Part shown: one piece after another, positions 1 through 64,000 of the stretch
Layout: the number at the start of each line of letters is the position of its first letter
Position numbering within the stretch: position 1 is the first letter of the stretch
From: Bemisia tabaci
Lineage: Eukaryota; Arthropoda; Insecta; Hemiptera; Aleyrodidae
NCBI RefSeq assembly: GCF_918797505.1
Contig: NC_092793.1
Location: forward strand, 1 to 64,000
Reading direction: 5' to 3'
Length of the DNA stretch: 64,000 nucleotides
Position numbers and translations under genes: made by a program
Notes under the pieces: generated by a model
What the model was told of the DNA's origin: nothing
The model's input: only the letters and a program-made list of their open reading frames with translations
Databases searched by the model: none

Positions 1-200
1 CAGATTCACTCACCCTGCTGGAGTCGCAGAATTTATTCATGTTTCTCTCTATACAGAACAAAATTCGGGACACAGTGAAAGATAATTTGGAAAAAACAAT
101 CGGTTACGAAGAGCTTCTGTCCTATATTGTCAATCTGTACGTGCACATGTTCGAAACAAAAATGTAGCTTACACCAACCGACAAGCGCATGCTGGTTAAA
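1..200 (+). pseudogene. CYFIP/Sra-1-like pseudo-exon (partial, arm A)
   Basis: Translation from the window edge reads as the conserved CYFIP (cytoplasmic FMR1-interacting protein, Sra-1) segment around ADSLTLLESQNLFMFL, then QNKIRDTVKDNLEK, GYEELL and VHMFETKM. An in-frame TAG at 163-165 replaces the tyrosine expected before LTPTDKRMLVK, which continues in frame to a strong donor (GTGAGT from 201). CYFIP is a subunit of the WAVE regulatory complex that links Rac to Arp2/3 actin assembly. The family match is from memory of the conserved motif. The exon keeps good splice sites but is nonfunctional by the stop. Arm B has the same TAG, so the nonsense change predates the duplication or split. Confidence 0.85.
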
Positions 201-771
201 GTGAGTATCATGTCATCCCATCTTCACGATTCGTTCGACCTTCGAAAGTGATTGGTTTTGACATTTTTTTCAAGTCCTTGAAAGTGCTTGAATTCTTCTC
301 TACTGATAAGAGTCAGCAGTTAATCTTAAGAAATAAAGAAACATGTTTTGATGTTTCGTTGATTGTAAGAAAACATCTTGTTCACAAACAAAATGGCCGT
401 CTCTCTGAAACGAGAATCCAAAATTGCGGACTCAAGCTCTTATCATAGGGAAATTACTGTGTTTTGGAAAAAATTTGGGAAAAAAGTGAACTGTTGTTCC
501 AGTCATGAGCCAGTTAAGACTCAGAAGATCTCAAAATTGAGATTTTAACACTACTCTCAGAAGAGTGTTTTTTTAAAAATACTCGCTGCCATTAATACTC
601 TTAGATTTTAAACTAAACTTTAAATTCAAGAAATGTAACTGAAGTTCAGGCGATTCGTGAACTTTTAATAAGATTTTGTATTTTGGCCATGTGTCTCATT
701 GTCAGTCCTTCTGCGCTGTTCTTGACTCCATAGCAAGACGGTTCTAAGTTCAATCAGTATTTTTTTCTCAG

Positions 772-800
772 GTTTCACAATTATTTGAAATCTGCCCGAT
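772..800 (+). other. Possible 29-nt microexon in arm A (mate 31824-31852 minus)
   Basis: A pyrimidine-rich acceptor (TTTTTTCTCAG) and a consensus donor (GTAAGTAT) bracket 29 nt. Translation following the pseudo-exon frame gives VSQLFEIC, which is not what CYFIP has at this point. The splice context is preserved in both arms. It may be a chance pairing of splice-like signals. Confidence 0.3.
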
Positions 801-1863
801 GTAAGTATTACCACTTATCTCTACGGTCACTAAATATTTTTTCATGCCCTTTTAAGACTATCGTAGGTGAAGAATCTTACGGTGCAAACCAGGTATGGAA
901 AGCAATGTAACACCAGGGGATTATCACATTAACTGTCCGAAGGGTAACAGTTGAACTAAGTATATGACCAGGGGCTTGATTCTGTGTTGCTCTCAGGCAA
1001 TGTCATAGGCATGAGGTACGCACCCATTGCGCAGTTACACATCTTCTCTTTCCATGTGATGGTGAGAGATCGTCAGACTAGAATGTAATTAAAATGCTGC
1101 CTTCAATTTTGTTGATTAGAGGTGAGATTGTTTGGCGAAATATTGAGAATTTGTTTTTCACGACCCTCTGCAAGCACCCTCATAATGTTTTGGAATGCGA
1201 CATGTGAGGCAAAACTTTTGTTGCCTATTTGTTGTTAATTTTCTTCACGTCTAAAAATTTTCATCTTGAAGAGTTTTTAGTTTATACCCGAATTGGTGGG
1301 CAGTGGCTAATAGCAAGAGCAATAACTACTAGCTAATACTACAAGTCAGGAATGACAAAGGAAAACTCTTAAGATGAGTGAAGTAACTTAAAAATTTATT
1401 ATCTTAATTTTTAAGCCTTCCTCACCCATCATTCAAATTTTTCATTCACTCCCTTTACCCCATTTCCAGCTATCGAGTCCACCATATGAGTAACTAAATT
1501 TCAATGTTAGTACCTCTTTGATACCTGTCTCTAAAATCTCTCACTCCTCCTGAGTGCTTGGAAATTGAGGAACGGACAAAAAGTGTTCTTCGATTCGTCT
1601 CTCCATGATGCATCATCTAAATGAAGGAGAAGTGATGATTTTAAATCTAAAGGGGTATCCTCTGGAACTTCAGTAACCAGTGAAAAACTGCAGCATCAAA
1701 TAGTTGGCGTTGCTTAGATGACAGTAGAAGCTTCAGGATAATTAATGAGCCTCCTGCTCGGTGAATGATGATCATTTTTTGTCTGTCTTCAGCACCATTT
1801 GCAATAAATGTCTGCTTTGATTTCTAAAGGAACCTTGATTCGCTCCCTTTCTTCTCTTCCTAG

Positions 1864-2172
1864 ATGAGAGAATACGCAGCACAATGTTCAGACACCTTTA
1901 TGACGCAGTTCCATGTGGGGGTTACAAGTACTGTCTTATATTTTGTAGTTTTACTAATGGTTTTAATGTTTGTTTTTAGGTTGTTGGAAAATCAGAAGCT
2001 ACATTTCGTTCGTGCGTTAGTTATTCGCTTGGTTTTTGTCTGTTTTGCTAACTTAATAAATTGGAAGATGCAAATATCCAGTTGGACGCGAATATTAAGT
2101 GTGAGTACTGTATTATATATTTTTCAGATGGTTTTTCATATTTTCTTGAGACGGAATTTCTCTAAGTTGTAG
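1864..2172 (+). other. Open frame with splice-like signals, arm A (mate 30452-30760 minus)
   Basis: A TTCTTCTCTTCCTAG acceptor precedes 1864, and a strong GTGAGT donor lies at about 2101 after a phrase reading DANIQLDANIK. That phase joins cleanly to the exon at 6800, giving IKYIPMRGRR. Upstream frames are ambiguous and contain a possible 52-bp intron (about 1929-1980). I take it as likely containing one or two short exons of the same unknown gene as 6800-6967, with uncertain borders. No family is recognised. Confidence 0.35.
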
Positions 2173-3299
2173 CTGAATAAAGTCAACAAGTGAGAATATG
2201 AAAATGATAGCATTTTGTGCAACTAAGACTTCTCACACACACACGGCTGCTGATGTGTCAGTTCTTATGACCCTTCAAAAGTTTTTTCCTTCATCATTTT
2301 TTTATTTTTTAGTCAATTTTCTGGAATGTTATTTCGAATGATGAAGTAAAAGTTCAGCGGTAAACGCCATTCACTACAATATCAAACTGCCGATCCAACA
2401 GTGGCTCAAACAAAAACATTAAGAAATCCAAAACATGTACTGTGCATGAAATGTGAAGTTAACTTTTAACGTAGCACTATATATTAAAGTGTTGTTTACT
2501 CCCTTTACTATAATTGAATTGATGTTTGATTTTATCACCTGGGAACAAAGTCTTCTCATCTGAGGGGAAAAAGTCCTCCAGGCGAGGACATGTGGGGAGG
2601 TTCGTGTGATGGAAATGTGAAAATAATCAAGAGCTAGATTATTTCTGAAAATGGAACAACTCTTATAAATCATACAACACAACAGGTGAATAACCCAAAG
2701 AACACCATAATTTCTCTGAAGAATGGAAAGCAACCATTGAAGGATGTACAGTCTGATATGATATTGCTTCCAAATCAGTCAATCACAGAAGGAACGATAT
2801 TGATTGACGTATTAGGGTTCTAAGTGCGGTCACGAAAAAGTTTTTACTTTCTCGCGCTACCATCTCCATCCCTTTCCAACTGACCGAAGTCTCTAAATTT
2901 GTAATTCTAAATTTGAGATTTATTGGGATTTCAAATTGATACTCATTAGGAAATGATTTTTGAAATTTGAAATTTTCCAACTTTTTCCTTGGAGGAGGAA
3001 GGAGGTTGGATTTAATGAATATCATCAATTAAGGTGAATCCAGGGTTCGATTAGGGATAATTCAAGATTAGAGATAGCGCCACCAGTCCCCACTGAGAAT
3101 TTCACTTTCCTTCGACGATAACTGAAATAATATTTCTCGAATTACAAAAAGCAGATCCACAAGATATAGATTAATTTTTGCTTGATTTTTTGAGCCAAAC
3201 ATATTGGCACTTAGAATTACAAGCGCAGAGAAAATACGGCTGAAACTTTCAGGTCAGAGGCGGCGGCCGAGCGCAGAACGGAATCCCTCATCAGGGTGT

Positions 3300-6180
3300 C
3301 TAGCGACCGGGAAAGTCAGGGAAGAAAAAGGCAAAACCGGGGGAGAAGCGAACTCCCGTCGAAGATCGCAACTTTTTGCATAACTTTATGGCGCTTCGAT
3401 ACGCTGTGCAACAAAAAAAAATGACAAAAATGTCTCCCGGACGAGATAAGGTGATAACTATGTATTTTGAGGCGCTGAATCCGAATGCTACCTCCGTTTT
3501 TTCCCATCACCCTCCAGTTTTCCGAAAAAGTCAATTTTACCCGGAAAAATGGCCATTTTCGGGCATATTTGGTGTTTGTGCGACTATTACCCTCTGCAGA
3601 ATGTAGGTACAATTTTTCTCCGGTACGAAAAACGGCTATTACGATGTATTTTGAGCCGCTGAGTCCGAAAGTGACCTTCATTTTTCCCTGTCACCTCTCA
3701 GTTTTCCAGGAAAGCGACTTTTCCCTGGAAAATGAGCAAATTTGAAGTATATTTTTCATGCATGCCATTTATTTGTTTAAATTTTCCTGGACCCGTGGTA
3801 CAGTCATTCTTATGTGTTTTAAGCCGCTGGATCCGAATATGACCTCGGTTTTTTTCCATCACCCCCGAATTTTTCGGTAATGTCGATCTTTCAGAGCCTA
3901 AATTTGTGTATAAGCTTTCCCGGACTCAAAGGGGATCAAAAATGTATTTTAAACATGTCTGCGACGTGTGATACATCGATTCCTATGTATTTTGACTCGC
4001 TAAACCCGAATATGATCTTGGATTTTTCCGATCACCCACGATTTTCCCGGAAAATCGATTTTCCTTGGAAAACTAACTTTCTACCTAGGTGTTTTTCGGA
4101 CGATTTTCCTGTTGCGAGGAGTCTAAGAAATTTTCTGAGATCCTCTCTAGATCCCTCCTGCTGTACCTACTAAGAGCAGCTGAATCCAAATTTGATCTCT
4201 ATTCATCTCTGACAACCCCCCGTTTTCTGGAAAGTCCGATTTTTCCGGGAAAAAAGCTTTTCCGAACCGTCCCCACCTCCAGAGAAATTTGAAAAATTTT
4301 CTGCATGTGTGATACATCGATTCTTATGTAATTTGAGCTGGAAAACCCGAATTTGACCTCAGAAATTTGTTATCACCCACCATTTTTACGGAAAACTCGA
4401 TTTTTTGGAAAAAATGGTTATTTTTGACCATTTACGGTGTTTTTGCGACTGTTACACCTTGTGGAATGTGCGTAAGATTTTTCCTGGCTACAAATTAGAT
4501 TATGCATTAGGTATTGTGAGTCCCTGAGTCCGGAAATGGCTTCTATTTTTTTCTATGAGCCCTCAGTTTTGTAAAAAAGACACTTTTTGCAGGGAGATTG
4601 AGTTAAATTGACTTATTTTAGTCAGGCATGCAAGTCTTATTTAAATAATTATCCTGGATCCGTGAAGGGGAGATTCCTATGTAGTTTTAAATGCTGAATC
4701 AGAATATGACCTCCAATTTTTCCTAGCACCCTCCATTTTGTGGGAAAAGTAGATTTTTCTTGGAGAAGGTGTTTTTTGGTAAAATGGGCCTGTTGCATGC
4801 AAGAGATACAGCCGCGCGAATAGACTTTATAGAGGTTAAATGACACGAAAATTACGATGGTCACATTAAAAAAGTCTGAAATACACTCCTCACTGCGCAA
4901 TTTGCGTTGTGAGAAACGCGTTTTTTTCAAATTTCCCGCGTCTGGGGGCAGTTTTCTAATCACCGGAAACGAGCTAACGACGGGCTCGGTGATTTTCGGC
5001 AGATGCCGAGTCGTTGTTGTTGTTGTTATTTTTTCCTTCAATTTGTTTACAAACCCAACGTGATCTCTTATAGTAGTCCATATACGCTTTATGCGGTAAC
5101 CAAATCGATCAACTTTTAAATATCCAACGCAATCCTTCCACATTTCATTTCACGATATCACGAGCTCCGATTTTTAGGTTATGTTGTCAGTTTTAGTTGA
5201 CCGGAAATAGCCGCGAGTTGCCGTTAATTGTTTCCGTTAGAAAACTGCCCCCAGACGCGGGAAATTTGAAAAAGCGCGTTCCTAACAACGCAAATTGCGC
5301 AGTAAGGAGTGTATTTCAGACTTTTTTAATGTGGCCATCGTAATTTTCGTGTCATTTAACCTCTAAAAAGTCTATCCGCACGGCTGTATCTATTGCATGC
5401 AACAGGCCCATTTGGTGTTTTTTACAAAAATTTTCCCAGAAAATCGAGTTTTCCGTAAAAATGGTGGGTGATAACGAATTTCTGAGGTCAAATTCGGGTT
5501 TTCCAGCTCAAATTACATAACAATCGATGTATCACACATGCGGAAAATTTTTCAAATTTCCCTGGAGGTGGGGACGGTTCGGAAAAGCTTTTTTCCCGGA
5601 AAAATCTGACTTTCCAGAAAATGGGGGGTTGTCAGAGATGAATAGAGGTCAAATTTGGATTCAGCTGCTCTTAATATAGCAGGAGAAATCCAGAGAGGAT
5701 CTCAGAAAATTTCTTAGACTCCTCACAACAGGAAAATCGTCCAAAAAACACCTAGAAAGTTAGTTTTCTAAGGAAAATCGTGGGTGATCGGAAAAATCCA
5801 AGATCATATTCGGGTTTAGCGAGTCAAAATACATAGGAATCGATGTATCACACGTCGCAGACATGTTTAAAATACATTTTTGATCCCCTTTGAGTCCGGG
5901 AAAGCTTATACACAAATTTAGGCTCTGAAAGATCGACATTACCGAAAAATTCGGGGGTGATGGAAAAAAACCGAGGTCATATTCGGATCCAGCGGCTTAA
6001 AACACATAAGAATGACTGTACCACGGGTCCAGAAAAATTTATACAAATAAATGGCATGCATGAAAAATATACTTCAAATTTGCTCATTTTCCAGGGCAAA
6101 GTCGCTTTCCCGGAAAACTGAGGGGTGACAGGGAAAAATGAAGGTCATTTTCGGACTTAGCTGCTCAAAATACATCGGAA
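3300..6180. repeat. Degenerate tandem array (about 174 bp) folded into an inverted repeat, arm A
   Basis: A phrase like TGTATTTTGAGCCGCTGA, followed by TCCGAATATGACCTC and then by TTTTTCCATCACCC and TTTTCCGGAAAA-like runs, recurs at 3461, 3645, 3813, 3986, about 4160, 4327, about 4505 and 4680 (spacing 168-184). From about 5420 to 6180 the same units return in reverse complement order, pairing with about 3640-4440. So a diverged tandem array is itself a hairpin, split by the MITE at 4783-5412. The repeated short ORFs here are by-products. Outer ends near 3300 carry a CCGGGAAAGTCAGGGAA phrase. Confidence 0.8.
4783..5412. mobile_element. Palindromic MITE present only in arm A
   Basis: Long terminal inverted repeats start AAATGGGCCTGTTGCATGCA and end with the reverse complement. 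The arms run about 200 bp inward (through the CCCGCGTCTGGGGGCAGTTT phrase) and enclose a loop that contains TTGTTGTTGTTATTTTTTCC. The matching place in arm B (near 27840) lacks it. A repeated GGTGTTTTTT on both flanks may be the target duplication, though it is not clean. No coding capacity; superfamily not determined. Confidence 0.85.
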
Positions 6181-6799
6181 TAGTTGGTGATCATACATGG
6201 TAGATTTGGTAGATAACACGGTGATGAATGAGGAAGTAACTGAAAGAAACTCATATTTCCAATCACATGTTGTATTTTGCAGTTTTTTTTTGGCACAAAG
6301 GGATGCGCTTCAGTGGAAAGGCAGTAACTAATTGAAAAGCATGAAGGGGGAAATGATGTTGACACAACTTGAGACGGAATGCATAGTCACTCCTTCAAAA
6401 TATTCTCTCTTAAGGAAGTACCCAATTTGTGGTTGACTTTGGGATCGCGATATTTCTGAGGATTTCTTAGAAAAGGAAGGTTGTAAAAAATGCTTGAACT
6501 GTACATCCTTCAATTCTGATGAAGAAGAGGATAATTCTGGTTTGTCATCATTAACAATCATCTGATAGTAATTAGTGTCCTAAGCAAGTAAATAATTAGT
6601 TGAAAGGTTATGTTATTTAAAGTAGATAATTTTCCAGTTGCCTCCAACTTCGTAAAGAACATGAAAGTGTATTAGTCGTTCACTGTAGGAAAAATAGGCA
6701 GTATTGGGAAGTTATTTCTGGTCCTCCAAAGTGCTTTTATTGTTTCAAATTATTTATGAAAATTCATCTTTTGATCAACTATTGGATTCTCTCTTTCAG

Positions 6800-6967
6800 A
6801 CATTCCAATGCGTGGGAGGAGGACAAGCTGGGGCCGTGGGCATGTAGGACCACCCACCGAAATAATTGCTCCACAACCTGCACAGCAACCTCCACTGCAG
6901 CCTCTACCACAACCTCCACTGCAACCAGCACCTGCATCGATTCCTCCACAGGAGCCATGATGTCTGG
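6800..6967 (+). CDS. Exon of unrecognised gene, proline/glutamine-rich (arm A)
   Basis: Acceptor CTCTCTTTCAG ends at 6799 and donor GTAAGA begins at 6968. The 168-nt exon, entered in phase 1, reads IPMRGRRTSWGRGHVGPPTE and then a Pro/Gln-rich stretch made of PLQP and QPP units ending PPQEP. An in-frame TGA follows, four codons before the exon end. The next two exons (9567, 11417) stay in the same frame after that TGA, so the gene is either terminated here or carries a nonsense mutation. The same TGA is in the arm B copy. An RGRRTSWGRG basic start suggests RNA or nucleic acid contact, but no family is identified. Confidence 0.55.
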
Positions 6968-7464
6968 GTAAGACATCTTAAATATTGTGGAAATTACTCA
7001 CAGTATTAATATTTCCCATTCCTGAGGGGGAAGCTAGGGTTAGGAATTAAAATTTGCACCGTAGATAACACATTTCGTATCACAAGGTTGGTTTAGACTT
7101 GGTCGGAACAGTGGAACTGTTGCAGGAACAAGTTGATGAAGAAAAATGTTACAACGGTGAATGAAACCTTCAATGTTAATGCTAAGTAAATATGAATGGT
7201 ATGTGAATCCAAAGTAAATGCTAGAAAGAAAAAACTTGGATACTTGAGGCTTCTGACGTTGAAAGATTTGTTTACAGTTAAAACATTTTTGTTCATCACC
7301 TCTTTCCTGCAACTATCAGGGTCCGTTCTCTGAGTCGGCCAAGGCTCATGGTCAATAAGGTGAAATAGTAGAACAAACTTGAATGCAAAACCACTATACT
7401 TCTCCCAGAAGTTTAGGAGTGGTAATTTTAAAAAAATTAAAAAAGGGGCAGATTTTAAATAGAA

Positions 7465-8195
7465 GAGACTTCCAAAAGTAAGTATCTTTTTGCTGAAACT
7501 TCTACACTACTGCATTAAATTAAAATCTGTAAGAAACCGCTTATTGGTCATAATGTCAGCTTTTTAACGAGCTATAGTATTTTAAATTTTGTTCAGTAGA
7601 ATGGCAGAAAAGTTATTTTTTTGTGAACCCACCTCACCACCAAACGGGTTTAAAATTCCATGTTGGTACATTGGCGCAGCAACTACTCGGTGTCAAAGTG
7701 CAATCACGATTTTGTAACATCAGACAGCCACAATTCTTAGCTAAAGGTTCCTTTTTTATAAGATCACCAAAAATGCACCACAATGTGGACATCAGCGCGG
7801 TATTAGTTGTATTTCAGCTACTTTTTGTGAAATTGCTTCACAAGCTAGGGGGCTTTCGTATCAAATCATGGAGTTACCCAGAAATCTCGTTCATCTATAA
7901 GGAGTTGTATGCTGAGGGGATTAATAAGCTTGTCCAACATTACATTTTATCTCACGTCTTGTTTAAATTTCGGACGGACTGGTAGCGTGAAATTTTGGAC
8001 CCATGTGGTCCGGAGGTGAGTTCACAAAAACAACTTTTTTGACATTCTGCTGAACCAAATTTTAAAGGAAAAATAAAACCTTGCAAGAAAGGGGACATCA
8101 TGACCAATGAACAGTTTTTTTCAGACCTTTATTTCATGCAGTAGTAAAGAAGTTACGGCAAAAAGATACTTTTATTTGGAACGACCCTCGTACAT
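7465..8195 (+). mobile_element. Mariner-like element with long inverted ends and transposase relic
   Basis: The right end reads (reverse) TACGAGGGTCGTTCCAAATA, typical of mariner termini. The left end begins with a diverged copy (CCAAAAGTAAGTATCTTTTTGC). Inverted similarity extends about 170 bp inward, to GTGAACCCACCT and AGGTGAGTTCAC. Inside, the plus frame ends with SYPEISFIYKELYAEGINKL and VQHY, which resembles the C-terminal end of mariner transposases, where a trailing GDY motif is expected but missing. The catalytic D,D(34)D region is not recognisable. A dead element; its arm B copy is split by 21696-25300. Confidence 0.65.
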
Positions 8196-8609
8196 AAGTA
8201 AAGTTGCAATGGTTACAGTCGAAAAAAAATTACAAGTGAAATAGGATGTGCACTTCATATTCCTATTTTCATATGTTGGAATGTAGTAGGTCCAATTCAT
8301 AGCAGTTCAAAAAACAAATTTCAGTTAAAGAGGCTGGCAATTTGTCAACGATTATGATGTACTTGAGGGGAGGTAAGGAAAGACTCAATACATCTAGACT
8401 ATCCATAGCACAAAGGCTGCCATAACTTGGCTTAGAACCTCATTTTCTCTCCCTCTCCTGATATTTTCTGAGAACCAGACAATGATACATGTTTGAGGGG
8501 TATTTAAGAAAGACAGTTCAACGTCTACTTTTTTGATTGGTGGCATTTTCCATCGTGAATTGTCACGATAAGCAATCATAGTTGGCAACAGGGGAAGAAC
8601 TTTGATAAT

Positions 8610-8659
8610 TCAGGTGCCCTCCTCATCGTCGCCGTTAGGGAATGATGCACGTCTGTTTT
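8610..8659 (-). other. Possible short coding exon, antisense to the gene above (mate 21005-21054 plus)
   Basis: Acceptor TTTCCCTTTTAG leads to a frame reading NRRASFPNGDDEEGT and a TGA (NGNDEEGT in arm B). The composition looks protein-like, but it is only 50 nt and no partner exon is found upstream. Confidence 0.25.
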
Positions 8660-9566
8660 CTAAAAGGGAAAAGAGAATGTCTTTAATTTATTCTCTCGTA
8701 AGAGGAACTGTAGGATCAACATTCCTCTGTCAGAGAATTAACACTATTTAGCAGTTGCAAGGATAACATTTTAATTATAAAACTACAAGGAGTTTTGCCA
8801 GACCATTACTTCAAGAGGAAAATTGACGTGAAGTTTCTTTATGTGAGTTCAATGAAGCAGGACATTTTGGGGTGTAAGCTCCTCCATCTTGTGGCATTTT
8901 TGTCGAGGAACCTTTGAGCATTTTCAGAGGGGGTTAAATATTAGTCTCCTTCAGGTGCTTTCAGAGGATTAAGAAATCACTCTGTTCTTTAAGGAAACTG
9001 AAAATAGGGTTATATTTGACCTTCAAAATAAATATGTATAGGAGGAAAAAAAAATAAATGATGCAGTAGATTTGCAGCTGATAATTAAGTTCAATTGTTT
9101 GCACAGTCTCCTAAGTCATTGTTATTGGACTGTGTCCAATTGATCTTGTCCATTGTCTTTTGGAAGGAAAAATCACAAGAAAAATTGTAATTTTAAGCAG
9201 GCGTTGGTTCCAGAATTAGGTTTGGCAATTGAGACGAAGAATTTTTACTTCCAACAAATCCGTTATCTAAGTTTTCGAACTTGTTATCAAAATTTATCAG
9301 TATTTTGGGAATCTCGCCCCTTTTTGTTTTTCATCTAATCAAATTTTATCTGAGAAAAGTTGTTCAAAGTAGCGGAAAATCAAAGTTTTTTTTCAAAGTT
9401 GGTCCAGGAAGAGCTGAGTGTGTTTCGGCATTCCTTTTTCATGAGTGTACACTCCCTACCAAATGAGGTTATGTTGTTAAACAGGATTACTGTTTTTAGG
9501 GGTTACTGTAATTCTTTTAGTAAAGGTTCCTTCTTTTAATTATACTATTGAAAATTCGTGTTGCAG

Positions 9567-9623
9567 GAGAAATAACAATCAGTTCCGAAGAGGAGCCGCC
9601 ATCCGCAGACACATTGAGAACTG
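9567..9623 (+). CDS. 57-nt exon of unrecognised gene (arm A)
   Basis: Acceptor GTGTTGCAG and donor GTAAGTG bracket 57 nt. In phase with both neighbours it reads EITISSEEEPPSADTLRT, an acidic serine-rich linker. A second frame reads NNNQFRRGAAIRRHIENW and is also open, but only the first joins the downstream exon to a natural stop. Codon 19 is split across the intron to 11417. Confidence 0.55.
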
Positions 9624-10059
9624 GTAAGTGAAAGTATTTACAACATCGGAACTTGGCAACCATAAAAATACAGATTTTATCACTATTTTATCAGATGAAT
9701 AAAGGAAAGAAGGGCACAGTAATTAATTTCAAGGTGTATTTGTTTGGATCCAAATTGTTGATGGGTTGCAGAAACACAGAATTTTCAGAGGACAGTAGAC
9801 CAATTGCAAGTCTCTGATAGCGTATCTTCTAGATGAACCAAGCTCAAATTGGTTGTATCAAAAAGAGAAAAAAGTCATCACAAGAAGGAATGTAATTTTC
9901 TAGGTGTATTTTTAGGGCTGATCTCGAAACTTACGTTGGGTTTTCTGGATCCTCACGGTATGCTTGGAAAAATCAAATTTTGCATGTACTCCAAAAAAAA
10001 AATCGCAGTTTACCACAGGAAATTCAGTTGTTTGGGAACTGAGTAAATAATACAGGACA

Positions 10060-10188
10060 GGGGAAAGGAAAGAAGAGCCAATTATCGCATCAACCTGAGT
10101 GGATCAGTTATCATTTTGTTACCATCTAAATTTATGTTGAATTGTGTGATTCTCGGATGTGACATATGTGTCTTCTTTTCTTTCCCCA
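10060..10188. mobile_element. Short MITE, GGGGAAAGRAAAGAAGA ends (arm A)
   Basis: About 130 bp with inverted ends GGGGAAAGGAAAGAAGA and TCTTCTTTTCTTTCCCC. Copies lie at 19478-19607 (arm B) and 32885-33023 (outside the visible homology), so it is a dispersed family. Confidence 0.6.
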
Positions 10189-10289
10189 ATTGGAAGTAGG
10201 TGATTGTCAAATGCACCTTTTCAAAATCATTGCGAAAAGCCCACCTAGAATCAGTGACAAATTTTAGGCGATCCGAAGTGTCTGTTGAC

Positions 10290-10413
10290 CAGTAGCCTGA
10301 TTATTGATGCTCATGTCAGCACAAAAAGACTTAAAAAATCGATCAGTTAAAAGATTATCATGTGTTAGCCTGCTGACAAAGCCTGATAAAGCTTTAACAA
10401 TCAGGCTGTAGTG
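10290..10413. mobile_element. Short MITE with AGCCTGATTATTG ends (mate 19250-19378)
   Basis: Inverted ends CAGTAGCCTGATTATTG and TAACAATCAGGCTGTAG, with inner partial symmetry (CATGTCAGCA against TGCTGACAAAG). About 124 bp, no coding content, present in both arms. Confidence 0.55.
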
Positions 10414-11416
10414 TCTCATGGTTGCTTGAATGAATTCAGGGGAGAATTACATTTTTGCCGGTAAATGAAGAGCAAAGAGGAGACTTGGATATCAGAAGTG
10501 ACAACAAATTTATTAAGGATATTTTTGGTAAACAGGCATTAGTGCCATTAAGCCCATTTTCAGGAGTACAAGATTTCTGAATCCTCGTAAGATGGCGTAT
10601 CCAATAAAATGAATGTAGCTTATACATGTTTCTGTACAATAGAAATGAACTAAAGATCATAGAGAGAGAATGGAATGCGAATTTTACAAAGTTTTCATGT
10701 TTATGGGGGAACATATAACCCTGATCCACTGTATAGTCGTCATCTCTACCCCTGCATCATCCATGCGTTGGCAACTAATGGACAAAGACTTCAGTACTCT
10801 AATTTTTCTGTTTAAAATGAGAAAGGCGACATGTTTTTAGTTACAAACCCACCCCTCTCAATTACCATTCATGTTGAAAAAAAAACTTAAATAATAAGGA
10901 ACATATCATCTCAGCAGCAGAAAGTCTCTTGCCAATAAAAGAACTTGTGCATGTTTTCAAACAAAAAAAACAAAGAAAAAAAATATGTTAGAAACCCGCA
11001 CAGGGTAGCCATCTGCTGTTTTCCATACCCCTTTTCAAAGGTTCAGCAAGTCACAAAGGAATTAGAGTTTAGGCGCAGTTTAAGTAATGGAGGAAGTACA
11101 TGGTGTTCAATCTTCAATTAGGGATTTTCTCCGAAATAAAATTTTCGGTATACAATCTTTTACTTTCGAATACTCAATGCTGAGGTTCAAAATTAAACAA
11201 ACTCTACTCATTAGGTGCTCGTTATGTTATCACAAGCCGGAAACATTGACTAGAAAAGCATGATGATAGATATATGTAGTTGTGTCTACAGTGAAATATA
11301 ATCATTGACTGAAGTTTACTGTTTTTCAAATTTGTGATTTCGAAATCACACTTATGTACTGAACTGTACGAAATTCCCTGATTAGTTAACTTGGACGTTT
11401 TTTTTTTCATTCACAG

Positions 11417-11466
11417 ATGCAGTAGATTATACGGGATGCAGCTCTTGCGACAAGCCTGATAACTAG
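11417..11466 (+). CDS. Terminal coding exon of unrecognised gene (arm A)
   Basis: Acceptor CATTCACAG ends at 11416. Continuing the frame of the 9567 exon it reads DAVDYTGCSSCDKPDN and ends with TAG at 11464-11466, immediately followed by a GTGAGT donor. A cysteine pair (CSSC) is the only notable motif. A further 3' exon appears to start at 13083. Confidence 0.55.
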
Positions 11467-12511
11467 GTGAGTTTTCAATTTTTTGCCAGTACACTTAAAA
11501 ATTGTATACGTAGTAAATCATTCTTGGAAGTGAAGGGTTTTTCCTTAAGATTTTACTCCTCCTTCAGGTTAGCCAAAGATAATCAGATTTTTTACAAATT
11601 TTGTTTTTACCCATCTTTTCAAGTATGGTCTATGAGGACAAGATTTAAAAAGTTCCCCGAGAAAATCTGCTTAAAAAGTTTTTCAATAGTGCAATGACCA
11701 AGCTGTTTATTATTTTTGTTGTTTTAAATTTTCTGATACTGAGGACACTTTTCGTATTCGTCAACTAAGATATGTTTCGAAATAATGCGGTGAGATGAAA
11801 CGGATGCTACAGATACAAATTTTCGGAAGTGAGAACTTGTCAATTGGAAATGTGGAGCTTGTGGTGACAAAACGGTTGCAAATGAGGATTAGGTACGAAA
11901 CTTGTGTAAATTTAATGATGATGGTATTATCCTCCAGAAAATTTTGAAGAGAGATTTCATGCATGTTTTTTCCCCCTTCATATCCTTGAAATTGAGATAA
12001 GAGAAGCTTTCGAAGGGAAAATGGCAAATTATAATACAAAGACCTCGAATTACTAAAGGTTATAAGCCTTGGCCTGATATAATTAAGTCAAGTTTTCAAA
12101 ACGTCAATGAAGTCCTAGACTATTTGCATTCCTCTAAGATGATGTTTTGAAGCCAAAGCTGAAGGAGGAATAAAACTAATGGAAGATTATTGAGTTTTTT
12201 CAAAGAGCGTACCGGTATGTCAGTTCATTGTCCAGTGGACTTGTGGATGCAGAAAACTTCATCCAACTAGAAATAGGCAGATGACAGTGAATGGCATAAG
12301 AGACACGTATGTTCTTTATAGGAAGAGAAAAAAAAACTTTTGGTGAGGCAGCCATTGGTAAAATAGAAATACTTTTTTGGATCTCAAGGTATGTGGTCCT
12401 CTTGACCAGTGATGTTTTTAATCTTTGGCTTATCATGAGTTACACAAATTTCAATCGTTTCATGCAGAGGCCGCTCATGTCCATTCTTCCTGTCTTGAGT
12501 TTTTTTGAGTT

Positions 12512-12915
12512 GATAATACATTCGAGAGTTGAATTTAATGATGAATGTGGCATTATTACTTGTTTTACACTTTGATGGTGGTGTCAAATCTTGAAAATTA
12601 TTATGAGCACAAGAAAACTAAAAGCTGGAAAAATATACATTACAGACTTTCGCACAACATGACTCAATTATGAAATGATAAACGCCAGAAAAGATGAATT
12701 TTGAAACTTAGAATTATGGTTTACATAACTTGGCAACACCTCATAAGGGGCAGGGTTGCCACAGTCAGGGAATTTTATAAAGTCAGGGAAAACTGGGAAA
12801 TGTCAGGGAAAATTTGTTGAATCTTCTTCATTTGCTTTCTATATTGGGTTTGATGTTTCAAACTACAAATTTTTGTCAAATTATGTCTTCTTAGCCATTC
12901 GCCATATCTTCATTT
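12512..12915. repeat. About 400-bp segment present in arm A and missing in arm B
   Basis: Arm A carries a segment ending in a CAGGGTTGCCACAGTCAGGG-type repeat with many GTCAGGGAA phrases. Arm B (near 17130-17165) goes straight from the repeat's far end to the flanking sequence. The GTTGCCAC/CAGGGAA repeat also occurs near 17070 and 32790, so it is a dispersed repeat that may have promoted the deletion. Confidence 0.6.
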
Positions 12916-13082
12916 GTCAGGGAATTTCACCAAAATGTATCAGGGAAATGTCGGGGAATTTCATTTTCTAAATTTTGTGGCAACCCTGTCTGATCGAATG
13001 ACTATTACTTTAATAACCGTAACTTGCTCTGCTATTCCACTTACTTGACAGTTGATGATTATTTCTTTTCTCATGTTTTCAG

Positions 13083-13560
13083 ATGCTTGAATCAGGCAGC
13101 CTAGAACACATGTCTTGAAAGAAAATGCCAACTATTTTCGTTCCTCAATGATTACTTTTAGACGGAATTGACGCTGCTCAAAATTGTTTTACTTCTCTCT
13201 TACTGCCTTTTTTAAACAATATATATTTTTTTTAAATTTAATGGTCATTTTGTTTACTTGCTAATTATAATATTCATTTATTAGTGTTTAAATACGTTAG
13301 TGAGTTGCTTGTGTAACACTGATTTTTGTTCCTTTTTTTGGAAACTTGAATGAATTTCATGCGCTCATGTAAACAAGCTCGTTCTTAGACTAACAGTGCA
13401 AATATGGCAAATTTCACCTAAGCCTTTCTTTAGCACGTTCAACCCATATTTTGTACTTGTATCCCCTTGAAATATCATTACGTTAGCAAGTCAACAGGGA
13501 ATTACTGATTTTTTGTTTTGTTTTCAAGAACTTAAATAAATTTTCTTTTTTCTACTACCT
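13083..13560 (+). other. Probable 3' untranslated exon of the unrecognised gene (arm A)
   Basis: A pyrimidine-rich acceptor (CATGTTTTCAG) ends at 13082 after the previous exon's donor at 11467. There is no long frame, the sequence is AT-rich, and an AATAAA hexamer occurs near 13535. The arm B mate runs leftwards from 16975. It includes one 186-bp unit that is doubled in arm B. The 3' end is a guess. Confidence 0.35.
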
Positions 13561-14387
13561 TATGTCTATTTATCAACATCTCTTTTTTCATACACCATTT
13601 TTTCTCATGACTAATATTAGTGAGTGAAATATTTTTTCATGTGTGTTTTAAATTCTTCCAGTCATTTATTGACTAATAATAGTCGCATTTTGTTCCTGAA
13701 GGCCACAAATTTTTTATTTCTCCCTATTTTCTGAATCTGATTGTCTTGAGATGGCTTTATGGCGAAAGTCTCAAAACACTTTCCTCATTTGGAATGTTTC
13801 AAGAAGAGCTGATGATGTTTCATTTTCATTTAAATTTTTTCCTTACAATGAAAATCAGTGAATTATTCATAATTTTACCAAATATTCTGCACATGATGCA
13901 GGATAACCAGCAAAAATGTCAAGAAATAATGTTCCTTAGCTTATCGTAAGTAATACAGGCAATGTGTCAAGAAATCATCAACGTTGCAAAAAGAGACATT
14001 CAATTTTCAACAACGACTAACATTGGTTGAAAAATAAGAGTGACCATGAGTGAGAAACTCATTAATTTTAAACCATGAACGTTTTGCAGGATTTAAAATA
14101 GATTACTAAAATCTTAACCTCTTTACAAAAGAGAGATGAAGTTTCGTAGATTTTGAATCACTAAGGGGCTACGTCCCAGTAAATAATCACTGAAAGAAAA
14201 AAAAAATCTTAAATTTGCCGCCAAGAAGTATTCTCTCTTGAATCAAGAATTCTGATCATAATCAGCTTATTACAAACTATATACATGCTTAATTCAATAT
14301 TTTCATTCATGTATCAAGAAAAATTTAGCTTGAATAAAGATATAAAAAAATTCTTGGCGGCCAATTCAAGAATCATCATGCATCATA

Positions 14388-14751
14388 ATGGATACGGCAA
14401 CATTGCTCGTGATACCCCCCTTTGTTTTTCTCGAAATTTTCTGATGATGATTCTGGGTGTCCATACTCAATATAAAATCTTTCAAATTGGATGAACAAAT
14501 GAAATTAATGAAACGACAGTCCTGCTCCGAATTTACGCGACTCGCGAATTATGGATGATGCAGCAATTCGGCAACATTGCAGAAAATTGCCCCCTTGGAT
14601 TTTTTTAAATTTTCCAAGGATGATTCTTGGTGTGCATACTCAATATCTATGTGTCAAAGGGGATGCACAAATGAAACTTTGAAACCCTCAGAGCCTGCCC
14701 TGAAATTACGCGACTCGCGAATTATGGATAATGCAGCAATTCGACAACATT
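14388..14751. repeat. Satellite-like tandem array of about 163-173 bp units, arm A edge
   Basis: Three related units begin with an ATGGATRMYGCRRCA-like phrase at 14388, 14551 and 14724, giving spacings of 163 and 173 bp. Each unit carries the phrase CGACTCGCGAATTATGGAT upstream and a TTCT(G/T)GGTGTNCATACTCAAT phrase inside. The third unit is cut by the gap. The mirror image is at 15252-15560. A tandem array here explains why assembly failed. Confidence 0.75.
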
Positions 14752-15251
14752 NNNNNNNNNNNNNNNNNNNNNNNNNNNNNNNNNNNNNNNNNNNNNNNNN
14801 NNNNNNNNNNNNNNNNNNNNNNNNNNNNNNNNNNNNNNNNNNNNNNNNNNNNNNNNNNNNNNNNNNNNNNNNNNNNNNNNNNNNNNNNNNNNNNNNNNNN
14901 NNNNNNNNNNNNNNNNNNNNNNNNNNNNNNNNNNNNNNNNNNNNNNNNNNNNNNNNNNNNNNNNNNNNNNNNNNNNNNNNNNNNNNNNNNNNNNNNNNNN
15001 NNNNNNNNNNNNNNNNNNNNNNNNNNNNNNNNNNNNNNNNNNNNNNNNNNNNNNNNNNNNNNNNNNNNNNNNNNNNNNNNNNNNNNNNNNNNNNNNNNNN
15101 NNNNNNNNNNNNNNNNNNNNNNNNNNNNNNNNNNNNNNNNNNNNNNNNNNNNNNNNNNNNNNNNNNNNNNNNNNNNNNNNNNNNNNNNNNNNNNNNNNNN
15201 NNNNNNNNNNNNNNNNNNNNNNNNNNNNNNNNNNNNNNNNNNNNNNNNNNN
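14752..15251. other. Scaffold gap (500 N) at the centre of the inverted duplication
   Basis: Exactly 500 N, a conventional unknown-length gap. Both edges are the same satellite-like sequence in opposite orientation, so an unresolved tandem array probably fills or caused the gap. Confidence 0.98.
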
Positions 15252-15560
15252 CTTGGAAAATTTCAAAAAATTCAAGGGGGCAATTTTCTGCAATGTTGCC
15301 GAATTGCTGCATCATCCATAATTCGCGAGTCGCGTAAATTCGGAGCAGGACTGTCGTTTCATTAATTTCATTTGTTCATCCAATTTGAAAGATTTTATAT
15401 TGAGTATGGACACCCAGAATCATCATCAGAAAATTTCGAGAAAAACAAAGGGGGGTATCACGAGCAATGTTGCCGTATCCATTATGATGCATGATGATTC
15501 TTGAATTGGCCGCCAAGAATTTTTTTATATCTTTATTCAAGCTAAATTTTTCTTGATACA
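15252..15560. repeat. Mirror copy of the satellite-like array, arm B edge
   Basis: Reverse complement of the units at 14388-14751, including the CGCGAGTCGCG phrase near 15325 and the TTGAGTATGGACACCCAGAA phrase near 15400. It starts directly at the gap with part of a unit. Confidence 0.75.
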
Positions 15561-16360
15561 TGAATGAAAATATTGAATTAAGCATGTATTTAGTTTGTAA
15601 TAACCTGATCATGATCAGAATTCTTGATTCAAGAGAGAATACTTCTTGGCGGCAAATTTAAGATTTTTTTTTTTCTTTCAGTGATTATTTACTGGGACGT
15701 AGCCCCTTAGTGATTCAAAATCTACGAAACTTCATCTCTCTTTTGTAAAGAGGTTAAGATTTTAGTAATCTATTTTAAATCCTGCAAAACGTTCATGGTT
15801 TAAAATTAATGAGTTTCTCACTCATGGTCACTCTTATTTTTCAACCAATGTTAGTCGTTGTTGAAAATTGAATGTCTCTTTTTGCAACGTTGATGATTTC
15901 TTGACACATTGCCTGTATTACTTACGATAAGCTAAGGAACATTATTTCTTGACATTTTTGCTGGTTATCCTGCATCATGTGCAGAATATTTGGTAAAATT
16001 ATGAATAATTCACTGATTTTCATTGTAAGGAAAAAATTTAAATGAAAATGAAACATCATCAGCTCTTCTTGAAACATTCCAAATGAGGAAAGTGTTTTGA
16101 GACTTTCGCCATAAAGCCATCTCAAGACAATCAGATTCAGAAAATAGGGAGAAATAAAAAATTTGTGGCCTTCAGGAACAAAATGCGACTATTATTAGTC
16201 AATAAATGACTGGAAGAATTTAAAACACACATGAAAAAATATTTCACACACTAATATTAGTCATGAGAAAAAATGGTGTATGAAAAAAGAGATGTTGATA
16301 AATAGACATAAGGTAGTAGAAAAAAGAAAATTTATTTAAGTTCTTGAAAACAAAACAAAA

Positions 16361-16732
16361 AATCAGTAATTCCCTGTTGACTTGCTAACGTAATGATATT
16401 TCAAGGGGATACAAGTACAAAATATGGGTTGAACATGCTAAAGAAAGGCTCAGGTGAAATTTACCATATTTGCACTGTTAGTCTAAGAACGAGCTTGTTT
16501 ACATGAGCGCATGAAATTTATTCAAGTTTCCGAAAATAGGAATAAAAATCAGCATTACTCTGTTGACTCACTAACGTTATGATATTTCAAGGGGATACAA
16601 GTACAAAATATGGGTTGAACGTGCTAAAGAAAGGCTTAGGTGAAATTTGCCATATTTGCACTGTTAGTCTAAGAACGAGCTTGTTTACATGAGCGCATGA
16701 AATTCATTCAAGTTTCCAAAAAAAGGAACAAA
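16361..16732. repeat. Two 186-bp tandem units in arm B (one in arm A)
   Basis: AATCAG followed by a TTGACTYRCTAACG phrase recurs at 16361, 16547 and 16733, exactly 186 bp apart. The units differ by several substitutions (GAACATGCTAAAG versus GAACGTGCTAAAG). Arm A has only one copy at about 13330-13515. Confidence 0.85.
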
Positions 16733-18197
16733 AATCAGTGTTACACAAGCAACTCACTAACGTATTTAAACACTAGTAAATGAATATTATAATTAGCAAG
16801 TAAACAAAATGACCATTAAATTAAAAAAAAAATATATATTGTTTAAAAAAGGCAGTAAGAGAGAAGTAAAACAATTTTGAGCAGCGTCAATTTCGTCTAA
16901 AAGTAATCATTGAGGAACGAAAATAGTTGGCATTTTCTTTTAAGACATGTGTTCTAGGCTGCCTGATTCAAGCATCTGAAAACATGAGAAAAGAAATAAT
17001 CATCAACTGTCAAGTAAGTGGAATAGCAGAGCAAGTTACGGTTATTAAAGTAATAGTCATTCGATCAGACAGGGTTGCCACAAAATTTAGAAAATGAAAT
17101 TCCCCGACATTTCCCTGATACAGTTTGGTGAAATTCCCTGACTCTGACTGGTGAAACTCAAAAAAACTCAAGACAGGAAGAATGGACATGAGCGGCCTCT
17201 GCATGAAACGATTGAAATTTGTGTAACTCATGATAAGCCAAAGATTAAAAACATCACTGGTCAAGAGGACCACATACCTTGAGATCCAAAAAAGTATTTC
17301 TATTTTACCAATGGCTGCCTCACCAAAAGTTTTTTTTTCTCTTCCTATAAAGAACATACGTGTCTCTTATGCCATTCACTGTCATCTGCCTATTTCTAGT
17401 TGGATGAAGTTTTCTGCATCCACAAGTCCACTGGACAATGAACTGACATACCGGTACGCTCTTTGAAAAAACTCAATAATCTTCCATTAGTTTTATTCCT
17501 CCTTCAGCTTTGGCTTCAAAACATCATCTTAGAGGAATGCAAATAGTCTAGGACTTCATTGACGTTTTGAAAACTTGACTTAATTATATCAGGCCAAGGC
17601 TTATAACCTTTAGTAATTCGAGGTCTTTGTATTATAATTTGCCATTTTCCCTTCGAAAGCTTCTCTTATCTCAATTTCAAGGATATGAAGGGGAAAAAAC
17701 ATGCATGAAATCTCTCTTCAAAATTTTCTGGAGGATAATACCATCATCATTAAATTTACACAAGTTTCGTACCTAATCCTCATTTGCAACCGTTTTGTCA
17801 CCACAAGCTCCACATTTCCAATTGACAAGTTCTCACTTCCGAAAATTTGTATCTGTAGCATCCGTTTCATCTCACCGCATTATTTCGAAACATATCTTAG
17901 TTGACGAATACGAAAAGTGTCCTCAGTATCAGAAAATTTAAAACAACAAAAATAATAAACAGCTTGGTCATTGCACTATTGAAAAACTTTTTAAGCAGAT
18001 TTTCTCGGGGAACTTTTTAAATCTTGTCCTCATAGACCATACTTGAAAAGATGGGTAAAAACAAAATTTGTAAAAAAGCTGATTATCTTGGCTAACCTGA
18101 AGGAGGAGTAAAATCTTAAGGAAAAACCCTTCACTTCCAAGAATGATTTACTACGTATACAATTTTTAAGTGTACTGGCAAAAAATTGAAAACTCAC

Positions 18198-18247
18198 CTA
18201 GTTATCAGGCTTGTCGCAAGAGCTGCATCCCGTATAATCTACTGCAT
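18198..18247 (-). CDS. Terminal coding exon of unrecognised gene (arm B copy)
   Basis: Minus-strand mate of 11417-11466, 50 nt, same stop and splice sites. Confidence 0.55.
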
Positions 18248-19477
18248 CTGTGAATGAAAAAAAAAAACGTCCAAGTTAACTAATCAGGGAATTTCGTACA
18301 GTTCAGTACATAAGTGTGATTTCGAAATCACAAATTTGAAAAACAGTAAACTTCAGTCAATGATTATATTTCACTGTAGACACAACTACATATATCTATC
18401 ATCATGCTTTTCTAGTCAATGTTTCCGGCTTGTGATAACATAACGAGCACCTAATGAGTAGAGTTTGTTTCATTTTGAACCTCAGCATTGAGTATTCGAA
18501 AGTAAAAGATTGTATACCGAAAATTTTATTTCGGAGAAAATCCCTAATTGAAGATTGAACACCATGTACTTCCTCCATTACTTAAACTGCGCCTAAACTC
18601 TAATTCCTTTGTGACTTGCTGAACCTTTGAAAAGGGGTATGGAAAACAGCAGATGGCTACCCTGTGCGGGTTTCTAACATATTTTTTTTTCTTTGTTTTT
18701 TTTGTTTGAAAACATGCACAAGTTCTTTTATTGGCAAGAGACTTTCTGCTGCTGAGATGATATGTTCCTTATTATTTAAGTTTTTTTTTCAACATGAATG
18801 GTAATTGAGAGGGGTGGGTTTGTAACTAAAAACATGTCGCCTTTCTCATTTTAAACAGAAAAATTAGAGTACTGAAGTCTTTGTCCATTAGTTGCCAACG
18901 CATGGATGATGCAGGGGTAGAGATGACGACTATACAGTGGATCAGGGTTATATGTTCCCCCATAAACATGAAAACTTTGTAAAATTCGCATTCCATTCTC
19001 TCTCTATGATCTTTAGTTCATTTCTATTGTACAGAAACATGTATAAGCTACATTCATTTTATTGGATACGCCATCTTACGAGGATTCAGAAATCTTGTAC
19101 TCCTGAAAATGGGCTTAATGGCACTAATGCCTGTTTACCAAAAATATCCTTAATAAATTTGTTGTCACTTCTGATATCCAAGTCTCCTCTTTGCTCTTCA
19201 TTTACCGGCAAAAATGTAATTCTCCCCTGAATTCATTCAAGCAACCATGAGACACTACAGCCTGATTGTTAAAGCTTTATCAGGCTTTGTCAGCAGGCTA
19301 ACACATGATAATCTTTTAACTGATCGATTTTTTAAGTCTTTTTGTGCTGACATGAGCATCAATAATCAGGCTACTGGTCAACAGACACTTCGGATCGCCT
19401 AAAATTTGTCACTGATTCTAGGTGGGCTTTTCGCAATGATTTTGAAAAGGTGCATTTGACAATCACCTACTTCCAAT

Positions 19478-19607
19478 TGGGGAAAGAAAAGAAGACACAT
19501 ATGTCACATCCGAGAATCACACAATTCAACATAAATTTAGATGGTAACAAAATGATAACTGATCCACTCAGGTTGATGCGATGATTGGCTCTTCTTTCCT
19601 TTCCCCT
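19478..19607. mobile_element. Short MITE, GGGGAAAGRAAAGAAGA ends (arm B)
   Basis: Reverse-complement counterpart of 10060-10188. Confidence 0.6.
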
Positions 19608-20041
19608 GTCCTGTATTATTTACTCAGTTCCCAAACAACTGAATTTCCTGTGGTAAACTGCGATTTTTTTTTGGAGTACATGCAAAATTTGATTTTTCCA
19701 AGCATACCGTGAGGATCCAGAAAACCCAACGTAAGTTTCGAGATCAGCCCTAAAAATACACCTAGAAAATTACATTCCTTCTTGTGATGACTTTTTTCTC
19801 TTTTTGATACAACCAATTTGAGCTTGGTTCATCTAGAAGATACGCTATCAGAGACTTGCAATTGGTCTACTGTCCTCTGAAAATTCTGTGTTTCTGCAAC
19901 CCATCAACAATTTGGATCCAAACAAATACACCTTGAAATTAATTACTGTGCCCTTCTTTCCTTTATTCATCTGATAAAATAGTGATAAAATCTGTATTTT
20001 TATGGTTGCCAAGTTCCGATGTTGTAAATACTTTCACTTAC

Positions 20042-20098
20042 CAGTTCTCAATGTGTCTGCGGATGGCGGCTCCTCTTCGGAACTGATTGTTATTTCTC
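20042..20098 (-). CDS. 57-nt exon of unrecognised gene (arm B copy)
   Basis: Exact-length minus-strand mate of 9567-9623 with intact acceptor and GTAAGTG donor. Confidence 0.55.
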
Positions 20099-21474
20099 CT
20101 GCAACACGAATTTTCAATAGTATAATTAAAAGAAGGAACCTTTACTAAAAGAATTACAGTAACCCCTAAAAACAGTAATCCTGTTTAACAACATAACCTC
20201 ATTTGGTAGGGAGTGTACACTCATGAAAAAGGAATGCCGAAACACACTCAGCTCTTCCTGGACCAACTTTGAAAAAAACTTTGATTTTCCGCTACTTTGA
20301 ACAACTTTTCTCAGATAAAATTTGATTAGATGAAAAACAAAAAGGGGCGAGATTCCCAAAATACTGATAAATTTTGATAACAAGTTCGAAAACTTAGATA
20401 ACGGATTTGTTGGAAGTAAAAATTCTTCGTCTCAATTGCCAAACCTAATTCTGGAACCAACGCCTGCTTAAAATTACAATTTTTCTTGTGATTTTTCCTT
20501 CCAAAAGACAATGGACAAGATCAATTGGACACAGTCCAATAACAATGACTTAGGAGACTGTGCAAACAATTGAACTTAATTATCAGCTGCAAATCTACTG
20601 CATCATTTATTTTTTTTTCCTCCTATACATATTTATTTTGAAGGTCAAATATAACCCTATTTTCAGTTTCCTTAAAGAACAGAGTGATTTCTTAATCCTC
20701 TGAAAGCACCTGAAGGAGACTAATATTTAACCCCCTCTGAAAATGCTCAAAGGTTCCTCGACAAAAATGCCACAAGATGGAGGAGCTTACACCCCAAAAT
20801 GTCCTGCTTCATTGAACTCAGATAAAGAAACTTCACGTCAATTTTCCTCTTGAAGTAATGGTCTGGCAAAACTCCTTGTAGTTTTATAATTAAAATGTTA
20901 TCCTTGCAACTGCTAAATAGTGTTAATTCTCTGACAGAGGAATGTTGATCCTACAGTTCCTCTTACGAGAGAATAAATTAAAGACATTCTCTTTTCCCTT
21001 TTAGAAAACAGACGTGCATCATTCCCTAACGGCAACGATGAGGAGGGCACCTGAATTATCAAAGTTCTTCCCCTGTTGCCAACTATGATTGCTTATCGTG
21101 ACAATTCACGATGGAAAATGCCACCAATCAAAAAAGTAGACGTTGAACTGTCTTTCTTAAATACCCCTCAAACATGTATCATTGTCTGGTTCTCAGAAAA
21201 TATCAGGAGAGGGAGAGAAAATGAGGTTCTAAGCCAAGTTATGGCAGCCTTTGTGCTATGGATAGTCTAGATGTATTGAGTCTTTCCTTACCTCCCCTCA
21301 AGTACATCATAATCGTTGACAAATTGCCAGCCTCTTTAACTGAAATTTGTTTTTTGAACTGCTATGAATTGGACCTACTACATTCCAACATATGAAAATA
21401 GGAATATGAAGTGCACATCCTATTTCACTTGTAATTTTTTTTCGACTGTAACCATTGCAACTTTACTTATGTAC

Positions 21475-21695
21475 GAGGGTCGTTCCAAATAAAAGTATCT
21501 TTTTGCCGTAACTTCTTTACTACTGCATGAAATAAAGGTCTGAAAAAAACTGTTCATTGGTCATGATGTCCCCTTTCTTGCAAGGTTTTATTTTTCCTTT
21601 AAAATTTGGTTCAGCAGAATGTCAAAAAAGTTGTTTTTGTGAACTCACCTCCGGACCACATGGGTCCAAAATTTCACGCTACCAGTCGTCCGAAA
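21475..21695 (-). mobile_element. Mariner-like element, left piece in arm B
   Basis: Begins with TACGAGGGTCGTTCCAAATA and matches 7975-8195 in reverse complement. It stops where the 3.6-kb palindrome starts; the other piece resumes at 25301. Confidence 0.65.
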
Positions 21696-23341
21696 GGGTA
21701 TCCCGGGATAAGCATGTCAAAATGCCCTTGTGAATGGATTTTTATTTTAACCATTTTAAGTCATCAAGGGTGTCCTAAAACTTAGGTTTTGGGGATTTTA
21801 GCCCCCCAACCCCCTCCGCCCCCCCTCAGACCCCCAAAAACCGCTTTTTTGGGCTATTTTTGACTATGCTAACGTCATTTCCTCATAACTTTCGTAATTT
21901 TCGATAGAATTGAACCAAAATTTGTCAGAATCTACATCAATTAGCTTAGTTTTTGTAGAAAAAAATTCATTATCATCGGATAATATTTTAGCCTCCAAAA
22001 AAATTCGTAAAATTTTTGAAAAAATCATTTTTTTCCTTTTTTCGCGGCTAGGTGGCGTATGGAAACATGCACACAAACAAAAATTGTCTCTTTTCTTAAT
22101 TTATACATCCAATAAGATACAGTAAAAATTTCGTGTTGATCGGAGTGGTGCGCCATACTTAAAAACGCAATTTTCTAACCTCAAAACGGCCTAAATGCCA
22201 CCATTAGCCTCCTTTGATGACTAGGCGTGGAGAAATGTAGAGAGAAATATCCGGTTTTATCGTCTCACCTCTTAAGTGATCCACTTAAGTACCTTGAGTC
22301 AAAATTTCGAGTCGATCAGAGTGGTGCGCAACACCCAAGCACGCAATTTTCTAACCTCAAAACGCCGAAATTGCCCATTTCGGCACCCATTATCACTCCG
22401 TGTGAAAAAATAAGAAGAGGTACATCCGATATTATTGTCCTACCTCATAAATTAGACACTTAAGTGCATTTAGTCAAAATTTCGTGTCGATCAGAGTGGT
22501 GCGCAACACCCAAGCACGCAATTTTCTAACCTCAAAACGCCGAAATTGCCCATTTCGGCACCCATTATCACTCCGTGTGAAAAAATAAGAAGAGATACAT
22601 CCATATTATTGTCCTACCTCATAAATTAGGCACTTAAGTGCATTTAGTCAAAATTTCGTGTCGATCAGAGTGGTGCGCAACACCTAAGCACGCAATTTTC
22701 TAACCTCAAAACGGCCAAAATGCCTATTTCAGCACCCTTTATCACTCCGTGTAAAAAAAAGAGAGGTGGGTACATTCGATTTTATAGTCCTACCTCATGA
22801 ATTAGACACTTGAGTACCTCGAGTCAAAATTTCGTGTTGATCAGAGTGATGCGCAACACCCGAACACGCCGCTTTCTAACCTGAAACCTCCCAAAATTCC
22901 CATTTTGGCATTCATTATCACTGTATGTCAGCCAAGATCCCGCTTGAAAATTGCATGATGCACATTTCAAAGTTTATTTTGGCACCCTGCCGCGTAGCAG
23001 ACCCGGTCACTCAGGGAAACCTCTAAACTCCTAGGATATATATGACGGTAGGGAGGCTCGCTCATCCCCCACGAAGAAGCGTTCCCTCGTCCAAACTTCC
23101 ATAATACGTAGCGGTGCAATGAGTGCTGGCAAATTCAAGTCAATCTGTCACGTAATACTTAGGACAATTAGTCGAATTTAACGCTTAAATAGCCGAATTT
23201 AACGGATTACAGTAGACGTATTTACCGTAATATAGTCGTATTTACCGTGGTCTAGCATTGGCCTCAGTATACCCTTCAGCTCGCCCAGAGGGATTCCCTT
23301 CATGAATCCCCAGACGCACTACGTGAAGTCTGACCCACTTC

Positions 23342-23372
<31 letters not shown>

Positions 23373-25300
23373 ACACCTTCAATTTGTTTTTTGTTCTTGT
23401 TTTAACCTAATATACGTACAAATTGTTTCAGAGGTAAACAAAAAAAATTGTAATAAGCAAGTGTTTGTTGACAAAGTCTGTTAAAATGAACCTTCTTTGC
23501 CAAGAAGAAATCATACCAAATACCAACCAAATTAGGTCAAATTTATCTCGTGCTTCTTAAAAAAAATCTATCCTGTAAATTCAAACGCAAAATTGCGATT
23601 GACACTAGCAAAATGGAGCAACTTAAAACCATTGATCACTCGTATTTATTTCTTGCCACTGATTTTTGTTTATATTCCGATTTGTATATCATGTCTTACC
23701 TTAAGTAATAATTTTGTCATCTCTACAATTGTAAATGTTAATTATATTTAAAAAAAAAAAAAACCGTTTCTTTCACTCATAACAAAGTTTCTTTACTGAA
23801 AAAGTGTTTTCCTTTGACTTTAGGATTCTTTCTAACCTCTTGTTAATTTATTGACTTGAATTTGCCAGCACTCATTGCACCGCTACGTATTATGGAAGTT
23901 TGGACGAGGGAACGCTTCTTCGTGGGGGATGAGCGAGCCTCCCTACCGTCATATATATCCTAGGAGTTTAGAGGTTTCCCTGAGTGACCGGGTCTGCTAC
24001 GCGGCAGGGTGCCAAAATAAACTTTGAAATGTGCATCATGCAATTTTCAAGCGGGATCTTGGCTGACATACAGTGATAATGAATGCCAAAATGGGAATTT
24101 TGGGAGGTTTCAGGTTAGAAAGCGGCGTGTTCGGGTGTTGCGCATCACTCTGATCAACACGAAATTTTGACTCGAGGTACTCAAGTGTCTAATTCATGAG
24201 GTAGGACTATAAAATCGAATGTACCCACCTCTCTTTTTTTTACACGGAGTGATAATGGGTGCTGAAATAGGCATTTTGGCCGTTTTGAGGTTAGAAAATT
24301 GCGTGCTTAGGTGTTGCGCACCACTCTGATCGACACGAAATTTTGACTAAATGCACTTAAGTGCCTAATTTATGAGGTAGGACAATAATATGGGATGTAT
24401 CTCTTCTTATTTTTTCACACGGAGTGATAATGGGTGCCGAAATGGGCAATTTCGGCGTTTTGAGGTTAGAAAATTGCGTGCTTGGGTGTTGCGCACCACT
24501 CTGATCGACACGAAATTTTGACTAAATGCACTTAAGTGTCTAATTTATGAGGTAGGACAATAATATCGGATGTACCTCTTCTTACTTTTTCACACGGAGT
24601 GATAATGGGTGCCGAAATGGGCAATTTCGGCGTTTTGAGGTTAGAAAATTGCGTGCTTGGGTGTTGCGCACCACTCTGATCGACTCGAAATTTTGACTCA
24701 AGGTACTTAAGTGGATCACTTAAGAGGTGAGACGATAAAACCGGATATTTCTCTCTACATTTCTCCACGCCTAGTCATCAAAGGAGGCTAATGGTGGCAT
24801 TTAGGCCGTTTTGAGGTTAGAAAATTGCGTTTTTAAGTATGGCGCACCACTCCGATCAACACGAAATTTTTACTGTATCTTATTGGATGTATAAATTAAG
24901 AAAAGAGACAATTTTTGTTTGTGTGCATGTTTCCATACGCCACCTAGCCGCGAAAAAAGGAAAAAAAATGATTTTTTCAAAAATTTTACGAATTTTTTTG
25001 GAGGCTAAAATATTATCCGATGATAATGAATTTTTTTCTACAAAAACTAAGCTAATTGATGTAGATTCTGACAAATTTTGGTTCAATTCTATCGAAAATT
25101 ACGAAAGTTATGAGGAAATGACGTTAGCATAGTCAAAAATAGCCCAAAAAAGCGGTTTTTGGGGGTCTGAGGGGGGGCGGAGGGGGTTGGGGGGCTAAAA
25201 TCCCCCAAAACCTAAGTTTTAGGACACCCTTGATGACTTAAAATGGTTAAAATAAAAATCCATTCACAAGGGCATTTTGACATGCTTATCCCGGGATACC
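21696..25300. mobile_element. 3.6-kb palindromic element inserted in arm B
   Basis: Ends GGTATCCCGGGATAAGCATG and its exact reverse complement. The arms run 21696-23144 and 23850-25300 with near-perfect match; the loop (23145-23849) is unique, AT-rich, and holds a 29-bp A run at 23342 and an AAAAAAAAAAAAA run at 23750. Arm A gives the empty site (CCGAAATTTAAAC) with no obvious target duplication. There is no transposase frame: the arms are filled by the 175-bp tandem array. A very large non-autonomous foldback element. Confidence 0.9.
22143..22915. repeat. Tandem array of about 175-bp units in the palindrome arm (mirror 24080-24850)
   Basis: The phrase CGCAATTTTCTAACCTCAAA recurs at about 22165, 22341, 22516 and 22690, with a diverged fifth copy near 22866 (spacing 174-176). 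Each unit also carries TCGTGTCGATCAGAGTGGTG and a CATTATCACTCCGTGTGA phrase. Two short open frames come from the units and are not genes. Confidence 0.88.
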
Positions 25301-25800
25301 TTTAAACAAGACGTGAGATAAAATGTAATGTTGGACAAGCTTATTAATCCCCTCAGCATACAACTCCTTATAGATGAACGAGATTTCTGGGTAACTCCAT
25401 GATTTGATACGAAAGCCCCCTAGCTTGTGAAGCAATTTCACAAAAAGTAGCTGAAATACAACTAATACCGCGCTGATGTCCACATTGTGGTGCATTTTTG
25501 GTGATCTTATAAAAAGGAACCTTTAGCTAAGAATTGTGGCTGTCTGATGTTACAAAATCGTGATTGCACTTTGACACCGAGTAGTTGCTGCGCCGATGTA
25601 CCAACATGGAATTTTAAACCCGTTTGGTGGTGAGGTGGGTTCACAAAAAAATAACTTTTCTGCCATTCTACTGAACAAAATTTAAAATACTATAGCTCGT
25701 TAAAAAGCTGACATTATGACCAATAAGCGGTTTCTTACAGATTTTAATTTAATGCAGTAGTGTAGAAGTTTCAGCAAAAAGATACTTACTTTTGGAAGTC
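25301..25800 (-). mobile_element. Mariner-like element, right piece in arm B
   Basis: Continues the element interrupted at 21696; matches 7465-7970 in reverse complement and includes the IYKELYAEGINKLVQHY transposase tail on the minus strand. Confidence 0.65.
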
Positions 25801-26292
25801 TCTTCTATTTAAAATCTGCCCCTTTTTTAATTTTTTTAAAATTACCACTCCTAAACTTCTGGGAGAAGTATAGTGGTTTTGCATTCAAGTTTGTTCTACT
25901 ATTTCACCTTATTGACCATGAGCCTTGGCCGACTCAGAGAACGGACCCTGATAGTTGCAGGAAAGAGGTGATGAACAAAAATGTTTTAACTGTAAACAAA
26001 TCTTTCAACGTCAGAAGCCTCAAGTATCCAAGTTTTTTCTTTCTAGCATTTACTTTGGATTCACATACCATTTCATATTTACTTAGCATTAACATTGAAG
26101 GTTTCATTCACCGTTGTAACATTTTTCTTCATCAACTTGTTCCTGCAACAGTTCCACTGTTCCGACCAAGTCTAAACCAACCTTGTGATACGAAATGTGT
26201 TATCTACGGTGCAAATTTTAATTCCTAACCCTAGCTTCCCCCTCAGGAATGGGAAATATTAATACTGTGAGTAATTTCCAACGATGTCTTAC

Positions 26293-26460
26293 CCAGACAT
26301 CATGGCTCCTGTGGAGGAATCGATGCAGGTGCTGGTTGCAGTGGAGGTTGTGGTAGAGGCTGCAGTGGAGGTTGCTGTGCAGGTTGTGGAGCAATTATTT
26401 CGGTGGGTGGTCCTACATGCCCACGGCCCCAGCTTGTCCTCCTCCCACGCATTGGAATGT
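26293..26460 (-). CDS. Exon of unrecognised gene, proline/glutamine-rich (arm B copy)
   Basis: Minus-strand mate of 6800-6967, also 168 nt, with the same acceptor and GTAAGA donor and the same internal TGA. The preservation of both splice sites in the two arms supports it being a real exon. Confidence 0.55.
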
Positions 26461-26698
26461 CTGAAAGAGAGAATCCAATAGTTGATCAAAAGATGAAATT
26501 TCATAAATAATTTGAAACAATAAAAGCACTTTGGAGGACCAGAAATAACTTCCCAATACTGCCTATTTTTCCTACAGTGAACGACTAATACACTTTCATG
26601 TTCTTTACGAAGTTGGAGGCAACTGGAAAATTATCTACTTTAAATAACATAACCTTTCAACTAATTATTTACTTGCTTAGGACACTAATTACTATCAG

Positions 26699-26932
26699 AT
26701 GATTGTTAATGATGACAAACCAGAATTATCCTCTTCTTCATCAGAATTGAAGGATGTACAGTTCAAGCATTTTTTACAACCTTCCTTTTCTAAGAAATCC
26801 TCAGAAATATCGCGATCCCAAAGTCAACCACAAATTGGGTACTTCCTTGAGAGAGAATATTTTGAAGGAGTGACTATGCATTCCGTCTCAAGTTGTGTCA
26901 ACGTCATTTCCCCCTTCATGCTTTTCTATTAG
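26699..26932 (+). CDS. Possible coding exon, serine-rich, unrecognised (arm B; mate 6328-6561 minus)
   Basis: An acceptor-like TACTATCAG directly precedes an ATG. The first 50 codons look protein-like: MIVNDDKPELSSSSSELKD, then FLQPSFSKKSSEISRSQSQP. The reading frame is open in both arms with only a few changes (LKRE versus LERE). A related GAAGGATGTACAGT phrase occurs near 2740. No donor or homologue is recognised, so it may be part of a decayed repeat. Confidence 0.3.
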   Translation: MIVNDDKPELSSSSSELKDVQFKHFLQPSFSKKSSEISRSQSQPQIGYFLEREYFEGVTMHSVSSCVNVISPFMLFY

Positions 26933-27059
26933 TTACTGCCTTTCCACTGAAGTGCATCCCTTTGTGCCAAAAAAAAACTGCAAAATACAACATGTGATTG
27001 GAAATATGAGTTTCTTTCAGTTACTTCCTCATTCATCACCGTGTTATCTACCAAATCTA

Positions 27060-29330
27060 CCACGTATGATCACCAACTATTCCGATGTATTTTGAGCCGC
27101 TGAGTCCGAAAATGACCTTCATTTTTCCCTGTCACCTCTCAGTTTTCCGGGAAAGCGACTTTTCCCTGGAAAATGAGCAAATTTGAAGTATATTTTTCAT
27201 GCATGCCATTTATTTGTATAAATTTTCCTGGACCCGTGGTACAGTCATTCTTATGTGTTTTAAGCCGCTGGATCCGAATATGACCTCAGTTTTTTTCCAT
27301 CACCCCCGAATTTTTCGGTAATGTCGATCTTTCAGAGCCTAAATTTGTGTATAAGCTTTCCCGGACTCAAAGGGATCAAAAATGTATTTTAAACATGTCT
27401 GCGACGTGTGATACATCGATTCCTATGTATTTTGACTCGCTAAACCCGAATATGATCTTGGATTTTTCCGATCACCCACGATTTTCCTTAGAAAACTAAC
27501 TTTCTAGGTGTTTTTTGGACGATTTTCCTGTTGTGAGGAGTCTAAGAAATTTTCTGAGATCCTCTCTGGATCTCTCCTGCTATATTAAGAGGAACTGAAT
27601 CCAAATTTGACCTCTATTCATCTCTGACAACCCCCCATTTTCTGGAAAGTCAGACTTTTCCGGGAAAAAAGCTTTTCCGAACCGTCCCCACCTCCAGGGA
27701 AATTTGAAAAATTTTCCGCAAGTGTGATACATCGATTGTTATGTAATTTGAGCTGGAAAACCCTAATTTGACCTCAGAAATTCGTTATCACCCACCATTT
27801 ATACGGAAAGCTCGATTTTCTGGGAAAATTTTGTAAATATACCAAAAAACACGTTCTCCAAGAAAAATCTACTTTTCCGACAAAATGGAGGGTGCTAGGA
27901 AAAATTGGAGGTCATATTCTGATTCAGCATTTAAAACTACATAGGAATCTCCCCTTCACGGATCCAGGATAATTATTTAAATAAGACTTGCATGCCCGAC
28001 TAAAATAAGTCAATTTAACTCAATCTCCCTGCAAAAAGTGTCTTTTTTACAAAACTGAGGGCTCATAGAAAAAAATAGAAGCCATTTCCGGACTCAGGGA
28101 CTCACAATACCTAATGCATAATCTAATTTGTAGCCAGGAAAAATCTTACGCACATTCCACAAGGTGTAACAGTCGCAAAAACACCGTAAATGGTCAAAAA
28201 TAACCATTTTTTCCAAAAAATCGAGTTTTCCGTAAAAATGGTGGGTGATAACAAATTTCTGAGGTCAAATTCGGGTTTTCCAGCTCAAATTACATAAGAA
28301 TCGATGTATCACACATGCAGAAAATTTTTCAAATTTCTCTGGAGGTGGGGACGGTTCGGAAAAGCTTTTTTCCCGGAAAAATCGGACTTTCCAGAAAACG
28401 GGGGGTTGTCAGAGATGAATAGAGATCAAATTTGGATTCAGCTGCTCTTAATAGGTACAGCAGGAGGGATCTAGAGAGGATCTCAGAAAATTTCTTAGAC
28501 TCCTCGCAACAGGAAAATCGTCCGAAAAACACCTAGGTAGAAAGTTAGTTTTCCAAGGAAAATCGATTTTCCGGGAAAATCGTGGGTGATCGGAAAAATC
28601 CAAGATCATATTCGGGTTTAGCGAGTCAAAATACATAGGAATCGATGTATCACACGTCGCAGACATGTTTAAAATACATTTTTGATCCCCTTTGAGTCCG
28701 GGAAAGCTTATACACAAATTTAGGCTCTGAAAGATCGACATTACCGAAAAATTCGGGGGTGATGGAAAAAAACCGAGGTCATATTCGGATCCAGCGGCTT
28801 AAAACACATAAGAATGACTGTACCACGGGTCCAGGAAAATTTAAACAAATAAATGGCATGCATGAAAAATATACTTCAAATTTGCTCATTTTCCAGGGAA
28901 AAGTCGCTTTCCCGGAAAACTGAGAGGTGACAGGGAAAAATGAAGGTCACTTTCGGACTCAGCGGCTCAAAATACATCGTAATAGCCGTTTTTCGTACCA
29001 GAGAAAAATTGTACCTACATTCTGCAGGGGGTAATAGTCGCAAAAACACCAAAAATGCCCGAAAATGGCCATTTTTCCGGGTAAAATTGACTTTTTCGGA
29101 AAACTGGAGGGTGATGGGAAAAAACGGAGGTCATATTCGGATTCAGCGCCTCAAAATACATAGTTATCACCTTATCTCGTCCGGGAGACATTTTTGTCAT
29201 TTTTTTTTGTTGCACAGCGTATCGAAGCGCCATAAAGTTATGCAAAAAGTTGCGATCTTCGACGGGAGTTCGCTTCTCCCCCGGTTTTGCGTTTTTCTTC
29301 CCTGACTTTCCCGGTCGCTAGACACCCTGA
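27060..29330. repeat. Degenerate tandem/foldback array, arm B copy
   Basis: Reverse-complement counterpart of 3300-6180, without the 630-bp MITE. Units and internal symmetry are the same. Small length differences in the ends of the inner arms indicate independent decay. Confidence 0.8.
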
Positions 29331-32300
29331 TGAGGGATTCCGTTCTGCGCTCGGCCGCCGCCTCTGACCTGAAAGTTTCAGCCGTACTTTCTCTGCGCTT
29401 GTAATTCTAAGTGCCAATATGTTTGGCTCAAAAAATCAAGCAAAAATTAATCTATATCTTGTGGATCTGCTTTTTGTAATTCGAGAAATATTATTTCAGT
29501 TATCGTCGAAGGAAAGTGAAATTCTCAGTGGGGACTGGTGGCGCTATCTCTAATCTTGAATTATCCCTAATCGAACCCTGGATTCACCTTAATTGATGAT
29601 ATTCATTAAATCCAACCTCCTTCCTCCTCCAAGGAAAAAGTTGGAAAATTTCGAATTTCAAAAATCATTTCCTAATGAGTATCAATTAATTTGAAATCCC
29701 AATAAATCTCAAATTTAGAATTACAAATTTAGAGACTTCGGTCAGTTGGAAAGGGATGGAGATGGTAGCGCGAGAAAGTAAAAACTTTTTCGTGACCGCA
29801 CTTAGAACCCTAATACGTCAATCAATATCGTTCCTTCTGTGATTGACTGATTTGGAAGCAATATCATATCAGACTGTACATCCTTCAATGGTTGCTTTCC
29901 ATCCTTCAGAGAAATTATGGTGTTCTTTGGGTTATTCACCTGTTGTGTTGTATGATTTATAAGAGTTGTTCCATTTTCAGAAATAATCTAGCTCTGATTA
30001 TTTTCACATTTCCATCACACGAACCTCCCCACATGTCCTCGCCTGGAGGACTTTTTCCCCTCAGATGAGAAGACTTTGTTCCCAGGTGATAAAATCAAAC
30101 ATCAATTCAATTATAGTAAAGGGAGTAAACAACACTTTAATATATAGTGCTACGTTAAAAGTTAACTTCACATTTCATGCACAGTACATGTTTTGGATTT
30201 CTTAATGTTTTTGTTTGAGCCACTGTTGGATCGGCAGTTTGATATTGTAGTGAATGGCGTTTACCGCTGAACTTTTACTTCATCATTCGAAATAACATTC
30301 CAGAAAATTGACTAAAAAATAAAAAAATGATGAAGGAAAAAACTTTTGAAGGGTCATAAGAACTGACACATCAGCAGCCGTGTGTGTGTGAGAAGTCTTA
30401 GTTGCACAAAATGCTATCATTTTCATATTCTCACTTGTTGACTTTATTCAGCTACAACTTAGAGAAATTCCGTCTCAAGAAAATATGAAAAACCATCTGA
30501 AAAATATATAATACAGTACTCACACTTAATATTCGCGTCCAACTGGATCTTTGCATCTTCCAATTTATTAAGTTAGCAAAACAGACAAAAACCAAGCGAA
30601 TAACTAACGCACGAACGAAATGTAGCTTCCGATTTTCCGACAACCTAAAAACAAACATTAAAACCATTAGTAAAACTACAAAATATGAGACAGTACTTGT
30701 AACCCCCACATGGAACTGCGTCATAAAGGTGTCTGAACATTGTGCTGCGTATTCTCTCATCTAAGAAGAGAAGAAAGGGAGCGAATCAAGGTTCCTTTAG
30801 AAATCAAAGCAGACATTTATTGCAAATGGTGCTGAAGACAGACAAAAAATGATCATCATTCACCGAGCAGGAGGCTCATTAATTATCCTGAAGCTTCTAC
30901 TGTCATCTAAGCAACGCCAACTATTTGATGCTGCAGTTTTTCACTGGTTACTGAAGTTCCAGAGGATACCCCTTTAGATTTAAAATCATCACTTCTCCTT
31001 CATTTAGATGATGCATCATGGAGAGACGAATCGAAGAACACTTTTTGTCCGTTCCTCAATTTCCAAGCACTCAGGAGGAGTGAGAGATTTTAGAGACAGG
31101 TATCAAAGAGGTACTAACATTGAAATTTAGTTACTCATATGGTGGACTCGATAGCTGGAAATGGGGTAAAGGGAGTGAATGAAAAATTTGAATGATGGGT
31201 GAGGAAGGCTTAAAAATTAAGATAATAAATTTTTAAGTTACTTCACTCATCTTAAGAGTTTTCCTTTGTCATTCCTGACTTGTAGTATTAGCTAGTAGTT
31301 ATTGCTCTTGCTATTAGCCACTGCCCACCAATTCGGGTATAAACTAAAAACTCTTCAAGATGAAAATTTTTAGACGTGAAGAAAATTAACAACAAATAGG
31401 CAACAAAAGTTTTGCCTCACATGTCGCATTCCAAAACATTATGAGGGTGCTTGCAGAGGGTCGTGAAAAACAAATTCTCAATATTTCGCCAAACAATCTC
31501 ACCTCTAATCAACAAAATTGAAGGCAGCATTTTAATTACATTCTAGTCTGACGATCTCTCACCATCACATGGAAAGAGAAGATGTGTAACTGCGCAATGG
31601 GTGCGTACCTCATGCCTATGACATTGCCTGAGAGCAACACAGAATCAAGCCCCTGGTCATATACTTAGTTCAACTGTTACCCTTCGGACAGTTAATGTGA
31701 TAATCCCCTGGTGTTACATTGCTTTCCATACCTGGTTTGCACCGTAAGATTCTTCACCTACGATAGTCTTAAAAGGGCATGAAAAAATATTTAGTGACCG
31801 TAGAGATAAGTGGTAATACTTACATCTGGCAGATTTCAAATAATTGTGAAACCTGAGAAAAAAATACTGATTGAACTTAGAACCGTCTTGCTATGGAGTC
31901 AAGAACAGCGCAGAAGGACTGACAATGAGACACATGGCCAAAATACAAAATCTTATTAAAAGTTCACGAATCGCCTGAACTTCAGTTACATTTCTTGAAT
32001 TTAAAAGTTTAGTTTAAAATCTAAGAGTATTAATGGCAGCGAGAATTTTTAAAAAAACACTTTTCTGAGAGTAGTGTTAAAATCTCAATTTTGAGATCTT
32101 CAGAGTCTTAACTGGCTCATGACTGGAACAACAGTTCACTTTTTTCCCAAATTTTTTCCAAAACACAGTAATTTCCCTATGATAAGAGCTTGAGTCCGCA
32201 ATTTTGGATTCTAGTTTCAGGAAGACGGCCATTTCGTTTGTGAACAAGATGTTTTCTTACATTCAACGAAACATCAAAACATGTTTCTTTATTTCTTTAA

Positions 32301-32424
32301 GATTAACTGCTGACTCTTATCAGTAGAGAAGAATTCAAGCACTTCAAGGACTTGAAAAAAATGTCAAAACCAATCACTTTCGAAGGTCGAACGAATCGTG
32401 AAGATGGGATGACATGATACTCAC

Positions 32425-32650
32425 TTTAACCAGCATGCGCTTGTCGGTTGGTGTAAGCTACATTTTTGTTTCGAACATGTGCACATACAGATTGACAATA
32501 TAGGACAGAAGCTCTTCGTAACCGATTGTTTTTTCCAAATTATCTTTCACTGTGTCCCGAATTTTGTTCTGTATAGAGAGAAACATGAATAAATTCTGCG
32601 ACTCCAGCAGGGTGAGTGAATCTGCCATAACTTTCAAGAACTGGGTGACA
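32425..32650 (-). pseudogene. CYFIP/Sra-1-like pseudo-exon (arm B copy)
   Basis: On the minus strand a CTTTTTTCAG acceptor (just above 32650) leads into VTQFLKVMADSLTLLESQ, then the same residues as in 1-200, and ends at a GTGAGT donor at 32424. Entry phase fits the preceding exon at 33204-33383 (CG + T). The internal TAG that breaks ETKM from LTPTDKR is shared with arm A. It is a retained exon/intron structure, so this is a duplicated genomic fragment and not a processed retrocopy. Confidence 0.88.
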
Positions 32651-32884
32651 CTGAAAAAAGAAGCAATGGTGTAGAGACTTGTCATAATACTTTTGAGCTG
32701 CAACAGAGGTTTGATATGAATCAGAGGGAAGGGAGAAAACTGGTTGATGTCAAGAACAAAGGACTTAACTCTCCACAATGCGACACAGGGTTGCCACAGA
32801 GTTTAGAAAAGGAATTTTCCAGACTCATTAGGGTAAAATTCCTTGACAATTGAAGATATGTCAGATGGCTGAAAGACATAGAAC

Positions 32885-33023
32885 TAGGGAAAGAAAAGAA
32901 GAGACAAATGTCACGTCCAAAAATTGCACCATTCAACAGATATTTACATGCTAACCAATGGGCCAACTGATGATTGATGCATTCAGACTGATGTGACTTT
33001 TGTCTCTTCTTTTCTTTCCCCAG
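32885..33023. mobile_element. Short MITE, third copy of the GGGAAAGAAAAGAAGA family
   Basis: Inverted ends TAGGGAAAGAAAAGAAGA and TCTTCTTTTCTTTCCCC enclose about 100 bp related to 10060-10188 (shared ATGTCACGTCC-like and TGATGCATTCAG-like phrases). It lies in the CYFIP-like pseudogene intron. Confidence 0.6.
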
Positions 33024-33202
33024 TCCTAATAAACTCTAATTAAAACGTAAAAGATTGCAATATTTATTTTTGGACAGCTCTTGTAGAGACTTTTGCGATA
33101 TTACTTCTGTACACACATTTTTTAAAAATTATCTTCATTCAGGTACACAGGAGAAAACTTCAAAATGGAGAAATTTTTTATTACTTTACAGCCATAAACT
33201 TA

Positions 33203-34648
<1,446 letters not shown>

Positions 34649-35148
34649 NNNNNNNNNNNNNNNNNNNNNNNNNNNNNNNNNNNNNNNNNNNNNNNNNNNN
34701 NNNNNNNNNNNNNNNNNNNNNNNNNNNNNNNNNNNNNNNNNNNNNNNNNNNNNNNNNNNNNNNNNNNNNNNNNNNNNNNNNNNNNNNNNNNNNNNNNNNN
34801 NNNNNNNNNNNNNNNNNNNNNNNNNNNNNNNNNNNNNNNNNNNNNNNNNNNNNNNNNNNNNNNNNNNNNNNNNNNNNNNNNNNNNNNNNNNNNNNNNNNN
34901 NNNNNNNNNNNNNNNNNNNNNNNNNNNNNNNNNNNNNNNNNNNNNNNNNNNNNNNNNNNNNNNNNNNNNNNNNNNNNNNNNNNNNNNNNNNNNNNNNNNN
35001 NNNNNNNNNNNNNNNNNNNNNNNNNNNNNNNNNNNNNNNNNNNNNNNNNNNNNNNNNNNNNNNNNNNNNNNNNNNNNNNNNNNNNNNNNNNNNNNNNNNN
35101 NNNNNNNNNNNNNNNNNNNNNNNNNNNNNNNNNNNNNNNNNNNNNNNN
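34649..35148. other. Scaffold gap (500 N)
   Basis: Exactly 500 N, preceded by a T-rich low-complexity run and followed by an AACAAAAC-rich run. Flanks are unrelated to one another. Confidence 0.98.
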
Positions 35149-35409
35149 GATAGTATGAATTATTAACCAATACAACAAACAACAAAACCAACAAAACAAG
35201 AACAAAACTAACAGTAACAAAATTATTGGAACCCTAGTCACAAAAGGCTCTGAAAGTTTAGTTAAGGAACCTACTTAGAAGAATGCAGCCTGCCTTGGCC
35301 ATGTAACGCAATTATGAGAGGAACGGTAAATCATCAAGAATGACTACCATGTCAATAAATATTCCTTATAACTACTAGGATCATTTCAACGGAATTTTAA
35401 CATTTCCAG

Positions 35410-35568
35410 CAATACCAAAAGCAGCAACAGTACGAGTGGGTGAGTGTCGTTTTGAGCGAGACATGTGCGATTGGTCGAATGGGACAGATAAAACCATCGC
35501 TTCATGGCGACTGGCAACTATTACAAGGCGTCCCGCAAACTTGCCTGATAAAACTTTTGGAGCCCCCG
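35410..35568 (+). CDS. MAM-domain protein exon 1 (partial gene)
   Basis: Acceptor ACATTTCCAG ends at 35409 and donor GTGAGT starts at 35569; the exon is 159 nt with phase 1 at both ends, as usual for extracellular modules. It reads IPKAATVRVGECRFERDMCD, then WSN, SWRLATITRRPAN and DKTFGAPG. GECRFERDMCDW is the characteristic start of a MAM domain (C-x-FE-x3-C-x-W), followed by the conserved tryptophan. MAM domains mediate adhesion or substrate recognition in secreted and membrane proteins (meprins, receptor tyrosine phosphatases, MAM/LDL-A proteins). Earlier exons lie upstream, perhaps in or beyond the gap. Confidence 0.85.
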
Positions 35569-35781
35569 GTGAGTTCGTAATTTTGTTTCACCTTCTTTTT
35601 TGCCTCTTGAAGCAATTAATTGACATTACCATGATGAAATCTTGAAATTGATTAAATTAACTGGCCAAGAAGAGAGAAAAGGAAGAAATAGAAAAATATT
35701 AGAAAAGAAGGTACACTTATTTGCGTGCATTTTTTCTTTCTTTCTTTCTTTCTTTTTTTTGAGGGTCAAATGAAGTTAATA

Positions 35782-36640
35782 CAGGGTGATCCAAAAGTCC
35801 CTTCCACCCCTACTAAATTTGTACCTAATTAAGGTAAAGATTTGAAACTTTGAGGATGTTTCTAGGTCAAAGGGAGCTACTTTTTAGCTACCCCCTAGAA
35901 TTTTCAGGGGAGCCCTTTTGAGGAAGCAACGGACCCCAGCTTTTTTTTCTAATGGGAAGGTTCCCTGTGATACTTCGTTCGAAAAAGCATAAAAAAAGAC
36001 AACTTTTTTTGCGCAATTTTTAGCGCAAACCTAAAGTCAACATCTCAATCCGTTTCAAAATGGCGACCGGTGAAAGTTCACGATGGCCGAAAAGTGACAC
36101 CGTTTGTTTGTCAAATGATTTGCGCCAAAATCGGTATCCAACGGTATTTTGGCATGAGGTAAACGAATTTGACGTTCGATTTAAAAAGAAACCGAAATCT
36201 CCAAAATGGCCGCCGGTTAACGTTCAAATGGCCAAATATTGCCACTTCGGTTTTTTGCCGATGGAATTGTCTGAAACTTGGGTCGACTTAGGGGTATTTT
36301 GGCATGATATTAACGTATTTGAAGTTCGATTTCTAAAAAAAAAATAATTTTCGGCAATTTTGGAAATTTTGGTTTTCTTAAAAATCTAATATTAAATTCG
36401 TTTTTCTCGTGTCAAAATACCCCCCGATACCGAGTTTCAGGCAAATCCATTAACAAAAAACCGAGGTGCCAATTTTCGGCCATTTTGAACTTTAAGCGGC
36501 CGCCATTTTGAAACGGATTAAGATATTGACTTCGGGTTTGCGCAAAAAGTTTTCCTTTTTATGCTCTTTTGAACGAGGTATCACAGGGAACGATTAGCTC
36601 CATCAGGGGGCACTCTTGAAAAAAAAAATCAGAAAAGAAA
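35782..36640. mobile_element. CAGGGTG-type palindromic element, right end truncated, in the MAM intron
   Basis: The left terminus CAGGGTGATCCAAAAGTCCC follows a TA. Inner arms pair (GGTTCCCTGTGATACTTCGT near 35950 with a GAGGTATCACAGGGAACG phrase near 36576). Two 150-bp direct units share GGTATTTTGGCATGA and an ACGTTCGATTT-like phrase (36143 and 36293). The right arm fades before a matching terminus. Related by terminus and inner sequence to the complete element at 47054-48258. Runs of CAAAATGGC occur on both sides. Confidence 0.7.
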
Positions 36641-36786
36641 ATGCCCTAGTTCTACTCACAGAACACGCTCCTATAGTATGACCGTTGAACCCTGAGACAA
36701 CCTGCACATCGGAACAAGATTTCCTAAGAAATGCCCTTCTTGCACCCAATGCCAAGCTATAGTACCTACTTTCTATCTCGTTACAG

Positions 36787-36983
36787 ATGGATACATATAC
36801 TATGACTTGTTCAATCAGATTCTTGGTAACAATATGGTTCGATTAGTCTCACCAGTGATACCTGCCGCAGAAGACTCGCAATTGTGTTTCTCGTTTTGGT
36901 ATGCTGCCTTCGGTGCTGGAGAGTCAGCGGTCATGCAAGTTATCAAGCAAGACAACAGCTCCAATGATGCGCCAGGAGAGAAG
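36787..36983 (+). CDS. MAM-domain protein exon 2
   Basis: Acceptor CTCGTTACAG and donor GTAAAT. Joined to 35568 (G + AT) it reads DGYIYYDLFNQILGNNMVRL, then VSPVIPAAEDSQLCFSFWY and GAGESAVMQVIKQDN. This is the MAM middle: GYIYYD, RLVSP and the LCFSFWY cysteine strand. The frame is intact, so the gene may be functional. No further exon is recognised before 37133, where a large palindromic element begins, so the rest of the gene would have to lie across or beyond this repeat. Confidence 0.85.
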
Positions 36984-37132
36984 GTAAATGGAAAAAAGTG
37001 ACACATTTTCTGTGAAAGCCGCGCATCAAATCTTTTACTTATACACTCACACAGTTGCACATTTTGTCAGACGAATTACGGGTACTATAATATATTAAAA
37101 AAATTAAACAAAAAAAAATATTATTTTGCATG

Positions 37133-40100
37133 CAGGGCCAGATTTAGGCGGTGGCCGCAAGGGCCACGGCCCACAGCGGCAAATTTAGGGGGCGGCAAAT
37201 TTTGAAATTTTCTCAAAAGTCGGTATCAAAAAAAAAAAAAATCGGATTAAAAAAAAAATTACTAACGAGAAAAGGCGACAACATCTCTCATTTCCTGAGA
37301 GTTGAAGTATAGTAATTTCCAATTTTTTCGTCTTTCGGTGGAACAAGAGACGAAAGCACCTTTCATTAGTGTAGTTGAGAGAAAAACCAAACACGCAATT
37401 GAGCCTGGAGCGAAGCGGCGCAGAGAGCAATGATGACTTGAGATGAAAATGCCCTCGGCGCGCCGAGGGCATCAGCCGAGGGCACAGCATGAAACATAAA
37501 TTAGCGCCTACAAGACTCCATGAATACCTCACGCATTGCGTCAAACGTAGGGCGGTCAGCAGCGGTTTTCGTGAAACGCATAGCGCCTACAAGACTGTAG
37601 GGATACTTCACGCAATGCGCCAAACACAGTCCGGTCGGCGCGGTGGTGGAAATTAAACTTATTAAACCATGTTTATTCTTCCATAATTTTTTCGTTCATT
37701 TCTTAAAAATAGAAGGCTTTGTCCACACATAGATAGGTTTACGGAACTTAACTCTCGCGCAAAGTTCCGTGAACTTTTGCTAGTGTTGATAGGGCTTTCA
37801 CAAAAAATGTGCCCAACACGAGTAAACGCGTCTTATGAACCCCTCCTCCTCCAGCACGTTCACATGATGGTTTGTATCGATGTTTCAAAAATAATTAGAA
37901 GGAGGTGGCAAAATACAGGCGACCCATGGGCGGCAAAATACTGAATGTCTGAAGTGTTCCGCTTCCGGACATTGATGACGTTTGGTAAATATAAACATGT
38001 TTGCCAAAATTTGGGCCAATTTCAACCATTTTAAATGGCGCCAAAGGTCAATTTTGTGATGAAATTATTATATTTTGGTTTAGACCTAGATTTCGTACAA
38101 ACAACTCGATTTTACGCTGAAATCGTGCGTTAACGAGAAAAATGCCACAGAACTCAAGTTGCAGAAGATGTAACTTTACTCTAGGAAGACGTCTTTGTAA
38201 ATGATAAAAATCAAATTGAACTAGAAAAACTCAACTCTGTATTTGTTTTTTTTTTTTTTTTTTTTTTTTTGTCCTCAGAATTTCCGAGGTCTTACAAAGC
38301 AGTAGCGGTTTAAAAGACTCATTTTTCACGAAAATAAGTCGAAAGAGGGTATAAATGAACTGTAGGCAAGTGTTGAGGATGCAAATGTCATCAGAACTTC
38401 CTCAGTTTCAAAAAAAGTTCCAACTTTTTTGCACAATCCTCCAAAAAGCGTACGGCTAGAGAGGCAGGATCGTGCTATAATACGGGAGAAGTGCGGTTTG
38501 ACCGGGAAAAATTGCGTAACAAACTTTCCCTATGAAATCGTCGTCAGTAGGTCCCCATGAACAACTTCCTAATAGTTAAAAATGGCCCGACCCCGGAACA
38601 CCCCTCAAAGTGGTTAAAATTGAAATTGGCGGCCGTAATAAGGAGGTCCGGGAAATCGGTATTTTAAAATGCTAATTCTGTCTTATGTGAGGTATCATTT
38701 CCTATGTAATTTTGATCGTAAACATAAATGAATTCCACAAGGCCCCCCGGTCAAAGGGGGCGCTCCAAAGCAAAGATGGCGGCCAAATGTGAAAGGCAGG
38801 AGGTTGCATTTTATTAAATATTCACCGAAGGAACAAGGAAAGTGAAGTGTCTATATTTTCATTTTATGGCCAAGAAACCTAAATTTGATGTTATAAATGC
38901 ATTTAATAAAGGAAATCAAAAGAAACATACGACAACGGATAGAAACGTAAGCTCAGAAGCGTTATTAATGTGTTAATGGGTCAACAGATACTCTCTTCCA
39001 ATTCTTTTGCGTGCATTTTCTCCGTTCTTTAACAATACCTGCACACATGATTCATACTGTTTTCTTCCATCAATTTCTTATTACTGAACATATCATAAAC
39101 TTAATCTTGGATTTGGGGCGCCCCTCTTGATCGGGGGGGGGGGGGGGGGGGGTTATGCCTTCATTTATTAAGTTTACGACTAAATATACAAAGAAATGGA
39201 GACCCCTGTCGCTTGTCATTGTTCCTTCGGTGAATATTTAATAAAATGCAACCTCCTGCCTTTCACATTTGGCCGCCATCTTTGATTTGGAGCGCCCCCT
39301 TTGACCGGGGGGCCTTGTGGAATTCATTTATGTTTACGATCAAAATTACATAGGAAATGATACCTCATATGAGACAGAATGAGCATTTCCTAGTGGAAGT
39401 GAACCTCATGCGGCGGGAGGCCTGCAGGTGATTAACCATCGGCGGCGGGGACTAACCTCCTGCAACCTCCTGCTAACCTCAAGCAACCTCCCGTCGCATG
39501 GGGTGGACACCCTGTTCCAGGAAAAAACCGAGTAACCTCCCGCGAACCTCCCGTAGACCTCTCGCAAGCCTTAGTGAGCTGCATGGGGTTGCAGGCCCTT
39601 GCTTGAGGTGATTAAGGTTCGCGGGAGGTTCGCGGGATGGTTGTTCGGTTTTTTCCTTGAGCAGGGTGTCCACCCCATGCGACGGGAGGTTGCTTGAGGT
39701 TAGCAGGAGGTTAGTCCCCGCCGCGGATGGTTAACCACCTGCAGACCTCCCGCCGCATGAGGTTCACTTCCACTGGGGTTTTAAAATACCGATTTCCCGG
39801 ACCCCCTTATTACGGCCGCCATTTTCAATTTTAACCACTTTGAGGGGTGTTCCGGGGTCGGGCCATTTTTAACTATTAGGAAGTTGTTCATGGGGACCTA
39901 CTGACGATGATTACATAGGGAAAGTTTGTTACGCAATTTTTCCCGGTCAAACCGCACTTCTCCCGTATTATAGCACGATCCTGCCTCTCTAGCCGTACGC
40001 TTTTTGGAGGATTGTGCAAAAAAGTTGGAACTTTTTTTGAAACTGAGGAAGTTCTGATGACATTTGCATCCTCAACACTTGCCTACAGTTCATTTATACC

Positions 40101-40567
40101 CTCTTTCGACTTATTTTCGTGAAAAATGAGTCTTTTAAACCGCTACTGCTTTGTAAGACCTCGGAAATTCTGAGGACAAAAAAAAAAAAAAAAAAAAAAA
40201 AAAAAACAAATACAGAGTTGAGTTTTTCTAGTTCAATTTGATTTTTATCATTTACAAAGACGTCTTCCTAGAGTAAAGTTACATCTTCTGCAACTTGAGT
40301 TCTGTGGCATTTTTCTCGTAAACGCACGATTTCAGCGTAAAATCGAGTTGTTTGTACGAAATCTAGGTCTAAACCAAAATATAATAATTTCATCACAAAA
40401 TTGACCTTTGGCGCCATTTAAAATGGTTGAAATTGGCCCAAATTTTGGCAAACATGTTTATATTTACCAAACGTCATCAATGTCCGGAAGTGGAACATTT
40501 CAGACTTTCATTTTTTTGATGCACCCTAAGGCGGCCCATGGGTGGCAAGTAGGTAAATCCGGCCGTG
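37133..40567. mobile_element. 3.4-kb palindromic element with CAGGGCCAGATTTA-like ends
   Basis: Left end CAGGGCCAGATTTAGG; right end, reversed, CACGGCCGGATTTACC. Long arms pair from about 37945 (TCTGAAGTGTTCCGCTTCCG) to 38840, against 39218-40505. The loop at 38841-39217 is unique and has about 22 G in a row near 39128. A T run of about 30 (38240) and an A run of about 28 (40178) are mirror images. The outer left part (37150-37930) holds GGGCCACGGCCC-like and CGCGCCGAGGGC hairpins not matched on the right. No transposase frame. The right arm is interrupted by 39389-39778. Confidence 0.8.
39389..39778. mobile_element. 390-bp palindromic MITE nested in the right arm of the larger palindrome
   Basis: Ends CCTAGTGGAAGTGAACCTC and GAGGTTCACTTCCACTGGGG. 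The left arm of the host element (38665-38675) gives the uninterrupted site, with a T-run flank. The body is made mostly of AACCTCCYG and CGGGAGGTT words on both sides of a short loop (about 39570-39590). No coding content. Confidence 0.88.
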
Positions 40568-41085
40568 TTTACATGGAGTGTTTATAAAAGTCGTATTTAA
40601 TTGTTAGGCGCGATAACTGTCAGGAATACCTATAACTATATTTACAAGAATCCCAGGTAGCAGTGCTCGCGATAAATTGCGATTTTATCAACGTCGATTT
40701 ATTGCAATATTATCGGGAGAAAACTTGCGATAAATTGAGATAAAAGTTCGATTTTATCGAACGCGATATTATAGAGATAAAATTTCAGTATCTCATCAAC
40801 GCCCACTAACGCATGAATGATGCTTATGGAAGATGTTTCTATGCCGCCGCCCCCCCCCCCCCAATTGAGATGAAAATGTGTCAACTTCTAAAATCGCCTC
40901 TGCATGGTCATAAGGGAAAGGGTATGAGGTAGTTTTGGGAGTGTGGAGAGGAGAAGTGGGGTAAAACGGAGTTTGTTTTGAGGGGTTAAAATGCAATTAG
41001 CGGAGGTGTAAGAACGATTCGATACGGGGTTGGGCGTGGGGTTGGGATGGTGGTAGGTACGCCCACACCGAGAAGATATTCTCGG

Positions 41086-41400
41086 CGTTTTTACCACTGG
41101 TCTGTTGGTAACTTTACCATCTCACTTCTTTTACCAATCATTGGTAATGTTACCAAGACAGACTGGTAAGCTTACCTAAAAACCAGTATTTTAACTGGTT
41201 TATTCAGGTAAGAATACCACTTTTATTGGTAGGTAATCAATTCCCGGTAAGGTTACCATTTTATCTCGGTAATTCTACCACAGTCGATAAGAAATATTGG
41301 CGTTTTTACCAAGCTCCATCGGTAACTTTGCCATCTCACTATTATTGGTAATTTTACCGAGACAGAATGATAAGATTACCAATAGACCCTTATTTTACCA
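41086..41400. repeat. Block of GGTAA/TTACC words
   Basis: About 19 exact GGTAA or TTACC pentamers in about 315 bp, in both orientations and irregular spacing, most as TTGGTAA or TTTTACC. It begins after a CGAGAAGATATTCTCGG hairpin, which may mark the start of a separate nested element. Confidence 0.75.
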
Positions 41401-41555
41401 ACCGTATTTCAAGGTATGAAATAAAATACAGACGAGGGAAAATAAAAAAAAAGTCTAATGAAAACTCGGTATCAGTCTACGCAATGACAAAAGTTGTGAG
41501 GTTGCGAAGCGCCAATCCATTTAAGAAGCTTGAATTTGCACTCATTGGCCATATA

Positions 41556-41627
41556 GTGGCCATAGCCTAGTGGCAATGTGCTGGCCTACCACCGCTGCGA
41601 CTCGGGTTCGAATCCGCTTGGAGGCTC
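41556..41627 (+). other. tRNA-like module (A and B box) in the 40652 element
   Basis: TAGCCTAGTGG fits an RNA polymerase III A box and GGTTCGAATCC is a perfect B box about 40 bp downstream, the spacing of a tRNA gene. The cloverleaf is weak, so it is tRNA-derived and not a confident tRNA gene. Confidence 0.6.
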
Positions 41628-42719
41628 CGGGGATTTTACTCTCGTCTTCGTCAAAGGACCTGACGGCTGAACCGGACGGAAATCGGCTGAAGACGCGTGA
41701 ATCCGCCGCACAGGTCATATGGCTCGCGGCGAGAAACAGCGCGAACCCCATTTTTTTGGCGATTTTATCTCCGATAAAATCGTAAAAAAATCTCAATTTA
41801 ATTTCGAAATGTCGCGATTTTTCCGTTGAAAAATGGTACTTGGGAAGATCGGTAAATTTAACTGGGCTCATCAAAATCTTCTGGTGAAAACGTTCAAAGC
41901 AGCCAGAGATACATTTGTGAAAATAATTGCGACCTTATACAGCTCTAGAGCACACCTCATACCTATTTCTTACCTGCACATAAATCTGTTTGATATAAAT
42001 ACCTACTTCCAATTTTTAAATTAAGAAAATGAGAAAAAGGAGAAATTAAAAATAAATCCATAAGACCAACCAACTTATTTACTAGAATAATTTTTGCCCT
42101 TTTCAATACAACTCTAAGGCATTCTTTAGACTCCGACTTCTCCCGATTGAAGTATCGGACAGCGGTTAAAAATTTACATCGTGAGGACGCGGGTGCGTCG
42201 TGCTCCAGTTATGCCTGACGTTTTCCAAAGGTAATCTTAGAATTTAAATGTTTAAGTAATGACCTTTCAAGTGTGTGCCAGTACCTAAATTCTGCATCGT
42301 TTAGTGTTTTATTTGTGACTGTGCGTGGTGTTTGTGTCAAAATTTTGAGAAATTCTTTAAGACCCATCACTGCCAGTCCTCGGAAAGAATTCGAAGAATT
42401 TCTAGAATTCACTTTCCGCCTTGTAACAGAGTTGTCATGCTGAAAAAAAAATGACTTATCACCTCGTGTCACAAGAGCTAATTCGTTATTGAGACAGGGC
42501 ACGAACAACAATACGCTCAATAAATATCAGCCCAAATCTACCAACTCTGGCACTCCTAAAGGCGACAGAGGTCAAATCCGACTATCGACAGATAAGGCTG
42601 ATGCATCTCGAGACGGCAACAACAAACGGTGGCGGTCTCTCATATGCATGAACAAGCGTCCAACGCGCTATTGCCGCATCAACAAAAAAAAGCGGTATCA
42701 GGTGTCAGGATTGCGTCAT

Positions 42720-43596
42720 CCCACATAGCACAGAATATTGATATAATACTACAATAGTACTGACACGTCAGTAGTGTCAGTATTTATATAATGCTGATGT
42801 ATCCTGATTTAATATTATATCAAGATTATGCCAGTATTTATTAGTTACTGATTTGGAGCTGTCAAAATATTGTTACAGTATTGGCCGAAAAGGTTGATGT
42901 CATATGGAAATCAGGGTTATGACAAGGTCATCAGAACACTGCAGGACACCGACAATATGTATGCATTACTACCTTGACACTGACACGTCTGTACACTCAG
43001 CGCACTCTGTCAAGTAGATATGAAAGTTCAGACGATGACCGTCATTTTCATAGTACTACACATGTATTACATTTGAAACATGAATTACACAAGTATACAA
43101 GTATTGAATATTATAAACCACTTACTTGATGTCCTGCGACGTTTAGTAGCGTAAAATACCCGGACGCCCTCGAGTGGATTTGAACCCGAACCGCGGAATT
43201 CCTAGCCCAGTACTCTGCTATTGAGCCACGGGGAACTGATGGTATTTCGGGTTAAAATCACGCCTGTCAGGCTGTTACAGCATGCATAGCATCAGTGCGC
43301 GGCTCGACTTTCATCATAACTTTGATTAACACCGTGTTTTCTTAGGCTTCTTTTTCTTCCTATATTTTTCTTCATTTTTTCGTGTTAATTTCTTTTCGTG
43401 TTATTTTTTTTTTACCTCGTCAGCATTGACTCAATACTGTTGTTTGATATATTGAAGGTATTAGTGTTATATTCATGCTGACGCGGTATACCTTTTAACC
43501 GACAATCTTAATATCATACTGCATTAGTGTTGGTGATATCATGTCAACATCCAACAATATGTATCAGTATTGACATAAGATTCTGTGCTATGTGGG
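42720..43596. mobile_element. CCCACATAGCA-ended element inserted in LINE ORF1 region
   Basis: Ends CCCACATAGCACAGAAT and ATTCTGTGCTATGTGGG. A 2-bp AT flanks both sides (target duplication candidate). Subterminal sequence repeats words such as AGTATT, GTACTGACAC and AATATTGAT on both sides. A tRNA-like module lies on the minus strand (43174-43236) with the same flanking tail as in the 51810 and 56568 elements. No transposase frame. LINE sequence resumes directly after it. Confidence 0.8.
43174..43236 (-). other. tRNA-like module in the 42720 element
   Basis: Minus strand reads TGGCTCAATAGCAGAGTAC (A-box-like) and GGTTCAAATCC (B box), then a GGGCGTCCGGGTATTTTACG tail shared with the modules at 52591 and 56834. 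Not a canonical tRNA: the anticodon arm is disturbed. Confidence 0.6.
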
Positions 43597-44822
43597 ATCC
43601 ATTCTCTCCACCAAGAAGCGAGGCGCCGCTCCAAGAGGATCAACATCTCCTTCCCTATCAGAGTCATCTCCATTAAGCTCCACCAAGATATCCACTCGTA
43701 AGGCCAGATTGACCATGATCTCCAACCCCACATCCCTACCAATTTCACCTGTTGCGGTCAACAATGCTGTTCCTACTCAAACAGAGAGATGGATCTACTC
43801 CAACAGAGAGACTCTCTAATCGATGAAGTGGCAACGGTCAAAGAGTTTAATTGTAAATTGGTTAGAGATGTCGATAAACTCAAGGAGGAAATTAGAACAC
43901 TTAAGTTAAATCTAGAGCAAAAAACTAGCGAAACTGAAATACTCTTAAAACGTCTAAATAAGAATTCAACAATCACTAATTATCCTATAAAGCAAGCTGG
44001 AGAATGATGAGCCTCCTGCCATGCGGCGGGAAAGGGATCATTTGGCAAGAAGAAATGCCGCTTTAATAAATAGTATTAAAAGAATTAATAGTAAATATAA
44101 GTACAAACCCGTTAATTGTGATTTTAGCCTCAGAAATACTGTAATTTTCAAAAAATTTAGGAGTATAGATATAAATTGTAAGCAAGGTACTTCAGCCAAT
44201 GTAATGATCAAAAATCATGTTGATAAGGCTAACAAGAGAAAAAGTAACCCAAATCCACAACATTAGAAACATACAGAGGCTACTGTTGATTCAAAGATAA
44301 TAGCTGGCAGTCACGGTAGGGAGCTCTGTGTTAGAGTAAACAGGCTTAGGGGAAAAAACTCTACAGCAAGTATTTTCCCAGGAGCAAAATTCAAGGAAAT
44401 CAAAAATACAGATATAGCGAGGTATGAAAATTCGGTAGTCATTGCGGGCTCAAATGATGTAGCAAATGGTGAGGGCTAAACTTTTCTTCATGAAGTAAGC
44501 GTTCTTGTTAAGGAAGAACATAGGAAACGTAACCTAATAATAGCCACTCTGAACGTAACCTAATAATAGCCACTCTTACCTCTAACCTAACTCTTCCCCC
44601 AAGGTTTGATCTCAGTCCATGGGCAAGAGTTAATCAAGAAATTAGGACCCTTAATGAGGAGATAATAGAGCTTTGTGGTTATTACGACAATGTTTACATT
44701 TTAGATTTCCATAACTTATCAAGGCCAATGTTTACACGCCATGGGCAGCATCTAAATAACAGAGGAAAGGATAAGTTGGCTAGTATGATCAGTGATGTAA
44801 TTGATCTTTTAAATTTCAATTT
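43597..44822 (+). pseudogene. LINE ORF1: coiled coil plus SGNH-type esterase domain, broken
   Basis: Starts with a Ser/Thr/Pro-rich region (43592-43770), then a coiled coil reading MDLLQQRDSLIDEVATVKEF and KLKEEIRTLKLNLEQK (43789-44007), a basic segment (RRERDHLARRNAALINSIKR) and then esterase-like motifs: GSHGREL (usual GDSH-type block, with D replaced), VVIAGSNDV (GxND block), and RHGQHLNNRGKDKLA (catalytic His block). ORF1 esterase domains are known in CR1-group LINEs. In-frame stops near 44264 and 44477, plus a frame change between the parts and a duplicated ACGTAACCTAATAATAGCCA (about 44526-44573), inactivate it. Confidence 0.75.
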
Positions 44823-44828
44823 AAACTA

Positions 44829-47053
44829 ATGCAAATTGACGTGGCCAAAACAAGCTTGCCTAGAAATGAGAAAGCCACTCCACTCGATGAACTAGCGAGT
44901 GCAGGCGGAGTGACAGGTAGTGCAATGATAGATAAGACAAGACCTAGTAGTTTAGCGAAATTTGACTTCACACTGTTTGTTCAAAATGTACGGAGTATGA
45001 ATGACCCATTAAAATGTTCCATGATTGAGGACATAATTAATGAAGAAAAGCATAAAATAATTTGTATAACTGAGCATTGGCTTAAGGATGAAATCTTAGA
45101 ATGCAATCTACTACAAAATTTTAAATTAGCATCCTGTTACTGTAGGAAACAATTTAAAGGTGGTGGAACTGCAATATTTGTGCGTAACAGCATTTCCACA
45201 GAGGAGTGTAAATTTATTTCAGAGATTAGTATAGACAAACATTTTGAAGTTTCAGCGACAAATTTAAAAGGCAGCACAACTGACTTAATTCTTATGTGTA
45301 TATAAAGGTCACCGAGTGGGGACTTTAATGTATTCCTAGAAAAGTTAGAAGAGATATTTAGGAAGCTAGATGTCCAACAAAAGTATATAATCGTAGGTGA
45401 TTTCAATGTGGATGTATCAGAAGAATCTAAACAAAAAAAAGACCTCCTCAATGTTTTTAAAACAGTCAATATGAGGCCAACAATTTTTGAGCCAACAAGG
45501 ATTACGGCCACATGCGCCACAACCATTGACAATATGTTTACAAAGGACTACGTGCAAAACGGGCCATTTGGGGCTCGGGGAGGATACCTTTGAGACTTGC
45601 CCTTTTCATTCACCTAACAAAGCCCCATCTTTCCTCAAAGTTTCAAGCCCCCCAAAAATTTTCTGGGAGACGCGGCGGGGGGTCAAAGTTAAAAACCGGC
45701 AAAATTTTCGCGAATTTATTACTCGAAAACCAAGAAGTTTTGGAAAACGCGGTTTAAACGAGCGCATTCAGCGTGACGAGAGCTTTCAGAAAATGTATGA
45801 CATCATAGGGTTTTTTCAACTTCAGCTCGAGTTATCGCCTCCGAAGCGCCGGAACACTCAAAAAAGACCCCTTATTTTTTCACGTTTGGGCCGATTTAAA
45901 AAAAAGCCATTTTTTTATCTTGATGAAAAACTGAAATGTTGTTCCTGACTCTCTGTAGCCCCTCTAGCTCTTTACCGCATGCTGGGGAAATGTTTTGGTC
46001 GCGAGTTATAAGAGCGGAATGGAGCGAAGGTCGGGAAAATCGGCTATTTTAAACTGCGCGCGCGGCGTTGATCGGAGGGAAAACGTCCCCTCCCACTCAG
46101 GTCGGCGAATCACACTCCTCTGCCGACCTCGCATTGTTGCCACATGTCTCCTGATCCGTCGCCGCGCGCAGTTTAAAGTAGCCGATTTTCCCGACCTTCG
46201 CTCCTTTCCGCTCCTATAACTCGCAACCAAAACATTTCCCCAGCATGCGGTAAAGAGCTAGAGGGGCTACAGAGAGTCAGGAACAACATTTCAGTTTTTC
46301 ATCAAAATAAAAAAATGGCTTTTTTTTAAATCGGCCCAAACGTGAAAAAATAAGGGGTCTTTTTTGAGTGTTCCGGCGCTTCGGAGGCGATAACTCGAGC
46401 TGAAGTTGACAAAACCCTATGATGTTATACATTTTCTGAAAGCTCTCGTCACGCTGAATACGCTCGTTTAAACCGCGTTTTCCAAAACTTCTTGGTTTTC
46501 GAGTAATAAATTCGCGAAAATTTTGCCGGTTTTTAACTTTGACCCCCCGCCGCATCTCCCCAAAATTTTTGGGGGGCTTGAAACTTTGAGGAAAGATGGG
46601 GCTTTGTTAGGTGAATGAATAGGGCAAGTCTCAAAGGTATCCTCCCCGAGCCCCAAATGGCCCGTTTTGCGCGTAGTCCTTTAGATATGAATGAATTTTT
46701 GACAGGCGTAGTTGAATGTGGGATATCTGATCACTCAGGTATCGAGATCAAGTTGAGAGGAGCAGATTATCACATTGAGCCTAAAACCAAATGTACCATT
46801 AAAGATTCATCCACATTCGGAGTTAGAATTTATGATTACACAATAAGCACATTAAAAGTTGAGTTAATGAATAATTTTTGTATGGAAAAGAATGACCTAA
46901 ATTTTGATTTGTTTCATACTAAGATTATCCATAAGCATGGTTTATATTTTCCACCCAAACCTTTGAAACATTTCACGAGTAAAGTAGTCAGAAGTGAAGA
47001 AATAAAAGCAGCCAAAGCTGCTGTGAATAAATTAACGAAAACTTTACATTATA
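44829..47053 (+). pseudogene. LINE ORF2, endonuclease domain (interrupted)
   Basis: Apurinic-type endonuclease motifs in order: FVQNVRSMNDP, CITEHWL, GGGTAIFVR, RSPSGDF, YIIVGDFNVDV, TRITATCATTIDNMF, then after the inserted 45542-46682 element, NEFLTGVVECGISDHSGIEI. The endonuclease would nick target DNA to prime reverse transcription. A TAA at 45303-45305 sits where the conserved tyrosine of the YRSP motif is expected. The part after the second insertion contains the linker to the RT. Confidence 0.88.
45542..46682. mobile_element. 1.14-kb palindromic element inserted in the LINE endonuclease domain
   Basis: Inverted ends AAAGGACTACGTGCAAAACG and CGTTTTGCGCGTAGTCCTTT; then GGGCCATTTGGGG and its complement. 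The arms (to about 46066, from about 46157) are nearly identical and meet in a 90-bp loop. Two short mirrored frames, reading NRQNFREFITRKPRSFGKRG on either strand, are by-products of the palindrome. Interrupts IDNMFT from NEFLTG of the host LINE. Target duplication unclear (ATATG occurs close to both ends). Confidence 0.85.
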
Positions 47054-48258
47054 CAGGGTGAGCGAAAAGTCCCCGACCCCCCCTCTAACTTTTGAACGAA
47101 TTAAGCTAGGGAAATGAAACTTTGGGGATGTTCCTATCTCAAAGGGGACCATCTTTTGGGGGGGTCAAAATTTTGGTCCCCCCTCAGGGGGGGCGCGGGG
47201 GGCCCCCAACTTTTTTTTTTCAAATGGCAACCCCTATCTTGTGATACCTCATTCGAAAGAGCATAAAAAACTAAGAATTTTGGCGCAAACCGCAGATCAA
47301 TATCTTAATTTTTGACTGAGTTATGATAGGTCAAAGGTGAAATTTGACCTATTTTCAAAAAATCATAACTCCGGTTCAAATTATCGCAAAGAAAAAAATA
47401 AAACGGGAAAATTTACCAAATTGTGTCCGCTTTTAAGTAAAAATTGCAAAAATCACTTCGATTTAATTGTAAGGGGGGGCTCGGACCCCCAAATACGTCA
47501 ATTCAAAGGTCATTCAATTTTCCCGCGAAATAAGCCAATTTCCCCTGGATTTGCCTCCACATTATCTCAGTAAGGTCAAAATCAGTTCAACATTACGTTG
47601 GCAAGTCCCCAAATTTCGGGAAAAGTTAAAAAAAAAACAAAATTTAAGGTAACTAAATTTGACCGTTTAAATATCATTTTTTTTAACTTTTCCCGAAATT
47701 TGGGGACTTGCCAACGTAATGTTGAACTGATTTTGACCTTACTGAGATAATGTGGAGGCAAATCCAGGGGAAATTGGCTTATTTCGCGGGAAAATTGAAT
47801 GACCTTTGAATTGACGTATTTGGGGGTCCGAGCCCCCCCTTACAATTAAATCGAAGTGATTTTTGCAATTTTTACTTAAAAGCGGACACAATTTGGTAAA
47901 TTTTCCCGTTTTATTTTTTTCTTTGCGATAATTTGAACCGGAGTTATGATTTTTTGAAAATAGGTCAAATTTCACCTTTGACCTATCATAACTCAGTCAA
48001 AAATTAAGATATTGATCTGCGGTTTGCGCCAAAATTCTTAGTTTTTTATGCTCTTTCGAATGAGGTATCACAAGATAGGGGTTGCCATTTGAAAAAAAAA
48101 AGTTGGGGGCCCCCCGCGCCCCCCCTGAGGGGGGACCAAAATTTTGACCCCCCCAAAAGATGGTCCCCTTTGAGATAGGAACATCCCCAAAGTTTCATTT
48201 CCTTAGCTCAATTCGTTCAAAAGTTAGAGGGGGGGTCGGGGACTTTTCGCTCACCCTG
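47054..48258. mobile_element. 1.2-kb palindromic CAGGGTG element inserted in LINE ORF2
   Basis: Ends CAGGGTGAGCGAAAAGTCCC and the exact complement, flanked by TA on both sides, the duplication typical of Tc1/mariner-type insertion. Arms 47054-47645 and 47675-48258 are almost identical around a loop of about 30 bp. Mirrored frames reading MKFDLFSKNHNSGSNYRKEK come from each arm. No transposase. Related to the truncated element at 35782. Confidence 0.9.
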
Positions 48259-48264
48259 TATGAG

Positions 48265-50200
48265 AGTAAATAATAGAGCAGTTGATCAAAATGTATATAT
48301 TGAGTGCAGGAGAAAGTTAAGAAGGTCAGTAGCACATTATAAAGCAGCGTTACTTGATAAGGAAAAAGTAGATATAATGAAATAACTCCAGAATTCTGAT
48401 AATATATCAAAAACATCCTGGGAAATAATCAATTCTGTTAGAAAAACCAAACCAGCTACTTTGCAGTCATTAAAAATTAATGGAAGTGAAACTGATAATG
48501 GTCTGGAAATGGGTAATGCAACCAATGACTACTTTAAGTACTTTACTGAACATATGGAGCACACGGTGAATCTTAATTTACAAATCAATAAATTAAACTA
48601 TCTACAGAAAGTCAATTCTGTGTTTGAATTTAATTATGTTTATGAATACGAAGTGGAAATGGCAATAAAAAGACTAAAAAATAAAAAATGTGAAAGTGAT
48701 GATGGGCTAAGTAATTATATTGCAAAAAAAATTTCTCAAGAGCTTATTATACCACTGGCATATTTTTATAATGAAATGATATTAAGTAGAATTTTCCCAG
48801 AAAGTCTTAAATATATTAAAGTTGTACCTTTACCAAAAGATAAAGATAAACCTACATTGATAAGTAATTATAGGCCACTGTCCATTGTGTCACCTCTATC
48901 CAAGATATTTGAAAATTTAATGAGCAAACAAATTAAGAAATACCTGCACGAAAACAAACTACTATACGAACATCAATATGGATTCACTCACGGTAAGAAC
49001 ACCGATATGGCAGTAAGATATTGTTATGAATCGTTATTGTTAAATAAGAAAAATGTATCTGTCATTATCGCCATTGACCTGCGTAAAGCGTTTGATACAG
49101 TAAGGTTTGATGTTATTGAAGTAAAATTAAAGAGGATAGATTTCACTGAATGTGCCATTGAATTACGTATGAGTTATTTGACAGGGGGAACTCAGTATGT
49201 AGCGGTCAAAAAGAAAGGAAGGATTTATAAATCAATCCTTAAACTCATCAAGAGTGGGGTTCCTCAGGGCTCGATTTTAGGGCCCCTTACTCTTTTTAAT
49301 TTTCATCAACGATGTAGCGCAATTTTTGAACATAAAAATTAAAAACTCTGTGTTTACATCGATTTTTAAATTAATTTCATTTGCTGATGATGTGCTGTTA
49401 CTCATTGCTAACAAAATAAGTTCTGTATTGGAAATTGATGCATACCTACTCGTCAACCTTTTCCACCAATGGTGTGATCTTAATGACATGGCTATGAATG
49501 AAATAAAAACCAAATTTATCCTAGTCACTAATAAAATTGACGTAACGATCGACATATTTATTGGTGGAACAAGGATCGAGGAGTCAGAAGTACTTAAATA
49601 TCTGGGTGTTTGGATAGATAATGACCTGCGTTTCAGTGTACACGTTGAAAACTGCATAAGCAAAATTAGTAAAGGGATCTTTGTGCTAAGATAGTTTAAA
49701 AAATTTTGCCAACACAGCTTACTTATGCAAATTTATCATTCATTTATAGTAGGAAATATGAATTATTATTGTTTATCTACATGGTCATTTTGCTCAGTTA
49801 AACTAGTTGATAGAATTTTCAAATTGCAAAAGAAAGCAATACGAATTATTTTCGGTATGAAGAATGAAGATTCATGCCATGAGTTGTTTAAAAAACATAA
49901 ATTACTAACATTTCCAGCAATGATAATTTTAAAGAGAGCAACATACATACAAGAAAACTCCAAACAAATTACAAAATTATCAGATCAGCACAATTTTAAC
50001 ACAAGAAATAAAAATAAGTTCATAACACCAAGAGGAAAACGAGTATGTAAAGCAATGTTTACTGTGTTACAATGCACTTCCTTTAAAGGATTTAAAAATT
50101 GATGATAACACAGAATTGCAAAAATTCTCAAAATTGATCACTGAATTCCTAGTGGAGAAAGAATTCTACGCAGTTAGAGAACTGGTGTAGACGTTTATTC
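48265..50200 (+). pseudogene. LINE ORF2, reverse transcriptase domain (frameshifted)
   Basis: Continues after the 47054-48258 insertion. RT blocks: NYRPLSIVSPLSKIFENLM, EHQYGFTHGKNTDMAVRYCY, IAIDLRKAFDTV (first catalytic Asp), SGVPQGSILGPL, FADDVLLLI (catalytic DD), then EVLKYLGVWIDNDL and the C-terminal region ending near 50200. A frame change at about 49290 separates the GPL block from the FADD block. A stop at 49692 interrupts the C-terminal part, and an earlier stop lies near 48380. Confidence 0.9.
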
Positions 50201-50299
50201 AATCTAATTCACTTGAAGAATTGTCTAATTTAACTATTATGCATTTTTCTAATTTTGAATGTTAGTATTAAGTTTAATCTAAGTTGACCCGTTTGTTTG

Positions 50300-51196
50300 C
50301 CTTTTTGCGCATTTTTAACGAAAAAAGTGATTTCTAGTGGTTTCTAGTGGTTCTAATTTGGCAACCTGTTTTTTTTAACCATATGAACGCACCTTTACTT
50401 TAAAGAGACGAAATTATAATAGTAGGTATTCTCTTCTGTGAGGGGCTTAATGGTGGTCTATTCGGCGGGAAAAATGTATTCACTTTGCCTAGAAAGTTCC
50501 GCAACTTCAAGTTGGTATTCTGATGAATTTTCCATGTACGAGAAAAGGAGGAGTATCGTTACGGGCCTTCTCCGGCCCCACCTGGATTTTGCTGAATGTT
50601 TCATATTTTCAAAGGACTAGTCTTAGGTAGACTCTACGCCAAACATTTCACCGAATGGAGCCTCGTGCAAAGGTGCAGCAGCGCCTCGACCCCTAAATCC
50701 TGGCATCGAAAAATGGTTAATTTTTTCGACTTTCTCTACTGTTTCCACTTTTTCAGCGGGTGAACTACACGTATTTACTGTACTTACTTTCCATTTCTGG
50801 CCTTTGAAAAGGCCTCCAATGAATTCGAAGGGGCTTAACCTTCTATTGTTGCCACTTTTGACCCATTTTTTTTTTTTAAATTTTACACACGTAGAACGAT
50901 TAGAACGATATTGTGCCATTGATGAAGCTTTAGGAGGCCTTGAACCAAAGGGGTTTTAGTGGGGGACTAGTTATTCCGTTATTACTAATTATTATTTAGT
51001 GGACTAATGTGATAGTGTGACTAATTATTATTTAGTGGACGACCTCCCAAGAGATGGGCACAGAGCTACCTTTCGTCCCCGGAGAATTAACCCTCTCTCA
51101 TCGCCATCATATGTTATTTGTCATATTTATAATTTAGAGGCTAGACAAACAGGGTCACGGCCCTAGTCAGAAGGTAGAAGAAGAAGAAGACTAATT
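50300..51196. other. Region without a supported gene
   Basis: Contains a 98-codon minus-strand open frame (50623-50919, reading MAQYRSNRSTCVKFKKKKW and a KVETVEKVEK repeat) with no recognised family. A twice-repeated ACTAATTATTATTTAGTGGA (near 50984 and 51019) and a GAA triplet run near 51178 follow. Confidence 0.4.
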
Positions 51197-51421
51197 ATTG
51201 CGATTAAAGAATTTTATGATGGGGCTTTTTCTAGGGTTAAATCACATGGGAAATTATCGTTGGGGTTTTTAATAGCTAAGGGACTTAAACAAGGCCTTGA
51301 TCAGAATGGGCCTTTTTTCAAAGGCTCTTTTAGAAATGAGCAGTTGCCAAATCAATTTGTTAATTTGTTAAAGTTCTCTCAGAATAAAGACGGGATAGTA
51401 GCAGAGCCCGTACAGAAATGA
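51197..51421 (+). pseudogene. LINE reverse transcriptase fragment (RTE-like)
   Basis: Frame reads KEFYDGAFSRVKSHGKLS, then KGLKQGLDQNGPFF. The KGLKQG block precedes the usual CPLSP in RTE/BovB-type and related RTs, but here the continuation is lost. It may belong to the same decayed element as 53030-54060, separated by about 1.6 kb that includes the 51810-52927 insertion. Confidence 0.6.
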
Positions 51422-51499
51422 AACTCTAAATTCATCATAGAGAACGAATGGAGAAAATAATAAGTATAATGACATGAAAAGGGTTCTGAAATGAGTAGA

Positions 51500-51625
51500 A
51501 GTGCAGTCTTAAACGGACGTGCGCGCCAAAAGAAGAGCAGCCTTAGACGAGCGTGCCTCTTGAGGCAGCCTTAGACGAGCGTGCCTCTTGAGGCAGCCTT
51601 AGACGGGCGTGCTAGCTGTGAGTGC
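51500..51625. repeat. 28-bp minisatellite
   Basis: GCAGCCTTAGACGAGCGTGC followed by CTCTTGAG repeats at 51537 and 51565, with a partial third at 51593 and a diverged copy at about 51503. Confidence 0.85.
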
Positions 51626-51809
51626 TTTAAACGAGAAATACCTACCTAGCAACTGAACTTAAAGTGGCTCCTGCCGCGGTATTTATAAGGGTGGTTACAT
51701 AATCATGAAAGGTGGCGTGATGTGATTACATAATCGGTGATAACTGGCCTGGCAGTTATGCAACTGGTTATGCAACCGCTTATCATGCCCCGACCTAATT
51801 ATGCAACCA

Positions 51810-52927
51810 CCCAAGTAGCATGGATTGCAATTTCATTGCAATGGATTGTGAGTTGATTGCAATTTTTGCTTGTTGCCTATACGTTCATTTGAAGGCGCTT
51901 AAAAAGTTGCAATTTTATTGCAATAAGTTTGCAAGAAATGTAGATTATGCTTGTTGCCTAACCTTCTTTTTCAAGGTACTATAAAGACTGCAATTTCGGT
52001 GCAATCATGTTGTAACAAATTCACGCCATGTGCCTGGCATCCAATTCTCTAGTTGTTTCAAAGTTTTTTCGACTTAAATGTCTCACCTAACCCATATAGC
52101 CCAACATATTTTGAAAATATTGTCACCTTTATCAAAATATTTTCATGGCAATATTGTAATTAAGATATTTTCAAAATATTTTTAAAACATTTTAAAGGAA
52201 TATTTTGAAAATGTTTACAAAAAATATTTTTAAAATAATTCAAAAATATTGCCTGTAAACATGCATGTTAAAAATATTCCTTAAGAAAGTTTTGAAAATA
52301 TTTTAAAAATATTTTTTGAAAATATTTTTAAGTTCTCAAGTTAGTATGTGGTGTAATTTACACCGGTGTAAATTTAGTGTGAGTACCTATTACGTGATAT
52401 CGAAAAAAAAATCAGACAAAAAAAATATGAAAAAAAATAAATAACACGAAAAAAAATAAATAATAGGCAAAAGAAAGAAGCCTGAGAAAAACGGCGTTAA
52501 TCAAATCTATGATGAATGTTGAGCCACGCACTGACGCAATGCATGCGATAACAGCCTTAACAGGCGTGATTTCAACCCAGCTCATCATCAGCTCCCTGTA
52601 GCTCAGTGGAAGAGTGCTCCGCTATGACATTCGCGGGTCGGGTTCAAGCCCACTCAAGGGCGTCCGGTATTTTATGCTGCTAAACGTCGTAGGACATTAG
52701 GTAAGCATGGGTTCGAATTATTATAATTTCCCCGGAAAATTTAGGGGTTGAAATTTAAAGGTCGTCAATATTTAAATTTCTTTGCAAAAAAAAAAATTGC
52801 AACTTTTTCACAATGAGGGGGTCCGATGTTGTAAAATAATTGCAATTTTCTTGCAAGAAAGTTGAAATCATCTGGAAATTTTATTTCATTTAAATTGCAA
52901 TTTTTTCGTTGCAAAATGCTACTTGGG
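51810..52927. mobile_element. CCCAAGTAGCA-ended element with TTGCAAT words and tRNA-like module (copy 1)
   Basis: Ends CCCAAGTAGCATGG and ATGCTACTTGGG, flanked by CA on both sides. Three zones: TTGCAAT words (51823-52010 and again 52790-52915), AAATATTTT words (52096-52335), then a TTTACACCGGTGTAAA palindrome at about 52357 and a tRNA-like module (52591-52662). No transposase frame. Present in reverse orientation at 56568-57688 with more than 95 percent identity by eye. Confidence 0.85.
52591..52662 (+). other. tRNA-like module in the 51810 element
   Basis: TAGCTCAGTGG (perfect A box, 52599-52609) and GGTTCAAGCCC (B box, 52641-52651). The outer CTCCCT/AGGG pairing suggests an acceptor stem. 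The tail CGTCCGGTATTTTATGCTGC follows. Probably tRNA-derived; function as a Pol III promoter is inferred. Confidence 0.65.
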
Positions 52928-53029
52928 CATTAAGTGAAAAAATAAAATCTTTAAATCCTTGGCGTGTAGAATGCCAGAAAACAAATAAACTAGAAATTTA
53001 AAGAAAATACGAATCTCTTAATTTGCATG

Positions 53030-54060
53030 CCTAGCTTAGGCGAAATAAACACAAAATTGACTCTTGTCCCATTCAAAGGGGGTATTGTTTGTCGCCAACC
53101 TTTTGAAGTGCACCTTGAAGAGGTTTTAAGGGAATGGAAAAGATGCTGTTCAAGAATGGGCGTCCCACTTCGGGAAGATGGCATCCTTTATAGGTACTCT
53201 GTGCTTTGCCGATGATCAGGTGGTAATAGCTCAGGACGAAGAAGATGCGAATTACATGAAGCGCAAGTTAGTGGAAGTATACCGTAAGTGGGGGACAGAA
53301 GTCAATGTGGTAAAGACGGTGAAGTTTGTTATCGGTGGTGATCAGCAAAGCATTGAACTGGAGGATGGTCGGAGAATTCAGGACTGTGAAGAGTATAAAT
53401 ATCTAGGAGTATGGTTAACTAAGGAGGAAAATTCGGATCGAGCTATTAGGTAAAGATCGAAATGTGCAAGGCAGGAACAGTATCGCGATGCTAAATGGGG
53501 TTCCCTGGGACCAGAATATCTCTAAGGAGACTAAAAGAAAAATTTACAACGTCATCGTGAAGAGTATCGTAACTTACGGGATTGACGTCTGGCAACTGAA
53601 GAAAAGGACGCAACTGAAGAAAAGGACGCAACTGAAGAAAAGGACTGAAGATATGCTGAGGGCAACTGAGATGGACTTTTGGCGGAGGTCTTCTGGCATC
53701 TCAAGAAGGGAGCGTGTCCGCAATGTAAAAGTGTGCGAGATAATTGGTGTGGAGAATGACATCGTGAACATATCAGGTCCAAGCAGTTGATCTGGTATGG
53801 ACATGTGCGAAGGATGGCTAACGATCGGTCGCCCAAGGAGGTTTCCGATTGGGTTCCTCCCGAAAGGCGACGGCGTTGGCGTCCTGTGAAAGGTTGGCGA
53901 CACAGGGTGGAGGAGGAGATCAGAAGGTGCCAATTGCCTGTTGGTCTCTGGGAGGATGGGGGGTAATGGCGATTGGGCGTCGCAGAGCGCGAGGCTGCGC
54001 TGTAAAGGCGGCTAAATGTATGTATATTAACGACAATGAAGATGTACGGGCTGTGTTTGG
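53030..54060 (+). pseudogene. RTE/BovB-like LINE reverse transcriptase C-terminal fragment
   Basis: Frames read EVHLEEVLREWKRCCSRMG, LCFADDQVVIAQDEEDANYM (catalytic DD), EEYKYLGVWLTKEENSD, KIYNVIVKSIVTYGIDVW, then MDFWRRSSGISRRERVRN. Later, QLIWYGHVRRMANDRSPKE and PPERRRRWRPVKGW match the tail of insect endonuclease-reverse transcriptases. Several frame changes make it dead. LKKRTQ is repeated three times (53597-53645, a tandem of CAACTGAAGAAAAGGACG), not seen in the usual family. Confidence 0.82.
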
Positions 54061-54079
54061 GCCCATCCAGAGTTGCTAA

Positions 54080-54730
54080 AAGAAATTTCTTTTTTCTCCA
54101 TGAAATTTCTTTCGACCGACAAAATGTCAAAAATGCTTGTTTTTTCTAACAGAATTTGTTTTTATTTTTAAAGAGAATAATATTCGTCAATTAGACCAAG
54201 TGGAGCGCTGTCTCTTCCAGTGCGGTCGCTTAGCTCAAAAATGCACGATGATACGCGGTTTCCGGCTACCAACGTGATCTTGGTCTTTAAATGACCGTTA
54301 GACCCTCCCGATTCAGAAACCACCGGGAGCCACCCGCGCTCCCCCGTCCCCCCCCCCTTTTGGCCGCCATCTTGGAAAATGGCGGCCAAAATCGGGTTTT
54401 TTCGAAATATCTCGAGAACGGCGGCAGATATCAAATAATTTTCTTAGTTAAAAAAGATTCAGCGTGAAAAAGCGGTATGAATGAAGTACTCATACGTGAA
54501 AAATATGAGAGAAGGGAGGGGGGGAGGGGGAGGCCCGCCGCGCCGCTGCGCGCTCCTCTGCTCCTCAGCTGTCTTGCGAAAAACTCGCTGTTTCGGCAGG
54601 CGCGCGTCATCACCCGAGGCGTTGCGCCCTCTGGTAATCAAGCAATTAATAACTGGACACTTGAATCTTCCCGCCTTTTTACTTGCTGTGCTCTGGATAG
54701 GTTGGTAGATATAGACAAATTTGACAGAAA
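54080..54730. repeat. Repeat segment with GGCGGCCA hairpin; 54573-54723 inverted at 59004-59154
   Basis: TTTTGGCCGCCATCTTGGAA and AAATGGCGGCCAAAA form a hairpin near 54356-54395. The last 151 bp (CTTGCGAAAAACTCGCTG to GTAGATATAGACAAATTTG) reappear in reverse complement at 59004-59154, just before the third gap. The two may be ends of one larger element of about 4.6 kb or separate copies. Confidence 0.6.
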
Positions 54731-54837
54731 ATAGGTAAGTTTAATTCAGAAATAAACTTTTGCTAAACAATTTGAATACAAGTGGGTGGAAAATAAGTGC
54801 CTTATCAATCTATTTCTTTTTAAAGGAACCCTAATTT

Positions 54838-56170
54838 GAAATTTGGTTCATTTTAGAGTTTAGCGGTATCATTGGATGTAGGGTTCTAAGTGGCTCAGAT
54901 TCAAATGACTTGGAAACTTGTGTAAACCCGTGCACCGCTAACTTAATTGATGGAGCTGTGTCTGTGCATATCTTAAATAAATCAAATGCTAAAACATTCT
55001 CCGAATTCTCCATAAAAGTTTTTCAGTCAGCAATTAAGCGCAAACTGCAGAGCTTTGACAGGGTTGATATTGTTTTCGACAGATATCCGCCTTTTATAGC
55101 TTAAAATCAGACACAAGAGAGAAAAGAGGGTCCGGAAGAGAAATTCTCGTAAAAGGTTCGACGCCTCTACCGAAAAATTTTGGCCATTTCTTGAAAGTTG
55201 ATCGTAACAAGACTCAGTTATTTCAATTACTCGCACAAGACATCAAATCTATGGAGACAATGGGTAAGATCGTCATTTGCACTGATGACGTATATCGATC
55301 GTTTCAGCTGGAAATTTGGTTTCAAGCGCCGATATTTCACCGTGTCTCCGCGAGGAGGCAGATACTAGACTTTTCATTCATATGAGAATGCTGTTCTATC
55401 AGGTCATAAGTTTGTACTGCTCAGTACTGTGGATTCTGATGTCATCGTGATTGCAACTTCTATGTTCCAAACTTTGAAAGAATTCGGTTTGCAGGTCCTG
55501 TTCGTAGAATATGGAGTTGGTAAAAATAGGAGTTTAATCCAAATTTCTAAATTAACATCGAAAATCTCGCCGGATATGCGCAACGCACTGACATTCTTCC
55601 ATGCGTTTACAGGTTGTGACTCCGTATCGTATTTCTACGGCGAAGGCAAGACGAAGGCGTGGAATATCTGGAATAAATTGGAGAATAATTTAACTGGAAC
55701 ATTTTTGAAGCTTTCATCGTGTAACGAAATTTCTAATAATGATTTTGAAAAAATTCAGCTCTTCACTATTTTTATTATTTATGACTCGTCCAGCCAGGCA
55801 AAATCCGTCAATGAATGCAGGAGAGTCTTGTACACTCAAAAAAATCGATCGGTTGAGACATTCCTCCCGCTGAGAAAGCATTGCGCTAGCATTTGCGGAG
55901 AGCAATGCTCCAAACTCACATTTGGAAGCATTGCTTGGAGCTGAATCCAGTTGTTCCCGACGTGAAATCTTGGGGTTGGACAAGTAGAACTGAGACCACT
56001 GAGGGACTTGCCATCGTGCCACTGATGTGGACCACCCTATCAGAGGCTTCGAAAGAGTGCTACGAGCTAATATCTTGTGGATGTAAAACAATGTGTTAAA
56101 AAATTGCAAGTGCCAACGCTTTAATTTAAAGTGCACAGCACTTTGTTTATGTGGTGGGCAATGCTCATAA
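54838..56170 (+). pseudogene. Decayed TE-associated ORF with GCDS motif and Cys-rich tail
   Basis: Fragments read FSEFSIKVFQSAIKRKLQSF with DRVDIVFDRYP, VDSDVIVIATSMFQTL, then FFHAFTGCDSVSYFYGEGKT, FLPLRKHCASICGEQ, and after a frame change CKCQRFNLKCTALCLCGGQC. HAFTGCDSVSxFxGxGK and the terminal C-x-C rich block are hallmarks of a large uncharacterised, transposon-associated family common in invertebrates. I know of no established function; a nuclease-like fold with DSDV acids is inferred. Multiple stops (55102, 55383) mark it as a relic. Confidence 0.6.
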
Positions 56171-56567
56171 AGATTTGCATTTCCAACTTACGGCCCGAAG
56201 CACTCTAATTTTGAATCCATCTTTCAAACAACCGTACTAATATCGTACTAGTTTATTGCAAAACTTAGCTCATGAATACCAAAAGAATTTATCCTCTCAT
56301 GCCAAACATTTGGACTGCATTTTGCGATTTGGAACTATAAATTCTGGCTCTTCTTGAAAAACACGGATAAGCGTAGGGAAACTAATGGCACGTACGTTGG
56401 TTTTAAACCGGGCTAGAATTTATAGTTTCAAATTGCAAAATGTAGTCAATTTACTCTTCCGTCAAAAATGTATTTTATTAACATTTATTTGTATCTTATA
56501 CTTCCTTTTATTTTAGTTTTTTTTGTGAGACTGTTGCAATACACCCAACGGGTTATACACCCAACCC

Positions 56568-57688
56568 CCCAAGTAGCATTTTGCAACGAAAAAATTGCAA
56601 TTTAAATGAAATAAAATTTCCAGATGATTTCAACTTTCTTGCAAGAAAATTGCAATTATTTTACAACATCTGACCCCCTCATTGTAAAAAAGTTGCAATT
56701 TTTTTTTTTTGCAAAGAAATTTCAATATTGACGACCTTTAAATTTCAACCCCTAAATTTTCCGGGGAAATTATAATAATTCGAACCCATGCTTACCTAAT
56801 GTCCTACGACGTTTAGCAGCATAAAATACCGGACGCCCTTGAGTGGGCTTGAACCCGACCCGCGAATGTCATAGCGGAGCACTCTTCCACTGAGCTACAG
56901 GGAGCTGATGATGAGCTGGGTTGAAATCACGCCTGTTAAGGCTGTTATCGCATGCATTGCGTCAGTGCGTGGCTCAACATTCATCATAGATTTGATTAAC
57001 GCCGTTTTTCTCAGGCTTCTTTCTTTTGCCTATTATTTATTTTTTTTCGTGTTATTTATTTTTTTCATATTTTTTTTGTCTGATTTTTTTTTTCGATATC
57101 ACGTAATAGGTACTCACACTAAATTTACACCGGTGTAAATTACACCACATACTAACTTGAGAACTTAAAAATATTTTAAAAAAATATTTTTAAAATATTT
57201 TCAAAACTATCTTAAGGAATATTTTTAACATGCATGTTTACAGGCAATATTTTTGGATTATTTTAAAAATATTTTTCGTAAACATTTTCAAAATATTCCT
57301 TTAAAATGTTTTACAAATATTTTGAAAATATCTTAATTACAATATTGCCATGAAAATATTTTGATAAAGGTGACAATATTTTCAAAATATGTTGGGCTAT
57401 ATGGGTTAGGTGAGACATTTAAGTCGAAAAAACTTTAAAACAACTAGAGAATTGGATGCCAGGCACATGGCGTGAATTTGTTACAACATGATTGCACCGA
57501 AATTGCAGTCTTCATAGTGCCTTGAAAAAGAAGGTTAGGCAACAAGCATAATCTACATCTCTTGCAAACTTATTGCAATAAAATTGCAACTTTTTAAGCG
57601 CCTTCAAATGAACGTATATAGGCGACAAGCAAAAATTGCAATCAACTCACAATCCATTGCAATGAAATTGCAATCCATGCTACTTGGG
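56568..57688. mobile_element. CCCAAGTAGCA-ended element (copy 2, opposite orientation)
   Basis: Same ends and zones as 51810-52927 in reverse. It sits inside a palindromic target: ATACACCCAACC before it and CCGTTGGGTGTAT after it form a hairpin when the element and one CC are removed, so the insertion lies at the hairpin tip with a 2-bp CC duplication. Confidence 0.85.
56834..56905 (-). other. tRNA-like module in the 56568 element
   Basis: Minus strand identical in layout to 52591-52662: TAGCTCAGTGG A box and GGTTCAAGCCC B box, followed by the same CGTCCGGTATTTTATGCTGC tail. Confidence 0.65.
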
Positions 57689-57937
57689 CCGTTGGGTGTA
57701 TTTAGTTAATTTCGTTTATTTTTGTGATAACAAGACTATAATTATACAAATTTAATTTTTGTCACGCTGATTTATTTCTACTCGGAGGCACCCTGATGTT
57801 TCTACGGAGAAGCAGAATTACGTAGGTACTAACCTGTCAGGACTGACTCTAATTTTCTACCTGTTCGTGACTAATTTTGTATGTTCATTCATGACAGTTC
57901 ATACTTAAATATTTATTTCTTATTAATTCTTTACTAG

Positions 57938-58980
57938 CTGCTTCAGCTCGCTACGCTCGCTTGCGCCAGGGGCTAGCCAGGGGCAAGCCCCCTGGACCCC
58001 CAGTTACTCGCTCCGCGAGTAACTGTTGGCTCGCTTCGCGAGCCAAATTTTGCTACTACCAGTGCTTAGAGGACTTCCTGGAGGCAAAATGATAAATTCA
58101 AAAATAAAGAATAGGAAACTAAAAATTACCTACTTTTAGAAAAAGAAACAACCTTGAAAAATAAATAACACTCCTGGAAAAGAAAATCAGAACACTTTTT
58201 GAAAATGTAACGGTGCGAAAGGGTGAAGATAAATCACCAATTCTCTTGGAAGAAGACATGAGCCGACCCCCGACATGAGTGAAACTGCCGTAGGACCCAT
58301 GCTAGGGTAGAAGGGTGACACGTGTTGTGAGCAGGTAGGGATGGGTTTACGTGGAGAGGGAAACGGAAAATCAGAGGGTGGGAGGTCCCCCAACCATATG
58401 ACTCGTCCAGCGTCAAAAACGCAAATATGTCGTTATCAAATCGAGGTAAATTTTGCAACTTCGGTCGCGCAAATCGAAAAACAAAGGGGTCTTGGCACAT
58501 CTAGACCCTATGAGCTTTCATTTAAAACAAATCCGAGGAAAATCGGTCCAGTAGTTTCCGAGATCGAATTAGCACAAACTGTCCAGCGGCAAAAACGCTA
58601 ATATGTCGTTATCAAATCGAGGTAAATTTTGCAACGTCGGTCGCGCAAATCGAAAAACCAAGGGATGTTGGCACGTCTACAGCCTAAGAGCTTTAATTTA
58701 AAACAAATCCGAGGAAAATCGGTCCAGTAGTTTCCGAGATCGAATTAGCACAAACTGTCCAGCGTCAAAAATGCAAATATGTCGTTATCAAATCAAGGTA
58801 AATTTTGCAACGTCGGTCGCGGGAATCGAAAACCAAAGGATGTTGGCACGTCTACAGCGTAAGAGCTTTCATGTAAAACAAATCCGAGGAAAATCGGTCC
58901 AATAGTTTCCGAGATCGAATTAGCACAAACTGTTGGTGGCCAAAAAAGGCCTTAGGATATTAAATATATAGATAGATAGA
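57938..58980. mobile_element. Possible Helitron-like or SINE-tailed element with CTCGCTNCGCGAG hairpins
   Basis: Begins near TTTACTAGCTGCTTCAGCTC, with ACTCGCTCCGCGAGTAA and GGCTCGCTTCGCGAGCC hairpins and GGGGCAAGCCCCCTGGA. It ends in a GGCCAAAAAAGGCC hairpin followed by TTAGGATATTAAATATATAG and GATA repeats. That end pattern (terminal hairpin, short tail) recalls Helitrons, but no CTAG end is certain. No gene is present. Contains the 176-bp array. Confidence 0.35.
58411..58935. repeat. Three 176-bp tandem units
   Basis: GTCCAGCGKCAAAAAYGC followed by an AATATGTCGTTATCAAATC phrase recurs at 58421, 58597 and 58773 (by the GCAAATATG position), 176 bp apart. Each unit includes CGGTCCARTAGTTTCCGAGA and GATCGAATTAGCACAAACTG. 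Confidence 0.92.
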
Positions 58981-59154
58981 AGGTGCTTTACCTACTTTGG
59001 TTTCAAATTTGTCTATATCTACCAACCTATCCAGAGCACAGCAAGTAAAAAGGCAGGAAGATTCAAGTGTCCAGTTATTGATTGCTTGATTACCAGAGGG
59101 CGCAACGCCTCGGGTGATGACGCGCGCCCGCCGGAACAGCGAGTTTTTCGCAAG

Positions 59155-59654
59155 NNNNNNNNNNNNNNNNNNNNNNNNNNNNNNNNNNNNNNNNNNNNNN
59201 NNNNNNNNNNNNNNNNNNNNNNNNNNNNNNNNNNNNNNNNNNNNNNNNNNNNNNNNNNNNNNNNNNNNNNNNNNNNNNNNNNNNNNNNNNNNNNNNNNNN
59301 NNNNNNNNNNNNNNNNNNNNNNNNNNNNNNNNNNNNNNNNNNNNNNNNNNNNNNNNNNNNNNNNNNNNNNNNNNNNNNNNNNNNNNNNNNNNNNNNNNNN
59401 NNNNNNNNNNNNNNNNNNNNNNNNNNNNNNNNNNNNNNNNNNNNNNNNNNNNNNNNNNNNNNNNNNNNNNNNNNNNNNNNNNNNNNNNNNNNNNNNNNNN
59501 NNNNNNNNNNNNNNNNNNNNNNNNNNNNNNNNNNNNNNNNNNNNNNNNNNNNNNNNNNNNNNNNNNNNNNNNNNNNNNNNNNNNNNNNNNNNNNNNNNNN
59601 NNNNNNNNNNNNNNNNNNNNNNNNNNNNNNNNNNNNNNNNNNNNNNNNNNNNNN
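59155..59654. other. Scaffold gap (500 N)
   Basis: Exactly 500 N. It cuts the repeat copy of 54573-54723, which suggests that a long repeat stopped the assembly here. Confidence 0.98.
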
Positions 59655-60114
59655 CCCTCTTGTGTGTTTTGTGCCACTATAACTCAGAGCCAGCATAAGT
59701 GGACTGGTGCTGTAAAAATGCGAAGTCAAGTAAACCAAAAAGTATTCATTTCCCCAATTCCACTTTTTTCCTCTTAAAGTAGTGAGCTGTCCAGTTACCT
59801 CGCCTCTAAACAGTGTGTTTTGAAATTTTAATGATCTTTAAACAGCTTTTGTGCCATTTGCATGCACAAAAATACTTGGCAACTATTTTTCTCAAGCAGA
59901 AGAGAAGAGAAAGATCAGCCGTTTTTGAAGCATGCAGCTCGCATTTATCGATATCCATTGATGATGCGAGTAAGTAGTCTCTCAGCAATTCAGACCCAGC
60001 TTTAATTTTGTTGAGAGTGTACCTGATAATTTTTAAAATTCTGTTGTGTTGCTTATCCATTTGGGTTACAAAGGCAAGGCAAGTAATGCATTGTTCTTGT
60101 TTTCATTTTTACAG
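59655..60114. other. Sequence upstream of the first visible DUF4806-like exon
   Basis: AT-rich with no clear exon. A minus-strand open frame (59806-60060) has no recognised product. A pyrimidine-rich stretch near 60095-60110 leads to the acceptor at 60114. It probably is intron. Confidence 0.4.
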
Positions 60115-60663
60115 GCAACTATGAAAGAGCAATGGAAGACTGTTTGAGACTTAGCAAAGGCCGTCTGACAAAAAGTGGGTCAGAGGCGGAGGAGAAAGGG
60201 GTGGGGTGCCGTGCTAAAAAGTGCACGGTACTCTTCTCCCCTGGCTCCTCCCCATCAAAAAAAAAACAAAAAGTTGCTGGAAAAGTGGCCTCCTCGTGCC
60301 TGAAGTCTAACTTAAAACTCAATTTTCCAAAGCCTCCTGCAACAGACAAAACAGATTTCCTGCAGAAGGAAACCAGGAAAGCTTTTACCTCAAGCAATAC
60401 CAATGTCCAAGGATCCAACCAGACTCCTAAACAACCCAAAAAGTCAACCCCAACCTCAAAACCTCAGATGAATGTTAAGACATCCAAAACGGATAAGGAA
60501 AACAGAGAAGCTTTTCCAGAATTGGATTCCATTCCCATACGGGCTTCAAAACCTCAGATGAATTCACAGACACCGAAAACACATAAGGAAAGCAAAGAAG
60601 CTTCTCAAGAAGTAGTTTCCACTCCCTTACGGGCTATTGAAGCTCTCCTTGTGGATGTATCAA
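60115..60663 (+). CDS. DUF4806-like protein, exon a (linker region)
   Basis: Acceptor CATTTTTACAG ends at 60114, donor GTGAGT begins at 60664. The frame reads NYERAMEDCLRLSKGRLTKS, then a lysine, serine and proline-rich linker (SPSKKKQK and NLKLNFPKPP are basic, nuclear-localisation-like). Two copies of a 30-residue unit (KPQMN followed by KTSKTDKENREAF and by TPKTHKESKEASQ) lie in tandem, 90 bp apart (60462 and 60552). Entry is phase 1 with two bases completing a codon, so a 5' exon exists upstream. Disordered, likely DNA- or chromatin-associated (inferred). Confidence 0.7.
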
Positions 60664-61091
60664 GTGAGTTCCATTAATTATAAAAGTGCTTTAAATATTA
60701 AAATTATGCATTTCCTGCTCTCTTCATAATTTGCAAGAGCATAAATAGCAACAATAACACTGCCGCAAATAATACCAAAATGAAATTTTTCCAGGATAAG
60801 TCACTTTTTCTATTTTGAAAAGAAAACTTAAAATTAAGAAAATTGGTGACGGCTAAGTAAAATGAAGGTCTTTTTTGGACCCTTCTGTATAAAACAGTGT
60901 AGCCAATTAATAAGGAAGTAATGCATGGTTTTACCCTCTTATTACCTGTCCTTTTCACTGTTGATTGGATTCATGAAATTATTTAACTTTACCTCTACTT
61001 CTCTGGTTTACACAGCCATGCAGTTTTGGAGGGCTTATTCTCATCTATTTGCAGCATTTCATCTGTATTGTTTCTCTCGTATGTGTTACAG

Positions 61092-61288
61092 GAGATGTCA
61101 AAAAACTGAAAGCAACCGTCTCGGTTATGCAAGCTGATTTAAAAAGCCTGATTGAAATTGAGAAACTACGAGGCGTTCCCAATGTCATCAATGCTAATGC
61201 CCTCGATGAATTTCCGTTCTCAAGTGTTGATAAACTGATAGAGTTTGACGACAAGCTTAAGGCAAACCCGCAGCTTTGTCAACAAGTT
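61092..61288 (+). CDS. DUF4806-like protein, exon b
   Basis: Acceptor GTGTTACAG and donor GTAAGT. In frame with exon a (A + GA) it reads DVKKLKATVSVMQADLKSLI (coiled-coil-like), then LDEFPFSSVDKLIEFDDKLK. The FPFSSVDKLIEFDDKL block, a hydrophobic L/F pattern before a helical stretch, is like the start of the DUF4806 domain. The function of DUF4806 proteins is not established; many insect copies are expanded and some lie beside transposons. Confidence 0.75.
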
Positions 61289-62128
61289 GTAAGTATTATG
61301 TCACTCAGTCTTTTACAGTACAACTCAAGCAAGGTTTCTTGCATTTCATTTTTCTGATGCGTCACTTATACCCTTTCAAACTCCATTAACCATTTTTCAT
61401 CTGTAAATCGTACGCACTGAAAATGAAAAAACAACTTAACCAGGGGAAAAGGCTGCACATGAAAAACTGGGGCGCTTCAAAGTATCACAACATGCGTTTA
61501 TGTGTGGTATGCATTTTCAACCAGAAAAAAAAAATATCAATTGCAACAGGGAAATCAAAAATGAAAAGAGAGCTGTTGACTGCTGTAATTGCGAAACCAA
61601 GACTAATTACCGGGCAAACAGAATATGTCCCACAGATTTGATCTTGCAGTCCTTATACTGTACATAGTAAATGAGCCATCATCAAATCATTCCTTGTTTT
61701 TTACTTCACTTTCGAAAGAAGAAAATCAATAATATCGTGTCTAGTGCGTACCAGCAAGTATCCATACTTGCACAAAATAAGAAGCAAGCTTTCAGGTCAA
61801 AGGGATAACGAAGGGCAAAGATATCAACCTTTCTGAATTACTTTGACCCTTTAGATTATGAACTGCTGGATACCTCCCCTGCAATGATGTTCCCTTTAAT
61901 TGGAGTTGTGCTGCAATTTTGGAGCCCAGTATTGTGACTTATTTAAATAGAATAATATATATTCGTTTTTTTTTTTTTTTTTTGGCCCTATCAGAACATG
62001 TACCCTCGGTATGAAAATTTTTTAGGTTGGCAAAGCACAACTTCAGGCCAAAGTCCGTGATTACAACAGAATGGTTTCCGAAACTGTGTTCAATAGGATT
62101 TTCAAATTTTTCTTTGTTTCCTTTGCAG

Positions 62129-62300
62129 GTCCACGCTCTATACAAGAAGGTTGACAAAACATCATTAGCGAAAACAGCTCGCGATGTTATTAGAATTACT
62201 CTCACACCAAGTCTTTACAACTCATTCAACTTCAAAGGAAAAGGAGACAGAAACAAAAATGCATGGGCTGAGCTGAATATGTACAACCTAGTTCAGAAAT
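62129..62300 (+). CDS. DUF4806-like protein, exon c
   Basis: Acceptor TTTCCTTTGCAG and donor GTGAGT. In frame it reads VHALYKKVDKTSLAKTARDV, then IRITLTPSLYNSFNFKGKGD and KNAWAELNMYNLVQK, consistent with the DUF4806 core (a basic pair, LTPSLYNSFNFKGKG, and an aromatic end). Confidence 0.75.
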
Positions 62301-62844
62301 GTGAGTGCTTTGTTGTTGCAAACTTTGAAAATTCTATTTTGGCATATACCTGTTTTGCTTTGCTGATTTATCTCTGCTCAAATACTTCAAAACAAAATGA
62401 AGAGCAATGCTCTAAAGTACTAGGTTCGATGAAAGAAATTCCCTTAAGTATTCCACTTTTGCCTTTAATTGGAAGTAATACAGGATAGTCCATCGTGAAT
62501 GTGGAAATGTATCTTTGTATGAGTGTGTATGGATTTGTTTGTCTAATTTCCAGCCAAAACTCGGAGGATATGCAAATCTAGGCAATTATAGCTTGAATTT
62601 GGGAGCAGTTAATTTGGCTGTGTTCCTCTCAGTTCCTACTATTTTGTACACTATTCTTTGTAATGGATTGATCTTACTGAGGAGCATGAAGATGACCGAC
62701 TCAGTCTGTACAGTTCATATGCAAACCAACCTGCCAATTTTTTTTTATTCTTTATTACCGAAGTCGACGGATTTTTAAAACTCTTTAGAGAAAGTAACAA
62801 AATTGCACGTTTCAATTTTTAAAAAAAATGTGTGATTCCCGTTT

Positions 62845-63012
62845 TAGGCTGTTCATAAATGACGTTAATTTTTTTGGGGAGAGGCGGTCTTGAAGAGGGT
62901 TACGCTATTCTCTTTACATTTTAACAGGATAAGGGCCTACGCAACCAAAGGTTTTCAAGGGGGGGGGGGGCAAACGTGCTGAAATAGTGCATCACGTAAT
63001 GTGTGAACGCTC
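62845..63012. mobile_element. MITE-like repeat in the DUF4806-like gene intron
   Basis: GGCTGTTCATAAATGACGT and ATCACGTAATGTGTGAACGC are inverted, diverged ends about 140 bp apart. A run of 12 G lies between (about 62959). Similar ends recur in MITEs of many animals. Confidence 0.5.
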
Positions 63013-63231
63013 TCTGATTGCCATCATCTTAATGAATGTTAACTTCTGTTGAAAAAAATATGTGAATGAAACTCAAACTGTTTGCCACTGCTCTCCAAAA
63101 GGAGAAGAAACTCATGAAATAGTTGGCAACAGCCTTCTTTTTTGAATTTCATACTGATCATTTTCCATTGCAAAGTTATTTTCCTTTCAAGTATGGTATG
63201 ACATTTAAAAGTCATGTGAATTTTTTTTCAG

Positions 63232-63343
63232 CTGTTGTAACCAAAAAATGGAGTGATTCGGACCAAGTAGTGACTCTCATGAACACAACCTGCAGTGACT
63301 TCCTTGTGCAAGAAGCAGGAAAATATTTAAAGAAGCAGAATTT
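63232..63343 (+). CDS. DUF4806-like protein, exon d
   Basis: Acceptor TTTTTTTTCAG and donor GTAAGT. Continuing the frame (T + CT) it reads VVTKKWSDSDQVVTLMNTTC and SDFLVQEAGKYLKKQN. Phase at the end requires at least one more exon to the right of the window. The four-exon chain has no stop, so the gene is probably intact and expressed. Confidence 0.72.
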
Positions 63344-64000
63344 GTAAGTATTTCATTGATTATCACACTGAAATTTAATGAGATAAATCTCAGATCCTCC
63401 ATATTCATTGACAATTCTCATGCCTTGAAGTGGCATATTCTTATTTCCTCCTCTTCAGACTATGTTCCCTTTCTAGCTGTAGGTAATTTCTGTTAAAGTT
63501 TTTAAAATAACTCAAGTCTATTTGATTCACACAAACTTGACCCAATTGATGAAAAATTATTTTTTCCTCCTCAGTATGAGAATAAAAAAATATCATTAGC
63601 GTCGCAACATCAGTTACTGAAAATGAATAAAAATTAATCATGATTGTTTTGATTACCAGAAACGCCCTGGTATCTTTTTCATGAGTACAGCAAGATAACT
63701 TGCCCAGTTAATGTATGCATAATTAATGAAGGACTCCTAGCAGTAAATATTAAAACTCGGTAAATTAAATATCCCTAGAAAACAAAAGAGTTGTGAATAA
63801 CAGTTCTAAATACTTGTGAACTCAGTTCTTTTAATGCCCATGCGTATTCAGTGAAATTTGTAGCTAATTGCAGCTAGGTAATTCCACAAGCTTTGGCAAT
63901 ATAAATTAATTTGATCAGTATTCAGAAGAGGTAATCCACTGCATAGGAAGAATAATCTATCCAGGTGCTATTTGGATAAATTTATTGTGCAAGTGTTGCC
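63344..64000. other. Intron or 3' flank of the DUF4806-like gene
   Basis: No exon or repeat end can be supported; the sequence is AT-rich and the gene's next exon is not visible. Confidence 0.5.

Follow-up and report, generated by a model that had tools for sequence, protein, structure and literature searches.

Probable TRC-type CACTA elements with a common tRNA-like core in Bemisia tabaci

Results

The window, that is, the whole stretch of 64,000 nucleotides of Bemisia tabaci contig NC_092793.1 analysed here, contains four short class-II elements (E1 to E4), each with an internal tRNA-like core:

40652..41844, + strand: E1, 1193 bp, left end CCCAGGTAGCA, right end CCCAAGTACCA, copy of an old family, with GATAAA/CGCGAT-type words at the ends and GGTAA/TTACC in the inner zone
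41058..41420, no strand: inner word zone of E1 (TTACC/GGTAA), with TGGTAA/TTACCA 12 times, a number reached by 0 of 200 shuffles
41358..41669, + strand: E1 core, A box TAGCCTAGTGG, 31 bp, B box GGTTCGAATCC, then ATTTTA
42720..43596, − strand: E2, 877 bp, CCCACATAGCA at both ends, 2-bp duplication AT
43119..43423, − strand: E2 core, A box TGGCTCAATAG, 31 bp, B box GGTTCAAATCC, then ATTTTA
51810..52927, + strand: E3, 1118 bp, CCCAAGTAGCA at both ends, 2-bp duplication CA, TTGCAAT words
52091..52340, + strand: inner AAATATTTT zone of E3, opening with the end-like motif CCCATATAGCCCA
52408..52705, + strand: E3 core, A box TAGCTCAGTGG, 31 bp, B box GGTTCAAGCCC, then ATTTTA
56568..57688, − strand: E4, 1121 bp, inverted second copy of the E3 family, 2-bp duplication CC
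56791..57087, − strand: E4 core

The original prediction counted four elements of an undescribed class. All four exist, but E3 and E4 are 98.4% identical in opposite orientation and belong to one family; hence, the window holds three families in four copies, which rules out four independent elements. The near-identical termini that had been described were recovered with one exception. The CCCANNTAGCA pattern matches the window eight times (100 shuffles give a mean of 0.24 and at most 3), and seven of these matches are element ends, while the eighth, at 53489-53499, has no partner; the right end of E1, CCCAAGTACCA, deviates from the CCCANNTAGCA-type end by one mismatch. All eight element ends begin with CCC. 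As for the claimed lack of a coding frame, no frame of at least 90 codons, counted from stop to stop, lies wholly within any of the four elements, although a frame of 130 codons, at 41542-41934, extends across the right end of E1. The elements are thus MITEs in the wide sense, being non-coding, with inverted ends and many copies of uniform length, yet most MITEs are shorter than the 0.9-1.2 kb found here.

Subterminal zones of a repeated word had been predicted for each element, and this was borne out in part. When the top hexamer was compared zone by zone with 200 dinucleotide shuffles, it stood above them in both E1 and E3, in the left zone as well as the inner one (reached by 0 or 1 of 200), but not in E2 (P 0.16 left, 0.10 right) or in the right zones of E1 (P 0.47) and E3 (P 0.55). 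The word excess is also significant in two relatives, L009 and L012. Repeated subterminal words are typical of CACTA elements.

Across the 610-Mb genome, the search for end words proposed in the original prediction yielded 7158 exact CCCANNTAGCA-type words versus 1670 for a reversed control pattern, and among the first 100 end words listed, neighbours within 3 kb were oriented +/- in 21 cases and -/+ in one. The E3 family is very young and has spread recently, with a mean divergence from the consensus of 0.34% in the 23 copies examined, mostly best matches, so that this age is biased towards well-kept copies. A perfect 2-bp duplication flanks 20 of these 23 copies, and for 4 of the 23 the joined flanks align with a relative that lacks the insertion, across 225 bp or more of the 298. 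In the E2 family, the duplication is present in 4/5 copies. Copies of E1 are older: the own-genome search gave 2961 first-look candidates, of which 40 were scored, and 20 copies were fetched, 8 of them without a pair of recognisable ends; among the 12 with two such ends, 5 have the 2-bp duplication, as do the E1 loci L010 and L026, whereas the window copy is flanked by AT/AA and has no matching duplication. A 365-bp relative possesses the ends and the words without the core.

The prediction of one tRNA-like module per element held for all four, with A and B boxes at an offset of 42 bp. The core, about 300 bp long, is homologous in the three families and consists of an A box, 31 bp, a B box and then T4, with ~170-200 bp of common sequence upstream of the A box. 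The cores of E2 and E3 are 78-80% identical, while that of E1 is 55-58% identical to them. Module tails had been described as alike, and the E1 tail 3' of the B box indeed matches E2 with z 6.0, the match to E3 being weaker (z 2.0). Among 40 copies with intact boxes (core matches of at least 200 model positions; mostly best matches, with box counts biased accordingly towards well-kept copies), the 42-bp offset is found in 39, and T4 lies at most 30 nt past the B box in 36.

The module does not represent a functional tRNA gene: ARAGORN found 0 tRNA genes, folding of the core was no better than that of shuffles, and the Rfam tRNA model scored the E2 core alone, at 13.8 bits, below the gathering score of 29. 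The cloverleaf of the core is lost or decayed. In viral contigs, neither the core pattern nor the E1/E3 end pattern matched (0 each), and a Tribolium-like end pattern gave five single matches without a partner end, which we took as chance; genome contigs gave 0 core-pattern matches.

In the available part of their description, animal TRC elements (Transposons Related to CACTA) have CCC termini, 2-bp repeats and a Transposase_21, the Tribolium terminus being CCCTAGTAGCACCGAATATTTGTAAAA (PMC1636069). The TRC of Tribolium castaneum (5.2 kb) and SmTRC1 resemble the window elements in their CCC-start inverted ends and 2-bp duplication, and Tribolium CCCTAGTAGCA agrees with the E3/E4 end CCCAAGTAGCA at 10/11 positions; unlike the non-coding window elements with their tRNA-like core, they encode Transposase_21, and that description does not mention tRNA (PMC1636069). 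We scored all 1273 CCC sites of the window against this terminus. Over positions 4-11, the E3/E4 ends occupy the top four places (7/8), and the element ends altogether rank 1 (four), 5 (two) and 9 (two). Over 27 bp, an E2 end ranks first (20/27) and the element ends take ranks 1, 6, 8 (five ends) and 154, with the E3 ends only 8th and the left end of E1 154th; the CCCATATAGCCCA motif of the E3 inner zone, perhaps an older nested end, ties for second with an unrelated duplicated site.

Two further known systems bear comparison, each as far as the accessible text of its source goes. Spongebob / EnSpm-4N1_HM, of Hydra and insects, is assigned to TRC/CACTA and likewise has a CCC-start terminus, CCCAGCCAACATTGAC, and a 2-bp duplication; it differs past CCCA, and no tRNA-like core is mentioned there (PMC4298943). 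ATon of Aedes is, like the E families, abundant, young and non-autonomous; it too has a shared end word and lacks a known autonomous partner, but it inserts specifically at AT and has other termini, and tRNA is not mentioned in that text (PMC3422177). In a literature search with five end words, none of the matches listed concerns transposons, judged by title and abstract.

Transposase_21 is present in the genome with seven matches, five of them above the cut-off, in open frames of 691-978 aa. Two of these matches have the same 3' flank, in which a word array runs up to a CCC-start terminus and goes no further; one Transposase_21 family thus seems to be bounded, next to such an array, by a terminus of its own, CCCTGCTAA, which is unlike CCCANNTAGCA. 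Two other matches have no CCCANNTAGCA end within 1.4 kb of 3' flank, and the genome search found no transposase-bearing element with CCCANNTAGCA ends, the autonomous relative that, according to the original prediction, would identify the transposase. A pair of end words spanning 2457 bp, at C1:1695852-1698308, is a candidate for such an element. In the window, 10 of the 84 frames listed were scanned for a transposase, with two reverse transcriptase matches above the cut-off and weak or no matches otherwise; at the orphan ends L009, L012 and L017, none of the frames, inspected by eye, resembled a transposase.

Discussion

The window elements have the features of animal-type TRC/CACTA transposons, namely CCC ends, a 2-bp duplication and a terminus that, as far as the published excerpts go, is TRC-like, and the class is thus not undescribed, contrary to the original prediction (PMC1636069). 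We consider it probable, at about 0.7, that they are non-autonomous TRC-type CACTA (CMC/EnSpm) elements moved by Transposase_21, with a tRNA-derived passenger core that was acquired once and inherited. A Transposase_21 enzyme would then act on them in trans, recognising the CCC-start terminus and probably also the subterminal words as binding sites, and each insertion would leave the 2-bp target duplication. The core would carry a tRNA-derived type-2 Pol III promoter, with A and B boxes 31 bp apart and T4 after them, whose cloverleaf has decayed. Its tRNA-derived precursor most likely entered an ancestor once and was then passed down as the word arrays changed. Since the 365-bp relative exists without it, the core is not required for transposition, and most likely it is an old, dispensable passenger.

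A rather less probable course of events is that the core was captured or exchanged repeatedly, either as a tRNA-derived SINE inserted into TRC families or by recombination between them. The alignment of E2 with E3 is confined to the core and similarity drops sharply at its borders, so that core exchange also fits; the core-less relative, an additional partial core in the E1 copy L043 and the SINE/mariner chimera HaSE2 as a precedent, in the part of its report available (PMC3272025), point the same way. Yet E1 and E3 have both ends in common (the right end at 32/36 bp, the left end more weakly) as well as the orientation of the core, the tRNA-like part does not lie at a core edge but follows the common upstream sequence, and T4 past the B box would stop a full-length SINE RNA. 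Independent variation of ends and modules had been named as what would speak against the element class first proposed; it is found in part, in the core-less relative, whereas 5/5 non-bait cores in the sequences examined lie inside CCC-ended elements.

SINEs have their tRNA-related part at the 5' end, are read through to a 3' tail, have variable-length duplications and move by retroposition. The window elements are not tRNA-derived SINEs: their module is internal, T4 comes after it, and the element as a whole is bounded by inverted ends and 2-bp duplications. In the spacing of the A and B boxes, which is that of a tRNA, the core resembles HaSE1-3, tRNA-derived SINEs of Helicoverpa, as presented in the accessible part of that study (PMC3272025).

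To our once-acquired passenger core may be opposed a working one, a Pol III/TFIIIC site under selection, for instance for open chromatin or a short RNA. Such a role, possible from the sequence, is in our view unlikely. It would agree with the constant A-to-B offset and with the three-family alignment (core matches of at least 250 model positions), in which boxes and T4 are identical at 21/28 columns versus 118/258 elsewhere (P 0.003), although the terminator joined this test only after the alignment had been viewed. Within E1 copies, however, the boxes are conserved no better than the remainder of the core, both being exactly kept in only 11/24 cores (one of the 24 a fragment); moreover, no conserved RNA structure was found, and the core-less relative has moved. 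More doubtful still is the wider idea that an animal CACTA lineage would keep a Pol III/TFIIIC module as a working part while its transposase-binding words are replaced, with its success depending on host Pol III factors. Finally, a new DNA-transposon superfamily with its own transposase, as originally proposed, is very improbable: many families, fast-changing words and the missing transposase-bearing partner would suit it, but published TRC elements, so far as the available text describes them (PMC1636069, PMC4298943), agree with the window elements in terminus, 2-bp duplication and initial CCC, and Transposase_21 genes are present in the genome.

In summary, the elements are short, cut-and-paste, recently active and of an already known insect type, while it is unusual that several families contain a tRNA-promoter-like stretch; the novelty may lie in this cargo, the core common to three families. 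If the core works, it would give CACTA elements a host-factor handle, and a Pol III promoter in that role was not found in the open-access literature searched. The TRC assignment gives end motifs that number in the thousands in this insect a home in a known superfamily. With the same core in families of different age and words, beside a core-less relative that moved, the elements offer a clean test system for whether DNA transposons profit from a Pol III promoter.

The elements and their families

Four non-coding elements share the 11-bp end word CCCANNTAGCA and carry, in part, short repeated words in subterminal and inner zones:

E1, 40652-41844, plus strand
E2, 42720-43596, minus strand
E3, 51810-52927, plus strand
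E4, 56568-57688, minus strand

These elements, claimed in the original prediction, are real: the window holds eight copies of CCCANNTAGCA, where 0.24 would be expected, and seven of them are element ends. The right end of E1 is CCCAAGTACCA, with one mismatch to the end word. E3 and E4 are 98.4% identical in opposite orientation and form one family, so that there are three families, not four. The proposed repeated-word zones were borne out in part: in E1 and E3 the top word is more frequent than in shuffles on the left and in the inner zone, which does not hold for their right zones or for E2.

Other repeats of the window

The E4 target site is palindromic, ACACCCAAC-CC-GTTGGGTGT (56541-56567 and 57689-57705), with a further ACACCCAAC adjoining. 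The region with E1 and E2 has an inverted duplicate (99.1% over 4.2 kb) near 0.97 Mb of the same contig, C1 (fetched stretches L029/L030, C1:966789-967981 with flanks). Positions 1-32624 form one large inverted repeat around the N run 14752-15251, with further arms beyond those tabulated; as it lies at the extreme contig start, it could reflect a fold-back in the assembly or be a genuine palindrome.

Arm pairs of the inverted repeat
First arm, second arm, identity
1-4781, 27840-32624, 99.2%
5411-7967, 25301-27846, 98.6%
7968-12511, 17155-21695, 99.7%

Two self-complementary repeats, 45542-46682 (~1.15 kb, 93% to its own reverse complement) and 47051-48261 (~1.2 kb, 98%), are flanked by reverse-transcriptase element pieces, including an RVT_1 frame at 48386-49342. 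A broken frame of ~290 codons at 55068-55944 holds an AFTGCDSVSYFYGEGKTKAW-like motif, and the two frames scanned gave no Pfam match; proteins with such a motif occur in insect repeats.

Copies, mobility and age

The assembly searched comprises 610 Mb in 151 contigs, with C1, of which the window is the start, to C10 measuring 43 to 92 Mb. Exact CCCANNTAGCA occurs 3995 times forward and 3163 times reverse, against 820 and 850 matches for its reversed pattern as control. Among the first 100 places of the matches listed, which lie within 7.4 Mb of the start of C1, neighbouring pairs less than 3 kb apart were +/- in 21 cases, -/+ in one and same-strand in seven, and pair sizes cluster at 308-348, 877-883 and 1088-1121 bp. 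Four same-strand CCCAGGTAGCA inside 1.6 kb (C1:7430041-7431617) are perhaps a tandem repeat containing an end. E3 gave 41 full-length matches at 97-100% (best 40 of 702 first-look candidates scored) and E2 gave 40 at 96-100%, of which 38 span the whole element to within one base (best 40 of 325); besides E1 itself and a 99% copy in a duplicated segment, the main E1 matches lie at 82-90% (best 40 of 2961).

A perfect 2-bp duplication flanks 20 of the 23 E3 copies examined (AT six, CA four, TA three, AC two, and GG, GT, CT, TC and TT one each), 4/5 E2 copies and 5/12 fetched E1 copies having two recognisable ends, as well as both E1 copies in stretches L010 and L026. When E3 flanks were joined and searched within the fetched stretches, 6/23 matched across the junction, four of the 23 (L010, L013, L024, L026) over at least 225/298 bp at 92-100%. 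Mean divergence from consensus is 0.34% for E3 (23 copies), and the E1 core diverges by 5.5% (24 copies). The families are cut-and-paste insertions, E3 being young and E1 older.

The tRNA-like core

The predicted tRNA-like module with A and B boxes is present in all three families as a homologous ~300-bp block, running from an A-rich start through a GAAAAC.CGGTGTTAATCAA-like stretch and the tRNA-like part to TCCGG..ATTTTA.GCT. Family consensus identities are 77.8% (E2/E3), 57.8% (E1/E2) and 54.5% (E1/E3), and homology of the E1 core rests mainly on the comparison with E2: with 300 shuffles per comparison, its tail after the B box scores z 6.0 against E2 and 2.0 against E3, and the part upstream scores 4.1 against E2 and 2.2 against E3. 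No tRNA structure is left in the cores, as ARAGORN found no tRNA gene in the window, the Rfam tRNA model scored E2 only (13.8 bits, under the gathering score of 29) and the cores fold no better than shuffles. Searches of open-access papers, judged by title and abstract, turned up no tRNA-like core inside a CACTA element or a MITE.

There is moderate support for reading the core as cargo that the elements can do without and that descends from an ancestor. The E1 copy in L010 and E3 have 32 of the first 36 bp of the right end in common, more weakly 32/60 at the left end, and the same core orientation. The E3 word ATTGCAAT may be the E1 word ATCGCGAT after loss of both CpGs (both-strand counts of CGCGAT and TGCAAT are 16 and 7 in E1 of L010, 0 and 16 in E3). 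A 365-bp relative (L012:420-784) has the ends, the words and a GA duplication without a core, and in the fetched stretches each of the five non-query cores (L011, L010, L026 and a second copy each in L016 and L019) is inside such an element; in L019, where the stretch stops, one end is visible. The main rival to inheritance is that the core was captured, or exchanged between families; E2 and E3 align in the core only, and the E1 copy in L043 holds an extra partial core.

A working Pol III/TFIIIC site is also possible, since boxes, spacing and the T4 terminator persist in all families. Exact boxes at tRNA spacing occur in 23/24 E3, 6/6 E2 and 11/24 E1 cores (one of these 24 a fragment), offset by 42 bp in 39 of 40 intact-box cores and by 46 in one; type-2 Pol III promoters are described with 30-40 bp between the boxes (PMC7279448). 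Of the 40 intact-box cores, 23 from E3, 5 from E2 and 8 from E1 have T4 at most 30 nt past the B box. Columns identical in all three families make up 21/28 in boxes and terminator against 118/258 elsewhere (P 0.003, the terminator being included only after the alignment was inspected). Old copies, however, do not preferentially keep boxes, spacing or T4, and mismatch within E1 copies is 0.054 and 0.041 in the boxes against 0.053 in the rest, i.e. boxes are no better kept.

Relation to TRC elements and a transposase

Animal TRC elements (Transposon Related to CACTA) are described as having termini with a CCC core, 2-bp direct repeats and a Transposase_21 enzyme (DeMarco 2006, PMC1636069); a Hydra element assigned to TRC combines CCC with 2 bp (PMC4298943), and 2-bp duplications are reported for other CACTA MITEs (PMC6004678). 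We compared all 1273 CCC sites in the window with the 27-bp Tribolium TRC terminus CCCTAGTAGCACCGAATATTTGTAAAA (PMC1636069). Over positions 4-11, the E3/E4 ends take the top four places (7/8), both E1 ends rank 5 and both E2 ends 9. When all 27 bp are compared, first place goes to the left end of E2 (20/27), with the E2 right end sixth, five ends eighth and the E1 left end only 154th. Second place is a tie between an unrelated duplicated site and an internal motif with which the second word zone of E3 and E4 begins (52091, 57405); this motif may be an older nested end.

Transposase_21 has seven matches in the genome, in open frames of 691-978 aa; five of them exceed the family cut-off. None of 14 control genomes matched. 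Two matches, C6:4535674 and C8:20299429, have a common 3' flank (99.7% over 580 bp within the sequence fetched) with a word array inside, and because the copies diverge directly after ...CATTTTTAGCAGGG, this family appears to end in CCCTGCTAA. Known from its 3' side, it would combine such an end with subterminal words, the architecture of E1-E4 with a different end word, provided that frame and terminus belong to one element, as we infer. Two further 3' flanks (L060, L061) hold no CCCANNTAGCA end in 1.4 kb, L060 having further exon-like sequence, and the Transposase_21 3' flanks examined revealed no direct partner of E1-E4.

A second TRC-like terminus, CCCTGCTAAAAATGAGTGTAATG, occurs with its own word array (L058:727-1120, L059:182-575, L047:1-65, L036:1333) and abuts an E1 copy in L047. 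Another end, CCCAGATAGCACAGGAATATTC (L009:6114), has significant AGAATATTCTGAG-type words and no right end found nearby; it probably marks another, truncated family.

For E1-E4, the most likely mechanism is that a TRC transposase would act in trans on the 11-bp ends together with the subterminal words.
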